This document shows, one piece after another, positions 1-53,198 of a DNA stretch of 53,198 nucleotides (its first letter is position 1; every line of letters begins with the position of its first letter). The notes below the pieces were generated by a model that ran no database searches, was not told the DNA's origin, and saw nothing but the letters and a program-made list of their open reading frames with translations. This stretch comes from Thermodesulfobacteriota bacterium (GTDB lineage Bacteria; Desulfobacterota; DSM-4660; Desulfatiglandales; Desulfatiglandaceae), in contig JAUPKI010000317.1 of NCBI GenBank assembly GCA_030837545.1, positions 1 through 53,198 on the forward strand, written 5' to 3'. A program made the position numbers and the translations under genes.

Positions 1-2
1 AC

Positions 3-121
3 TCGTAAAAAGTCGTCACCCCGGTGAAAACCGGGGTCCAGAACGATTTTAACTATATGATTTTACTGGATTCCGGTTTTCGCCGGAATGACGAAAAAGG
101 ACATTTTCTGACTTTTTACGA
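3..121. repeat. MITE-like palindromic element with 12-bp terminal inverted repeats
   Basis: TCGTAAAAAGTC (3-14) is the exact reverse complement of GACTTTTTACGA (110-121); core is GTCACCCCGGTGAAAACCGGGGTCCAG ... CTGGATTCCGGTTTTCGCCGGAATGACG. Confidence 0.75.
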
Positions 122-213
122 TACCATCAAATTTGGAGTTCGAAGTTCTAATCGGGAATTTCCTTTTTGAACTTTAGGCACTCCAAACTCGTTACTCCAA
201 ACTTGACAAGTCG

Positions 214-1266
214 TCACCTTCCATATTGGGCCTCAATCCAGGCCTGGTACTCCCCGCTTCGCACCCGGTTGACCCATTCCGTATGATCCAGATACCAGTG
301 AATGGTCTTGCGGATTCCGGCTTCAAATGTCTCCTCCGGCTCCCATCCCAACTCCCTCGTCAATTTGGTGCAATCGATAGCATATCGGCGGTCATGCCCG
401 GGCCGGTCCTTGACAAACGTGATGAGCTTTCTGCGGGGCAGGCCCTTTCCGGGCGGAACGAGTTCGTCCATGATATCACAGATCATCTCCACGATCCGGA
501 TATTCTCCATCTCGGTCTTCCCGCCCACATTGTAGGTCTCGCCCCTTTCCCCGTGTTTCATGATGCGCCAGACGGCCGAGCAGTGATCCCTGACATAGAG
601 CCAGTCCCTGACATTGAGGCCGTCCCCGTACACTGGAAGGGGTTTCCCCTCCAGGGCATTGAGGATCATGAGGGGGATGAGTTTTTCGGGAAACTGGTAG
701 GGACCGTAATTGTTGGAGCAGTTGGAGATGGTGACGGGGAGCGAGTAGGTTTTATGATAGGCCCTCACCAGATGATCGGAGGATGCCTTTGAGGCGGAAT
801 AGGGGCTGTTGGGCCTGTAGGGCGTTTCCTCCGTAAAATACCCCTCTTTCCCCAGACTTCCGAACACCTCATCGGTGCTGATGTGGTGAAAGAGGGTCAG
901 GCGCTCCTGATGTTCCCTTGACAGCTCCAGGAGATTGAAGGTGCCGATAATATTGGTCTGGATAAATGCATCGGGCCTCACGATGGATCGATCTACATGG
1001 GATTCGGCTGCAAAGTGACAGACGGCGTCTATTCCGTACTCCTCAAAGACACGCGCCATGCGCTCCCTGTCGCAGATGTCCGCTTTGACAAAAACATACC
1101 GTCCTGGAAAGAGCCCTTCTATATCGGTCAGGTTTTCCGGATTGCCGGCATAGGTGAGGGCGTCCACGTTCACCACGCGGCCGTCAAAGTCGGATTCTTG
1201 GAGGAGATAGCGGATAAAATTGGTCCCGATAAATCCGCATCCCCCTGTCACCAGAAGTTGTTTCAT
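214..1266 (-). CDS. rmlB: dTDP-glucose 4,6-dehydratase
   Basis: N-terminal [67 protein letters not shown] extended family. Confidence 0.95.
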
Positions 1267-2150
1267 CTTGGTTCCTCTCGTGCCTCGCTGATCAGTCGGT
1301 CCCTGAACTCAGCGACGAATTGCCTTAGATCGCTTCGCCAGTCCTGCATCAGGTTCATGCCCGATTCCTTGAGCCGCCGGTTCTCCAGGATGGAGTTCAT
1401 GGGTCTTGTGGCCAGGGTGGGATAGTCCGCCGTGGTGCAGGGAACCACGCAATGGGGCACGACCATTTGGTCAAGGAATTCCGATGCCAGTTGAAACCAG
1501 GTGCCATGCCCCTCTGCGGTGGCGTGATAGACCCCCTGACCCTCTTCGTTGATCAGTTTCTCGATCTGCAGGGCCAGCCGGTAGCTCCAGGTCGGAGAAC
1601 CGAACTGGTCGTTGACCACCTTTATTTCCCGTGTGGGGTCTTTCAGGGTCAGACTGAGCATGGTCTTGAGAAAATTGGGGCCCCCGATGCCATACAGCCA
1701 TGCGGTGCGCAGGATCATATAGTTGTTCGTGGCTTCTTTAACCGCATTCTCTCCCGCCAACTTGCTCCTGCCATAGCATGATACAGGATGGGTTTCATCG
1801 GTCTCCACATAGGATTCCGGCGGCGCCTTCCCCCCGTCAAACACATAATCTGTTGAAATATGTATCAATTGGGCGCCATACCGCTTCGCTGCCGCAGCCA
1901 GGTTTCTGGGGCCCTCCGCATTCACCTTCCATGCCATCTCCGATCGGGTTTCGCAGGCGTCCACGGCCGTGTATGCCGCACAGTTCACAATGACGTTCGG
2001 ACCAAAGCCGGCTATTGCGCTCTCCACCTGTAAAGGGTCGGTGATGTCCAGTTCATCCAGGTCCACGGACATCACCTCATGGTTTCGAGCGAGGATGGCA
2101 TGGCAATCCGTCCCCAGTTGACCCTTTCCGCCGCAGATCAGTAGTTTCAT
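1263..2150 (-). CDS. rmlD: dTDP-4-dehydrorhamnose reductase
   Basis: [48 protein letters not shown] motifs; 4-bp overlap with rmlB. Confidence 0.93.
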
Positions 2151-2262
2151 AAGTTACGAGTTACGAGTTTGAAGTGACGAGTTGTGAGTGAGGCAAGACA
2201 GAAGAGAAAACCTCGACTTGAACTTTAAACACCCCACTCCCAACACCCCACTCCTTGATCTT
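2149..2262. repeat. low-complexity short-word direct repeats
   Basis: AAGTTACGAGTTACGAGTTTGAAGTGACGAG and AACACCCCACTCCCAACACCCCACTCC. Confidence 0.55.
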
Positions 2263-2336
2263 GAACAGGTTGGGAATACATGTTCCATTGCGGGTTGGTC
2301 AAGATAAATGTTTCGTCCTGGTGAGAAGAGGTCCCT

Positions 2337-2792
2337 TTATGATGGTATGGAATTATTCTCTCTTCTTCGGGTTTCATCCAGGTACTCGGCCCACATTTGA
2401 CCCCGCAACATGCCGATGACCCTGAAGGTTTCCCTGAGTTCATCCATCACGGTCGGACCGCTCTCCCTTATGGCCCCTTCCAGTTCGGAGCAGATGTAGC
2501 TGTGGCAGATAAACGGCCTTGAGTGGAGATCCAGGGAACATCCCGATGGCCCCAGGAACCAACACCCCTTTTTCATGAACCCTTCCCGTCGCCAGGTCTG
2601 TTTGAGCCCTGACAGCCTCAGGTAAAGAATGTCCTTCTCGGTATAGAGGTAGTGGACCCTTTCGCAGCAGGGGGCCTTGCATCCCGCGCACACCCGCTCC
2701 ACATAGGGTCGCTGACGTTCGGCCGCCTGACGGATCAGGGTTCCTATTTTGTCTACTGTTTCAGAAACCATCAATAAAGCCGTCGCCTCCAT
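2337..2792 (-). CDS. YkgJ-like cysteine cluster protein
   Basis: CAGCKAPCCERVHYLYTEKDI ... GCWFLGPSGCSLDLHSRPFICHSYIC spaced Cys pattern. Confidence 0.6.
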   Translation of the reverse strand: MEATALLMVSETVDKIGTLIRQAAERQRPYVERVCAGCKAPCCERVHYLYTEKDILYLRLSGLKQTWRREGFMKKGCWFLGPSGCSLDLHSRPFICHSYICSELEGAIRESGPTVMDELRETFRVIGMLRGQMWAEYLDETRRRENNSIPS

Positions 2793-2808
2793 TTTCTTGA
2801 CCCGCTGA

Positions 2809-3828
<1,020 letters not shown>

Positions 3829-3849
3829 TCAATCAGCAGAGGATTCAGG

Positions 3850-4134
3850 TTGGATGCCAGAGCGGTTCTGGGTTATCTCGAGGCCGTCGCCGAACAACTC
3901 GGGGTTGAGATCCGTTATGAGCCAATGGAAGGCGAAACGGTTCTTTCCCCGGGGGGGATGTGCCGGATCAGGGGCAAGACAGTGATTATTGTCAATGCAA
4001 AGGCGCCCTTGGAAGATCAGGTCCGCACATTGGTAAAGGCCTTGCGCCGGCTTGACCTAAGTCAGATCTACCTTAGGCCGGGCATTCGCGATCTCCTCGA
4101 ATGCGATACGGGGGACGAGGTGGGGACAGGATAG
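3850..4134 (+). CDS. small conserved hypothetical protein
   Basis: 94-aa ORF immediately downstream of mdh; TTG start; no recognised domain. Confidence 0.5.
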   Translation: MDARAVLGYLEAVAEQLGVEIRYEPMEGETVLSPGGMCRIRGKTVIIVNAKAPLEDQVRTLVKALRRLDLSQIYLRPGIRDLLECDTGDEVGTG

Positions 4135-4253
4135 TATCCACAAATTACCCCGATGAAATAGAACACAAAAGGCATTTCATCCCAGTTAAATAAGGGCTAC
4201 GAAGATTTAACGGGATAAATGGGGCAGGCACAGATTTCACAGATGCCGATCCC

Positions 4254-7200
4254 TCAATCCCTCAATTCCTGAATTCTTGAATTCCTGAATTCTGTACCCC
4301 CTCCACCCCCCATATCGTTTTCGGTTTTAAGATGTTCGTCCGGCAGAGGGTATCCCTTGCCCTCGAAGTCGCGTGCTGCGTCTGAGATACTCTTGTACAT
4401 CCGTTTCGGGGTGAGGAGGAGGCGCGTCAGAAAGCCGACTGTCCCGTTTCCCAAGCTTTTCAGGGGCATATATCGTACGTCCGGATCGGATAACGGTCCG
4501 TCGATCTTGAAATACTCTCCGTAAAGGCTTTTTTTGTCACCGGTCAAGAGGTATCCCGCCACAGGGACCTTGCTGATCAAAAAGTCGATGGTCCCAAGGG
4601 GCTGGATCCCTATTTCCCCATTCACCCTGGCCGTGGAGAGATTGGCCTCTCCCATGGCCGCCGCGTTGAATGCCGGGCCCCGCATGGTGACGTCCTCTGT
4701 CTTTGCGATCCCTTTATGCAGGTCAAACTGCGCGCCGATGCTTTCGAAATAGATCCCTTCCTTTGACAGATGGGGCGGCCTCCCCTCAAACATCCCCTGA
4801 AGGCTCAGGAAATCCAGGATTTTGATAAAGACATTGGATTTCTTCAGAACGCACTGATCGAGCAGGACATTGACGCTGCCGGTAAGGCTCGAAACCAGGT
4901 TTTCCCTGTTGCCCCCTTTGGCAAACAGGAGCGCCTCCAGGGTCAACATGCCCTCGGCTCGGGAGGAGATGAAATCAAGGGACGGCGGAAGTTCACCTAA
5001 GGGCTGCCGGGTCATGTCGATGTAACCGGAAAAGAGCATTTCTGGGGATTTTCCCCTTTTCACATGTCCCCTCAGCCGCAATTCGCCATGTTCCCATGCC
5101 GCGCTGGATCGCGTGATATAAAGATCCCCGGATCGCAGGGCGCACTCCACCCTGAGCGGACCGTAGTGAAACCCTTCCCATTGACCCCTCGATGCCGTTA
5201 TATCCAGATGGATATCCGACTTTTCCATGAGCCGACCCGCGCCTTCCCGCCATGCAGGGGGGGCCGGGGCCTGGTTAGGACCGACACCATTTTGGAACTG
5301 CTTGGGCGTTTGCTTGAAATAGGCGATAATCCCGGCGGAAATCAGATCGGAGAGATCCATGAAATCGGATCGGACCGTTATATCGCCCCTCATCCCGTCC
5401 CATCCCTGCAATTTCCCCTCGATGTGGACGGAGTTTTCCCCTAATTTCATATCGATAGACTCGATGGAAAGGTCTTTTCCCTGGAATGTCAGGGCAAGAT
5501 TGCACTGTTCGACCGGATGGGGAAAATCGGCCGTGAGAAAAGAGAGATCGCTTCCCCTTGCCTCTCCGGTAACAACCGTCATCTTCGGTTGCGAACGGGA
5601 CCCCTGGATGGATGCGTCGAACGCGAGCGTCCCCTTCCCCTTCAGATTTCCCTTCTTGAAACGAACGCCCAGATCCTCCAGCCGGATCTTTTTGCTGGAT
5701 GCCCTGAGATCGAAGCGGCCTTCTTTTAATAGATCATACGTGCCGGTTAATCCAAAGGATGATTCTCCTAAGGTGCATGTCAGGTTCGAGATATGGAACA
5801 TCTCCCCCGGTGCAAGTCCCCCGCTGAAACCGAGGTCCCCCTTGACCCCGAAAGGCTCGACCGTCATCGAGTCTGTCTCAAGGGAGATGCCTTTCATGTC
5901 GAGGCTTCCGCTAAAGCGCCAGTCTTTTTCCCCTTTGACAAGGGTCAATCGGCACGGTACCGGCCCTCTGAAAAAGATCGTTGAATGAAGATCGGGGTAA
6001 AAATGCCCGATCAATTCCCCCACGTCCGCCTCTGCCAGGACGCGGGCCTCGCCGGATTCCCAGGCCCCCCCGATGTGACCGGAGGCATCTATCGCAGATC
6101 TGCCCCACCGGCCTTTTACTGCAAACCGTCTTTTTTCTGTCCCATCGACAATCAACTCCCCCTCTTTCAGGAACACCGGAAAAATCAACGCGGCGCTGCC
6201 GGCCATGGTGCAATCCCTGAATGAGAGGTTCCCCTTCAACATTTTGGGATATGGCCAGTTTCTCTCATAGCCTACCTCGATATTTCCGTCGATCTTTCCG
6301 GTAGTAGAGGAAAATCCCTCAAGATGCCTGCGCACCTCATCGGGAATGAGGGGCAAATCCTTCTGCTGCAACAGGTCTATGATATCAACCGACCCGGCCG
6401 CGGCCACACGGATGCTTGGGGCATCGTCATAAAGGCTGCTCACGTTGAGGGACCCCTCCTCAATCTGTGAATCCCTGAAATGGGCCTTGACGCCGGACAC
6501 GCGGATACCGCCATTTTTAATCTCCAGCCTTCCCGAGACCCCCTCCACCGGTATTCCCCCGGCATCTTTGAATGCGGTGAGATCCCTGCAGGTAAGTTGC
6601 AACAGGAGGGCGCTGGCACTTGGCGGGAGATCGAGATCCTTGATCTGATTCAGCTTTCCATCGAGGGAGAAGCGATCCACCCGGACCTGGCCGGCTGAAA
6701 ATATGGGAAAAAGCCGGGCATCTACCCATCGGGGAAGGAGCGATGACGGAAAAATCCTTCGGAAGGTTTCAACCGGCATGACATCGCTCGTGACGCTGAG
6801 ACTGAGATAGGGATTCGATTTGTCCTTCAGGTCCAGTCTGGAGATGACATCCAATGTGAAGCCGGGGCCTCTCACCTGGAAGGATGGAATTTTTAGTGCG
6901 GATTCTGAATAGGATGCGTCAAAAGGGAGAAGGAGCCTGGCAAAGGAGAACGACTTCGTGTCGCCGTCATCGATAATCGCGAAGTCGAGATCGTTGATAA
7001 TGATCTTTCCCTTTGCCGAGATGCCGGCGTTCAGGGACCCGGAGGCTGTTACATCCATGTCTGCCGTCCCCTTCTTCACCGGCAGATCCGGCAACTGGAT
7101 ATGCGACAGGGGGATTCCATGCGCCTTCACCTCTACATGGGCTGACGGTCCGGATATTGCGTCCCAGGCGATATGTCCCCTGGCAGAGAGGGGGACCTCG

Positions 7201-7781
7201 GCCCCCCTGTAATCGACCTTCCCGTTCAGAATCACATCGAACGTGGCCGGATCTCTGGACCTCCGGGAGAGGCGGACAAACAGTGCCCTGGACACGAACG
7301 GCGTTCCTCTCAGGGCAATCTGCGCCCTTTCCAGAGTGACGGAGGGGAACCCTGCCAGTGCCTTGAGAGGCGATTCCCCAAAAAATGCGTTATCGCCGCC
7401 GGATGATGAAAACCACCTGCCGTCACCTACGTCCAGTTCTATCTGAGGCTCCTCAAGGGCAAGGCCGGTAGGCACAATGCGTCCCCTGACTAATTCCGGC
7501 AGGGAAAGGGTGATCCTGATTCTGGATGCGGCAATTGCCTTGACGTCCCCGGGCGTCCTGACCTCAAAATCCCGGGCCTGGATGCCGACCCCTTTCCAGA
7601 AGATGAGTTGTATCCGGTTCGCATGGATTTCATATCCCACGGCCTCAGAGAGTCGCTGCAGGAGGTAGTCCTGAACCGATGGCTTCTGGATCAGGGAATG
7701 GAGGAGGAGGACTGATCCGAAGAACAAGAGGAAAAGGAGGAATGTCAGAAAAAGGATGGACCTTAACCGTCTAAATGCCAT
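4254..7781 (-). CDS. AsmA/YhdP-like large membrane-anchored envelope protein
   Basis: 1175 aa, N-terminal TM segment ([19 protein letters not shown]), repetitive beta-rich AsmA-like body and AsmA-type C-terminal region ([45 protein letters not shown]-like). Confidence 0.75.
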
Positions 7782-8245
7782 TGCTCGAAGTAATCTCTTA
7801 AAATACGATGGTGATCAAAGGCCAGAGGGGTAGGGAGGGAGTCCCGATCAAAGATGCCGATATCTGCCGCGTCGTCAGCGGCCCTAAGGGTTCCGGTTGC
7901 CCTGCCGACAAAGACCACCGAAATGGTATGATGGCGTGGGTCCCGCGACGGATCTGAATAGGCGCCCAATTGATACAACAGCTCCACCTCAAGCGATGCC
8001 TCCTCCAATGCCTCTCTCCTGGCCGCTGACTCGAGACTTTCCCCGTAATCCACAAAGCCGCCCGGAAGCGCCCAGCCGGGAGGCGGATTCTTTCTCTGTA
8101 TTAAAACGATAGATGGTCCTGAACCGCGGGGCTCGTTTACAGGATGCCCCGGCTCCATCTCGATAATGATGTCAACCGTCGGAAAAGGATTGCGGTATTT
8201 CTCCACGATCTTCCCGCAGTTGGGGCAGACAAGGTAGTCTTTCAT
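7763..8245 (-). CDS. NUDIX hydrolase with N-terminal Zn-ribbon-like CxxC
   Basis: Nudix box [35 protein letters not shown] at N-terminus; overlaps AsmA-like start. Confidence 0.9.
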
Positions 8246-8350
8246 TTTTAGATTCTTAACGTTTCATGAAGTGAGTGGTCTATATGGCTAATTGGGTAAG
8301 GTAAGGCACCTCCCAATGCCTGGATGCGGCATATTGCCTTCACATCCTTA

Positions 8351-8506
8351 TAACTCCACAGTCCAAAGTTCTCGTAATATATTGATATTATTGAATGTAT
8401 AAATTCCGAGCCGTCATTCCGGCGAAAGCCGGAATCCATTATTATCTCGATAGGTCAATTGCTCTGGATGCTGGATCAAGTCCGCATGACGAGAGAACTT
8501 TGGACT
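8351..8506. repeat. MITE-like palindromic element (copy 2)
   Basis: AGTCCAAAGTTCTC (8360-8373) is inverted exactly at 8493-8506; core GTCATTCCGGCGAAAGCCGGAATCCA; 68-bp ungapped similarity to 19678-19745 (opposite strand). Confidence 0.75.
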
Positions 8507-8562
8507 CTCAAGCTTATAATATGAATCGGCCCAGAAAGAAAGTTAAAAGAATGTGCAACTCG

Positions 8563-8591
8563 TTGACAAAAGGCACACGCCCTGTTAGGCT
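8563..8591 (+). promoter_or_regulatory. candidate sigma70 promoter for toxin-antitoxin pair
   Basis: TTGACA (8563-8568), 17-nt spacer, TAGGCT (8586-8591); ATG at 8598. Confidence 0.4.
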
Positions 8592-8597
8592 GCCCGC

Positions 8598-8867
8598 ATG
8601 AGCGACTTTGATTGGAATGACGAAAAGAATGAGCTGCTTGAACGCAGTCGCTGCATCTGTTTCGAGGATATCCTGGTGCATATTCAGAACGGAGACGTTT
8701 TAGATGTGATCAGGCATCCCAATCGCGAGCGCTACCCCAACCAGAATATCATCGTTCTCAACGTGGAAGGCTATGTGTGGTTGGTTCCATACGTGAAGGC
8801 CAGGGGAACCCGGTTTCTCAAAACCATCATTCCAAGCCGCAAGGCGACTCAGGAGTATCTGTCATGA
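8598..8867 (+). CDS. brnT: BrnT-family type II toxin
   Basis: 89 aa, FDWNDEKNELLERSRCICFEDI ... HPNRERYPNQNIIVLNVEGYVWLVPYV...FLKTIIPSRKATQEYL, BrnT-like layout. Confidence 0.8.
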   Translation: MSDFDWNDEKNELLERSRCICFEDILVHIQNGDVLDVIRHPNRERYPNQNIIVLNVEGYVWLVPYVKARGTRFLKTIIPSRKATQEYLS

Positions 8868-9169
8868 ACAAAAAGAAAATGCCATTTGACGAAGAAGAGC
8901 TCCAGATCCTGAGGGACTTCGAGGCAGGAGAACTGGAGAGTATCCCTGATTTTTCCCAGGAGAAAAGAGACTTGGAGGCAGCGGCACGGTATGCTCTCCA
9001 GAAAGACAGGCGGATCAACATCCGAATATCCTCCCGTGATCTGGAAAAGATACAGAAACGTGCCGCCCGGGAAGGGATGCCGTACCAGACATATATTTCG
9101 AGTACATTGCACAAACTGGTTACAGGAAGGCTGAAAGAGAAGGCCCAAGTATCGGAAGGGAATCCATAG
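8864..9169 (+). CDS. BrnA/CopG-like antitoxin
   Basis: ATGA overlap with toxin stop; RINIRISSRDLEKIQKRAAREGMPYQTYISSTLHKLVTG ribbon-helix-helix pattern. Confidence 0.8.
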   Translation: MNKKKMPFDEEELQILRDFEAGELESIPDFSQEKRDLEAAARYALQKDRRINIRISSRDLEKIQKRAAREGMPYQTYISSTLHKLVTGRLKEKAQVSEGNP

Positions 9170-9239
9170 GAGGCCATCTCAGCCCTGGATCCGTTCAAAG
9201 AGCGTTCAATCAACCCATCTGTAAACGCCCAGAGTACAC

Positions 9240-9548
9240 ATGACGACCTTTCTAACAGAACACGTTGTCGCCGAACTGGGACTCCTGGCCGGGGCGATGT
9301 ATGTGACAGCGGTGGTGATGGCCGTCGATGCAGTCATGAGGAACCGCACGGCCCAGGGGGCCATCGCCTGGGCCGTGTCCCTGATCACCATTGTCGTCAA
9401 CGACCCTGGTTTTGCAGGGGAGGTGGAAGCGATGTTCCGGGACGACCTGGCAGGCTGCCGTCAGATTCATCCAGGGGCACTGACCGAACGGCGCCTCTGG
9501 TTTCGGCTGGCGGTGCGCATTTCACGGCTGCTGGCGCCGATTCAGTAA
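9240..9548 (+). pseudogene. cardiolipin synthase-like remnant with internal in-frame deletion
   Basis: N-terminal Cls-like membrane segment (VMAVDAVMRNRTAQGAIAWAVSLIT) joined directly to Cls-like C-terminus (IVVNDPGFAGEVEAMFRDDL...WFRLAVRISRLLAPIQ); both HKD domains absent. Confidence 0.65.
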
Positions 9549-9640
9549 TAAACGCGGGGGAGATCAGCCGGACCCACGCGGGAGGGTGGGGACGCTGGAA
9601 AAAAAGCAAATTGGCTGCACGTGCGGCTGTTTGTGGTCAC

Positions 9641-9768
9641 TTATTAACTGTCTCGTAATACTATTGACATTTTCGTCATGCCGGACTCGATCCGGCATCC
9701 AGAAACAGACTGGATTCCGGCTTTCGCCCGGAATGACAGTGTAAGGACAATTATGAGACTGTTAATAT
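9641..9768. repeat. MITE-like palindromic element (copy 3)
   Basis: TTATTAACTGTCTCGTAATA (9641-9660) imperfectly inverted as AATTATGAGACTGTTAATAT (9749-9768); core GTCATGCCGGACTCGATCCGGCATCCAG...CTGGATTCCGGCTTTCGCCCGGAATGAC. Confidence 0.7.
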
Positions 9769-10034
9769 GGCTATTTTTTTTGATATGGGCTTGTATGGAC
9801 TGGGACAACGAATTTCACAATGACTACGACGTGATGGCCCACGATCTTCACCGCAATCAACCCATGGCCTGGGAAGGCCCTGCAGGCGGTTTCGATCCTC
9901 TGGACATCACCAACCATGCCGACGCCTACCTGTACCTGAGCGACGATGCCCAGGGTGAGATCACCGGAAGCGGCAAAAAAGGTTGCACCCTAATGAATTC
10001 GAGTCTGTTTGCCATCTCTTTGTCCTTGACATAG
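9753..10034 (+). CDS. hypothetical protein, possibly truncated
   Basis: ORF whose candidate ATG lies inside the right inverted repeat of the 9641-9768 element; DWDNEFHNDYDVMAHDLHRNQPMAWEGPAGGFDPLDITNHADAYLYLSDDAQ. Confidence 0.35.
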   Translation: MRLLIWLFFLIWACMDWDNEFHNDYDVMAHDLHRNQPMAWEGPAGGFDPLDITNHADAYLYLSDDAQGEITGSGKKGCTLMNSSLFAISLSLT

Positions 10035-10047
10035 AAAAAAGGGGAAT

Positions 10048-11025
10048 ATGGACAGGGTCATTATCACCGATGTCACATTGAGGGAGTTCGGCCAGAATGT
10101 GCCGGGGACCCACCTGCACATCTTTACGCCGGAAATGAGGGCCAGCCTGGCATTGGAGCTGATGGATCTCGGTTTTCCCAGCATCGAGGTCCTATCCTGC
10201 ATTCATCCGAAGGTCGCCCCTGCCATGCATGAGGAGGCCATCAGAAAGATCTCGACAGATTTGGGGAGGATGGATCGTGTCCATATCATCACGCTGGTTC
10301 CCAATCTGACCGGGTACAGCTCCTTTCTTCGACTCGACCTGGGACCGGACGGGTTCAATCATACCCTGGGGATATTCTTTTCCGCAGTGGAGGCCCACAA
10401 TCTGGCGAACCTGGGGAGACCGGTAAGCGAAACGATAGCCGAATACAGGACGATCCTGAAGGACGCCGCTTCGAGGCATATCCGGGTGGTAGCCTATATC
10501 TCTGCGGCATTTGGATATAGGGACCCAGGAAAGGGGGAGGTGATCCGGGCGGGCCTGGTTGAGATAGCTCGCCATATGGACCTCCTTTTTGATCAGGGGG
10601 CCCGGACTGTGACCCTTTCGGACCTTCAGGGGGTAGCAGGGAAGGATGAGACAGCAAGGATTTTGGAGACGATCCTCGATCTGAGGAAAGGGAGGGACCG
10701 CGATCGCATCGGATACCATCCGCACCACGTGTCCGGGGACCAGGCCCTGGCCAATTCACAGATCGCATTTGATCTGGGTCTCCGGCGCTTCGACGCATCC
10801 CTCGGGGGCACAGGGGGCTGCGTCACCGGGGCCCCCGGCAACCAGCCGACCGAGAGGCTGATTCATCTCTTTAATGAATTAGAGGTACAGACCGGGATCG
10901 ATGAGGATAGCGTGATCGCGCTCGCTGAAAGGGTGAGGAGAGACCTCTATGAAAGGATCCCTCTCTCACGATCCCTCCCCCGCAACGAGGAAAGGAGGGG
11001 GAAGGATTGGAAGAGAGGGTCTTAG
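10048..11025 (+). CDS. HMG-CoA lyase-like TIM-barrel (HMGL-like) protein
   Basis: IITDVTLREFGQN, GYHPHHVSGDQALANSQIAFDLGLRRFDASLGGTGGCVTGAPGN. Confidence 0.8.
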   Translation: MDRVIITDVTLREFGQNVPGTHLHIFTPEMRASLALELMDLGFPSIEVLSCIHPKVAPAMHEEAIRKISTDLGRMDRVHIITLVPNLTGYSSFLRLDLGPDGFNHTLGIFFSAVEAHNLANLGRPVSETIAEYRTILKDAASRHIRVVAYISAAFGYRDPGKGEVIRAGLVEIARHMDLLFDQGARTVTLSDLQGVAGKDETARILETILDLRKGRDRDRIGYHPHHVSGDQALANSQIAFDLGLRRFDASLGGTGGCVTGAPGNQPTERLIHLFNELEVQTGIDEDSVIALAERVRRDLYERIPLSRSLPRNEERRGKDWKRGS

Positions 11026-11052
11026 AAAAGGGCTGGCTGTGTCTGCGGCGAT

Positions 11053-12228
11053 CTACCTGCCGCGCAGGAGTTCCGGGGGCACCTGGGCCTTTTCCGGCCA
11101 CCCGTCAGGTATGTTCTGACCTGGTTTTTCCTTTAGTTTTTCTTTGGCTATCGGCAGCCCCGGCCGCTTGAAATCCTCGCGCGGTTTTTTGGGGATCCGG
11201 CCGTTTAAGATCGATTCCGAACGGAGTCTCCTGCCCGCGGTCTTTTCCATCATCCGGCCGATCTCCAGGATCCGGTCGATGTCGATCCCGCCGATATCGA
11301 TCCCCATCTCATCCAGCATCACGCACATGTCTTCAAAGGTGACCAGGCCCACCACATTGGGGTCCTTGTAGTAATAGGAGCCTGTACCGGGCACCGGGAC
11401 CTTGCCCAGGAAGTTGGCAGGCTGACCGCCCATCCCGCCGATGGTCCCCTCGAAGATGTCGATCCCGGACTGGAGGGCCGCCAGGACATTGGCCAGGCCC
11501 CATCCCCGGGTCACGTGAAAATGGGCGATATGGAGGTCCGTATTGGGGAGTTCGTCCAGTACCATGGAAAAATATCGGTATACCTGGTTGGGCGGTGCGG
11601 AGCCGTCATGGTCTGCATGCTCGATATCATCGGCCCCGATGCTGAGCCATCGCTTGGTGAACTCCAGGGCATCCTCGAATCGGGTAGGACCTGATATGGG
11701 GCTTCCCCAGATGGTGCTGACGGTGCCGCATATCTTGATGCCCGCCGCCTTGCACTTCTTGATGTACCGTTCCGCCTCCTTCCAGTAATCGGGAAGCGTG
11801 GTCCCGCTGTTGGCAAAATGGTGCTCTTCGTCCGTGGAGACCATCATCAGGACCCTGTCGGGCCCATAGCCCTTTTCCTTGAGCCGGATGGCCTGATCCA
11901 CGGCCGGTTCACGGATGGTCACGCACGTCCATTCGATATCCTCATGTTTCAGGCCCTTGTTGGCCAGCCGCTTTTTAAATATGTCGTCATGCACCCCCTT
12001 TAGGACCTCTTCGGCGTCCTTGAACTGGGGCATGATCCGGGGGTTCCCCAGGTTGGTCACCTCCATCCGTTTCACGCCTGCAAAGGCCAGTTCCTGGAGA
12101 TAATAGATCTTTGCCTCCGTGGGAATCCATTCCTCCTCGTGCTGAAACCCGTCCCTGATGGTGATATCGCCCAGTCTCACCCTTCTGGGCATTCTTGGAT
12201 GGACCTTAAACATATCATGCTCACTCAT
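11053..12228 (-). CDS. HMG-CoA lyase-like TIM-barrel (HMGL-like) protein lacking the usual signature Cys
   Basis: RLGDITIRDGFQHEE, HFHVTRGWGLANVLAALQSGIDIFEGTIGGMGGQPANF. Confidence 0.8.
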   Translation of the reverse strand: MSEHDMFKVHPRMPRRVRLGDITIRDGFQHEEEWIPTEAKIYYLQELAFAGVKRMEVTNLGNPRIMPQFKDAEEVLKGVHDDIFKKRLANKGLKHEDIEWTCVTIREPAVDQAIRLKEKGYGPDRVLMMVSTDEEHHFANSGTTLPDYWKEAERYIKKCKAAGIKICGTVSTIWGSPISGPTRFEDALEFTKRWLSIGADDIEHADHDGSAPPNQVYRYFSMVLDELPNTDLHIAHFHVTRGWGLANVLAALQSGIDIFEGTIGGMGGQPANFLGKVPVPGTGSYYYKDPNVVGLVTFEDMCVMLDEMGIDIGGIDIDRILEIGRMMEKTAGRRLRSESILNGRIPKKPREDFKRPGLPIAKEKLKEKPGQNIPDGWPEKAQVPPELLRGR

Positions 12229-12336
12229 TGTCTCCTCCTTATTATCTGGTCTAATTCACCACGTCGTCCTTCGTGTCTATGGTGAAAGCGCCTAATCCAC
12301 TGTCATTGGCTTAAGGATAATCCGCTTGATCCCCGC

Positions 12337-12407
12337 CGTCACCCCGGCGAAGGCCGGGGTCCAGAAGATCTTGAACAGACTGGATTCCGGCCTTCGCCGG
12401 AATGACG
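12337..12407. repeat. palindromic repeat core (copy 4)
   Basis: CGTCACCCCGGCGAAGGCCGGGGTCCAGAAGATCTTGAACAGACTGGATTCCGGCCTTCGCCGGAATGACG. Confidence 0.75.
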
Positions 12408-12458
12408 CCCTTTGGTTGTGCATGAGGAGATGAGCCCTTAGGTCAATGACATTGACGC

Positions 12459-14198
12459 CTAACCTTTCACGGATCTCGGGAGCAGCATCTGGTGGTGGGG
12501 ACAGATGCTCTTCGGGTTCTGGTAGCAGCACCTGGCAAACCCTATGAAATAGTCCCTGAGTGCCGCCATCGGGGCGATCTCGTCCACCAGCCCCGCCTTG
12601 GCGCAATATATGGGCCTGGACTGGTCATAATACTGCTGGGCCAGGGCGTTCATTTTTTCGATGACCGGATCGAGGGGATGCCCGGCGTCCTTTTCTTTGA
12701 CCAATCGCCTTGCAAAGGCCGCCGCCGCAGCGGTCTCCCCGTGCATGACGTATATTTCCGTCGTCCCCACGCCGAGTGTGAAGGCATTGTTCCGAGTGGC
12801 CTGGGGGCCTCCCATGATGTAATGGGCCGCGGCCGTTCCCTTTCTCAGCACAACGCACATCATGGGCACATGCGAGCACTCGATGGAGTAGATCAGCGAC
12901 TGGCCAAGCCCCAACAGCTCTGCCTGTTCAGCGATATCGCCCACATCAATGCCGCTCGTATCCTGGAACCAGATGAGGGGCAGTTTGTCTCTGCCGCAGA
13001 ACATGACCAGCTCGTTCATCTTGATGAGACCTTCGCGGTAGAGCTTGCCCCCTATCCCGAGGTATTTGCCTTCTGCGTACTGGGGATAGCTCTTGCCTAA
13101 GAACCCCTGCCGGTTGGCGATGACGCCCACCGGAAAGCCGTCTACCTTGGCCAGGCCGCAATAGACCTCGGGACCATAGTCCGGCCGGTATTCCATATGT
13201 TCGCTCCCGTCGAATAGCCTTGCCAGGACCTGTTCCATGCTGTAGGTCCTTTTCTGATTGTAAGGGACGACAAAGTTGAGATCCTCCGGCGGATACAACG
13301 GATCGGCCGGCTCGGCAACCCTAAAGGTGGAAGGATCATACAGGGGCATGCCGGCCATGCACGTCTTGACGGCGTTGAGGACCCCTTCTTCCGTATCAAA
13401 GACCTTTCTCATGAACCCTGTCTTGTCATGGTGGATCCGGACGCCGCCGGGCGGGACCTCTTTGAACTGCCGGGTCGCCTCGATCAGGGTCTCGGCCCCC
13501 TCCAGGTCGAAATGACCCTTGGGGGACATCCCGCTGACGATGCCGCCACCGCCCACGGCCATGTTGGATTTCTCATGGGCGAAGATGATGGCCGGGCTGA
13601 TGGCATGATAGCCGCCGCCCGCGGGATTGGTGCCGAACATCCCCACAATCACAGGGATCCCCTTTTCAGCAAGTTCGGAATGCCTGAAAAAGGTCCTCCC
13701 TCCGGACCGCCTCCCCGCATAGACCTTTTCCTGTTCCGTCAGCTTGACGCCGCTGCAGTTGAGCACCCAGACGAGGGGGATGTTCAGTTGCTCGGCCATA
13801 TCCTGGGCCCGGAACACATGCTCCCGCTGGCCGGGGATCCACGCCCCGGCAAGGACCTTGTTGTCGGACGCGATGATCACCGCATATCGACCGGATATCT
13901 TCCCTAATCCGGTCCAGACCCCGGTGCTTTCTTCCTGGTTGAACTCCGGATCGTAAAGGCTGTTGAGGGGCAGAAAGGTGCCGGGATCCACCAGGAGATC
14001 GATGCGTTCCCAGGCAGTCTTTTCCCCTCTCTTGTGGATATGTTCGACCGGGATCCCCGTAAGCCTTCTTTTCTCGATGGCCTCGGCGATCTCTCTATCC
14101 ATCCTGGATATCTCAAGGGCGTTTTCCCGGTTCTGCTCCCGGTCTTTCTCGTTGAGTTGCTTTCCTATCGGGGTCATTTTTTCAAAATACTGTCTCAT
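12459..14198 (-). CDS. acyl-CoA carboxyltransferase / glutaconyl-CoA decarboxylase alpha-like subunit
   Basis: 579 aa; WERIDLLVDPGTFLPL, GQREHVFRAQDMAEQL, GGGYHAISPAIIF, GTTEIYVMHGETAAAAAFARR, C-terminal YQNPKSICPHHQMLLPR. Confidence 0.85.
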   Translation of the reverse strand: MRQYFEKMTPIGKQLNEKDREQNRENALEISRMDREIAEAIEKRRLTGIPVEHIHKRGEKTAWERIDLLVDPGTFLPLNSLYDPEFNQEESTGVWTGLGKISGRYAVIIASDNKVLAGAWIPGQREHVFRAQDMAEQLNIPLVWVLNCSGVKLTEQEKVYAGRRSGGRTFFRHSELAEKGIPVIVGMFGTNPAGGGYHAISPAIIFAHEKSNMAVGGGGIVSGMSPKGHFDLEGAETLIEATRQFKEVPPGGVRIHHDKTGFMRKVFDTEEGVLNAVKTCMAGMPLYDPSTFRVAEPADPLYPPEDLNFVVPYNQKRTYSMEQVLARLFDGSEHMEYRPDYGPEVYCGLAKVDGFPVGVIANRQGFLGKSYPQYAEGKYLGIGGKLYREGLIKMNELVMFCGRDKLPLIWFQDTSGIDVGDIAEQAELLGLGQSLIYSIECSHVPMMCVVLRKGTAAAHYIMGGPQATRNNAFTLGVGTTEIYVMHGETAAAAAFARRLVKEKDAGHPLDPVIEKMNALAQQYYDQSRPIYCAKAGLVDEIAPMAALRDYFIGFARCCYQNPKSICPHHQMLLPRSVKG

Positions 14199-14199
14199 G

Positions 14200-15486
14200 T
14201 CAGTCGGCCTCCCTGTAATCTGCTACGGTTTGTTGAAGTGTTGCGATCAGACCTGCACGGAATCGGGGATCACGGTAAAGCCTCGCATCCGCCTTCATCT
14301 CCCTTTCCACGAAGAGACGTTCATCAAATCCGCCCGGACCATAGTCTTTTAGAAGTTTGTTCAGGGCCTCTATGGACTGGGGGGCCAGGGGCCTTCCCAG
14401 GCGCGCGATCTCATCGTTTGCCTCTCTCAACGGTTTTCCCCAGAGGTGGGCGTAGCTTTTCGGGTCTTTTCTTCTGGCCACCTCTCGGTAAACATCCTCT
14501 TCGGCGGCCAGAATCCGTCTCTCATCCCCATGCACTCTGGGGATGGCGTCTTCGGGACAGGTCGCCATATCGAAGGCCTTTGGAAGGAGAAGGAGCCCGC
14601 TCTCATCCGTGTGGGTCTCCAGGGTCGCCAGATACTCGGCCTTGTCCGCGTCGGGATCAGCGGTTTTTCCCCTCTTGGGAAAGGGAAAGGGAACATAGAC
14701 CACCGCGTTATAGATCCCGATGCCCTTGAGCAGGTCGGCCTTTACCTCTTGCGACGTCATGGCCATACACGCCGCATTGACCGGACCGGCCTTGATCAGG
14801 GTCCGGGCGATCCCTGCCCATCCCGGTATGAGGCCGATCATGGCCTCGCTGAAGCACATGCCGCTCCTGGAATCGCCTACCAGGTAATCGGCCATGAGGG
14901 GGATCTCCGCAGATCCGCCAAACCGCGTTCCGCCCCCACAGACAGCGACCACTCGCATGTCCAGGGCGATTTTCCTGATGATTCCATGGAGGGAAATCCC
15001 TTTTTTCAGGCGGTTGTCGGCCCAGTCAAAGAGTTGGTCGGTCTCTTCTGCCGATGCCCCGGCAGACGCCTTCTCCTTTCTGGCCTTGAGGGTGCCCTCC
15101 AGTCTGTCGAGGCTTTCCTTGAGATCTCCGCCGGCATGGACAGGGTCATTGGCGCCGTAAAGGATCAGAAATTCAAGACCATCCCTTTGTTCATAGACCC
15201 TGTCCAGACCTTCCAGATAGGCATCCAGACCGGGGTTTCCCACCTGATGGACGGGCGGGTTGGCATAACACAGGATGGCACCGACCTTTCCCTTGAAAGA
15301 TACCCTGTCGATGACAAGATATGCCTTCCCTTCCGACCATTCATACATGGGTGCAAGATTTTCGTATGACGCTATCCTGTCGGACCGAACCAATCGTGCG
15401 GGTCCCTTCATAATCAGCCTCCTTATCTCGTCAAATTGAAAGCCATCGATACTTACATATACCAAACGGTGCAGCGAATCAAGCAA
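14200..15486 (-). CDS. enoyl-CoA hydratase/isomerase (crotonase) family protein, long variant
   Basis: VHAGGDLKESLDRL and GGGTRFGGSAEIPLMADYLVGDSRSGMCFSEAMIGLIPGWAGIARTL oxyanion-hole motifs; 428 aa. Confidence 0.75.
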   Translation of the reverse strand: MLDSLHRLVYVSIDGFQFDEIRRLIMKGPARLVRSDRIASYENLAPMYEWSEGKAYLVIDRVSFKGKVGAILCYANPPVHQVGNPGLDAYLEGLDRVYEQRDGLEFLILYGANDPVHAGGDLKESLDRLEGTLKARKEKASAGASAEETDQLFDWADNRLKKGISLHGIIRKIALDMRVVAVCGGGTRFGGSAEIPLMADYLVGDSRSGMCFSEAMIGLIPGWAGIARTLIKAGPVNAACMAMTSQEVKADLLKGIGIYNAVVYVPFPFPKRGKTADPDADKAEYLATLETHTDESGLLLLPKAFDMATCPEDAIPRVHGDERRILAAEEDVYREVARRKDPKSYAHLWGKPLREANDEIARLGRPLAPQSIEALNKLLKDYGPGGFDERLFVEREMKADARLYRDPRFRAGLIATLQQTVADYREAD

Positions 15487-15775
15487 TTCCGAAAGGTGCG
15501 GGATCTCGGGGTCTCCCTGGCTTTTATAATTGACAAAACCGGAACGTACGCCTATAAACTGGTTCGTTTAGTTCCTTATTCGTTAGACCCCTCTCGCGAA
15601 ATTTAGGGATTTAGGGAGCTGAGGATTGAGGATTGACGAAAATTGTTATTTGGGCGGATGAATGGTTGAATGAGACATGCGGACAATGTGAGGGAATCTG
15701 CGGATGGGGTCAGGGGGGCTGTTTTTAATCCCTGAATTCCTGAATTCGCAATTCCTCAATATCTAAGGAGCGATT

Positions 15776-16927
15776 ATGGACTTCAGCCTTTCGATGGAAC
15801 AGGAGATCCTGCGCAATTCGGTCCGTGACTTTGCCGAGAAGGAGATCAAGCCGGTTGCCAGGGAACTGGATGAAAAAGAGGAATTTTCCTATGAAACCAT
15901 GCGGAAGATGGCTGATCTGGGCCTTTTCGGGATGTTTGTTTCTGAGAAATATGGCGGCCAGGGTATGGATTACGTTTCTTACATCATTGCCACTGAAGAG
16001 ATTGCCAGGGTGGACGGCTCACATGCCGCTACGGTTGCGGCGGGCAATTCCCTGGGTATAGGGCCCCTCTACTATTTCGGGAATGAAGATCAAAAAATGA
16101 AATATCTTCCCGCATTGTGCAGCGGGGAGGCCCTGTGGGGGTTTGGTCTCACCGAACCCAACGCCGGTTCCGATGCCGGCAATTCCAAGACTACGGGGGC
16201 CCTGGACGGCGACAAATGGGTGGTTAACGGGAGCAAGATCTTTATTACCAATGCCTCCACCCGGATTACATCGGGCGTGACGGCCCTGTGTCGCACGGGG
16301 ACCCGTGAAGATGGTCGGCCTGAACTTTCGTGCATACTTGTAGAGTCGGGCGCCCCGGGGTTCGAGGCCAGGGAGATGCACGGCAAACTGATGTGGCGGG
16401 CATCCAATACCAGTGAACTCTACTTTGACGACTGCCGCGTCCCTCAAGAGAACCTTTTGGGTCCAAGAGGTCATGGGTTTTACCAGATGTTGCAGACCCT
16501 GGATGGTGGACGCCTCTCCATCGGCGCCATGGGCCTGGGGGGGGCCCAGGGGTGTTTTGACCTGGCCCTCAAATACAGCAGGGAACGGGAGCAGTTCGGC
16601 AAGCCTATCTCCAATTTCCAGGTGAATGCATTTAAGCTGGCCGACATGGCCCTTGAGATCGAATGCGCCCGGCTTATCCTTTATAAGGCCTGCTGGCTGA
16701 GAGACAATAACAAGCCCTTTTCCAAAGAAGCGGCCATGGCCAAGCTCCACTGTTCCGAGGTCATGTATCGATGCGCCAACCACGCCGTCCAGCTCCACGG
16801 GGGGTACGGACTGATGAAAGAATACGACGTGGAACGATTCTACAGGGACCAGAAGCTCCTGGAGATCGGAGAAGGGACCTCAGAGGTGCAGCGGATTGTC
16901 ATCTCAAGGCTTATCGGCGCGCTGTAG
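15776..16927 (+). CDS. acyl-CoA dehydrogenase
   Basis: ALTEPNAGSD-type GFGLTEPNAGSDAGN, RITSGVTALC, HGGYGLMKEYDVERFYRDQKLLEIGEGTSEVQRIVISR (catalytic Glu context). Confidence 0.95.
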   Translation: MDFSLSMEQEILRNSVRDFAEKEIKPVARELDEKEEFSYETMRKMADLGLFGMFVSEKYGGQGMDYVSYIIATEEIARVDGSHAATVAAGNSLGIGPLYYFGNEDQKMKYLPALCSGEALWGFGLTEPNAGSDAGNSKTTGALDGDKWVVNGSKIFITNASTRITSGVTALCRTGTREDGRPELSCILVESGAPGFEAREMHGKLMWRASNTSELYFDDCRVPQENLLGPRGHGFYQMLQTLDGGRLSIGAMGLGGAQGCFDLALKYSREREQFGKPISNFQVNAFKLADMALEIECARLILYKACWLRDNNKPFSKEAAMAKLHCSEVMYRCANHAVQLHGGYGLMKEYDVERFYRDQKLLEIGEGTSEVQRIVISRLIGAL

Positions 16928-17036
16928 AGCTGGGATATGGGATCTTGGATTGTGCCAGTCAGCATGACAGCGGACCTCTTTTGGATTGGGGAATTTTCAA
17001 TATGCCGATAGAGATGGCCATGATCTATGGTATGCG

Positions 17037-17180
17037 TCCCGTATCCAGTGTGCAGTATCCCGTATCCAGCAACGAAGTGTGGATTGTGGAGTTGAAAGTT
17101 GAAAGTTGAAAGAGCCAGCATCCAGTTTCAAATTACCCGTATCCAGCATCCAGCATCCCGTATCCAGCATCCAGCACCGC
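17037..17180. repeat. low-complexity tandem word repeats
   Basis: repeated CCCGTATCCAGCATCCAG words plus GTTGAAAGTTGAAAGTTGAAAG. Confidence 0.7.
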
Positions 17181-17190
17181 GCAGCCTTTC

Positions 17191-19032
17191 ATGTTAGATT
17201 TTATCTTAGGCAAGGATATTACCGCCTACGTCCGGCGTCATCGTGGGATGGTCATCTGTTCGCTGGTGCTGATGGCCATATCCTCGGTGTTCGTCGTGGT
17301 TCCTGCCTACCTTCTTCAACCTTTTGTCGACGAGGGGATGAAGACAGGATCAGCGCCTGTCGCCTGGAAGATTCCCTGGGTCCACTTTGATGCCGCTTCA
17401 TGGTTTTCCTGGAAACGCACCGAGTTGACCATTGTGGAGGGGATTTCACCCAATCGCCTCCTGGCGCTCCTTACGCTGGTTGCCTTTGTGGCGGTATTCG
17501 TTAGGTCCGCCACCAGCTATTTCAGCGGCCTTTCGGCTGCCGCCTTTTCCAACCGGGCAGTGAAGTCTCTTCGAATCGACCTCTTCACCCAGTTCATCTC
17601 TCTCTCGCTTGAGTTTTATAACAAACGGAAATCAGGGGAACTGATTGCCAGGTCCACGGCAGACCTCGCCGTCTTACAGGGCCTGATCGCCGAGGTGCTC
17701 TTAGGGTTGATCGAGTATCCGCTCGAAGCCCTGGTGTTCCTGATCTATCTCTTTGTAATGAACCTCAAGCTGACCTTGCTGGTCTTCATTGTGGTGCCCT
17801 TGATTGCACTCCTGGTGAGGCTCTTCGGCAGGAAGGTCAAGAAACATTCCTTTCGGGTTCAGGAGGCCACCGCAGAGGTCACCTCCACCTATCATGAAAC
17901 CCTCCTCTGCCTCAGACTGGTACACGGGTTTTTTACGGGAAAGAGGGAGGTCAAGCGGTTCAGTGAGTTGACCGATAACCTCTACCAACGGATCATGAGC
18001 TGGAATCGGTGGCAGTTAGGGCTCGGTCCGATGATGGACTCCGTTGTTTTTCTGGTCATGCCCGGCGTGTTGATTGTTGGAAAAGTCTATTTTCACCATA
18101 GCCTCGGCGAACTCATGGCAATGGCCTACGCGTTTTCACGGGTCTACAGACCCATCAAGAGGCTGGCCCTGGTAAATAATCAAATCAAGACGCTTCAAGG
18201 CGCCACCCAGCGTGTTTTCGGAATCATGGAATCCGTCCCGGATATTCGGGATGCGCCCGGTGCAAAACCGCTCCCGCGCCACAGGGAAAGCATCGCGTTC
18301 GATAAGGTGAGTTTCGGCTATTCACCCGGCGACTGGGTGCTCAAGGATGTCTCGTTCTGCCTCAAACAAGGGGAGATGGCGGCCTTTGTCGGGTCTACCG
18401 GGGCCGGAAAAAGTACACTTCTGTCCCTGATCCCCCGTTTTTATGACGTCGTCGAGGGGAAGATCTCCATTGACGGCGTCGATATTCGGGAGGCGACGCT
18501 GAAATCGCTTCGCAGGCAGATCGGGATTGTCAACCAGGAAACCCTCCTGTTTAATGAGACGATCCAATATAACATCGGCTATGGTGATCCACAAAAGGGG
18601 ATGGAGGCCATTATCTCAGCGGCAAAAGCTGCTCATGCCCACGACTTTATCTTGGCCCAGCCCCATGGGTACCAGACTACGGTCGGGGATCAGGGAAGCC
18701 TCCTCTCAGGCGGACAGAGACAGCGGATCGCCATTGCAAGGGCGATACTGGTCAATCCGGCCGTTTTGATGCTGGACGAGGCGGCCTCAGCCCTCGACGC
18801 AGAGAGTGAGAGGCGTGTCCAGAAGGCGATTGAGGGATTAAAGGGGACCCGGACGATCCTGATCGTCGCCCACCGGCTGAGCACCATCATGCGGGCAGAC
18901 CGTATTTTCGTCTTAGAGGCAGGCAGAATCATTGAATCGGGGACCCTTGAGGAGCTGTTGAGTTTAAAGGGACGATTCAGGCAGCTTCATGATATGCAGT
19001 TTGGCGGAGAGGGCAGGGGGCAGGGAGCATAG
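17191..19032 (+). CDS. msbA: MsbA-like lipid A/lipid ABC exporter (fused permease-ATPase)
   Basis: 6-TM region then GSTGAGKSTLLSLIPRFYD Walker A, LLSGGQRQRIAIARAIL signature, VLMLDEAASALD Walker B. Confidence 0.9.
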   Translation: MLDFILGKDITAYVRRHRGMVICSLVLMAISSVFVVVPAYLLQPFVDEGMKTGSAPVAWKIPWVHFDAASWFSWKRTELTIVEGISPNRLLALLTLVAFVAVFVRSATSYFSGLSAAAFSNRAVKSLRIDLFTQFISLSLEFYNKRKSGELIARSTADLAVLQGLIAEVLLGLIEYPLEALVFLIYLFVMNLKLTLLVFIVVPLIALLVRLFGRKVKKHSFRVQEATAEVTSTYHETLLCLRLVHGFFTGKREVKRFSELTDNLYQRIMSWNRWQLGLGPMMDSVVFLVMPGVLIVGKVYFHHSLGELMAMAYAFSRVYRPIKRLALVNNQIKTLQGATQRVFGIMESVPDIRDAPGAKPLPRHRESIAFDKVSFGYSPGDWVLKDVSFCLKQGEMAAFVGSTGAGKSTLLSLIPRFYDVVEGKISIDGVDIREATLKSLRRQIGIVNQETLLFNETIQYNIGYGDPQKGMEAIISAAKAAHAHDFILAQPHGYQTTVGDQGSLLSGGQRQRIAIARAILVNPAVLMLDEAASALDAESERRVQKAIEGLKGTRTILIVAHRLSTIMRADRIFVLEAGRIIESGTLEELLSLKGRFRQLHDMQFGGEGRGQGA

Positions 19033-19089
19033 AGCAAAGGGCAAGGGGCATAGGGCGAAGGACACATGTCACAAGGGGGGGGGCACGCA

Positions 19090-19455
19090 ATGACGCTGAA
19101 CAAAGAACGTATTGTCAGGAGCGTAATGGAAAATGTGGGTTTCAAGCCGCGGCGGAAAAGCCCCCAGCTCTTCCTCTTTCCGGAACTGGATCGCACGTTC
19201 CTAAGTCGGAAGCGTGCTGGTGAGATCGTCGACTCCCTGTTTGAAAAGATCAAAGGCGCCCTGTCTCGCGGTGAAGATGTACGCATCAGCGGCTTCGGCA
19301 GGTTGGAGGTAAAATTCAAGTGGGCCAGAAAAGGGAGAAATCCGCAGACAGGAGAAATGATTATCCTCAGGTCCAGCAGGACGGTCCGTTTCAAGACCTC
19401 GCCAAGGCTCAGGGAGAAGATCAACGCGCCGGATCTGGAGGTTTCCAAGAGCTGA
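19090..19455 (+). CDS. integration host factor/HU-family DNA-binding protein with 19-aa insertion
   Basis: MTLNKERIVRSVMENVGF...LSRKRAGEIVDSLFEKIKGALSRGEDVRISGFGRLEVKFKWARKGRNPQTGEMI; IHF-alpha-like. Confidence 0.88.
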   Translation: MTLNKERIVRSVMENVGFKPRRKSPQLFLFPELDRTFLSRKRAGEIVDSLFEKIKGALSRGEDVRISGFGRLEVKFKWARKGRNPQTGEMIILRSSRTVRFKTSPRLREKINAPDLEVSKS

Positions 19456-19603
19456 GAACGCACCCTGGGGTTTTCAATGACGACGATTTCATTTTCTCTC
19501 CGGAGCGTTTGGTGCTGACTAAACATTGATGCCTTATCTTGACTGTGGGATATATGGATTTATTATTGATAATGATTACTATGTTGAAAGTTAAAAGTTC
19601 TTT

Positions 19604-19745
19604 CGTCATGCCGGACTTGATCCAGCATCCAGAACGACTAAGCCATTGGAATAATAATGGATTCCGGCTCTCTCCGGAATGACGGCCTGGAATTTACACT
19701 TCTGACAATATCAATAGGATATGGAAACTTTGGACTGTGGAGTTA
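19604..19745. repeat. MITE-like palindromic element (copy 5)
   Basis: CGTCATGCCGGACTTGATCCAGCATCCAG...ATGGATTCCGGCTCTCTCCGGAATGACGG; right arm matches 8351-8418 in reverse orientation. Confidence 0.75.
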
Positions 19746-19767
19746 CTATATAACTTGCTGTTATTTG

Positions 19768-19784
19768 TTTTGAAAATTTCAAAA
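19768..19784. promoter_or_regulatory. AT-rich near-perfect palindrome upstream of first EPS gene
   Basis: TTTTGAAA-A-TTTCAAAA, 19 nt upstream of the ATG at 19804. Confidence 0.35.
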
Positions 19785-19803
19785 AGGGATTTCTCTGACC
19801 ATT

Positions 19804-21240
19804 ATGCTGCTTCGCCGCCATATTCTTCTTAGCGCCCTCAAACTATTTGATATCGCGATCATGGCCCTCTCTTATCTTCTCGCAGCAGGGACGCTATCGC
19901 GCTACTCGGTCCCACTCTCTATTGAGCGACTCCTTTCCCTCCAGATGTCCATAAAGGAAATCATCTTTTTCTCATCACTGCTGCTGTCATGGCACATTCT
20001 ATTTATCCTCTTCGGATTCTACCGATCGCGGCGTGTTTCCACTCGAAAACAGGAAATCACCGATCTGCTAAAGGCCGACCTGTGTGGAACGTTAACCCTG
20101 TTTATTGCAGCGAGACTATTCAATGTTGTGATGGTTACTCCCCTTTTTCTGGGAGTCTTCTGGGTAACGGCCACCGCCATTGGCATCTTGAACAGACTCT
20201 TGCTCAGATGGGGGCTCGGCTGGATCAGGGTGAAGGGTAGGAATCTGAGATATGTTCTGATTATCGGGACAGATGATCGAGCGATCAATTTGGCCCATCT
20301 GATTGAAACCAAGGCAAAACTTGGCTACTGCCTGACAGGTTTTGTGAACGGAAACGGAGAAGGGATTCGAAAGGTACAGGAAACCGGTTATCCTGTCGTG
20401 ACCGATTTCAAGGGCTTTCCATCTTTTGTCAGAGACCGGGCGGTGGATGAGGTCTGGATCAGCCACCCCAGAGACGTCATTGAAGGCGAGTTGTCGCGAC
20501 TTGTTGTTTTCTGTCGAAAATGCGGCATGATCATCCGCTATTTCTCCGGGCACTTAGAGTCGATGCAGGCCCTTTCAGAAGGCATACCCTTTGAAGACGA
20601 GTCGGTGTTTACATCTTATCCCGGTCCGGTGGATGCCAACTTTTTCATGGGAAAACGGTTGATGGATATCGTGGGTTCGCTGGCATTACTGGTTATTTTG
20701 TCGCCCTTGTTGGCCATCGCCGCTGTTCTCGTCAAGGTTACGTCGCCAGGGCCGGTCTTTTTCGTTCAGGAAAGGATCGGTTTTAACAGGCGCAAATTCC
20801 GTCTGTACAAATTCAGGACCATGTGCCAGGGGGCAGAGCAAAGGCTTTTCGAACTGGAACACCTTAACGAAATCAGCGGCCCCGTTTTTAAAATGGCGAA
20901 TGATCCGAGGCTTACGAGAATCGGCAAATTTTTGCGCAAGTCAAGTATCGATGAATTCCCTCAGCTTTTCAATGTCCTGAAAGGCGACATGAGCCTGGTA
21001 GGGCCGAGACCCCTGCCGGTGCGGGATTATCATGGATTTAATGAAGATTGGTATCGTCGTCGTCTCTGCGTGCTTCCCGGGATGACCTGTCTCTGGCAGG
21101 TCAACGGCAGAAATGCCATTCCATTTGACGAGTGGATGGGACTGGATTTGAAATATATTGATCAGTGGTCGTTGCGGCTTGATTTCCAAATCCTGTTGAA
21201 AACAATTCCAGCGGTCTTGAAAGGGTCAGGAGCAGCATAA
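19804..21240 (+). CDS. polyprenyl-phosphate glycosylphosphotransferase (initiating sugar transferase)
   Basis: N-terminal TM segments, MDIVGSLALLVILSPLLAIAAVLVKVTSPGPVFFVQERIGFNRRKFRLYKFRTM, SIDEFPQLFNVLKGDMSLVGPRP. Confidence 0.95.
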   Translation: MLLRRHILLSALKLFDIAIMALSYLLAAGTLSRYSVPLSIERLLSLQMSIKEIIFFSSLLLSWHILFILFGFYRSRRVSTRKQEITDLLKADLCGTLTLFIAARLFNVVMVTPLFLGVFWVTATAIGILNRLLLRWGLGWIRVKGRNLRYVLIIGTDDRAINLAHLIETKAKLGYCLTGFVNGNGEGIRKVQETGYPVVTDFKGFPSFVRDRAVDEVWISHPRDVIEGELSRLVVFCRKCGMIIRYFSGHLESMQALSEGIPFEDESVFTSYPGPVDANFFMGKRLMDIVGSLALLVILSPLLAIAAVLVKVTSPGPVFFVQERIGFNRRKFRLYKFRTMCQGAEQRLFELEHLNEISGPVFKMANDPRLTRIGKFLRKSSIDEFPQLFNVLKGDMSLVGPRPLPVRDYHGFNEDWYRRRLCVLPGMTCLWQVNGRNAIPFDEWMGLDLKYIDQWSLRLDFQILLKTIPAVLKGSGAA

Positions 21241-21305
21241 TTGTCGGCCGTTTCTCAATCAAAACCGCAGCCTCTCATCAGTAGGACCATTGTTAAATAA
21301 ACGCC

Positions 21306-22793
21306 ATGACCATCGTTGAAATGTTGGAAAAAACCAAAGGGTCTTTCTCCGAAAAAACTGCCATCATTTGTGCACAAAAAACACTCTCCTATGATGACGT
21401 GTACATCCAGTCCAACGCCCTGGCAAATTTTCTGGTGGCAACCGGCCTCAAAAAAGGGGGGTATGTGGGTGTGATGCTGAAAAAATCGCCTGAGGTTGTT
21501 GTCTCCTTTCTGGGTGTTGCTGCTGCCGGCGGTATTGTCTTCCCGGTGGACTACACGCAGACACTTGCCCACATCCAATACATCCTGAATCTTACCAAAC
21601 CGTCGGCCCTGGTAGTGGAAGCAGAATTCCAGCCTTTGCTTTCAAAACTCGACCTCACTTGTCCGGAGGAACGTATCCTTGTTATCGGGAAAATGGGGGG
21701 GGGGCGATACAGCCCATGGAGAGGCATCCTCTCAGGGCGTCCTCGCGGCAGGCCTGATGTGAAGGTCCAGGAGGATGATGTCGTATATTTGAACTTCACA
21801 TCAGGGACCACCGGCGTTCCTAAGGCGGCTGTCGCCACCCACGAAAATATTTACTGGAATACCCTCGCCTCAATCGAAGCCCTGAATCTCACCCCAGATG
21901 ACATCCATCTCTGCCTCTTTCCTGTTTTCGGCCATCCTCACGAGCTGTTTGCCCGTCCACTCTATTTGGGAGGAACCATTGTCCTGATAGATAGTATCGC
22001 CCCCAAAACGATCGCTAAGGCTATTTCAGATAATCGGGTGACCTGTATGATGGGGGTTGCATCCATATACCAAACCTTGATCCGGTTCCATGAGTCCAAT
22101 CCTTTCGATTCCAATTCTCTGAGGGTCCCCGAAAGCGGCGGCATGCACATTTATCCCTCCTTGGCCCATCAATTCAGAGAAAGGTTCGGGATCTCGATGA
22201 TACCGGTTTGGGGAAGTACCGAAACCATGGGAATCGCCTTCGCCAATCCGGTTGACGATACAAAAAAGGAAGGATCGATCGGAAGACCCTGCCCGTACTA
22301 CCAGGCAAAAATCGTGGGGGAAAATGGAGAGGACCTGGCAGAAAACGATATTGGCGAGATGGCCGTCAAAGGACCTGCCGTCTCTGCCGGATATCTTGAA
22401 AACTTGGAAGAAACCCGGAAGTGCATGAAGGATGGGTGGTTCTATACAGATGACCTGGCAAGAAAGGACGCTGATGGCTATTTCTATTTTGTCGCCAGGA
22501 AAAGCGGGATGATGAAAGTGGCAGGAATGAAGGTATTCCCTGTGGAGATTGAGGATGTCTTGAGTTCGCATCCAAAGATTGCCGAAGCAGCGGTTACCAG
22601 GGTTTATGATCGGTTACACGGGGAAATGCCCAAGGCCGTTATCGTCCTGAAAGCGGGAGAAGAAATGGACAAGATGGAGATACGCAGGTATTGTGAGGAG
22701 CGTATGGCGAAATACAAGGTACCCCGCGTCATAGAGTTTCGAGCAGAATTGCCGAAGAGTCCAGGAGGGAAGGTCCTATATCGGTTATTGTGA
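21306..22793 (+). CDS. AMP-dependent acyl-CoA/aryl-CoA ligase (adenylate-forming)
   Basis: YLNFTSGTTGVPKAAVATH P-loop, WGSTETMG, WFYTDDLARKDADGYFYFVAR, PKSPGGKVLYR catalytic Lys motif. Confidence 0.9.
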   Translation: MTIVEMLEKTKGSFSEKTAIICAQKTLSYDDVYIQSNALANFLVATGLKKGGYVGVMLKKSPEVVVSFLGVAAAGGIVFPVDYTQTLAHIQYILNLTKPSALVVEAEFQPLLSKLDLTCPEERILVIGKMGGGRYSPWRGILSGRPRGRPDVKVQEDDVVYLNFTSGTTGVPKAAVATHENIYWNTLASIEALNLTPDDIHLCLFPVFGHPHELFARPLYLGGTIVLIDSIAPKTIAKAISDNRVTCMMGVASIYQTLIRFHESNPFDSNSLRVPESGGMHIYPSLAHQFRERFGISMIPVWGSTETMGIAFANPVDDTKKEGSIGRPCPYYQAKIVGENGEDLAENDIGEMAVKGPAVSAGYLENLEETRKCMKDGWFYTDDLARKDADGYFYFVARKSGMMKVAGMKVFPVEIEDVLSSHPKIAEAAVTRVYDRLHGEMPKAVIVLKAGEEMDKMEIRRYCEERMAKYKVPRVIEFRAELPKSPGGKVLYRLL

Positions 22794-22817
22794 CAAGAGA
22801 GACAGGAAACCCGTGCC

Positions 22818-23945
22818 ATGGAATCAAAAGCCGTTGTACTGTATGCCGATAGGTTGCCAATGAAGGGGATTGTCCAACCGGGTCCCCATGAACTGTACCA
22901 GAACCCACGCATAGCCGTCGAAACACGTCCATTGGGCGATCTGGACCCGGATGATATCCGTGTAGAAATGATCTACGCCGGAATTTGCGGAACGGATGTC
23001 CATTTAGTGGAAACCAATCCTAACACCGGGTATATTCGCTGTTCGGCGCCGGCGGATATCCCGGAAACCGGACGGGTCTTGGGACATGAAGGCGTTGGCA
23101 AGGTTATTGCGACTGGTAGCCATGTCCACAACGTGAAATCCGGCGCACTGGTGGCATTTGAATCCATCATCGTCTGTCACCACTGCAACGAATGCCGCAG
23201 CGGAAGATTCAATCAGTGCCGAAATGCCCGCTTGCTGGGGCTTGAGCGGGACGGCCTCTTTGGCACAATGGTTGATGTACCCGCCTTACTGGCCCACGAT
23301 ATTGCGCAATATGTCTTGACCGACCAGGATCTTAAAGGGATGGCCTGTCTGGAACCTGCAGGCGTGGCATTCGTCGCATGCCAGAACGGCCAGGTATCCG
23401 AAGGAGATGTGGTGGTTGTTTTCGGGGCAGGCCCTATAGGGCTGTTCTCTGCCATGATGGCCAGGGATATCTTTGGGGCCTCACAAGTCCATACAGTGGA
23501 GCCGATACCATTCAGGAGGAAATTGGCCGAAAAATGGTGTAATCAGACATATGATGTGGAGGATTTCTTAAATAACTGCCCGAAATCGGTAGATGTGATT
23601 ATTGAGGCATCGGGCCGTCTGGACAATGTCACAAGGATATTCCGTCGCGTGAATGCCAATGGTCGAATTGTCCTCCTGGCAAGAAGCGGGGGCTCTCTGG
23701 AAATTCGTGACGTGGATCACATGATTAGCAATGCAGTGACGCTGACAGGCTCACGGGGGCACCTCGGCGGCGCGTTTGAGACAATCCTGAGTCTTTGCAG
23801 AAACGGGAGATTATCCTTGCATGAATTTGTGACGGAGGTTGTCAGGGGGCCGGAAGGGCTTGCGGATATCCTTGGCTCGCCGGAGCGGATCCTACAAGAA
23901 AATTGCAAGGTTCTGGCTTCGTTTCAGGATTTGCTCAATCATTAA
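22818..23945 (+). CDS. zinc-type medium-chain alcohol/polyol dehydrogenase
   Basis: YAGICGTDVHLVE, GHEGVGKVIATG, CHHCNECRSGRFNQC structural Zn site, VVVFGAGPIGLFSAMMAR. Confidence 0.88.
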   Translation: MESKAVVLYADRLPMKGIVQPGPHELYQNPRIAVETRPLGDLDPDDIRVEMIYAGICGTDVHLVETNPNTGYIRCSAPADIPETGRVLGHEGVGKVIATGSHVHNVKSGALVAFESIIVCHHCNECRSGRFNQCRNARLLGLERDGLFGTMVDVPALLAHDIAQYVLTDQDLKGMACLEPAGVAFVACQNGQVSEGDVVVVFGAGPIGLFSAMMARDIFGASQVHTVEPIPFRRKLAEKWCNQTYDVEDFLNNCPKSVDVIIEASGRLDNVTRIFRRVNANGRIVLLARSGGSLEIRDVDHMISNAVTLTGSRGHLGGAFETILSLCRNGRLSLHEFVTEVVRGPEGLADILGSPERILQENCKVLASFQDLLNH

Positions 23946-23973
23946 AACAACACGCGGAGACTGTTGAATTATT

Positions 23974-25053
23974 ATGGATGATAATAAGGAAAGATTGAAA
24001 GAACTCAGGTCCCAGATGACCCACGTCAATGAGAAGATAATGAATCATCTCAATGAGTTCTTCCAGATATCAAACAGAATCGGTCACGTGAAAGATGAAA
24101 TGGGCCTGCCCCACTTCGACCCGGTTAGAGAATCTGAGATGCTTAGAGAAATCAGGGAGAAAAACAAGGGGCCCATGCCTTATGATCTCATGAAAAGAAT
24201 CTTCAAAGACCTGTTCAGGGCCTCGGTTGAAGAAATGGGTGTGGGAAAACGAAGAAGGCTGGAAGTGGACCGGCTGCCTGACCGCGAAGGCCAGGTCATT
24301 GTCGTCAATGGCGTCGAAATAGGGGGTCAACGGCCGGTCCTGATGGCTGGCCCGTGCGCGGTCGAAAGCTATGAGCAGCTTCGCACAACCGCCGAGAGAC
24401 TTCATCAACTCGGGGTTCGCATCTTGAGGGGAGGGGCATTCAAGCCGCGGACCTCTCCCTACAGCTTTCAAGGACTTGAGGAGGAGGGACTGAAGATACT
24501 GAGACGTGTCGCTGATGAACTCCATATGGCGGTCATTTCAGAGGTCATCGATACAAGAAGTGTTCCGCTGGTTGCTGAATATGCCGACATTCTGCAGGTC
24601 GGGACCCGAAACATGTTTAATTATGCCCTTCTAAAGGAGCTTGGAAAGATCCATAAGCCGGTGATGATAAAAAGGGGTATGATGGCTACCATCGATGAAC
24701 TCATTCTCGCGGCAGAGTATGTTTATATAGGGGGAAACCATGAGATCATGTTATGCGAAAGGGGGATCAGGACCTATGAAACCCAGACCAGAAACACCCT
24801 CGATATCTCGTCTATCCCTATCTTAGCCAAGGAAACAGCCCTTCCCGTTATCGTTGACATCAGCCATTCCCTGGGCAGGAAGGACATTGTTAAACCCATG
24901 GCCCGGGCGGCTCTGTCGGCCGGGGCGCACGGAATCATGTTTGAATCCCACCATGATCCGAAGATCGCTCTTTCAGATTCAGAACAACAGTTGGACCTCA
25001 AGGAGGCTGAAGAGCTCGTTCGTTATCTGGAAGGTTTTTTTGAATTATCGTGA
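23974..25053 (+). CDS. DAHP synthase (AroF/KDSA-like) with N-terminal AroQ-type chorismate mutase-like domain
   Basis: PVLMAGPCAVESYEQL, LRGGAFKPRTSPYSFQGL, LQVGTRNMFNYALLKELG, PVMIKRGMMATIDELILAAEYV, DISHSLGRKDIV. Confidence 0.93.
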   Translation: MDDNKERLKELRSQMTHVNEKIMNHLNEFFQISNRIGHVKDEMGLPHFDPVRESEMLREIREKNKGPMPYDLMKRIFKDLFRASVEEMGVGKRRRLEVDRLPDREGQVIVVNGVEIGGQRPVLMAGPCAVESYEQLRTTAERLHQLGVRILRGGAFKPRTSPYSFQGLEEEGLKILRRVADELHMAVISEVIDTRSVPLVAEYADILQVGTRNMFNYALLKELGKIHKPVMIKRGMMATIDELILAAEYVYIGGNHEIMLCERGIRTYETQTRNTLDISSIPILAKETALPVIVDISHSLGRKDIVKPMARAALSAGAHGIMFESHHDPKIALSDSEQQLDLKEAEELVRYLEGFFELS

Positions 25054-25098
25054 TCCTGCAAACCGTAGGCCCTATTTGAGAGGTTCGTTGCGAGGCTG

Positions 25099-26220
25099 GT
25101 GATGAGAAGCCGTATCAACCATAGCGGAAATGTCATATATCATGTGGAAGTTAAAACGAGCACCTCCACTTATCCCATCACTATCGGTGAGCCGCTTTTG
25201 GATTCATTCAAAGGGTTTTTTAAGGGGTATCCCAGCGTCTTTCTGTTAACAAATGATACGGTCTTCGACCTCTATAACGAGAATCTTATCCGCCAGATGG
25301 AAAATGACCTCCCTTTCCTTTCTCATATGACCGTCCCAGACGGGGAGAGATACAAGAGCATCGAGACATTGAATGGCATATACGAGGAACTTTCATCGAA
25401 AGGACTGGGTCGTGATGGGTGTGTGATCGCCTTTGGCGGCGGCGTCATCGGCGATTTGGCAGGCTTTGCGGCTGCCACGTTTATGAGAGGGGTTGATTAC
25501 GCGCAGATCCCGACTACGCTCCTGGCCATGGTGGACAGCAGCATCGGCGGAAAAACCGGAATCAACCTTATCAAAGGGAAGAATATGGTTGGGTCTTTCC
25601 ATCATCCCAAAGCCGTATTCTGTGATCTCAGTTTTCTAAATACACTGCCTGAAAGACAATTCAACGCGGGCGTAATGGAGGTCATCAAATATGGGCTAAT
25701 ACTGGATGAGGCCTTTTACAGGTTTATCCTGGCCAACAGGGACCGCGTAGCCGCCCGAGACAGGGATGTCGTTGCTTATCTGGTCTATCGATGCTGCGAA
25801 TTGAAGGCCCAGATCGTCGGTCAGGATGAGAAGGATAAGGGCATCCGGGCTATCCTGAATTTTGGCCATACCGTAGGACATGCACTGGAGAGTTATACCG
25901 GCTATCGCGTGTATCTGCACGGAGAGGCAGTGGCATTGGGCAGCCTTGTCATCATTCGCCATCTTGTTGAAAAAGGGGTATTGAGCATTCAATCCTTAGA
26001 GGAATTTAAAGGGATTCTGGGTTTTTTCGAACTGCCAACCTCCCTTCCTTCGGATTTTGAAGTTGACGCGATATTGAGGCATTTTTCTTATGACAAGAAA
26101 AAGGAGCATGGCAAATCCCGATGGGTAACACTGCGAGACGTAGGATCTGCTGAATGGGGGCAGGCTATGGACATTGAAGAGGTGAACAGCATTCTGCGGG
26201 GGCTTCAAAGAAATGGATAA
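25099..26220 (+). CDS. aroB: 3-dehydroquinate synthase
   Basis: FGGGVIGDLAGFAAATFMRGVDYAQIPTTLLAMVDSSIGGKTGINLIKGKNMVG, LNFGHTVGHALE, LHGEAVALG, DKKKEHGKSRWVTL. Confidence 0.95.
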   Translation: MMRSRINHSGNVIYHVEVKTSTSTYPITIGEPLLDSFKGFFKGYPSVFLLTNDTVFDLYNENLIRQMENDLPFLSHMTVPDGERYKSIETLNGIYEELSSKGLGRDGCVIAFGGGVIGDLAGFAAATFMRGVDYAQIPTTLLAMVDSSIGGKTGINLIKGKNMVGSFHHPKAVFCDLSFLNTLPERQFNAGVMEVIKYGLILDEAFYRFILANRDRVAARDRDVVAYLVYRCCELKAQIVGQDEKDKGIRAILNFGHTVGHALESYTGYRVYLHGEAVALGSLVIIRHLVEKGVLSIQSLEEFKGILGFFELPTSLPSDFEVDAILRHFSYDKKKEHGKSRWVTLRDVGSAEWGQAMDIEEVNSILRGLQRNG

Positions 26221-26650
26221 CATATCTATCCTGGTGATCAATGGTCCTAACCTGAATATGCTGGGTAGAAGGGAACCGGATCAATATGGGGATATGGGAT
26301 TAGATGAAATCTGCCGGAAAATCAAATCCCATGCAGAAAAGAGGAATATTCGGGTTGAATTTTTCCAGAGCAACATGGAGGGCGAGCTGATTAACCGCAT
26401 CCAGGAGGCCCCGACGCGTTTTTCCGGGATCATCATTAATGCCGGTGCATATTCACATACCAGCATTGCGATACGAGACGCTGTTTCAAGCATTTCTGTC
26501 CCCGTTGTCGAGGTTCATATCTCCAATATCTATAATCGTGAAGGATTCCGTCATCATTCCTATCTCGCCCCTGTATGTGCAGGATCCATCGTCGGCTTTG
26601 GATACCTAAGCTATATTCTGGCCCTGGAGTATTTTAGCTTGTCTCGTTAG
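26213..26650 (+). CDS. aroQ: type II 3-dehydroquinate dehydratase
   Basis: VINGPNLNMLGRREPDQYG, FFQSNMEGELI, INAGAYSHTSIAIRDAV, REGFRHHSY; 8-bp overlap with aroB. Confidence 0.95.
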   Translation: MDNISILVINGPNLNMLGRREPDQYGDMGLDEICRKIKSHAEKRNIRVEFFQSNMEGELINRIQEAPTRFSGIIINAGAYSHTSIAIRDAVSSISVPVVEVHISNIYNREGFRHHSYLAPVCAGSIVGFGYLSYILALEYFSLSR

Positions 26651-26723
26651 ACCGATGGACATTCAAGACCTGATGACAGCATCGGTTAACGATTCAACCC
26701 CTGAGAAGCCATAAAGAAGAACC

Positions 26724-28850
26724 ATGAAGTTGAAAAGCAAGGAAGAGGTCTTCAGGAGTGTCTGCCGGATCTGCCATGGGGGATGTGGGGCGCTCCTGTT
26801 CGTAAGAGATGGCAGACTCATGAGGGTAAAGCCTGATCCAGATTCTCCTTTCAGTCTGGGCAGAATGTGCATCAAAGGTCTTGCCACGCCTGAAATCATG
26901 TATCACCCTTCCAGACTCCTTACCCCCTTGAAGCGTGTGGGGGCGAGAGGATCCAACCGTTGGGAAGAAATAACCTGGGAAAGGGCCTTGAGCGAGATTG
27001 CCGGCAAGCTCGACAGGATCAGAGGCGAATCGGGCCCCGAATCGATCGCCCTTGGCCAGGGCACGGGAAGGCATCATTTTATGCATGTCATCCGTTTTGC
27101 CAACTCCCTTGGAACGCCCAACTGGTATGAACCGGGCCTTGCCAATTGTCTGCTGCCGAGGATAACCGTCAGCCAACTGACATATGGGGGATTCGTTGTG
27201 GCAGACTACTACGGAAAAGTAGCCCCCAAAACCATCCTGTTCTGGGGTCACAACCCGATTGTAAGCGGGCCTGACGGAGAACTCTCCTTCCCAGTCAGAC
27301 GGGCCTTAAAATGGGGCAGCTTTGGAATTGCCATCGATCCGAGGAGGTCGGAAACCGCCAGACAATGCCGAATATGGCTGCCGATAAGGCCCGGGACGGA
27401 TGCCGCCCTTGCCCTTGCGATGATTCATGTCATTACCCACGAAGGCATCTATGACAAGGACTTTGTAGAAAAATGGACGGTTGGCTTCAACCGGTTGAAA
27501 GCCCATGTTGCCCTTTACACCCCCACATGGGCCGAAGGCATCACTTGGGTCCCGGCAGAGATGATTGTGGCAGCCGCAAGGAGATATGCTCTTGAAAAGC
27601 CTTCTGTTTTGGAGTGGGGAGTTGCCATTGAACACAACACCAACTCGCTTCAAACCGTGAGGGCCATCTCCCTGCTCAGAGGCCTGACCGGGAATATCGA
27701 TATTCCTGGCGGGGACATACTGGGCATGAATATTGTCAGGCCCTACCCGGTCATGAGGGACCAACTGCCCAAAGGGATGGCAGAAAAAAGGATAGGGGCC
27801 GGTCAGTTCAAGCTATTGGGAGGCTTCCGGTCGCTTATCCCTTCGGCGCATGTTCCCGGCCTCTTCAAGGCCATGCGGACAGGGGATCCCTATCGAATAA
27901 GGGCGCTTTTGGTTTTCGGGGGGAATCCGATGGTCACCGTCGCCAATTCCAGGGAGGTCTATGAATCGCTGCAAAAACTGGACCTGCTCGTTGTAACGGA
28001 TCTATTCATGACCCCAACCGCTGGTCTGGCCGACTATGTGCTCCCTGCCGCCTTCTGGCCGGAGATCAACCAGATCATCGAACTCCCTTTTGTTGCTGAA
28101 AATGCCGTTTTCGCCCAACAGAAGGTGGTTCAGACCGGCCTGTGCAGACAGGACGAGGAGATTATGATCGACCTTGCCAGAAGGCTGGATCTGCCAGGGT
28201 CAGATCAATCGCTTCGGGATATCATTGATTTCCGGCTCGAGCCGCTGGGTTTGACTTTTGAAGATTTAAGAAATAAAATATATAGTTATCCGCGCCATGA
28301 GTACAGAAAATTTGAGAAGAACGGGTTCAGGACCCCTTCGAAAAAAGTTGAACTCTATTCCAGATTCCTGGAAAGACAGGGATACGATCCCCTTCCCGCC
28401 TATCAGGAACCCCCGGAGAGCCCGGTCAGCCAGCCGGATTTATACAGGGAGTTTCCTTATGTGTTGACGACGGGAAGCAGAAGGATTGAGTTTTTTCACA
28501 GTGAACACAGACAGATACAGTCTCTCAGGAAGAGGAGGCCCGATCCGACCGCAGAAATGCATCCGGCAACGGCTTCCCTGCATGGCGTTGCAGATGGGGA
28601 TTGGGTAACTGTCAGCTCTCCTCGAGGGCAGATACAAATGAGGGCTGCGGTGACCGAGGATATTCGAACAGGGGTCATCAACATTGATCACGGGTGGTGG
28701 TTTCCTGAAAGGGGCGGCCCTGATTTCGGGGTCTGGGCGTCCAATGCCAATCTGCTGACATCCAATGCGCCCCCTTATGACCCGGCCTTCGGGAGTTATC
28801 AACTAAGGGGGCTTTTGTGCAACGTAGAGAAAACAAGTGGGGATCTCTGA
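26724..28850 (+). CDS. molybdopterin oxidoreductase (DMSO reductase family), single catalytic subunit
   Basis: CRICHGGCGALLFVRDGRLMRVKPDPDSPFSLGRMCIKG [4Fe-4S] motif; FWGHNPIVSGP; FGGNPMVTVANSREVYESLQKLDLLVVTDLFMTPTAGLADYVLP; no Tat signal seen. Confidence 0.92.
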   Translation: MKLKSKEEVFRSVCRICHGGCGALLFVRDGRLMRVKPDPDSPFSLGRMCIKGLATPEIMYHPSRLLTPLKRVGARGSNRWEEITWERALSEIAGKLDRIRGESGPESIALGQGTGRHHFMHVIRFANSLGTPNWYEPGLANCLLPRITVSQLTYGGFVVADYYGKVAPKTILFWGHNPIVSGPDGELSFPVRRALKWGSFGIAIDPRRSETARQCRIWLPIRPGTDAALALAMIHVITHEGIYDKDFVEKWTVGFNRLKAHVALYTPTWAEGITWVPAEMIVAAARRYALEKPSVLEWGVAIEHNTNSLQTVRAISLLRGLTGNIDIPGGDILGMNIVRPYPVMRDQLPKGMAEKRIGAGQFKLLGGFRSLIPSAHVPGLFKAMRTGDPYRIRALLVFGGNPMVTVANSREVYESLQKLDLLVVTDLFMTPTAGLADYVLPAAFWPEINQIIELPFVAENAVFAQQKVVQTGLCRQDEEIMIDLARRLDLPGSDQSLRDIIDFRLEPLGLTFEDLRNKIYSYPRHEYRKFEKNGFRTPSKKVELYSRFLERQGYDPLPAYQEPPESPVSQPDLYREFPYVLTTGSRRIEFFHSEHRQIQSLRKRRPDPTAEMHPATASLHGVADGDWVTVSSPRGQIQMRAAVTEDIRTGVINIDHGWWFPERGGPDFGVWASNANLLTSNAPPYDPAFGSYQLRGLLCNVEKTSGDL

Positions 28851-28865
28851 TCATTGGGGACGGCC

Positions 28866-29615
28866 ATGAGACACTATAGGTACTTTTCCTGGTTTCTGTT
28901 TTTAGCCCTGATACTGTCCTGTTCGGCAAAAACGACGTCCGAAGAGATTACCGTCAATAAAGGGGATGTCTCTCCACCGGCCCCCTTTGTCTTGGGTGCC
29001 GGCGACAAGATCAGCCTCAGCGTATGGCGCCATGACGACCTCGCAAAGACCGTACAGATAGACCCCTCCGGAGATATTTCACTCCCCCTCATAGGAGACA
29101 TAAAGGCATCTGGCTTGACCACCGCCCAGTTGAGAGAAGAGGTCCGCTTGCGGCTCTCAAAATACATCGTCAATCCCAAGGTCGATGTCAATGTATCTAC
29201 ATTAACCAGCCAGAATGTCTACGTCCTGGGCGAGGTCAATTCTCCCGGATCTTTTACCCTCAACAGGGATATGCTGGTCTGGGATGCCATATCATTGGCG
29301 CAAGGGTTTACTCAGGACGCAAACCAGGATGCGGTGTTGCTCGTAAGAAGTGAGAATGGCTTAGGCAAAATAAGCGCCTTGAACCTGGATATCCAAGACA
29401 TGTTTAAAAAGGGCGAGGTGCTTCCGGATTACCGCTTGAAAAACCGCGATCTCATTTATGTTCCACCAAGCACGATTGTTGATGTTGAGAGGTTTATGAA
29501 GAGGCTAAACAACATTCTCAGCCCTATCCTGAATATTGAAAGAGGCATCATCATGAGCCAGGATGTACGCAATGTGCTGAAGGGCAAAGACATAACAGGT
29601 GGAGTCGTTTATTAA
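28866..29615 (+). CDS. polysaccharide export outer membrane lipoprotein (Wza/SLBB family)
   Basis: lipobox LILSC; FVLGAGDKISLSVWRHDDLAKTVQIDPSGDISLPLIGDIKASGLTTAQL; SLBB-like VYVLGEVNSPGSF. Confidence 0.92.
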   Translation: MRHYRYFSWFLFLALILSCSAKTTSEEITVNKGDVSPPAPFVLGAGDKISLSVWRHDDLAKTVQIDPSGDISLPLIGDIKASGLTTAQLREEVRLRLSKYIVNPKVDVNVSTLTSQNVYVLGEVNSPGSFTLNRDMLVWDAISLAQGFTQDANQDAVLLVRSENGLGKISALNLDIQDMFKKGEVLPDYRLKNRDLIYVPPSTIVDVERFMKRLNNILSPILNIERGIIMSQDVRNVLKGKDITGGVVY

Positions 29616-29631
29616 CTTAATTTTGATGCAT

Positions 29632-29845
29632 TCGTAAAAAGTCTTTACCCAGTTGAAAAACGGGGTCCAGAGGTTTTATAAGTTATTGAATCCCGCTGCG
29701 GCGGGACTGGATTCCGGCTTTCGCCGGAACGACGGGGAATAGCGTTTCGTGACTTTCAAATAACTAAATCATAACGTCTTAATATAATAGATAAGTTATT
29801 TTCGGTCACAGTGCCGCAGCGCGGCATCAATTAGCCTTTTACGAG
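29632..29845. repeat. MITE-like palindromic element (copy 6), apparently interrupted by extra palindromic sequence
   Basis: TCGTAAAAAGTC at 29632-29643 as in element 1; GGGGTCCAG...CTGGATTCCGGCTTTCGCCGGAACGACGG; distal TTTTACGAGACCATCAA resembles TTTTACGATACCATCAA of element 1. Confidence 0.6.
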
Positions 29846-30087
29846 ACCATCAATTTTGTGATCGGAAAAGCAGCTATGAGGTACCGTTGAATCGAGGTTG
29901 TCTCCTGATTTCGTTGCTCTGAAGGACGACTACGCCTTGCCTCCAATCCGTTTGTTTCCTTTGAAAAGCGTCAGCATTACAAGAGGTATGCTTGCAGAAC
30001 ATTTCTGTGAACCACTACTGATAATGGAAGTCAAACCATACTACGGGATAGTCTGTAAGCGGAAACAATCATAGTAGGAAAAGAAGG

Positions 30088-31518
30088 ATGGTTTTACATA
30101 TGCTGCCCATAGTCCGTGCCTTTCTTCCTCTTCTAATGACAGTATTGTTTGCCTTGCACGTTTCCAGTGACCTTACTCACGCAAACACTGAAAAAGATGC
30201 TGAGTCCAGCAACCAGACGATTCCCGTGGTGAAGAGGAAGCAGCCTTCAATAAATATAGCTCTCAATTTGCATATGGATCCTTGGGGAAGAAAGGAGGAT
30301 AGTCCCGAGGAATTAATGATTCAATATGAAAAACATAGGGATGCATTCCTATGGCTATGTAACTTGGCTAAGCAGAAAGGGTTTAAGATCACAGCGGAAA
30401 TTACAGGATTTTATGCTGAATATGTTATCAGACAAAAGCATGTAACCGATTTTCGTGATTTTATGCCTGGCAAGACGCATTTCCTCGGGACTCATCTACA
30501 CGAAAACTATAAAACGAATAACACGCCATATGTTTGGGCCCAAAGTTGGGATTCAAAAGATGCCCAAAAGATATTCAGGGACCAAATTTCAATGATTAAC
30601 CGCATATTTGAATCCTTAGGGTGTTCGAAAACAGACAACCATCTCATTCATGGCGTTGTGGTCGAATCCGAAGATCCAGAGACACTTTACGGTGCTCGAG
30701 ACGCAAACAACAATCCGTACCCAAATTATTTTGATATCGTTACTGGTTACGGTTTGCTCAACCACCCCTATCGGACCAATTCCGATGGTCTTCGGAGAAG
30801 AGTTCCCTTAGAAGACTTGAAGGGAAGGTTTATTGCGATCCCAAAGCCTACTCCGGGTTTCATGGGGATCATACACGTTCCGTTGGGTCCGCCTCAAAGA
30901 GTCAACCTGACACTCCCGATGATACAGAAGGATTTCATCTTAGAATACATTGAATGGAAGACCTATAACGTACTGGATCTCCCTCCACGTCCGTGGATTT
31001 TTGCGTTTGACATACACCCGTTGGATCTGAATGCAGGTCTTATAGGAGGAGATGGAAAAGAAATTCGTAAGACCTTCGCACAATTTTATGAATGGATAAA
31101 CGAAAATTTCAGGGATGTTTCAAGATATGCCACGTCTGCAGATGTTGCAACAGAGTATTTGAAGTGGGAAAAAAAGAATCCAGATACATTGATGTATGGC
31201 GCTGCTGGAAAATCTGATGTGGGGCAATCTGATTTCCTGACCAAGAACATCTATTATCACCTGAAAGGTTATGGTCCGCACTCTTTTGTCTACTATGCTG
31301 AATATACTCTGGATCAGAATAAAGTCTATGATTTTACGAGGCATATACATGAACACTCGTTTTTGATTGTTCCCAATGGAATCACTCCAACCATAGATTT
31401 GAGCAGGCTGATTTCTGGAAGTGTCAAGGTTATCAGTAGGAGCGGTATCTATACCATGGATAGCGCTTCAAATATCCCCATTTCTGTAGAGCCTGTTCTG
31501 GTAACTTCGGAAAGATAG
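30088..31518 (+). CDS. secreted protein of unknown function in EPS locus, possibly a polysaccharide deacetylase/TIM-barrel-like hydrolase
   Basis: signal peptide-like N-terminus; NIALNLHMDPWG, GTHLHENYK; sits between wza-like and wzc-like genes. Confidence 0.6.
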   Translation: MVLHMLPIVRAFLPLLMTVLFALHVSSDLTHANTEKDAESSNQTIPVVKRKQPSINIALNLHMDPWGRKEDSPEELMIQYEKHRDAFLWLCNLAKQKGFKITAEITGFYAEYVIRQKHVTDFRDFMPGKTHFLGTHLHENYKTNNTPYVWAQSWDSKDAQKIFRDQISMINRIFESLGCSKTDNHLIHGVVVESEDPETLYGARDANNNPYPNYFDIVTGYGLLNHPYRTNSDGLRRRVPLEDLKGRFIAIPKPTPGFMGIIHVPLGPPQRVNLTLPMIQKDFILEYIEWKTYNVLDLPPRPWIFAFDIHPLDLNAGLIGGDGKEIRKTFAQFYEWINENFRDVSRYATSADVATEYLKWEKKNPDTLMYGAAGKSDVGQSDFLTKNIYYHLKGYGPHSFVYYAEYTLDQNKVYDFTRHIHEHSFLIVPNGITPTIDLSRLISGSVKVISRSGIYTMDSASNIPISVEPVLVTSER

Positions 31519-31629
31519 AACTTGAGCGTCTATGGAATAGGATGATTTTAGAAAATAGTTCTACTAAGCCTTTTATGATTCGATGTCAGGTCCTGACTGT
31601 TAACGTAATCCTGGCGAGGGCAACATAAC

Positions 31630-33792
31630 ATGGAAAACAGGAATCCTGGCAACTGGCTTTTTGCTATAGCGGGGATCAATCTGCCCCTGGTTCTTTGGGG
31701 GATTTTTTTGGTGGCCATCGCTGTCACCTGTTTAACATTTCTGTTTTCACCTATTTATAAAGCGACAACGATTCTGACCCTGGATTCGGACGCTGAAAAG
31801 GTGCTGAGAGGGATCGACCTCGCCTATCCCACAACACAATCAACCGACTATATCAGATTTGAATATTTTGCCATCCATAGCATTACATTGATGCGTTCAG
31901 TAGATCTTGCCCGAGAGGTTATCAATAGGTGCAACATCACGGATAGCTCTGGCGAAGAGGTGCTTCCTGAAAACCTGATAGAACCCGGCCTCTTCAAATT
32001 GCTGTTCAAGAATAGCGGACAGGGGATTGATGTAGACTGGATAGCAGATACTCAGCAGTTTGCCATAACGGGATATTCAGAAGAACCGCATAAGGCTGTT
32101 ATTGTTTCAGAAGCCTATACAGAGGCTTTTCTCCAAAAGAATGCCGGTCAATTTAGGGATATGCTAAAGGTTTTGATGACAAATTTAGAAAGCCAACTTG
32201 AAGAAAGCAAAACAAAGATCAAGAGCATTCAAGGCGATATTCAGAAAATACGGCTTCAGCACAATATGCCGGACTCGTCAAATGAATCTGAGAAGCTGAC
32301 CGGACAAATTCTGGAAATTGAGACGAGCCTGTCTTCCAGTATCCTTGAGGAGAAGACATACAGTAGAAAGATCGAACACCTTTCTGCTGAAGCCACAAAT
32401 CATGAGAAGCTCTTGAAATACCGTCACATTATGAGAACAAATCCCCTTGTGACTGAGTTGAATTCAAAAATTGTAGATCTGAGTGGAGAATTGATAGCGT
32501 TATCTCTTGAATATACACCTACACATCCCGACTATCTTCGGGCTAAGGAAAAGCTGCATAATGCCAAAGAAACCCTGAGAAAAGAGGCAGAAAAATCTTT
32601 CTATGAGGAAGCAAAAGAAACTTCTCCTGTGAGAGACGAAATATTATCAACCATTCTAAATCTAACCATAAATCATCTAATTTTCAAAAGCACTGTTGAA
32701 CATCTTCAGGTAAGACTGGATACATACAAAAAGCGGCTTAATGAACTAATAAAAGCACAGACGGCGATTGATTACTTAACTAATGAACTTGGCACTTATA
32801 GTGACTTGAAAAACAGCAGCCAAAAAAGCATTATTAAAATTCGTAGCACTTGCAACAATTCGCTTCCTTTCTTCAGGGTGGTCTCAAGAGCTTGGATCAA
32901 TACCGACAATTTGAAGGATTACAAGTTGTTCCCAAAAAGGAAACAAATTCTTCTAATTTCATGTGTGCTTTCATTTTTTCTGTTTTCGTTCCTTGCAATC
33001 GCCTGGGAAATGCGATCCAACCTGCTCTATTACAAATGGCAACTTTCCGAATTTGGTTACAATTTTACCATTGTCGAAGTGCCGACGATTGGCAAACCTT
33101 CAAAAATAATCGGTGACTTTGAATCCGTCCTCGCGATCTATCTGCGTGGTGTCTCGGGGTCTCTCTTTGACGCAAAACTAATCAGGGTAGTCAACGCGAT
33201 CGAAGGGGAAGGGAAGGCCACGGTGGGCAGGACGCTTGCGTGGTGTTTCAACAGGTCAGGCAGATCAGTCCTCCTGGTAGATGGTGACTACATACATAGA
33301 AAATGTTCAAAGGCATTGGGCATGGAGGATAGGCCGGGACTTACGGACTTCCTCCAAGGGGATAAGGACATAGATAGTGTAATAGTTCAATCTCCGGTTT
33401 CTCATATGGACTGTATTCCGGCTGGAACATCTGGCACCATTGAATGGGATTCAAACATCAGAAAAGTCCTGCCTGAGATACTCTCAAACCTTTCCGGACG
33501 GTATGACAAAATTGTATTCTTGGACACCCCCTTGAACGACACCCTATTCCCTCTGATTGATGGAATGGATCAAGACATCGTTTTGGTGCTAAAATCAGGC
33601 AAACATTCTATCTCCGAGTTTGGTGAGATTCTCAGTATAAGCCAATTGTCCAGAGGCGACAGAGCAGGAATCAGCGCAATAGTTCTTAATTGCCTTCCGT
33701 TTACAGCCAATGTCTTCTCAGTAAGAGGTCTTTGGCGGTTGACACAACACCTTATCAGGCAGCCCTTTCAGTCTTTTCGAAGGCCAAAATGA
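31630..33792 (+). CDS. Wzc-like polysaccharide co-polymerase with degenerate BY-kinase domain
   Basis: two TM segments flanking coiled coil; VVNAIEGEGKATVGRTLAW, VLLVDGDYIHRK, KIVFLDTPL. Confidence 0.85.
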   Translation: MENRNPGNWLFAIAGINLPLVLWGIFLVAIAVTCLTFLFSPIYKATTILTLDSDAEKVLRGIDLAYPTTQSTDYIRFEYFAIHSITLMRSVDLAREVINRCNITDSSGEEVLPENLIEPGLFKLLFKNSGQGIDVDWIADTQQFAITGYSEEPHKAVIVSEAYTEAFLQKNAGQFRDMLKVLMTNLESQLEESKTKIKSIQGDIQKIRLQHNMPDSSNESEKLTGQILEIETSLSSSILEEKTYSRKIEHLSAEATNHEKLLKYRHIMRTNPLVTELNSKIVDLSGELIALSLEYTPTHPDYLRAKEKLHNAKETLRKEAEKSFYEEAKETSPVRDEILSTILNLTINHLIFKSTVEHLQVRLDTYKKRLNELIKAQTAIDYLTNELGTYSDLKNSSQKSIIKIRSTCNNSLPFFRVVSRAWINTDNLKDYKLFPKRKQILLISCVLSFFLFSFLAIAWEMRSNLLYYKWQLSEFGYNFTIVEVPTIGKPSKIIGDFESVLAIYLRGVSGSLFDAKLIRVVNAIEGEGKATVGRTLAWCFNRSGRSVLLVDGDYIHRKCSKALGMEDRPGLTDFLQGDKDIDSVIVQSPVSHMDCIPAGTSGTIEWDSNIRKVLPEILSNLSGRYDKIVFLDTPLNDTLFPLIDGMDQDIVLVLKSGKHSISEFGEILSISQLSRGDRAGISAIVLNCLPFTANVFSVRGLWRLTQHLIRQPFQSFRRPK

Positions 33793-35360
33793 CCGTTTTC
33801 AGCAGCACATCGGATATGTCACCATTTCTGCCCCCGGCATGGGGCTTGGTTCTCATCTCCATTGTTTTCAGTCCCCTTGCAGTGTTTTTCCCGCTTCATC
33901 TGGCCATCTTCCTCATATTGGCAGCCACTATTTTGGCCTTTTGTGTTAGACCGATGCTCCTTGTCTATCTCATGACCGCATCATACGCATTGGAGAGCTG
34001 CACGATAGAACTCCATTTTGAAAATGCCAGTTACTATTACGGGTATGTTTGGGTACATTTCTTCGAAATTAACAATTTGATTACCCTGGCAGTCATTATT
34101 CTGTGGTACTTGATCGGTTACCATCGGAATCAAAATGGGGCGTTATGTTCAGTGCCGCATCTATACAAATGGATCTTTTTCCTTTTCACCACCTTTATCG
34201 CTTGGTCAGCCTTTATCGCCTTATTGTCTTCGAAAGCCGACGTGGCATTTTTTGGATGGTGGAAACTGAACTGCAATTTTGTGATGATGGCGCTCTTGAT
34301 TATACATCTGGATAGATACGATAAATTTATTAAAGTAATGTCTCTTTACTGTGGTGTTGCTTTCATTTTCTCCTTGATTTCAATCTATGCAACTCACCAG
34401 GCCTTTGAAACCACCAAAATGATATATTTGTCTCCTGATCTCTCCGCATCAATCAAAATTGCCCTGTTCAACCGGCCCGGCGGGGTCATGGAAAAGCTGG
34501 TGGGACTTGTGAATGGATTCGGATTGTGCGGCAAGCATCAACTGGGGATGTTAGTGTTGGGGGGGATACTATTCTCTGTGTTCCTGGCTAAACACTACAA
34601 ATCGTGGATTATTAGGGCGACATTGGTATTATTGATCTGCCTGTTCGAAATGATTCTCTATAATAACGTCATGAAATTATCTCTGACTGCATCCCTTCTT
34701 CTTTTAATCCTTGCATGGCTCGCGGTTCTCCCTTTTCGGAAATATTTCATACACATTCTAGCTCTGTTCATCTGTTTGAACATTGTGGGGTGGTGCGGCT
34801 CCAAATTGATCCAAGCGCCCCATTTAGCTGCCACAGACGAAATCATCAGCAAACTTGTTACAAAAGTACCGGCTTCAAGTCAATTTCAAGTGGGATCCAT
34901 TCCACATCGAGTGTATATCTGGGAGCAGACGTTCGACAGAATTATAAAAAACCCTTTTACCGGAATCGGCCCAGAGGCTTTAAGAAAAGATTTGTTGTTC
35001 AACCTTCCGCACGGGCATAATTTTTTTCTGACACTGACAGCCGAATATGGCGCCCCTGCCGGCATGTTGATGTTGTTTGCCTTTTTTTTGGTTGGTATAT
35101 ACAGTTATCACAATATTTTTTCGAAAGACGAGAGCAATAGCGGGAATAATAGAATCTTATGGTTTCTCAAGTTGACCTTTTTCGGGGCTTCTGGTAGCGC
35201 CTTATTTGAGTCCCTTTTTGACTGCGATATCTGGCTGCCGCATCTATGGTTCATGCTTGCACTTTTGCTTGGATCGATGAATTTGGAAAATCGCGGCAAA
35301 CAGCGGCTAAACGCGGCAGTGCCGATTCATACAGGATATCTTTCTATGGACCTGGCCTGA
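33789..35360 (+). CDS. O-antigen ligase/polymerase-like membrane protein (Wzy-like)
   Basis: multiple TM segments, long periplasmic-type loop, NPFTGIGPEALRKDLLFNLPHGHNFFLTLTAEYGAPAGMLML; ATGA overlap with upstream gene. Confidence 0.85.
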   Translation: MTVFSSTSDMSPFLPPAWGLVLISIVFSPLAVFFPLHLAIFLILAATILAFCVRPMLLVYLMTASYALESCTIELHFENASYYYGYVWVHFFEINNLITLAVIILWYLIGYHRNQNGALCSVPHLYKWIFFLFTTFIAWSAFIALLSSKADVAFFGWWKLNCNFVMMALLIIHLDRYDKFIKVMSLYCGVAFIFSLISIYATHQAFETTKMIYLSPDLSASIKIALFNRPGGVMEKLVGLVNGFGLCGKHQLGMLVLGGILFSVFLAKHYKSWIIRATLVLLICLFEMILYNNVMKLSLTASLLLLILAWLAVLPFRKYFIHILALFICLNIVGWCGSKLIQAPHLAATDEIISKLVTKVPASSQFQVGSIPHRVYIWEQTFDRIIKNPFTGIGPEALRKDLLFNLPHGHNFFLTLTAEYGAPAGMLMLFAFFLVGIYSYHNIFSKDESNSGNNRILWFLKLTFFGASGSALFESLFDCDIWLPHLWFMLALLLGSMNLENRGKQRLNAAVPIHTGYLSMDLA

Positions 35361-35537
35361 AACAGCGAAGCAACATGCACCCCCGCCCATGCAGAGGCGC
35401 TTGGGGTTTATATTCTGTAACGTCTCGGTTCCGTTCCATTCTTTGGGGTTGGCCCCATCCTGTAACGCAGTATGGATTGGGATAAAACTTCAAACTGGGC
35501 GGCTTTGGGCCAACCTCCTCGACCAGGAGCAACATAA

Positions 35538-36908
35538 GTGAAAGTGCTTTTGATTCAGGCCTATCATGGAAGATATGAACCTGATGGAATTATTTTCCCG
35601 ATTGGATTGTGCTATATCGCCACTGCGTTGAAGGGACATGATGTTCAGATTATCGATTTAAATGCATATGACGATCCGTATGATGAACTAATGTCAAGGA
35701 TACTGACTTTCGAGCCTGATATTGCAGGTATTTCCCTAAGAAATATTGATACGACCCAAAAGCGGGATCCGTTCTTCTATTATCAGACACTGGAACCGAC
35801 AGTTCACATCATAAAGGAGAATCAAGTTTCGGCAAGGATTGTGATTGGGGGAAGCGGTTTTTCCATGTTTGCCCGGGAGATTATGACCAGGATCCCACAA
35901 ATAGATTTTGGTGTGTATCTTGAGGGTGAAGAGTCGACCCCTGAACTATTACAGAATCTAAGCAGACCTGAGACAGTAAAGGGGATCTTTGTCAGAAAGG
36001 CCGACGGGGTGGTGTTCACCGGCCATAGACCTCTTTTAGACGTGATAAGCCTTCCTGCACCCGAGAGGCATTTTCTCAATGTAAAGAGTTATGACCACCC
36101 GGTTTATACCAATATCGGTATCCAAACAAAACGCGGATGCCCCCTGATGTGTGCTTACTGTAGCTACCCTTTTCTTAATGGGCGGCAAATAAGGGCTAGG
36201 TCGGCCCGCCAGGTAGCCGACGAGATAGAATGCTTGAAGCGTGAATACAACATCAGGCGGTTTATGTTCATTGACAGTGTATTCAATGTTCCCAGTCAAC
36301 ATGCTGAGGATATCTGCAAGGAAATGATAAATAGACGTCTGGATGTGGAGTGGAGTGCGTATTTTAATATCCGAGGATTCTCAGAAGAACTCCTCAATCT
36401 GGCGATAGGAGCAGGCTGTAAGAACTTTTCCTTTTCCCCTGATGCTGTTACTGACAGATCGTTGAAGGCCTTGGGCAAAGGCATCACCGAACAGGATATT
36501 TCAACTGTAATAAGGATGCTCGTGAAAACAAAGGGCGTAAGAGTTGAGTTCCATGTCTTCTGCACGCCGCCCGGGCAAACATTTTTGGGGATACTGAAGA
36601 CTCTCTTTTTTTTCTTTAAAGTGAACGCACTTTTTCTGGGCAGAGCTGTCGTACACCTTGGTTGGATAAGGATAGAACCGGAGACTGGCATTTTTGAGAT
36701 CGCCAAATCCGAGGGACTCATATCAGAAAAAACCGATCTGCTTCCACATAATGAACAAGGTCTGAAGTCCCTCTTTTATAGCTGCCCAGGTACCAGACAC
36801 TATGGGGATTTTGTTTTTAATGTAATCTTGACACTGCAGGATATGCTTTTGCCCAGAGCAAAGACCTTTTTGAGAAGAAATCGTGGCAAAAAATGGATCC
36901 AAAAGTGA
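35538..36908 (+). CDS. B12-binding-domain radical SAM protein
   Basis: IFPIGLCYIATALKGHDVQIIDLN; IVIGGSGFSMF; QTKRGCPLMCAYCSYP (CxxxCxxC). Confidence 0.9.
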   Translation: MKVLLIQAYHGRYEPDGIIFPIGLCYIATALKGHDVQIIDLNAYDDPYDELMSRILTFEPDIAGISLRNIDTTQKRDPFFYYQTLEPTVHIIKENQVSARIVIGGSGFSMFAREIMTRIPQIDFGVYLEGEESTPELLQNLSRPETVKGIFVRKADGVVFTGHRPLLDVISLPAPERHFLNVKSYDHPVYTNIGIQTKRGCPLMCAYCSYPFLNGRQIRARSARQVADEIECLKREYNIRRFMFIDSVFNVPSQHAEDICKEMINRRLDVEWSAYFNIRGFSEELLNLAIGAGCKNFSFSPDAVTDRSLKALGKGITEQDISTVIRMLVKTKGVRVEFHVFCTPPGQTFLGILKTLFFFFKVNALFLGRAVVHLGWIRIEPETGIFEIAKSEGLISEKTDLLPHNEQGLKSLFYSCPGTRHYGDFVFNVILTLQDMLLPRAKTFLRRNRGKKWIQK

Positions 36909-36984
36909 TCGTTCAACCCGATTAAGGGACTCTCAGGGGATAGGTCCTGAATGTCTATTTTTTGGATTCGGATGTGAGTAAACG

Positions 36985-37938
36985 ATGAAGGTGCAGGACA
37001 ATATTCTCAAGGACGCGGGCAGGCTGGTTTTCTGGCATCCAATACGATGGCTGGCAAACCTATTGCCGTGCAGGACAGTTGGATTTATTGGAAAAATGAC
37101 AGGCCACCTCGATTATTATCTGTTCAAGGGAAGAGCAGAGAAAATTGGGATGAATTTGCGCCATGCCTTCGGAAATACTATGACAAACCGAAGAAGCCGT
37201 GACATTGTGAAGAAAATTCTTGCGAACCACTACACGCTGATTCTTGAATTTTTTAAGTACCCACAAATAGTTGAAAGGAATATTGCGTCAATAGTTAGTG
37301 TTGAAGGCTTGGAGAACCTCGACAATGCCCTGGCCCAGGGCAGAGGCGCCATCATTGGGCACTGCCATTTCGGTGCGAAACTCCTGCTGATCATCGTCTT
37401 GGGACTGAAAAAGTATTCGATCAATCAGATCGCCTATCACATGCCCAAGGAGGAATTGACTTACATTCGGGAAAAAGTTTCCTTAAAGCAAAGGCTGAAG
37501 ATAGAAAGGAGTTTTAAGGTCAACTATATCTATCTCAGCAAGGGATTAAGAAGGGCCTTCTCCTGCCTTGATGACAATGAAGTCCTAATGGTGGCCATAG
37601 ACGGCAAGGGGATTCTGACTGAAACATTCAGCGGTTCAGTCTGCGTCAATTTCCTTGGACAGAATGCCTATTTTGCCAGTGGGGTCGCCACTCTTTCGAG
37701 AAGGAAAAGGACGCCTATATTGCCGGCTGCGGTTTTCAGAAAAGATGATGGAACCTATAGGATGGTCATTTCCCCTCCAATAGAGATAGATTACGAAAAC
37801 GAGGGCAGGGCATTCGCAAGCGATGTTATTGAGAAGCTTATCGCTGTTTTTGAAGGGGATATCAGGCGTCACCCCGACCAGTGGGAATACTGGGAGGAGT
37901 TTGGCCCAGGAGAAATGGATGATGGGCAAGGGAGATAG
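36985..37938 (+). CDS. LpxL/HtrB-family lipid acyltransferase-like protein
   Basis: GRGAIIGHCHFGAKLLLIIVLGLKK, IDGKGILTETFSGSVCVNFLGQNAYFASGVATLSRRKRTPILPAAVF. Confidence 0.78.
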   Translation: MKVQDNILKDAGRLVFWHPIRWLANLLPCRTVGFIGKMTGHLDYYLFKGRAEKIGMNLRHAFGNTMTNRRSRDIVKKILANHYTLILEFFKYPQIVERNIASIVSVEGLENLDNALAQGRGAIIGHCHFGAKLLLIIVLGLKKYSINQIAYHMPKEELTYIREKVSLKQRLKIERSFKVNYIYLSKGLRRAFSCLDDNEVLMVAIDGKGILTETFSGSVCVNFLGQNAYFASGVATLSRRKRTPILPAAVFRKDDGTYRMVISPPIEIDYENEGRAFASDVIEKLIAVFEGDIRRHPDQWEYWEEFGPGEMDDGQGR

Positions 37939-39376
37939 AAAGGTCATTATTATTGGCGCCGGGCTCACTGGTCTGAGAATTGGTCAGATTCTCGCATCTG
38001 CGGGCATGCAGATTGAGTTGATCGAAACTCAACCGACCGTGGGCGGGATGTTGCAGACAGTCGAAAGATCATACATGGGCGATTGCTACATGTTTGATCT
38101 GGGGCCGCATCTTTTTTTTGAGGAATATGCGTCTGTCTATGAGTCACTGTTGGGAAACGGGAGCGACGACCAACTGACTGTTGTGAAAGGGCACTTCGTT
38201 ATCAAGGTAGGGGATGAGACCCTTCTTTATCCTCTAAAGATGATGAACATGTTAGCCCGGCTCCCCTTGTCTCTTACGCAACGAATTATCTGGGACCTGG
38301 CCAGGTCAAGACTCACGCGCAAGAAAGACGGCGGCATGTCCTCGGTGAGGGAGTGGATGACCCAGAGGTTCGGCGACACGCTTTTTGATAACTTCTTTGC
38401 CCCCTATATTGAGAAATGTACAGGGCTGTCCCCAGAAAGGGTATCTCACAAATGGGCAACAGAAAGGACAACCGTAACAGGCGAAAGTCTTGCCCAGACA
38501 TTGATGAAGATAATGACTGAAGCCTTCAAAGGAAGGAAAAGTCATAATTTGGCGTCCTCTGAACAGATGGCAGCCTATTACCCCAATCACGGTGCAGGCC
38601 GGATTCCTTTGGCGATGGCGGCAGATATCGAAAGGCATGGGGGTAAAATCAGCCTTAATACGAGGCTTTCAAACCTGTGTCTTGAGAACTCCATGGTAAA
38701 GAGTCTCATTTTAACAGAGAGCGGGAACAGGCGGAAGATAATTCATGGTGATATTTTTGTTTCAACAATATCGTTACCCAGTCTAATTCGTCTCTTTTCC
38801 GCTGGGGTCCCAGCTCCGATCTCTGCCGCCTCAAAACGATTGGCATTCAGACAACTGCTTCTTGTCAATATTATTGTCGATCAGGCTAACATATTGGATC
38901 ATTTGGAGCTTTTTTATCCGGATAAGAGATTTCCCTTTAAACGCATATATGAACCTAAAAGAATGAGTCCTAAGATGGCGCCCGAAATGCGCAGCTCGCT
39001 TGTCCTTGAAATTTGCTGTTCAGACAGGGAGGCTGAGGATTTTCAGCTTCAGAAGCGTCTTATCGACAGATCTATTGCAATGCTTGAGAATGAGGGGATT
39101 CTCAAGAGGGAAGATGTCCTCGACTGCTTCACGATCAGTCTCCCTAATGCCTATCCCATATACGGATTAGGGTTTGAGCAGGTTATTGCTGCTATAGAGC
39201 AATTCCTCGCAACCGTCGCGAATCTCATAACATGTGGTCGTCAAGGCCTTTTTGAGTACCATGCCATGACAAACGAAAGCATGGAGATAGCAGAAAACGT
39301 TGCAGACCTGATCTTGTCCGGCAAAAGCAAGGCCGATGTAAATGCGCAAGGTAAGTGGAGCAAATATTTTTACTGA
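37919..39376 (+). CDS. FAD/NAD(P)-binding oxidoreductase (UGM/protoporphyrinogen-oxidase-like)
   Basis: KVIIIGAGLTGLRIGQILASAGMQIELIETQPTVGGMLQTV...FDLGPHLF; starts overlapping upstream gene. Confidence 0.83.
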   Translation: MMGKGDRKVIIIGAGLTGLRIGQILASAGMQIELIETQPTVGGMLQTVERSYMGDCYMFDLGPHLFFEEYASVYESLLGNGSDDQLTVVKGHFVIKVGDETLLYPLKMMNMLARLPLSLTQRIIWDLARSRLTRKKDGGMSSVREWMTQRFGDTLFDNFFAPYIEKCTGLSPERVSHKWATERTTVTGESLAQTLMKIMTEAFKGRKSHNLASSEQMAAYYPNHGAGRIPLAMAADIERHGGKISLNTRLSNLCLENSMVKSLILTESGNRRKIIHGDIFVSTISLPSLIRLFSAGVPAPISAASKRLAFRQLLLVNIIVDQANILDHLELFYPDKRFPFKRIYEPKRMSPKMAPEMRSSLVLEICCSDREAEDFQLQKRLIDRSIAMLENEGILKREDVLDCFTISLPNAYPIYGLGFEQVIAAIEQFLATVANLITCGRQGLFEYHAMTNESMEIAENVADLILSGKSKADVNAQGKWSKYFY

Positions 39377-39455
39377 TTGAAGATCAATACGTTAGGATCG
39401 GCCATGATCGTTTTATGTGCGATCTTTATCATGGGGAAAAAAGGGGATCAGGCAA

Positions 39456-40535
39456 ATGAGCAGATACAGAAGGTCGCTGGGATGGGCATTCCGACAAGGT
39501 ATTAACCATATCGCTCAGGGGATATCGTGTCGCTATGACGTACCCTGGTGCAGGCCGGCCAAAATAATTTTTTGTCTGACACTCCGGTGTAATCTGAGAT
39601 GCAAAATGTGCGGCATCTGGAAAAGCCCGAAAACAACAGAACTATCTCTTGAAGAGTGGAAGAGCGTTATTATCAAGCTCAAGGAATGGTTAGGTCCTTT
39701 TCGAGTGCAGCTTGCCGGTGGAGAGATCTTCATTAGAGATGATATTTTTGATCTGATCACATTCGCGGCAGAGAACAATGTGTTGGCAGGAGTTGTTTCT
39801 AACGGAACAATGCTTGAAGGGGAAAAGGCTGAAAGGCTGATAGATACCGGTCTCGGATATTTCGATGTCTCCTTGGATGGAATCAATCCCGAGACCCACG
39901 ACTACATCAGAGGGACTAAGGGTGTCCATGAAAAGGCGCTTTCTGTTATCAGGCGTGTCAATGAATTGAGAAAGAGGAAAGGCAGCAATCTTGTCATGTA
40001 TGCCCCCGTCATTGTCTGCGGCTACAATATGAATGAGCTAATCGCCCTGGTCCACTTTGTTGAAAATGAAGGCCTGGATGCCGTCATGTTCAATCCGCTG
40101 GGTCCTGCCTGCGACGCTGATACAAGATGGTGGGAAAAAAGTGACCTCTGGCCAAAAAAGGCCGATCTGGATAAACTGAACCGTATTATAGATCGGCTCA
40201 TCTCCATGAAAATGGAGGGGGCAAGAATAATCAATTCTGTTGATCAGCTACATGCGATGAAAGCCTACTTTGTGGATCCATCGTTAAGGAGCGCCGATAA
40301 CTGCATGGTTGGGATGACCAATTTTCTGCTGTCGGCTGACGGGAATATCCACCTTTGTTTCAAGATGCCGCCTATCGGAAACCATGCAGACACATTCGCT
40401 GAAGTATGGGCCTTAAAAAGGGCGCAGGAAGTTCGAATGCGAATAAAGGGGTGCACGTACGAATGCTCTCCTGGAAATCTGCCCTACAGAAGGAATTTGG
40501 CTCAGGAAATAAGGCGCTATCTAAGCTTTAAATAG
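39456..40535 (+). CDS. radical SAM protein with SPASM-like C-terminus
   Basis: IFCLTLRCNLRCKMCGIWKS (CxxxCxxC), LAGGEIFIRDDI, SLDGINPETHDYIRG; C-terminal Cys residues CMVGMTNFLLSADGNIHLCF...CTYEC. Confidence 0.9.
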   Translation: MSRYRRSLGWAFRQGINHIAQGISCRYDVPWCRPAKIIFCLTLRCNLRCKMCGIWKSPKTTELSLEEWKSVIIKLKEWLGPFRVQLAGGEIFIRDDIFDLITFAAENNVLAGVVSNGTMLEGEKAERLIDTGLGYFDVSLDGINPETHDYIRGTKGVHEKALSVIRRVNELRKRKGSNLVMYAPVIVCGYNMNELIALVHFVENEGLDAVMFNPLGPACDADTRWWEKSDLWPKKADLDKLNRIIDRLISMKMEGARIINSVDQLHAMKAYFVDPSLRSADNCMVGMTNFLLSADGNIHLCFKMPPIGNHADTFAEVWALKRAQEVRMRIKGCTYECSPGNLPYRRNLAQEIRRYLSFK

Positions 40536-40651
40536 ACCATGATAAGGCAGGGTGTCCACGGTTGTTTCGGCTGGAAACGAACAACCAACTTGCGATGATG
40601 CTGAGGAAAATGTATTTTGCATGTTAATCAACAACACCGTCCGGGAAAACA

Positions 40652-42082
40652 ATGATCGGGATATTCAGGATCGCCAAGAATTCTTCACTGGTTTTGATCG
40701 CCAGAGCCACAGATGTGCTATCGAGTATCCTTATTGCGGGAATCTTGGCTCGCTATCTGGGCGTCGGAGACTATGGCAACTACTTGTTTATTATGGGTTT
40801 AGTCTTGACGACAACCGCGTTAGCGCATATGGGCCTGCCCCAGATTCTTGTGAGAGAGATGTCGCAGGATATAGGCGCTATGCCAAAATTTATCCGGTGT
40901 GGCCTTGTAATAACAGGAGCATCCCTTGTTTTAACAACCTTGCTTATTTTCTCAATTGGGGCTTTTTCAAGTTGGAATTATCAGATGTTTTTTGCTGTTT
41001 CCGCTGCTTTGCTGTCAGAATCCATGGTTCTCATTTCCGGACCTTTCATATCTGCATTTATCTCGATTGAAAGAATGGAGTACGATGCACTTGTGACAGT
41101 AACCAACCGTTTGGTTCTGATCGGTTTGCTGATGGGATTCGTTTCCCGAGATTTGGGGTTTATATCCATTTTTTTAGCCATGGCGATCGCAAATTTTTTA
41201 AGATTATCAGCGATTCTGTTTATCTCAAAACGCTTAAATATCTTACCTGCACGCCATATGACCCGTGCTGACCTTACCTACCTTCTGAGGGAGACTCTTC
41301 CTGTCGGGGTTTCTTTCATACTGACACAACTTTATTTGTACACAAATCTATTTCTTCTGAAAATTCTCCGCGACCCGGAGGAGGTCGCCTTGTTTCAGGC
41401 GCCGTTCAGCATCATATTAAAATTGCAGATCCTTCCTGTCATTTTGATCGTAGCCTTTGCACCCGTCATGGCCCGCCTTGCAACTGCTGATGACGCTTAT
41501 AAAGATCTGAGAGCGATTTATCTCTGGCTCATTAAACACCTTTTCATCGTCTGCCTACCCTTGGCAGCACTTGGGGTATTTTTGGCAAAAGATATAGTTC
41601 TCCTCATATTCGGCGCCGATTTCTTAGCAGCGAGCCTATCTTTTCAGATATTGATCTGGATTGTCGGATTCTATTTTCTAAATATCTTTTCGGATAAAAT
41701 ACTTCAGGTCATTTTCAAACAACGCCTTTTGATTATAAGCAGTGGGATCACTTTCTCCGTGAATGTCCTTTTGTCTTTCATCTTTATCAGCGGATATGGA
41801 TATGTTGGCGGGAGCATCGCCACTCTGATATCCACAGCCATTCTTTTTCTCACCAATTTCTTTTTTGTGGCTAAGTATCTCAAAAACATGTCACTGTCTT
41901 TTATGGTTAAGCCACTGGCAGCTTTTGTGTCTGTCACAACGGCCTTTTATGCAGCTCGTGATCTAAACATGGCGATTCTCTTCCCGGCCGGGATCATGAC
42001 ATATTTTCTGATGCTTTTAATGCTGAAGACCTTTTCAAGATCGGAGCTTTCTCTCTTTCTCACAGCAGTGAATAGAGAATGA
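40652..42082 (+). CDS. oligosaccharide flippase (Wzx/MATE-like)
   Basis: about 12-14 TM segments; LIARATDVLSSILIAGILARYLGVGDYGNYLFIMGLV N-terminal Wzx-type pattern. Confidence 0.88.
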   Translation: MIGIFRIAKNSSLVLIARATDVLSSILIAGILARYLGVGDYGNYLFIMGLVLTTTALAHMGLPQILVREMSQDIGAMPKFIRCGLVITGASLVLTTLLIFSIGAFSSWNYQMFFAVSAALLSESMVLISGPFISAFISIERMEYDALVTVTNRLVLIGLLMGFVSRDLGFISIFLAMAIANFLRLSAILFISKRLNILPARHMTRADLTYLLRETLPVGVSFILTQLYLYTNLFLLKILRDPEEVALFQAPFSIILKLQILPVILIVAFAPVMARLATADDAYKDLRAIYLWLIKHLFIVCLPLAALGVFLAKDIVLLIFGADFLAASLSFQILIWIVGFYFLNIFSDKILQVIFKQRLLIISSGITFSVNVLLSFIFISGYGYVGGSIATLISTAILFLTNFFFVAKYLKNMSLSFMVKPLAAFVSVTTAFYAARDLNMAILFPAGIMTYFLMLLMLKTFSRSELSLFLTAVNRE

Positions 42083-42084
42083 AA

Positions 42085-42116
42085 GGCAATATCTATTTCT
42101 GAAATTGCCCTTTTTC
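42085..42116 (+). terminator. possible weak intrinsic terminator after flippase gene
   Basis: GGCAAT (42085-42090) pairs with ATTGCC (42104-42109), followed by CTTTTTCC. Confidence 0.35.
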
Positions 42117-42294
42117 CTATACGCTGTTGCATAACTGGAATAATCGTGACACTTATTCGCTCCAGCCTAAATTACGTCGAGAATGAACAGCCGGCATATC
42201 TTTGATTTAGGATGCGCCGGGCCCAGTATTCGCCTATAGATTCTTTAGAGTTTTTTGGTTCTTCCATCAATTTGCCAACAATTGAATACAGGGT

Positions 42295-43290
42295 ATGAAT
42301 TCAGTTGAGTCATTTGTGGATATTAATGAGGTGAACGTGTCGAGCCGCTTCAATGTTTTTGTGAAAAATGCGAGCCTCTGGCTGAGCATGTTTCCTCTCG
42401 GCTGGTTCTTTAGAAAATTTCCGATCACCTTTTCCTACCGGGTCGCCGGACTCATTTCGCGGCTAGCCTATTTGATAGCAGGAAAACGGCGCAGAATTCT
42501 TAAAGAAGAGGCGGGTAAGCTTTTTGGATCTATATTCTCTGAAGCAGAGATTGAAAGCATTATCAAAAGAACTTTTGCGATCTACCTGAAAAGGCAGGTT
42601 GAGAATATCGCCTTTGATCGAATGACGCAGAAACATCTGGACCGAATAATTTCAGTTGAAGGCTGGAATAATTTCAGCAACGTTGAAAGGAAGAAGAAAG
42701 GCGTTATCATCCTCCTGGCACATTTTGGGTCTTTCCTCTTGCCCCTGCCTTTTTTAGCCTATAGGGGCTACCGCGTCTACCAAATCGCCGGGAAACCTCT
42801 TATAGATGACCAAGGATTTGTCATGAGGAAGATATTTGAGGCAAGAAAGAAGCAGACAGACAAGATGCCCTTTCGTTTTCTTCTCACTGACAAATATTTA
42901 GGCCCCGTGGTCAGGGCACTAAAAAGAGGTGGCGTTGTGGTTATTGCGTTTGATGGGAGAACCGGCACTGAAATGATACCGATGCGGTTGCTTAATCGTA
43001 CGGCCCAGTTTTCTCCGGGGCCGTTTAAGTTGGCATATAAGAGCGGCGCCACCCTTTTGCCTACATTTGTGGTTAGAGGCAGCGACAATAAGCATAGAAT
43101 GGTTTTTGAGCCCCCAATCCAATTCGACATGCGCAATCACGATGAAGATGCCCTTATGTCGAGTATGAACAGATTTTTGAGAATATTCGAGAATTATTTA
43201 CTGAAATATCCATGCCACTTTGCCATGACTCTTTTTACTTTAAAGAAAGAGGCCTCTGAGGGTCTCAATCCATCATTGTTTATTGACTGA
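42295..43290 (+). CDS. LpxL/HtrB-family lipid acyltransferase-like protein (second copy)
   Basis: KGVIILLAHFGSFLLPLPFLAYRGYRVYQIAGKP, IAFDGRTGTEMIPMRLLNRTAQFSPGPFKLAYKSGATLLPTFVV. Confidence 0.78.
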   Translation: MNSVESFVDINEVNVSSRFNVFVKNASLWLSMFPLGWFFRKFPITFSYRVAGLISRLAYLIAGKRRRILKEEAGKLFGSIFSEAEIESIIKRTFAIYLKRQVENIAFDRMTQKHLDRIISVEGWNNFSNVERKKKGVIILLAHFGSFLLPLPFLAYRGYRVYQIAGKPLIDDQGFVMRKIFEARKKQTDKMPFRFLLTDKYLGPVVRALKRGGVVVIAFDGRTGTEMIPMRLLNRTAQFSPGPFKLAYKSGATLLPTFVVRGSDNKHRMVFEPPIQFDMRNHDEDALMSSMNRFLRIFENYLLKYPCHFAMTLFTLKKEASEGLNPSLFID

Positions 43291-43318
43291 ATCGCTGCAA
43301 TCAGGGGCTACTAAATCG

Positions 43319-44812
43319 ATGCAGATCACTTTGATATCACCATATCCTGATATAACTAATTTTGGCCTCAGAACAATTTCTGCCTATCTAAAGGCATCTG
43401 GGCACACAACAAGGTTAATTTTTCTTCCAGATCCCTACGGAGACGATGTCGTTCCGGATGTTTTGAGGTATGACGATCGGACTTTGGATGGCATTATTCC
43501 TCTTTGTGCCGATTCTGATTTAGTGGGCATAAGCGTTATGACCAACTATTTCGAAGGCGCTATTCAAATCACTCAAAAGATAAAGAGCAGACTCAATAAA
43601 AGGATTATCTGGGGCGGGATACATCCTACGGTTTGCCCTGAAGAGTGCCTTGAACACGCTGATATGGTCTGCATTGGCGAGGGGGAAGAGTCAATCAGGA
43701 ACCTCGTTGAGAGAATGTCTGATGAAAGAGAGTACGCTGCTATCAAGGGAATTTGGTTAAAGAAAGACGGGTCAATTGTCCGAAATCCCATAGAGGAATT
43801 GCGACAGGATTTGGACGGATTGCCATATCCGGATTACGATACAGACCATCATTACATCATGTTTGAAGACCGTATTGAGAAAATGACAGTACAGCATTTG
43901 GAGATGTTGCTACGTAGAGGGACTGTGTCCCATTATCTCAATATGACCGGATACCAAACCCTGGCCGGAAGGGGTTGCCCTCACAGATGTTCATATTGCT
44001 GCAACCATACGCTAAGAAATTTTTATCCAGGGCAGAGATATGTTAGGTGGAGGAGCGTTAAGCATTTTGTCGGGGAGCTTGGCTGGGTCAGGGAACACCT
44101 GCCATTCGTTGATTATGTATGGATATCCGATGACACATTCCTTGGCCAAAGCTCAAAGAAGATCCAAGAGTTTTGTGAACAATACAAGGACAAAATCGGC
44201 CTGCCGTTTTTCTGTCTTGCAAGCCCCTTGACGATATCTGAGGAAAAATTGGATCTCCTGGCGGATGCAGGACTCTTTTTTGTTCAGATGGGCATTGAGT
44301 CAGGAAGCAGGAAGACTCAAAAAAGATTTGATAGGGCGAGGATGTCCAATGAAAGAATTCTGGCAGCAGCAGCTATGCTTAACAAATATAAGGCCAAAAT
44401 GATTCCACCCCAATATGATTTCATTGTTGATGTCCCTGGTGAAACGGTGGAGGATAAGCTTGAAAGCATAAGATTGATAGCCAAGCTTCCGAGGCCCTAT
44501 CGACTTCAGATCTTTTCGTTGGTCCTCTTCCCAGGTACAACGTTGTATCGTATCGCGAAAGACAATGGGTTCATTCTGGATGACAGAAATGAGATCTATA
44601 ACCGAAGCTGGAATGACAGGAAGATCAACTACATAAATCTACTGTTCTTGTTGGCGAAATCAGGCAGGATGCCGGGCTGGTTTTTGCGTAGATTGGCGGA
44701 CCGTTACCTGGTAAAGGTTTTCAACACCAAGTTGGCCAATAAGCTCCTCGTAAGACTCATGCCGGCTTTCAAGAAAGGCTTGTCGGTCGTAAAACAACAT
44801 TTCTGCATGTAA
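43319..44812 (+). CDS. B12-binding-domain radical SAM protein
   Basis: IIWGGIHPTVCPEECLEHADMVCIGEGEESI; LAGRGCPHRCSYCCNH (CxxxCxxC). Confidence 0.92.
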   Translation: MQITLISPYPDITNFGLRTISAYLKASGHTTRLIFLPDPYGDDVVPDVLRYDDRTLDGIIPLCADSDLVGISVMTNYFEGAIQITQKIKSRLNKRIIWGGIHPTVCPEECLEHADMVCIGEGEESIRNLVERMSDEREYAAIKGIWLKKDGSIVRNPIEELRQDLDGLPYPDYDTDHHYIMFEDRIEKMTVQHLEMLLRRGTVSHYLNMTGYQTLAGRGCPHRCSYCCNHTLRNFYPGQRYVRWRSVKHFVGELGWVREHLPFVDYVWISDDTFLGQSSKKIQEFCEQYKDKIGLPFFCLASPLTISEEKLDLLADAGLFFVQMGIESGSRKTQKRFDRARMSNERILAAAAMLNKYKAKMIPPQYDFIVDVPGETVEDKLESIRLIAKLPRPYRLQIFSLVLFPGTTLYRIAKDNGFILDDRNEIYNRSWNDRKINYINLLFLLAKSGRMPGWFLRRLADRYLVKVFNTKLANKLLVRLMPAFKKGLSVVKQHFCM

Positions 44813-44935
44813 CGGGTTGTTCCAGCATCAGGGTTTGATCTCCATAGAAGTTACATTTTATTAATCTCAATTGAAAACTGACTTGGCCTCTCGGCTTTTT
44901 CTTTGGAATTTAAGCCGTTGTTTTGAAGAGCAGTC

Positions 44936-46135
44936 TTGTATTACAAAATTATCAACACGAGAAAACTCATTGCCACAAAAGCGGCGGACCTGATTGGGAG
45001 GATGGTCTTTGCTCCCATTCTGGGCCTGAAGAAGGGTGGAAACCTGATACCCGGTAATATTCGAAAAATCCTTATTATCAGGACCGCCTATATTGGCGAT
45101 GTGATCTTGACGCTCCCTATTTTAAGCCCGCTCAAAAGGCTGTTTCCCCAGGCTGAGATCTCATTTCTGACCACTCGCAGGGCGAAAGAAATTCTGGATA
45201 CGAACCCTTATGTGGATAAGATCATTTCATACGATGCTTTCTGGTTTTATAAGAACAGCGCACGATCTGCCTTTGCCGATTATATCAGGCTGCTCCGGTT
45301 GATCAGATCTGAATCGTATGATCTGGTCATAGAGGCGAGGGGCGACATTCGAGACATTTCCCTGCTGGCATATCTGAGTAAGAGCGGCTATCGAGTCAGT
45401 TATAGTGTCGGAGGCGGGGGGTTCCTCCTTACCCATATCGTGCCATTCAGGAAAATTGAACATAAGATCCGGTACCACATGGATATTGCCAAATACCTTG
45501 GCTGCGAGGAGGCTCCAATTGAATGGGATATGTACCTGACTGGGGATGAAAAGCACCTGGCGGGTCGTGTGCTCGTGGAAAAGGGAGTCCATCGGGAGAG
45601 ATTGATCGCGGCCATACATCCTGGCGGCAGAAAGGAACTCAAACGCTGGCATCCCGAGGGATTTGCATGCGTGGCAGACAGGCTATCAGAAGAATGGGAT
45701 GCTTCGGTCATAATTCTGGGGGGGCCGGATGAAGTTGACATTGCAAAGAGGGTTGCGGAATCTTCGAGATGCAGGACCTTTATGCTCGCAGGAGAAACCA
45801 CGCTCAGGTCAATGGCCGCCATCCTTGAGAGATGTGACCTGTTCATCTGCAATGACAGTTGTGCATTACATATAGCTTCTATGATCGGGGTGCCAACCGT
45901 GGCTATTTTTGGACCGTCCAAGAGCATGGAAACCGGGCCTTTCGGGAATATCCATGTTATAGTGGAAAAACCTTTTGCATGCCGGTATAGTTGTGATGAA
46001 AATATCTGCGAACATAACCCTCACAATGAGTGTCTGACCTCAATAACGCCCGACGACGTCTTTAATGCAGCGCATGACGTCTGTCAGTTGGCCTTTAATC
46101 AGGAGAAGAGATACGACAAACCCGTATCCGATTAG
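44936..46135 (+). CDS. glycosyltransferase family 9 (heptosyltransferase-like)
   Basis: ILIIRTAYIGDVILTLPILSPLKRLFPQAEISFLTT; IHPGGRKELKRWHPEGFACVADRL; ICNDSCALHIASMIGVPTVAIFGPS. Confidence 0.92.
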   Translation: MYYKIINTRKLIATKAADLIGRMVFAPILGLKKGGNLIPGNIRKILIIRTAYIGDVILTLPILSPLKRLFPQAEISFLTTRRAKEILDTNPYVDKIISYDAFWFYKNSARSAFADYIRLLRLIRSESYDLVIEARGDIRDISLLAYLSKSGYRVSYSVGGGGFLLTHIVPFRKIEHKIRYHMDIAKYLGCEEAPIEWDMYLTGDEKHLAGRVLVEKGVHRERLIAAIHPGGRKELKRWHPEGFACVADRLSEEWDASVIILGGPDEVDIAKRVAESSRCRTFMLAGETTLRSMAAILERCDLFICNDSCALHIASMIGVPTVAIFGPSKSMETGPFGNIHVIVEKPFACRYSCDENICEHNPHNECLTSITPDDVFNAAHDVCQLAFNQEKRYDKPVSD

Positions 46136-46195
46136 GCTTGTTATCTAATGGGCGTGACATTTGTTATACACACTCAATAGTTATAGACGGGATAG

Positions 46196-47518
46196 ATGAG
46201 GCCAATCCAATGGGTGCCCTGGCTGAGTATCCTCTCAACAATCTGGAAAATTATGGAATCATTGTATCAAACAGGGACTCCATTTAGGCTTGATCTGTTC
46301 AGATGCCGCTCTTTGAGAGACGTTACAGAGGCTATATCTATCGTCCTTGAACAATACAGCGAAATCTTTCCTGCTTCAAAGGATGCGAGAATCCTCATCA
46401 AGCCCAATCTCAACAGCAACATGAATGCCCTTACCGGCAACACAACCGACCTCAGGCTGCTGAGCGCACTTGTTCAGGGTCTGAAAAAGAGAGGTTATCA
46501 AAATATTGTCATAGGCGAGGGCACCAACAGCGGTTTTTATCGTAGCAAAATTGGCGTTATTTCAAGGCTGAGGGTAGACTCCCTTGCCAGGTATTATGGG
46601 ATTGAACTCAAGGATCTGAACTATTCTGAAGGGCGTGAGATCAGCTTCGCCGGGGGCGTCAAGGCCCGGGTTGCCAGAGAATGTTTGGAGGCGGATCTCT
46701 TTATCAATGTGCCAAAACTGAAAACCCATTTTGAGGTGGGCATGAGTGTGTGCCTCAAAAACCTTATGGGATGCCTCGTAGGTCAGGAAAACAAGAAGAA
46801 AACGCACCAATCCCTTGCTGAAAACATACTGCATCTAAACAGCAACATCAAACCTCACCTCCATATTGTTGATGGGATCATTGCAATGGACGGCCTTGGC
46901 CCCACCAGAGGGAAGCCGAAAAATATGGGGCTGATTGTGGTCGGTACAGATCCGTTTCTCATCGATATGGTTTGCGCCAGAATTGCTCAGTTCGGTTATC
47001 GATCAGTCACCACGCTGAAATTGGCTGAAGATAAAGGCCTTATTACAAAGGATTATCACGATTTCTTGGGAAGTCTGGACATCTCCTCGTTTATCAGCAG
47101 ATTTGAAGAACCCAAGGCAAACCCTCTGGCATCATTTATACACAGTCCCAAAAGACAGAAATATTTCCTTGCGGTACGCAATACAAGGCTGTTCAGCTTC
47201 CTGGCATCCACAAGATTTTTTGGCTACCTTCTTTTCCTGAGCGGGCTGAGGCAAGACAATTTTATAACGGATGACATGGTGTGCGATGGGCTTTCTTTTG
47301 ACGCCTCTCTTTGTAGGGCCGGCTGCACCAAGTGTTCGGATTACTGCCCGATGGGTCTGACATTGCCGGAACAGATCAAAGAACAGGGCAGTCCATGCAT
47401 CAATTGTCTGTATTGCTTTCTGGTTTGTCCTACCAAAGCCATTGGTTTTAAAGGAAATCTCGGGTTTATGGCCGATCAGTTAAGACAGTACGATAAGATT
47501 ACGCGTGAGGTTGCCTGA
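46196..47518 (+). CDS. DUF362-domain protein with C-terminal 2x[4Fe-4S] ferredoxin-like domain
   Basis: ILIKPNLN, GVKARVARECLEADLFINVPKLKTHFEVGMSVCLKNLMGC; CRAGCTKCSDYCPMGL...CINCLYCFLVCPTKAIGF. Confidence 0.85.
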   Translation: MRPIQWVPWLSILSTIWKIMESLYQTGTPFRLDLFRCRSLRDVTEAISIVLEQYSEIFPASKDARILIKPNLNSNMNALTGNTTDLRLLSALVQGLKKRGYQNIVIGEGTNSGFYRSKIGVISRLRVDSLARYYGIELKDLNYSEGREISFAGGVKARVARECLEADLFINVPKLKTHFEVGMSVCLKNLMGCLVGQENKKKTHQSLAENILHLNSNIKPHLHIVDGIIAMDGLGPTRGKPKNMGLIVVGTDPFLIDMVCARIAQFGYRSVTTLKLAEDKGLITKDYHDFLGSLDISSFISRFEEPKANPLASFIHSPKRQKYFLAVRNTRLFSFLASTRFFGYLLFLSGLRQDNFITDDMVCDGLSFDASLCRAGCTKCSDYCPMGLTLPEQIKEQGSPCINCLYCFLVCPTKAIGFKGNLGFMADQLRQYDKITREVA

Positions 47519-48990
47519 TGAATATACTGATCCTGAACCCTCCATTTTTCAAAAAATTCTCCCGCCCCCAGAGAAGTCCTGCCGTTACCAAGAGCGGAAC
47601 CCTCTATTTCCCTATCTGGCTGGCATACTGCGCAGGGGTCTTGGAGGCGGCGGGACATCGGATCACCTTCATGGATGCCCCTGCCAGGGGAATTGATCTG
47701 GATGCGACAGTCAATCAAGTGGGGGAATTACGACCCGAACTGATTGTTATGGATACCAGCACCCCAAGCATCCATAACGATATTGTTGTGGGAGAAACGA
47801 TCAAGAGAATAGTCCCTGACGTCTTTATCGTGATGGTGGGAACCCACGCCTCTGCTCTGCCAGGAGAAACGCTCAAGGAGGGGGATGCCATCGATGCAAT
47901 AGCCCGGCACGAGTATGAATATACGGTCCGGGATCTGGCCTCTATTTTGGAGCACAAAGGGCGCCAAGGGGACAAAGAAAAGGCATTAAAAGCAGTGGCC
48001 GGGTTATCTTTCCGGGGAGGGGATGAAATTGTTCACAACAGAGATCGAGATCTTATTGAAAACCTGGATGAACTACCCTGGGTGAGTAAGGTTTATGCAA
48101 GGCATCTTAGGATCGGTGACTATTTCAACCCGAATGCCCTTTATCCCATGGTCACGCTCATTACCAGCAGGGGGTGCCCTTTCAGGTGCAGCTTCTGTGT
48201 CTATCCCCAGGTCATGACAGGCCGACGGTACCGGTTTCGGAGCATAGAAGATGTTGTGGATGAAATAGAATATGTGGTACAGGAATTCCCTGAGGCGAAG
48301 TCCATCTTTTTTGAAGACGATACATTGACTGCCAACAAGAAGAGATGCATGGATTTTGCTGACGCCCTAATTTGGCGAGAGATCGGGATACCATGGGAGG
48401 CCAACTCACGGATTGATCTTGATCTGGATACCATGAAAAAGATCAAGGCCGCAGGGTGCAGGGAGTTGTGTGTCGGCTTTGAGAGCGCGGACCAGGATGT
48501 TCTCAATTCCATGAAAAAGGGCATCAAGTTAAATCGGATGTTCCAGTTCATGAAAGATGCCCGAACTGCCGGGATTCTTATTCATGGGTGCTTTATGGTC
48601 GGGTTTCCCGGTGAAACCAGAGAGAGCTGTGAAAGAACGATTGATCTCGCCATAAAGCTAAACCCGGATACGGTTCAGTTTTACCCTGTGATGGTCTACC
48701 CCGGGACAGAGGCATACGATGAGTACAAAAACATAGGGTGGCTCACTGCTAACGATTACTCTCAATGGATTACCCCGGAAGGTCTTCACAATTGCGTGGT
48801 AAGGAACGAAACACTGACCTCGGAAGATCTTGTTCGGCTGTGTGACCAGGGTAGAAGACGATTTTACCTTCGTCCGCGGTATTTTCTGTATAAGCTCTCA
48901 CAGCTAATAGAAAGACCTTCTGAAATTGTTCGTACCGTAAAGGCTTCAAGAGTATTCTTCAAACATCTCATAGCAGGTTCCGGGGTTTGA
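47518..48990 (+). CDS. B12-binding-domain radical SAM protein
   Basis: FPIWLAYCAGVLEAAGHRITFMDAPA; VGTHASALPGETL; TSRGCPFRCSFCVYPQ (CxxxCxxC); start overlaps upstream stop (TGATG). Confidence 0.92.
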   Translation: MNILILNPPFFKKFSRPQRSPAVTKSGTLYFPIWLAYCAGVLEAAGHRITFMDAPARGIDLDATVNQVGELRPELIVMDTSTPSIHNDIVVGETIKRIVPDVFIVMVGTHASALPGETLKEGDAIDAIARHEYEYTVRDLASILEHKGRQGDKEKALKAVAGLSFRGGDEIVHNRDRDLIENLDELPWVSKVYARHLRIGDYFNPNALYPMVTLITSRGCPFRCSFCVYPQVMTGRRYRFRSIEDVVDEIEYVVQEFPEAKSIFFEDDTLTANKKRCMDFADALIWREIGIPWEANSRIDLDLDTMKKIKAAGCRELCVGFESADQDVLNSMKKGIKLNRMFQFMKDARTAGILIHGCFMVGFPGETRESCERTIDLAIKLNPDTVQFYPVMVYPGTEAYDEYKNIGWLTANDYSQWITPEGLHNCVVRNETLTSEDLVRLCDQGRRRFYLRPRYFLYKLSQLIERPSEIVRTVKASRVFFKHLIAGSGV

Positions 48991-48994
48991 AAAA

Positions 48995-50017
48995 GTGGAA
49001 CCAAAAACCAGCGCCAATGCCCTTAGATTTTCCGTCATTGTCCCAGCTTTCAATGCCGAAATCACATTGCGTGACTGCCTTAAGGCCCTGAATGACCAGA
49101 CTGCGCTCAAAGCAGATTACGAGGTCATTGTCGTGGATGACGGATCTTCAGATGACACCTCGAAGATAGCAAAACAATATAACGTGAAATGCGTATATCA
49201 GACCAACCGGGGGCCGGCCGCCGCACGAAACAGGGGCGTCTCCGAGGCTGAGGGAGAAATAGTCCTGTTCACGGACGCTGACTGCATACCGGACCGCAAC
49301 TGGATATATGAAATGGCCCTCCCGTTTGAAGATTCAAAAGTCATGGGGGTGAAAGGCGCCTATAAGACACGTCAAACGCGGTTAACTGCAAGATTTGCCC
49401 AGGCAGAGTTTGAAGATCGTTATGAGCTTTTGCAGCGACATGTCTCTATTGATATGATAGACACTTATTCAGCCGCTTTCAGAAAAGACATATTTGAGCA
49501 AATGGGGGGGTTTGATGAACGTTTTACCTCCGCCAACAACGAGGACACGGACTTTTCGTATCGCCTGGCAGCGGCTGGTTATAAAATGGTCTTTAACGCG
49601 AGGGCCTTTGTCTATCACACCCACCCGGACACTCTGGCAAAATATCTAAGGGTTAAATTTTGGAGGGGTTACTGGCGGATGGTGGTATATCGCAGATATC
49701 CGAATAAGGCTGTAAAGGATTCTTACACACCAGGAGTCATCAAAATCCAGGCTCTATCAATGGCATTAGCGCTGTCCCTTTTTCTTTTCTCGTGGCTGAT
49801 TCCTGGATTATTGCATCTGGGTCTTCTATTCTCCTTTATTATCCTATTGTCTTCTTTTCCATTTTCCTTCAAGGTATATAGAAGAGACAGAGCCCTGGCC
49901 TTGGCTTCACCCATGTTTGTTTTTCTGCGGGCTTTTGTCTTCAGCATCGGCAGTTTTCTGGGCCTTGTTCGATCCCTGCTGTGGCCTCAGGGAACCGGTT
50001 TCAGCCAGATGCAATGA
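48995..50017 (+). CDS. glycosyltransferase family 2
   Basis: FSVIVPAFNAEITLRDCLKALNDQT, VIVVDDGSSDDTSKIA, GPAAARNRGVSEAEGEIVLFTDADC. Confidence 0.95.
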   Translation: MEPKTSANALRFSVIVPAFNAEITLRDCLKALNDQTALKADYEVIVVDDGSSDDTSKIAKQYNVKCVYQTNRGPAAARNRGVSEAEGEIVLFTDADCIPDRNWIYEMALPFEDSKVMGVKGAYKTRQTRLTARFAQAEFEDRYELLQRHVSIDMIDTYSAAFRKDIFEQMGGFDERFTSANNEDTDFSYRLAAAGYKMVFNARAFVYHTHPDTLAKYLRVKFWRGYWRMVVYRRYPNKAVKDSYTPGVIKIQALSMALALSLFLFSWLIPGLLHLGLLFSFIILLSSFPFSFKVYRRDRALALASPMFVFLRAFVFSIGSFLGLVRSLLWPQGTGFSQMQ

Positions 50018-51057
50018 GGCAGTGCCGAAGGCTCCCATGCAAGGCGAAACCCCAATAGCGGTGTTCTAAGGTGTGCCTCGCTTTTTGCGCGGTTTGCTGA
50101 CCGGCATCCCCTTGCCCAGTAATTCCAGGCGCCTCCGCGATCCACCCTCTCAGTCCCAGCGGATGGGCCAGCAGGGTCCATAACGGGTTCTGTTGGATAT
50201 TTGCTGTCATACCAATCCTGACATCGCTCCCATACATTTCCCGCCATGTCATAGAGCCCCCATGCATTTGGAGGGAAAGACCCTACCTTCATAGTCCTGC
50301 CGGGATTGATCCCTTCACATTCCTTGCTCCAGTAATTGCCGTAGTTTGCCTTTGAACAATCCGCCTCATCGCCCCAAGGAAACATGGCGGTAGCGCCCCC
50401 CCTGCAGGCATACTCCCATTCAGCCTCAGTCGGCAGCCGATAGGTCCCCTCTCCTCTCACGTTCATCCTCCTGATGAATTCCTGGATCTCGTCCCAGGAT
50501 ATGGATTCCACAGGACAGTCTGAACACCCGGCAAAAAGGGAAGGATTATATCTCATTACTGCCTCCCACTGGGCCTGGGTTACCTCGGTTGTTTGGAGGA
50601 GATAAGGCTTAGTGATGGTAACCTGATGGAGGGTTTCATCATCGTCCCTTCCTGGTTCATCTTCAGGGCTTCCCATATTAAAGGCACCCGGAGGGATAAG
50701 CACAAAGGTCTGGCCCAGACTGTTGGTAAAGGAATGAACCATATACTGAATGACCGCATGGAGTACGGCGCCGGTGGGAAAACAGAGAACTCCTTCTATC
50801 CTATCAATTCTCTCCTGGCCTTCATCATTAACCGACGGTAGACACGGCGCAAGGGACATGCCCTTTTCCCCTTCTCTGTCGGAAAAACTCGAGGGAGTAT
50901 TAAAAGCGACATCCGGAGGCATCACCTCGAAAAATGGCTGTTCTGCCTGGCAGCAACTCTCAATTTCGGCAGGGTTTTCAGAGTAACACGTTTCACCACA
51001 GAGACAATATGTGGCAAGGACAGTGAGCGAAAAAAATAGAATTCTAATAAATTGCAC
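49987..51057 (-). CDS. secreted SUMF1/FGE-sulfatase-domain protein
   Basis: FVLIPPGAFNMGSPEDEPGRDDDETLHQVTITKPYLLQTTEVTQAQWEAVM; YRLPTEAEWEYACRGG; WGLYDMAGNVWERCQDWY; GTG start at 51057 preceded by GGAGGGGAGAA. Confidence 0.88.
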   Translation of the reverse strand: MQFIRILFFSLTVLATYCLCGETCYSENPAEIESCCQAEQPFFEVMPPDVAFNTPSSFSDREGEKGMSLAPCLPSVNDEGQERIDRIEGVLCFPTGAVLHAVIQYMVHSFTNSLGQTFVLIPPGAFNMGSPEDEPGRDDDETLHQVTITKPYLLQTTEVTQAQWEAVMRYNPSLFAGCSDCPVESISWDEIQEFIRRMNVRGEGTYRLPTEAEWEYACRGGATAMFPWGDEADCSKANYGNYWSKECEGINPGRTMKVGSFPPNAWGLYDMAGNVWERCQDWYDSKYPTEPVMDPAGPSAGTERVDRGGAWNYWARGCRSANRAKSEAHLRTPLLGFRLAWEPSALPHCIWLKPVP

Positions 51058-51167
51058 TTCTCCCCTCCTTACTCCGAAATGAGGCGCCGCAACGCTCAAA
51101 AACAGGAGAGACCGGCATTATCAGAGGTCCCGTGCAGTGCACAGGGGCCTCGGTTATTCGATATGAA

Positions 51168-52919
51168 TCAATGACACTGATTGATCGTTGGCTCTCCTGC
51201 CTCATCCGTAGGATGGGGCTTCCCATAATACTCGTCGTTCCAGGTAATGTCCGACTCACCCTGGAGGATTGAAACCTGATAGGAGTAGGCCCCTGCTGCA
51301 ACATCACCGGGAACCGTCCACTCAAAAAGATACAGTTGGGAACTTCCAGGGGCAAGCCCTGCGGCCGAGACAGGTCCCAACTTAGTCCCAGATCCATCTT
51401 TAAGGGTAAACCATATCATGGTCTCCTTCGACATGGGCTCATCCCCCATATTGTTGATCAACGCCCCCAGGGTCACCTTAGCGCCCGGCTCCACAACCAC
51501 GTCGGGACCCTTAGCCAGCACCTTGCACCACGTCTCGTCGGTCCATATGTAGTATCCGCTCGAAACAGCCGTAAATTCGACCCCTTCAAGACCGTATGGG
51601 GGCGCCAGGTATCGAAGCATGATTTCATCTCCAGATTCCATGAATGCCCTCAGGTTGTCCTTTGCGCCGAGCGCCGGGATCACGTCGCCTGTTCTGTTGT
51701 GAATCGCTGACAAGAGCGGCAGCGGCAACCATCGGCCGGATGTATCCCACTGGTATCGATAGTGCATCTGGGTGCTGTTGATGTACGACTCCTCCCGGTC
51801 TACCTCCTTAATAAGAAAAGTGAGGGTGCCATCCACCTGAGGAACCGGAGCAAAGGTTATCGGTTGAGGCTGATACCGTTCGGCTTCCGGACAATGCATC
51901 CTCGTAAATATCGAACCGACAAATTGATACGCTGAACCATCCCAGGCATGAAGCTCAGGACAAGAAGGTTGGGGTGTGCCGGATGTTAGCCACTTGAAGA
52001 GGTGTTGTGCAAGCTCCCAGTCAGAACCCTGATCGTCCATTTCGTCTTCCCCATCGATGGTGACACAATCCCTGTCTGAATCTTCCTCAATCTCAGGGTG
52101 CGGGCCAATGAGAACCACTCTGCCTGAACCATATGTAAACGCAACAAGAGCGGGCTCTCCGTTGTATTCGTAATTACCCAGGGCCTCCACGCTGGCGTCT
52201 GAATCTGATGTGAAATAAGGCCCCCCGTAGTAAAGCATGGCCTCAGTAAAAGGAGCTTTCTTATAGCTTGACAATATCTCAGTATCGTTTGGAAAGTTGA
52301 TCTTAGTCATTTTATAGGTAGGCCATGGGGCGATGCCGTCGATCGGCCCCGTGGCTGTGCCCGAAAAAAGATCCAAGTCGTATCCCGTCAGCTCATTATA
52401 ATGATTATAGACGAAATAATCGTCATAGGGGATACCTTCTGACACAATTCTGTCCGACGCAAAAAATGAACCTGCGCAAATGCCAAAATAGCTGCCCCCG
52501 TTTTTGACAAAGCTGCGGATACGGTCCTTCCCCGACAAGCTTATCCAGTAATTATACCAGGGTGCCCACCCCCCCGGAAATATCAGCACCTTATAGAGCT
52601 TCGACAGATCTTGTGTTGAATCGTTAAGGTCAAGATAAGTAATTTCTTCATGAGATAGCCCCATCCAGGTCAACATGCATCTGATAGCAGCGATCCCATC
52701 CTGCCACGCGCCTACTCTTGATTCGCCCGTCTTCGGATCGGGCGGCGCTATGGAATCGTTATAAATAGCAACGTCAGCACCGTCGAGGGCGAATGCTGTG
52801 TCTTTACATACGGTGAGATATGGGCACACCAGTGCAAAAAGGGTTATAAAAGCGGTTGAGAACCGGATGTGATTTGTCCCATTCAATCTCTTTTTCATGT
52901 TTAACACCCAATACTCCAT
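51168..52919 (-). CDS. secreted protein with class I glutamine amidotransferase-like (BPL_N-type) domain and C-terminal Ig-like/CARDB-like region
   Basis: signal peptide-like N-terminus; VLIFPGGWAPWYNYW, NGGSYFGICAGSFFASD; C-terminal EWTVPGDVAAGAYSYQVSILQGE. Confidence 0.7.
   Translation of the reverse strand: MEYWVLNMKKRLNGTNHIRFSTAFITLFALVCPYLTVCKDTAFALDGADVAIYNDSIAPPDPKTGESRVGAWQDGIAAIRCMLTWMGLSHEEITYLDLNDSTQDLSKLYKVLIFPGGWAPWYNYWISLSGKDRIRSFVKNGGSYFGICAGSFFASDRIVSEGIPYDDYFVYNHYNELTGYDLDLFSGTATGPIDGIAPWPTYKMTKINFPNDTEILSSYKKAPFTEAMLYYGGPYFTSDSDASVEALGNYEYNGEPALVAFTYGSGRVVLIGPHPEIEEDSDRDCVTIDGEDEMDDQGSDWELAQHLFKWLTSGTPQPSCPELHAWDGSAYQFVGSIFTRMHCPEAERYQPQPITFAPVPQVDGTLTFLIKEVDREESYINSTQMHYRYQWDTSGRWLPLPLLSAIHNRTGDVIPALGAKDNLRAFMESGDEIMLRYLAPPYGLEGVEFTAVSSGYYIWTDETWCKVLAKGPDVVVEPGAKVTLGALINNMGDEPMSKETMIWFTLKDGSGTKLGPVSAAGLAPGSSQLYLFEWTVPGDVAAGAYSYQVSILQGESDITWNDEYYGKPHPTDEAGEPTINQCH
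51213..51324. repeat. 112-bp exact direct repeat, copy 1
   Basis: identical to 53087-53198 base for base (offset 1874). Confidence 0.97.
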
Positions 52920-53041
52920 GGAAAAGGGTCGGAAAACTGCAGGCCCTCCCGGCCATTCTCACTACAGAGAAGAGTGCGGGTGCATGGAAACAGAAAGGGT
53001 CTCCTGCCGGATGCAGAAGACCCTCTGGATGTGACTAAGCC

Positions 53042-53198
53042 CTAATGACAGGCATAACCCGCTGCCTCTCCCACGTCACTCGGGATATGGGGCTTCCCAT
53101 AATACTCGTCGTTCCAGGTAATGTCCGACTCACCCTGGAGGATTGAAACCTGATAGGAGTAGGCCCCTGCTGCAACATCACCGGGAACCGTCCACTCA
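53042..53198 (-). CDS. 3' end of a paralogue of the 51168-52919 protein (partial, truncated by window end)
   Basis: reverse-strand reading gives ...EWTVPGDVAAGAYSYQVSILQGESDITWNDEYYGKPHIPSDVGEAAGYACH-stop, matching ...GKPHPTDEAGEPTINQCH of copy 1. Confidence 0.85.
   Translation of the reverse strand, partial: EWTVPGDVAAGAYSYQVSILQGESDITWNDEYYGKPHIPSDVGEAAGYACH
53087..53198. repeat. 112-bp exact direct repeat, copy 2 (runs off window)
   Basis: identical to 51213-51324. Confidence 0.97.

Follow-up and report, generated by a model that had tools for sequence, protein, structure and literature searches.

An exopolysaccharide locus with a conserved ligase, dehydrogenase and molybdoenzyme module and a possible takeover of two shikimate-pathway steps in a Thermodesulfobacteriota genome

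The scytonemin cluster of Nostoc punctiforme carries early-shikimate genes of its own, AroG (a DAHP synthase, DAHPS) and AroB, beside its biosynthetic genes (PMC7997468). The mutase domain of the B. subtilis DAHPS has seven charged or polar active-site residues, which include Arg27 and Gln86, and inhibition of the Geobacillus enzyme by prephenate acts through this same domain (PMC5526877). In hopanoid biosynthesis, the glycosyltransferase HpnI and the radical SAM protein HpnJ together make the BHT cyclitol ether (PMC12583986). Here, an exopolysaccharide (EPS) locus of a Desulfatiglandaceae genome is compared with these systems within a window of 53,198 nucleotides, the whole stretch of DNA analysed. 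We lean slightly towards a reading that combines a spread EPS module, a deregulated DAHPS, a takeover of aroB and aroQ function and the decoration of the glycan with a ring acid.

Results

Architecture of the locus. The six co-directional genes singled out by the first-pass annotation are confirmed as a tight operon lying between an initiating sugar transferase (PGT) and a Wza-like gene (Table 1). From the ligase through the Wza-like gene, the intergenic gaps measure 24, 28, 45, −8, 73 and 3 bp, the aroB and aroQ reading frames sharing an 8 bp overlap (ATGGATAA). The GC content is 0.46–0.50 in the cluster against 0.55 upstream of it, and that of aroQ, like that of the cluster genes, is below the values of the upstream neighbours. 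As had also been reported, the annotated ORFs of the window include no AroE, AroA, AroC or AroK; three of these (AroC, AroE and AroA) are encoded on a separate contig (C448) of the same genome, a draft of 456 contigs (97% complete, 3.35% contamination) for which genome-wide statements rest on single-family searches.

Table 1. Features of the EPS locus in window coordinates
Feature	Position	Strand	Basis
PGT, initiating polyprenyl-phosphate sugar transferase	19804..21240	+	TIGR03025, 378 vs cut-off 296
AMP-forming acyl/aryl-CoA ligase (ACS), module core	21306..22793	+	PF00501 + PF13193
Zn-type MDR dehydrogenase, module core	22818..23945	+	PF08240/PF00107
DAHP synthase, N-terminal chorismate-mutase-type domain	23974..25053	+	PRK12595 equivalog, 472 vs 279 bits
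3-dehydroquinate synthase AroB	25099..26220	+	TIGR01357, 359 bits vs cut-off 305
Type II 3-dehydroquinate dehydratase AroQ	26213..26650	+	TIGR01088, 208 vs cut-off 170
Single-subunit molybdopterin oxidoreductase (MoOR), module core	26724..28850	+	PF00384, PF04879, PF01568
Wza-like polysaccharide export lipoprotein	28854..29615	+	PF02563, PF10531, PF22461 (Poly_export/SLBB)
Wzc-like chain-length/tyrosine-kinase-type protein	31630..33792	+	PF13614 (AAA_31); aligns with Wzc-position genes of G457 and G185
Wzy/O-antigen-ligase-like polymerase	33690..35360	+	PF04932 (Wzy_C)
rSAM1, B12-binding radical SAM protein	35538..36908	+	PF02310 + PF04055
LpxL-like acyltransferase 1, may attach the activated acid	36985..37938	+	PF03279
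FAD-dependent amine-oxidase-like protein	37949..39376	+	PF01593; PRK07208 subfamilies below cut-off
Wzx-like flippase	40652..42082	+	PF01943 (Polysacc_synt)
LpxL-like acyltransferase 2	42295..43290	+	PF03279
rSAM3, B12-binding radical SAM protein	43283..44812	+	PF02310 + PF04055; 34-53% in several clusters
GT9 glycosyltransferase	44936..46135	+	PF01075; 43-50% relatives adjoin DUF362 in G314 and G185
DUF362 iron-sulfur protein, possible redox partner	46196..47518	+	PF04015 + Fer4
rSAM4, HpnJ-like B12 radical SAM protein	47518..48990	+	TIGR03471, 407 vs cut-off 578
GT2 glycosyltransferase	48995..50017	+	PF00535

PGT, Wza, Wzc, Wzx and Wzy homologues all occur at this one locus, which identifies it as Wzx/Wzy-type. 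Several further genes are kept in related clusters: rSAM1 has relatives at 38–47% in G448, G314, G185 and G414, LpxL-like acyltransferase 1 recurs in the clusters of G314, G185, G414 and G457, where the DUF362 protein also has relatives (57–61%), and a GT2 gene adjoins rSAM4 in these same four loci and in G454.

A conserved module. Nine loci, drawn from several phyla and mostly near EPS genes, have the ligase, the MDR dehydrogenase and the Mo enzyme as neighbours. Carriers of the module include a cultured organism, Desulfamplus magnetovallimortis. The order PGT–ACS–MDR–[DAHPS]–MoOR is repeated in several families of the phylum, and the PGT directly precedes the ligase in G448, G314, G453, G457 and G252 as well; a Kiritimatiellia genome has the module order without the PGT, and two Gammaproteobacteria have the MDR–MoOR pair. 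Near the module loci of G451, G452 and G456, EPS genes were not recognised. Since the order recurs in unrelated genomes, the linkage of ligase, MDR, DAHPS (where present) and MoOR is more than chance.

Relatives of the ligase at 38–62% occupy the same place in other loci. Its nearest solved relatives are anthranilate-, feruloyl-, malonyl- and benzoate-CoA ligases, it reaches 245 bits against the TIGR02262 cut-off of 375, and its best-scoring models, also below cut-off, are of the fatty-acid type. Because the family also holds fatty-acid and malonate ligases, the activated acid need not be aromatic. The MDR dehydrogenase shows 58–66% to nine full-length relatives and 53% to a tenth that is clipped by a contig end; its nearest named family is scyllo-inosose 3-dehydrogenase, below cut-off (NF041097, 215 vs 450). 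The MoOR carries a CRxCHGGC Fe4S4 motif (CRICHGGC) and a Cys metal ligand, and cluster-type MoORs form a single clade of 17 members (support 100/100) in which phyla are intermixed. Among 395 genomes, MoOR and rSAM4 co-occur in seven of eight genomes each way (P about 2e-13 with genomes treated as independent). The neighbourhoods of distant Mo-enzyme paralogues contain ferredoxin-like B subunits and regulators, with no clear substrate. Together, the ligase, MDR dehydrogenase, Mo enzyme, HpnJ-like radical SAM protein, DUF362 protein and LpxL-like acyltransferases apparently constitute an undescribed and widely spread EPS gene set; a literature search for such a combination, or for quinic/shikimic or aromatic-ester exopolysaccharides, returned nothing relevant except the scytonemin precedent.

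A DAHP synthase with an altered regulatory domain. The N-terminal chorismate-mutase domain of the DAHPS had been overlooked in the earlier annotation. The enzyme scores over its full length with PRK12595 and keeps the catalytic motifs GPC, KPRTSPY, KRG and CERGIRT. A DAHPS lies between the MDR dehydrogenase and the Mo enzyme in four loci, this one and those of G452, G453 and G456; the present enzyme shows 65–69% to its three same-place counterparts and at most 56% to the other DAHPSs compared. At the mutase site, all four cluster-linked enzymes have lost two residues, Arg27 to Phe29 and Gln86 to Met88 (R27F and Q86M in B. subtilis numbering), the other five charged or polar positions being retained. 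Because Arg27 and Gln86 are ligand residues, their loss predicts a loss of prephenate feedback, from which the cluster DAHPS is possibly freed. Genomes with a cluster DAHPS, including this one, encode other DAHPSs elsewhere.

These observations bear on whether the module might instead act on a non-shikimate acid, such as a fatty acid or a cyclitol derivative, with DAHPS, AroB and AroQ as passengers that support only aromatic amino-acid synthesis. The DAHPS is missing from most module loci and AroB and AroQ from all the others, which also counts against the reading that we favour, and the best, sub-threshold scores of ligase and MDR dehydrogenase point to fatty-acid-type and scyllo-inosose enzymes. 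However, a passenger role sits poorly with a DAHPS that four loci keep in one and the same position despite other DAHPSs in those genomes, and with two specific regulatory-site losses common to all four; we regard the non-shikimate alternative as unlikely, if worth keeping in mind.

The only intact aroB and aroQ. The operon AroB is the sole DHQS_C match in the genome and its only intact copy. It has both domains (PF01761 and PF24621), aligns over its full length with solved DHQ synthases, shows 36% to the housekeeping AroB of the genus and sits on a long branch of a tree that gives it no clear origin, the nearest sequence being at 41%. Assignment as a sugar cyclase of the 2-deoxy-scyllo-inosose synthase type (TIGR04425) was rejected, the score lying far below that of a true AroB. 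AroQ, which matches TIGR01088 over its full length and aligns with 1gqo, is the only dehydroquinase detected; the genome yields no further DHQS_C, AroQ or AroD match.

The housekeeping operon on C448 is visibly broken in the assembly, with the aroB junction falling within 2850–2950 and the aroD junction within 4850–4880 of that contig. Its aroB lacks the 3′ half, leaving the N-terminal domain, with about 1 kb absent relative to the related genome G001, and its aroD joins residues 1–37 in frame to 187–221, so that the core is gone, whereas aroD is whole in the same-genus G002 (PF01487, 165 bits). These deletions leave the operon's AroB and AroQ as the only intact copies, which must therefore also serve primary metabolism. 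The aroB and aroQ of the operon appear to have replaced the broken copies and to feed all aromatic biosynthesis. Loss of aroD does not require AroQ, since aroD is deleted in frame in G003 too, a genome that has no AroQ.

The draft is fragmented (456 contigs) and one 10 kb contig holds both deletions; they could stem from misassembly or from a missing contig, and the EPS copies would then be mere additions. Such an artefact seems improbable, however: the junctions are clean (the pheA start and its upstream sequence are retained at the aroB junction, and what is left of aroD stays in frame), the genes flanking both deletions read intact, and two separate deletions match exactly the two steps that the EPS operon supplies.

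The first-pass annotation had proposed that DAHPS, AroB and AroQ form a self-contained route to 3-dehydroshikimate, from which a dedicated acid for the EPS is then made. The presence of three successive pathway steps within a single operon of the EPS locus, together with the low GC of aroQ, agrees with this proposal. Against it, no enzyme drawing off dehydroshikimate, shikimate or chorismate is found among the cluster annotations, and a dedicated branch is not supported because AroB and AroQ are the cell's sole intact copies and occur in no other locus of the module type; we consider it quite unlikely. The expected linkage to EPS genes in relatives holds for the ligase, MDR dehydrogenase, Mo enzyme and, in four loci, the DAHPS, but not for AroB and AroQ, which are linked in the window only. 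Of the three shikimate genes, the DAHPS has a second copy elsewhere in the genome, and AroB and AroQ are the sole intact ones. The annotation's own counter-explanation, housekeeping genes beside EPS genes by chance, is thus rejected for the first four genes by their conserved order and survives, in modified form, for AroB and AroQ.

History of the site. Homology with G001 breaks at window position 19424 and restarts at 26212, points that are adjacent in the G001 stretch (19803/19802), and ends together with AroQ at 26653. AroQ may already have stood behind an HU/IHF-like gene, as in G001, with EPS genes inserted later on both sides. The position of the break, a divergence of AroQ equal to that of its neighbours and the occurrence of the EPS-type Mo enzyme in no other family member searched make this history plausible, although we hold it tentatively, at a little under even confidence. 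Alternatively, the cluster brought AroQ to the common ancestor with G001, which kept AroQ alone; arrival with the cluster fits because AroQ is GC-poor here and missing from the 44 further family genomes searched, observations that speak against the AroQ-first history. Either history needs two events around AroQ.

Discussion

In the reading that we favour, the locus belongs to a Wzx/Wzy-type cluster for exopolysaccharide (or glycolipid) that has spread horizontally and carries a conserved acid-activation and redox module, to which one subset adds its own DAHPS. With its altered regulatory domain, this enzyme would escape normal feedback and drive carbon into the shikimate pathway. Here, the cell would depend entirely on the operon's AroB and AroQ for the 3-dehydroquinate synthase and dehydratase steps, and their products would rejoin the ordinary aroE–aroA–aroC enzymes encoded elsewhere. 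The ligase might then CoA-activate a shikimate- or chorismate-derived ring acid, which the MDR dehydrogenase and the Mo enzyme would oxidise and the LpxL-like acyltransferases would join to the lipid-linked glycan; that the cluster product is such a ring acid on the glycan is our guess. The EPS operon appears to supply the whole of aromatic biosynthesis and, probably, its own product too. In its most far-reaching form, a cross-phylum ring-acid EPS with a new acetylene-hydratase-like Mo enzyme and a feedback-blind DAHPS, and with aromatic biosynthesis here dependent on two operon genes, the proposal is rather doubtful.

The locus offers a possible case in which an accessory surface-polysaccharide operon has taken over core metabolism while the broken originals are still visible. 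R27F with Q86M provides a clear sequence mark for a DAHPS possibly released from feedback which, if truly feedback-free, would be of interest for engineering aromatic compounds.

Comparison with known systems shows both shared and altered features. The nearest solved relative of the MoOR is acetylene hydratase (2e7z, DMSO reductase superfamily; 365 bits against 246 for the next), with which its Cys metal ligand aligns. Acetylene hydratase requires the Asp of its CxxCDxxC motif; the MoOR has His at this position and is accordingly not classed as an acetylene hydratase. The rSAM4 protein is closest to HpnJ and adjoins a glycosyltransferase, as in the HpnI/HpnJ pair; however, it scores below the HpnJ cut-off and is not assigned to that family, and the neighbouring GT2 has no HpnI match at E 1e-15. 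The cluster DAHPS has the same domain order over its full length as the Bacillus, Listeria and Geobacillus enzymes (best PDB matches 5j6f and 3nvt); Arg27 and Gln86 of the mutase site give way to Phe and Met in all four cluster-linked members. Scytonemin, a photoprotective (sunscreen) pigment, derives from Trp and p-hydroxyphenylpyruvate, and its cluster, to our knowledge, lacks the set of CoA ligase, MDR dehydrogenase and Mo enzyme. Like the EPS operon, it is a product cluster with its own early-shikimate genes, but in the EPS operon the extra AroB and AroQ are now the only ones left intact.

Conserved core of the cluster

Relatives of the molybdopterin oxidoreductase (Mo enzyme) at 58–79% identity, retrieved in one genome-collection scan, carry record titles that span Deltaproteobacteria/Desulfobacterales/Desulfarculales, Nitrospira/Nitrospirae, Kiritimatiellia, Thiomargarita and Methylococcaceae. 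A phylogeny of the Mo enzymes groups 17 proteins of this kind in a single clade (support 100/100), which mixes phyla and stands apart from the 42–56% relatives. Comparison of the window with 19 loci, drawn from that scan and from 395 surveyed genomes of the phylum, reveals a three-gene module of CoA ligase, MDR dehydrogenase and Mo enzyme in nine loci (window, G448, G314, G451, G452, G456, G453, G457 and G252), contiguous or split by DAHP synthase (DAHPS) alone and, in the window, also by AroB and AroQ. The dehydrogenase adjoins the Mo enzyme in two more, G458 and G449, the latter cut by a contig end. In six of the nine full modules, the ligase gene directly follows one for an initiating sugar transferase; no exopolysaccharide (EPS) genes were recognised near the G451, G452 and G456 modules. 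The G314 locus reproduces nearly the whole window cluster, and G185 keeps most of it in rearranged order.

The six genes that the first-pass annotation had placed within an EPS locus are indeed found there, on a single strand with intergenic gaps near zero and an 8-bp overlap of the AroB and AroQ frames. They are embedded in a full Wzx/Wzy-type EPS cluster, lower in GC than its upstream flank and extending to about 50.0 kb, which also encodes several B12 radical SAM proteins, two LpxL-like acyltransferases, GT9, GT2 and a DUF362 protein. The Mo enzyme and the closest relatives (57% identity or more) of the cluster's HpnJ-like radical SAM protein each occur in eight surveyed genomes, seven of them shared; P is about 2e-13 if genomes are independent, which they are not, so that this value overstates an association whose direction is clear.

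Features of the window and of related stretches
Feature	Position	Observation
HMG-CoA-lyase-like proteins (two), carboxyltransferase, enoyl-CoA hydratase-like protein, acyl-CoA dehydrogenase	window 10048-16927	same order in G001, 78-97% identity
CCGGAATCCAG-type palindromic intergenic repeats	window 19600-19720	start of EPS insertion
CCGGAATCCAG-type palindromic intergenic repeats	L125:6015-6419	G001 aroB-pheA spacer
Initiating sugar transferase	window 19804..21240	
AMP-forming CoA ligase	window 21306..22793	
MDR dehydrogenase	window 22818..23945	
DAHPS	window 23974..25053	N-terminal chorismate-mutase domain
AroB	window 25099..26220	
AroQ, type II dehydroquinase	window 26213..26650	
Mo enzyme	window 26724..28850	
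DUF362 iron-sulfur protein	window 46196-47518	57-61% conservation in several clusters of this kind
HpnJ-like radical SAM gene, GT2 directly 3′	window 47518-50017	pair recurs near Mo enzyme in other genomes
aroD, in-frame internal deletion	L127:2198-2515 (G003, tyrA-aroE interval)	N-terminal piece fused to about residue 128 onward

Cluster DAHP synthase

DAHPS sits between the dehydrogenase and the Mo enzyme in the window, G452, G456 and G453. The latter three copies share 65–69% identity with that of the window, every other DAHPS compared at most 56%, and these genomes carry further DAHPS-family genes. The mutase domain of the B. subtilis enzyme has been described as having seven active-site residues that are charged or polar, and it is through this domain that prephenate inhibits the Geobacillus enzyme (PMC5526877). 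All four cluster enzymes replace Arg27 by Phe and Gln86 by Met, keeping the other five residues and intact DAHPS catalytic motifs. The cluster DAHPS is thus predicted to be active and free of prephenate feedback.

AroB, AroQ and the housekeeping operon

The proposed dedicated DAHPS–AroB–AroQ branch is not sustained: AroB and AroQ were found in no other module locus, and they are the only intact copies in the window's genome. A second aro set does exist there, on contig C448 (aroC-DAHPS-aroB-pheA-tyrA-aroE-aroA), but its aroB and aroD are partly deleted in the draft assembly. Its aroB ends after the N-terminal domain, about 1 kb being absent relative to same-genus G001, which fuses aroB to the pheA start; in the tyrA–aroE interval, which in same-genus G002 holds an intact gene for a type I dehydroquinase, aroD is reduced to residues 1–37 and 187–221, fused in frame. 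Genome searches found no further dehydroquinate synthase C-terminal domain, AroQ or AroD, and the two steps lost from the housekeeping operon are therefore precisely the ones that the EPS locus supplies. These sequences are most simply read as displacement of housekeeping aroB and aroD by EPS-locus AroB and AroQ. In the AroB tree, the EPS-locus copy sits on a long branch, its nearest relative being 41% identical. Genome G003 has an aroD deletion, yet no AroQ was found in it, and aroD loss alone is therefore no proof of replacement. Module-bearing G458 (Methylococcaceae) has two different AroB genes, on stretches L156 and L168, neither of them known to adjoin the module.

G001 shares the upstream genes, from HMG-lyase-like to HU/IHF-like, with AroQ immediately behind them and no EPS genes at this site. 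Homology stops at window 19424 and restarts at 26212, points that are adjacent in G001; the overlap ATGGATAA supplies the HU gene stop in G001 and the AroB stop in the window. AroQ has diverged as much as its neighbours, and searches of 44 further genomes of the family did not recover it. The cluster may have been gained around a pre-existing AroQ, or may have arrived together with AroQ and then been lost in G001. The palindromic repeats near both rearranged sites could have promoted recombination.

Proposed function

Gene content, conservation, altered residues and deletions in the assembly are established by sequence. The ligase would form a CoA thioester, which the dehydrogenase and Mo enzyme would oxidize or rearrange. 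Since the ferredoxin-like subunit adjoining several paralogous Mo enzymes is missing at the window locus, the DUF362 protein may carry electrons. The LpxL-like proteins would then move the acyl group onto a lipid-linked glycan. Where DAHPS is present, a shikimate-pathway ring acid is the likeliest candidate, although no branch enzyme leaving that pathway was found; a fatty or cyclitol-type acid is less likely there. The HpnJ-like radical SAM and GT2 pair of the window resembles, in its logic, HpnI/HpnJ of hopanoid cyclitol ethers.
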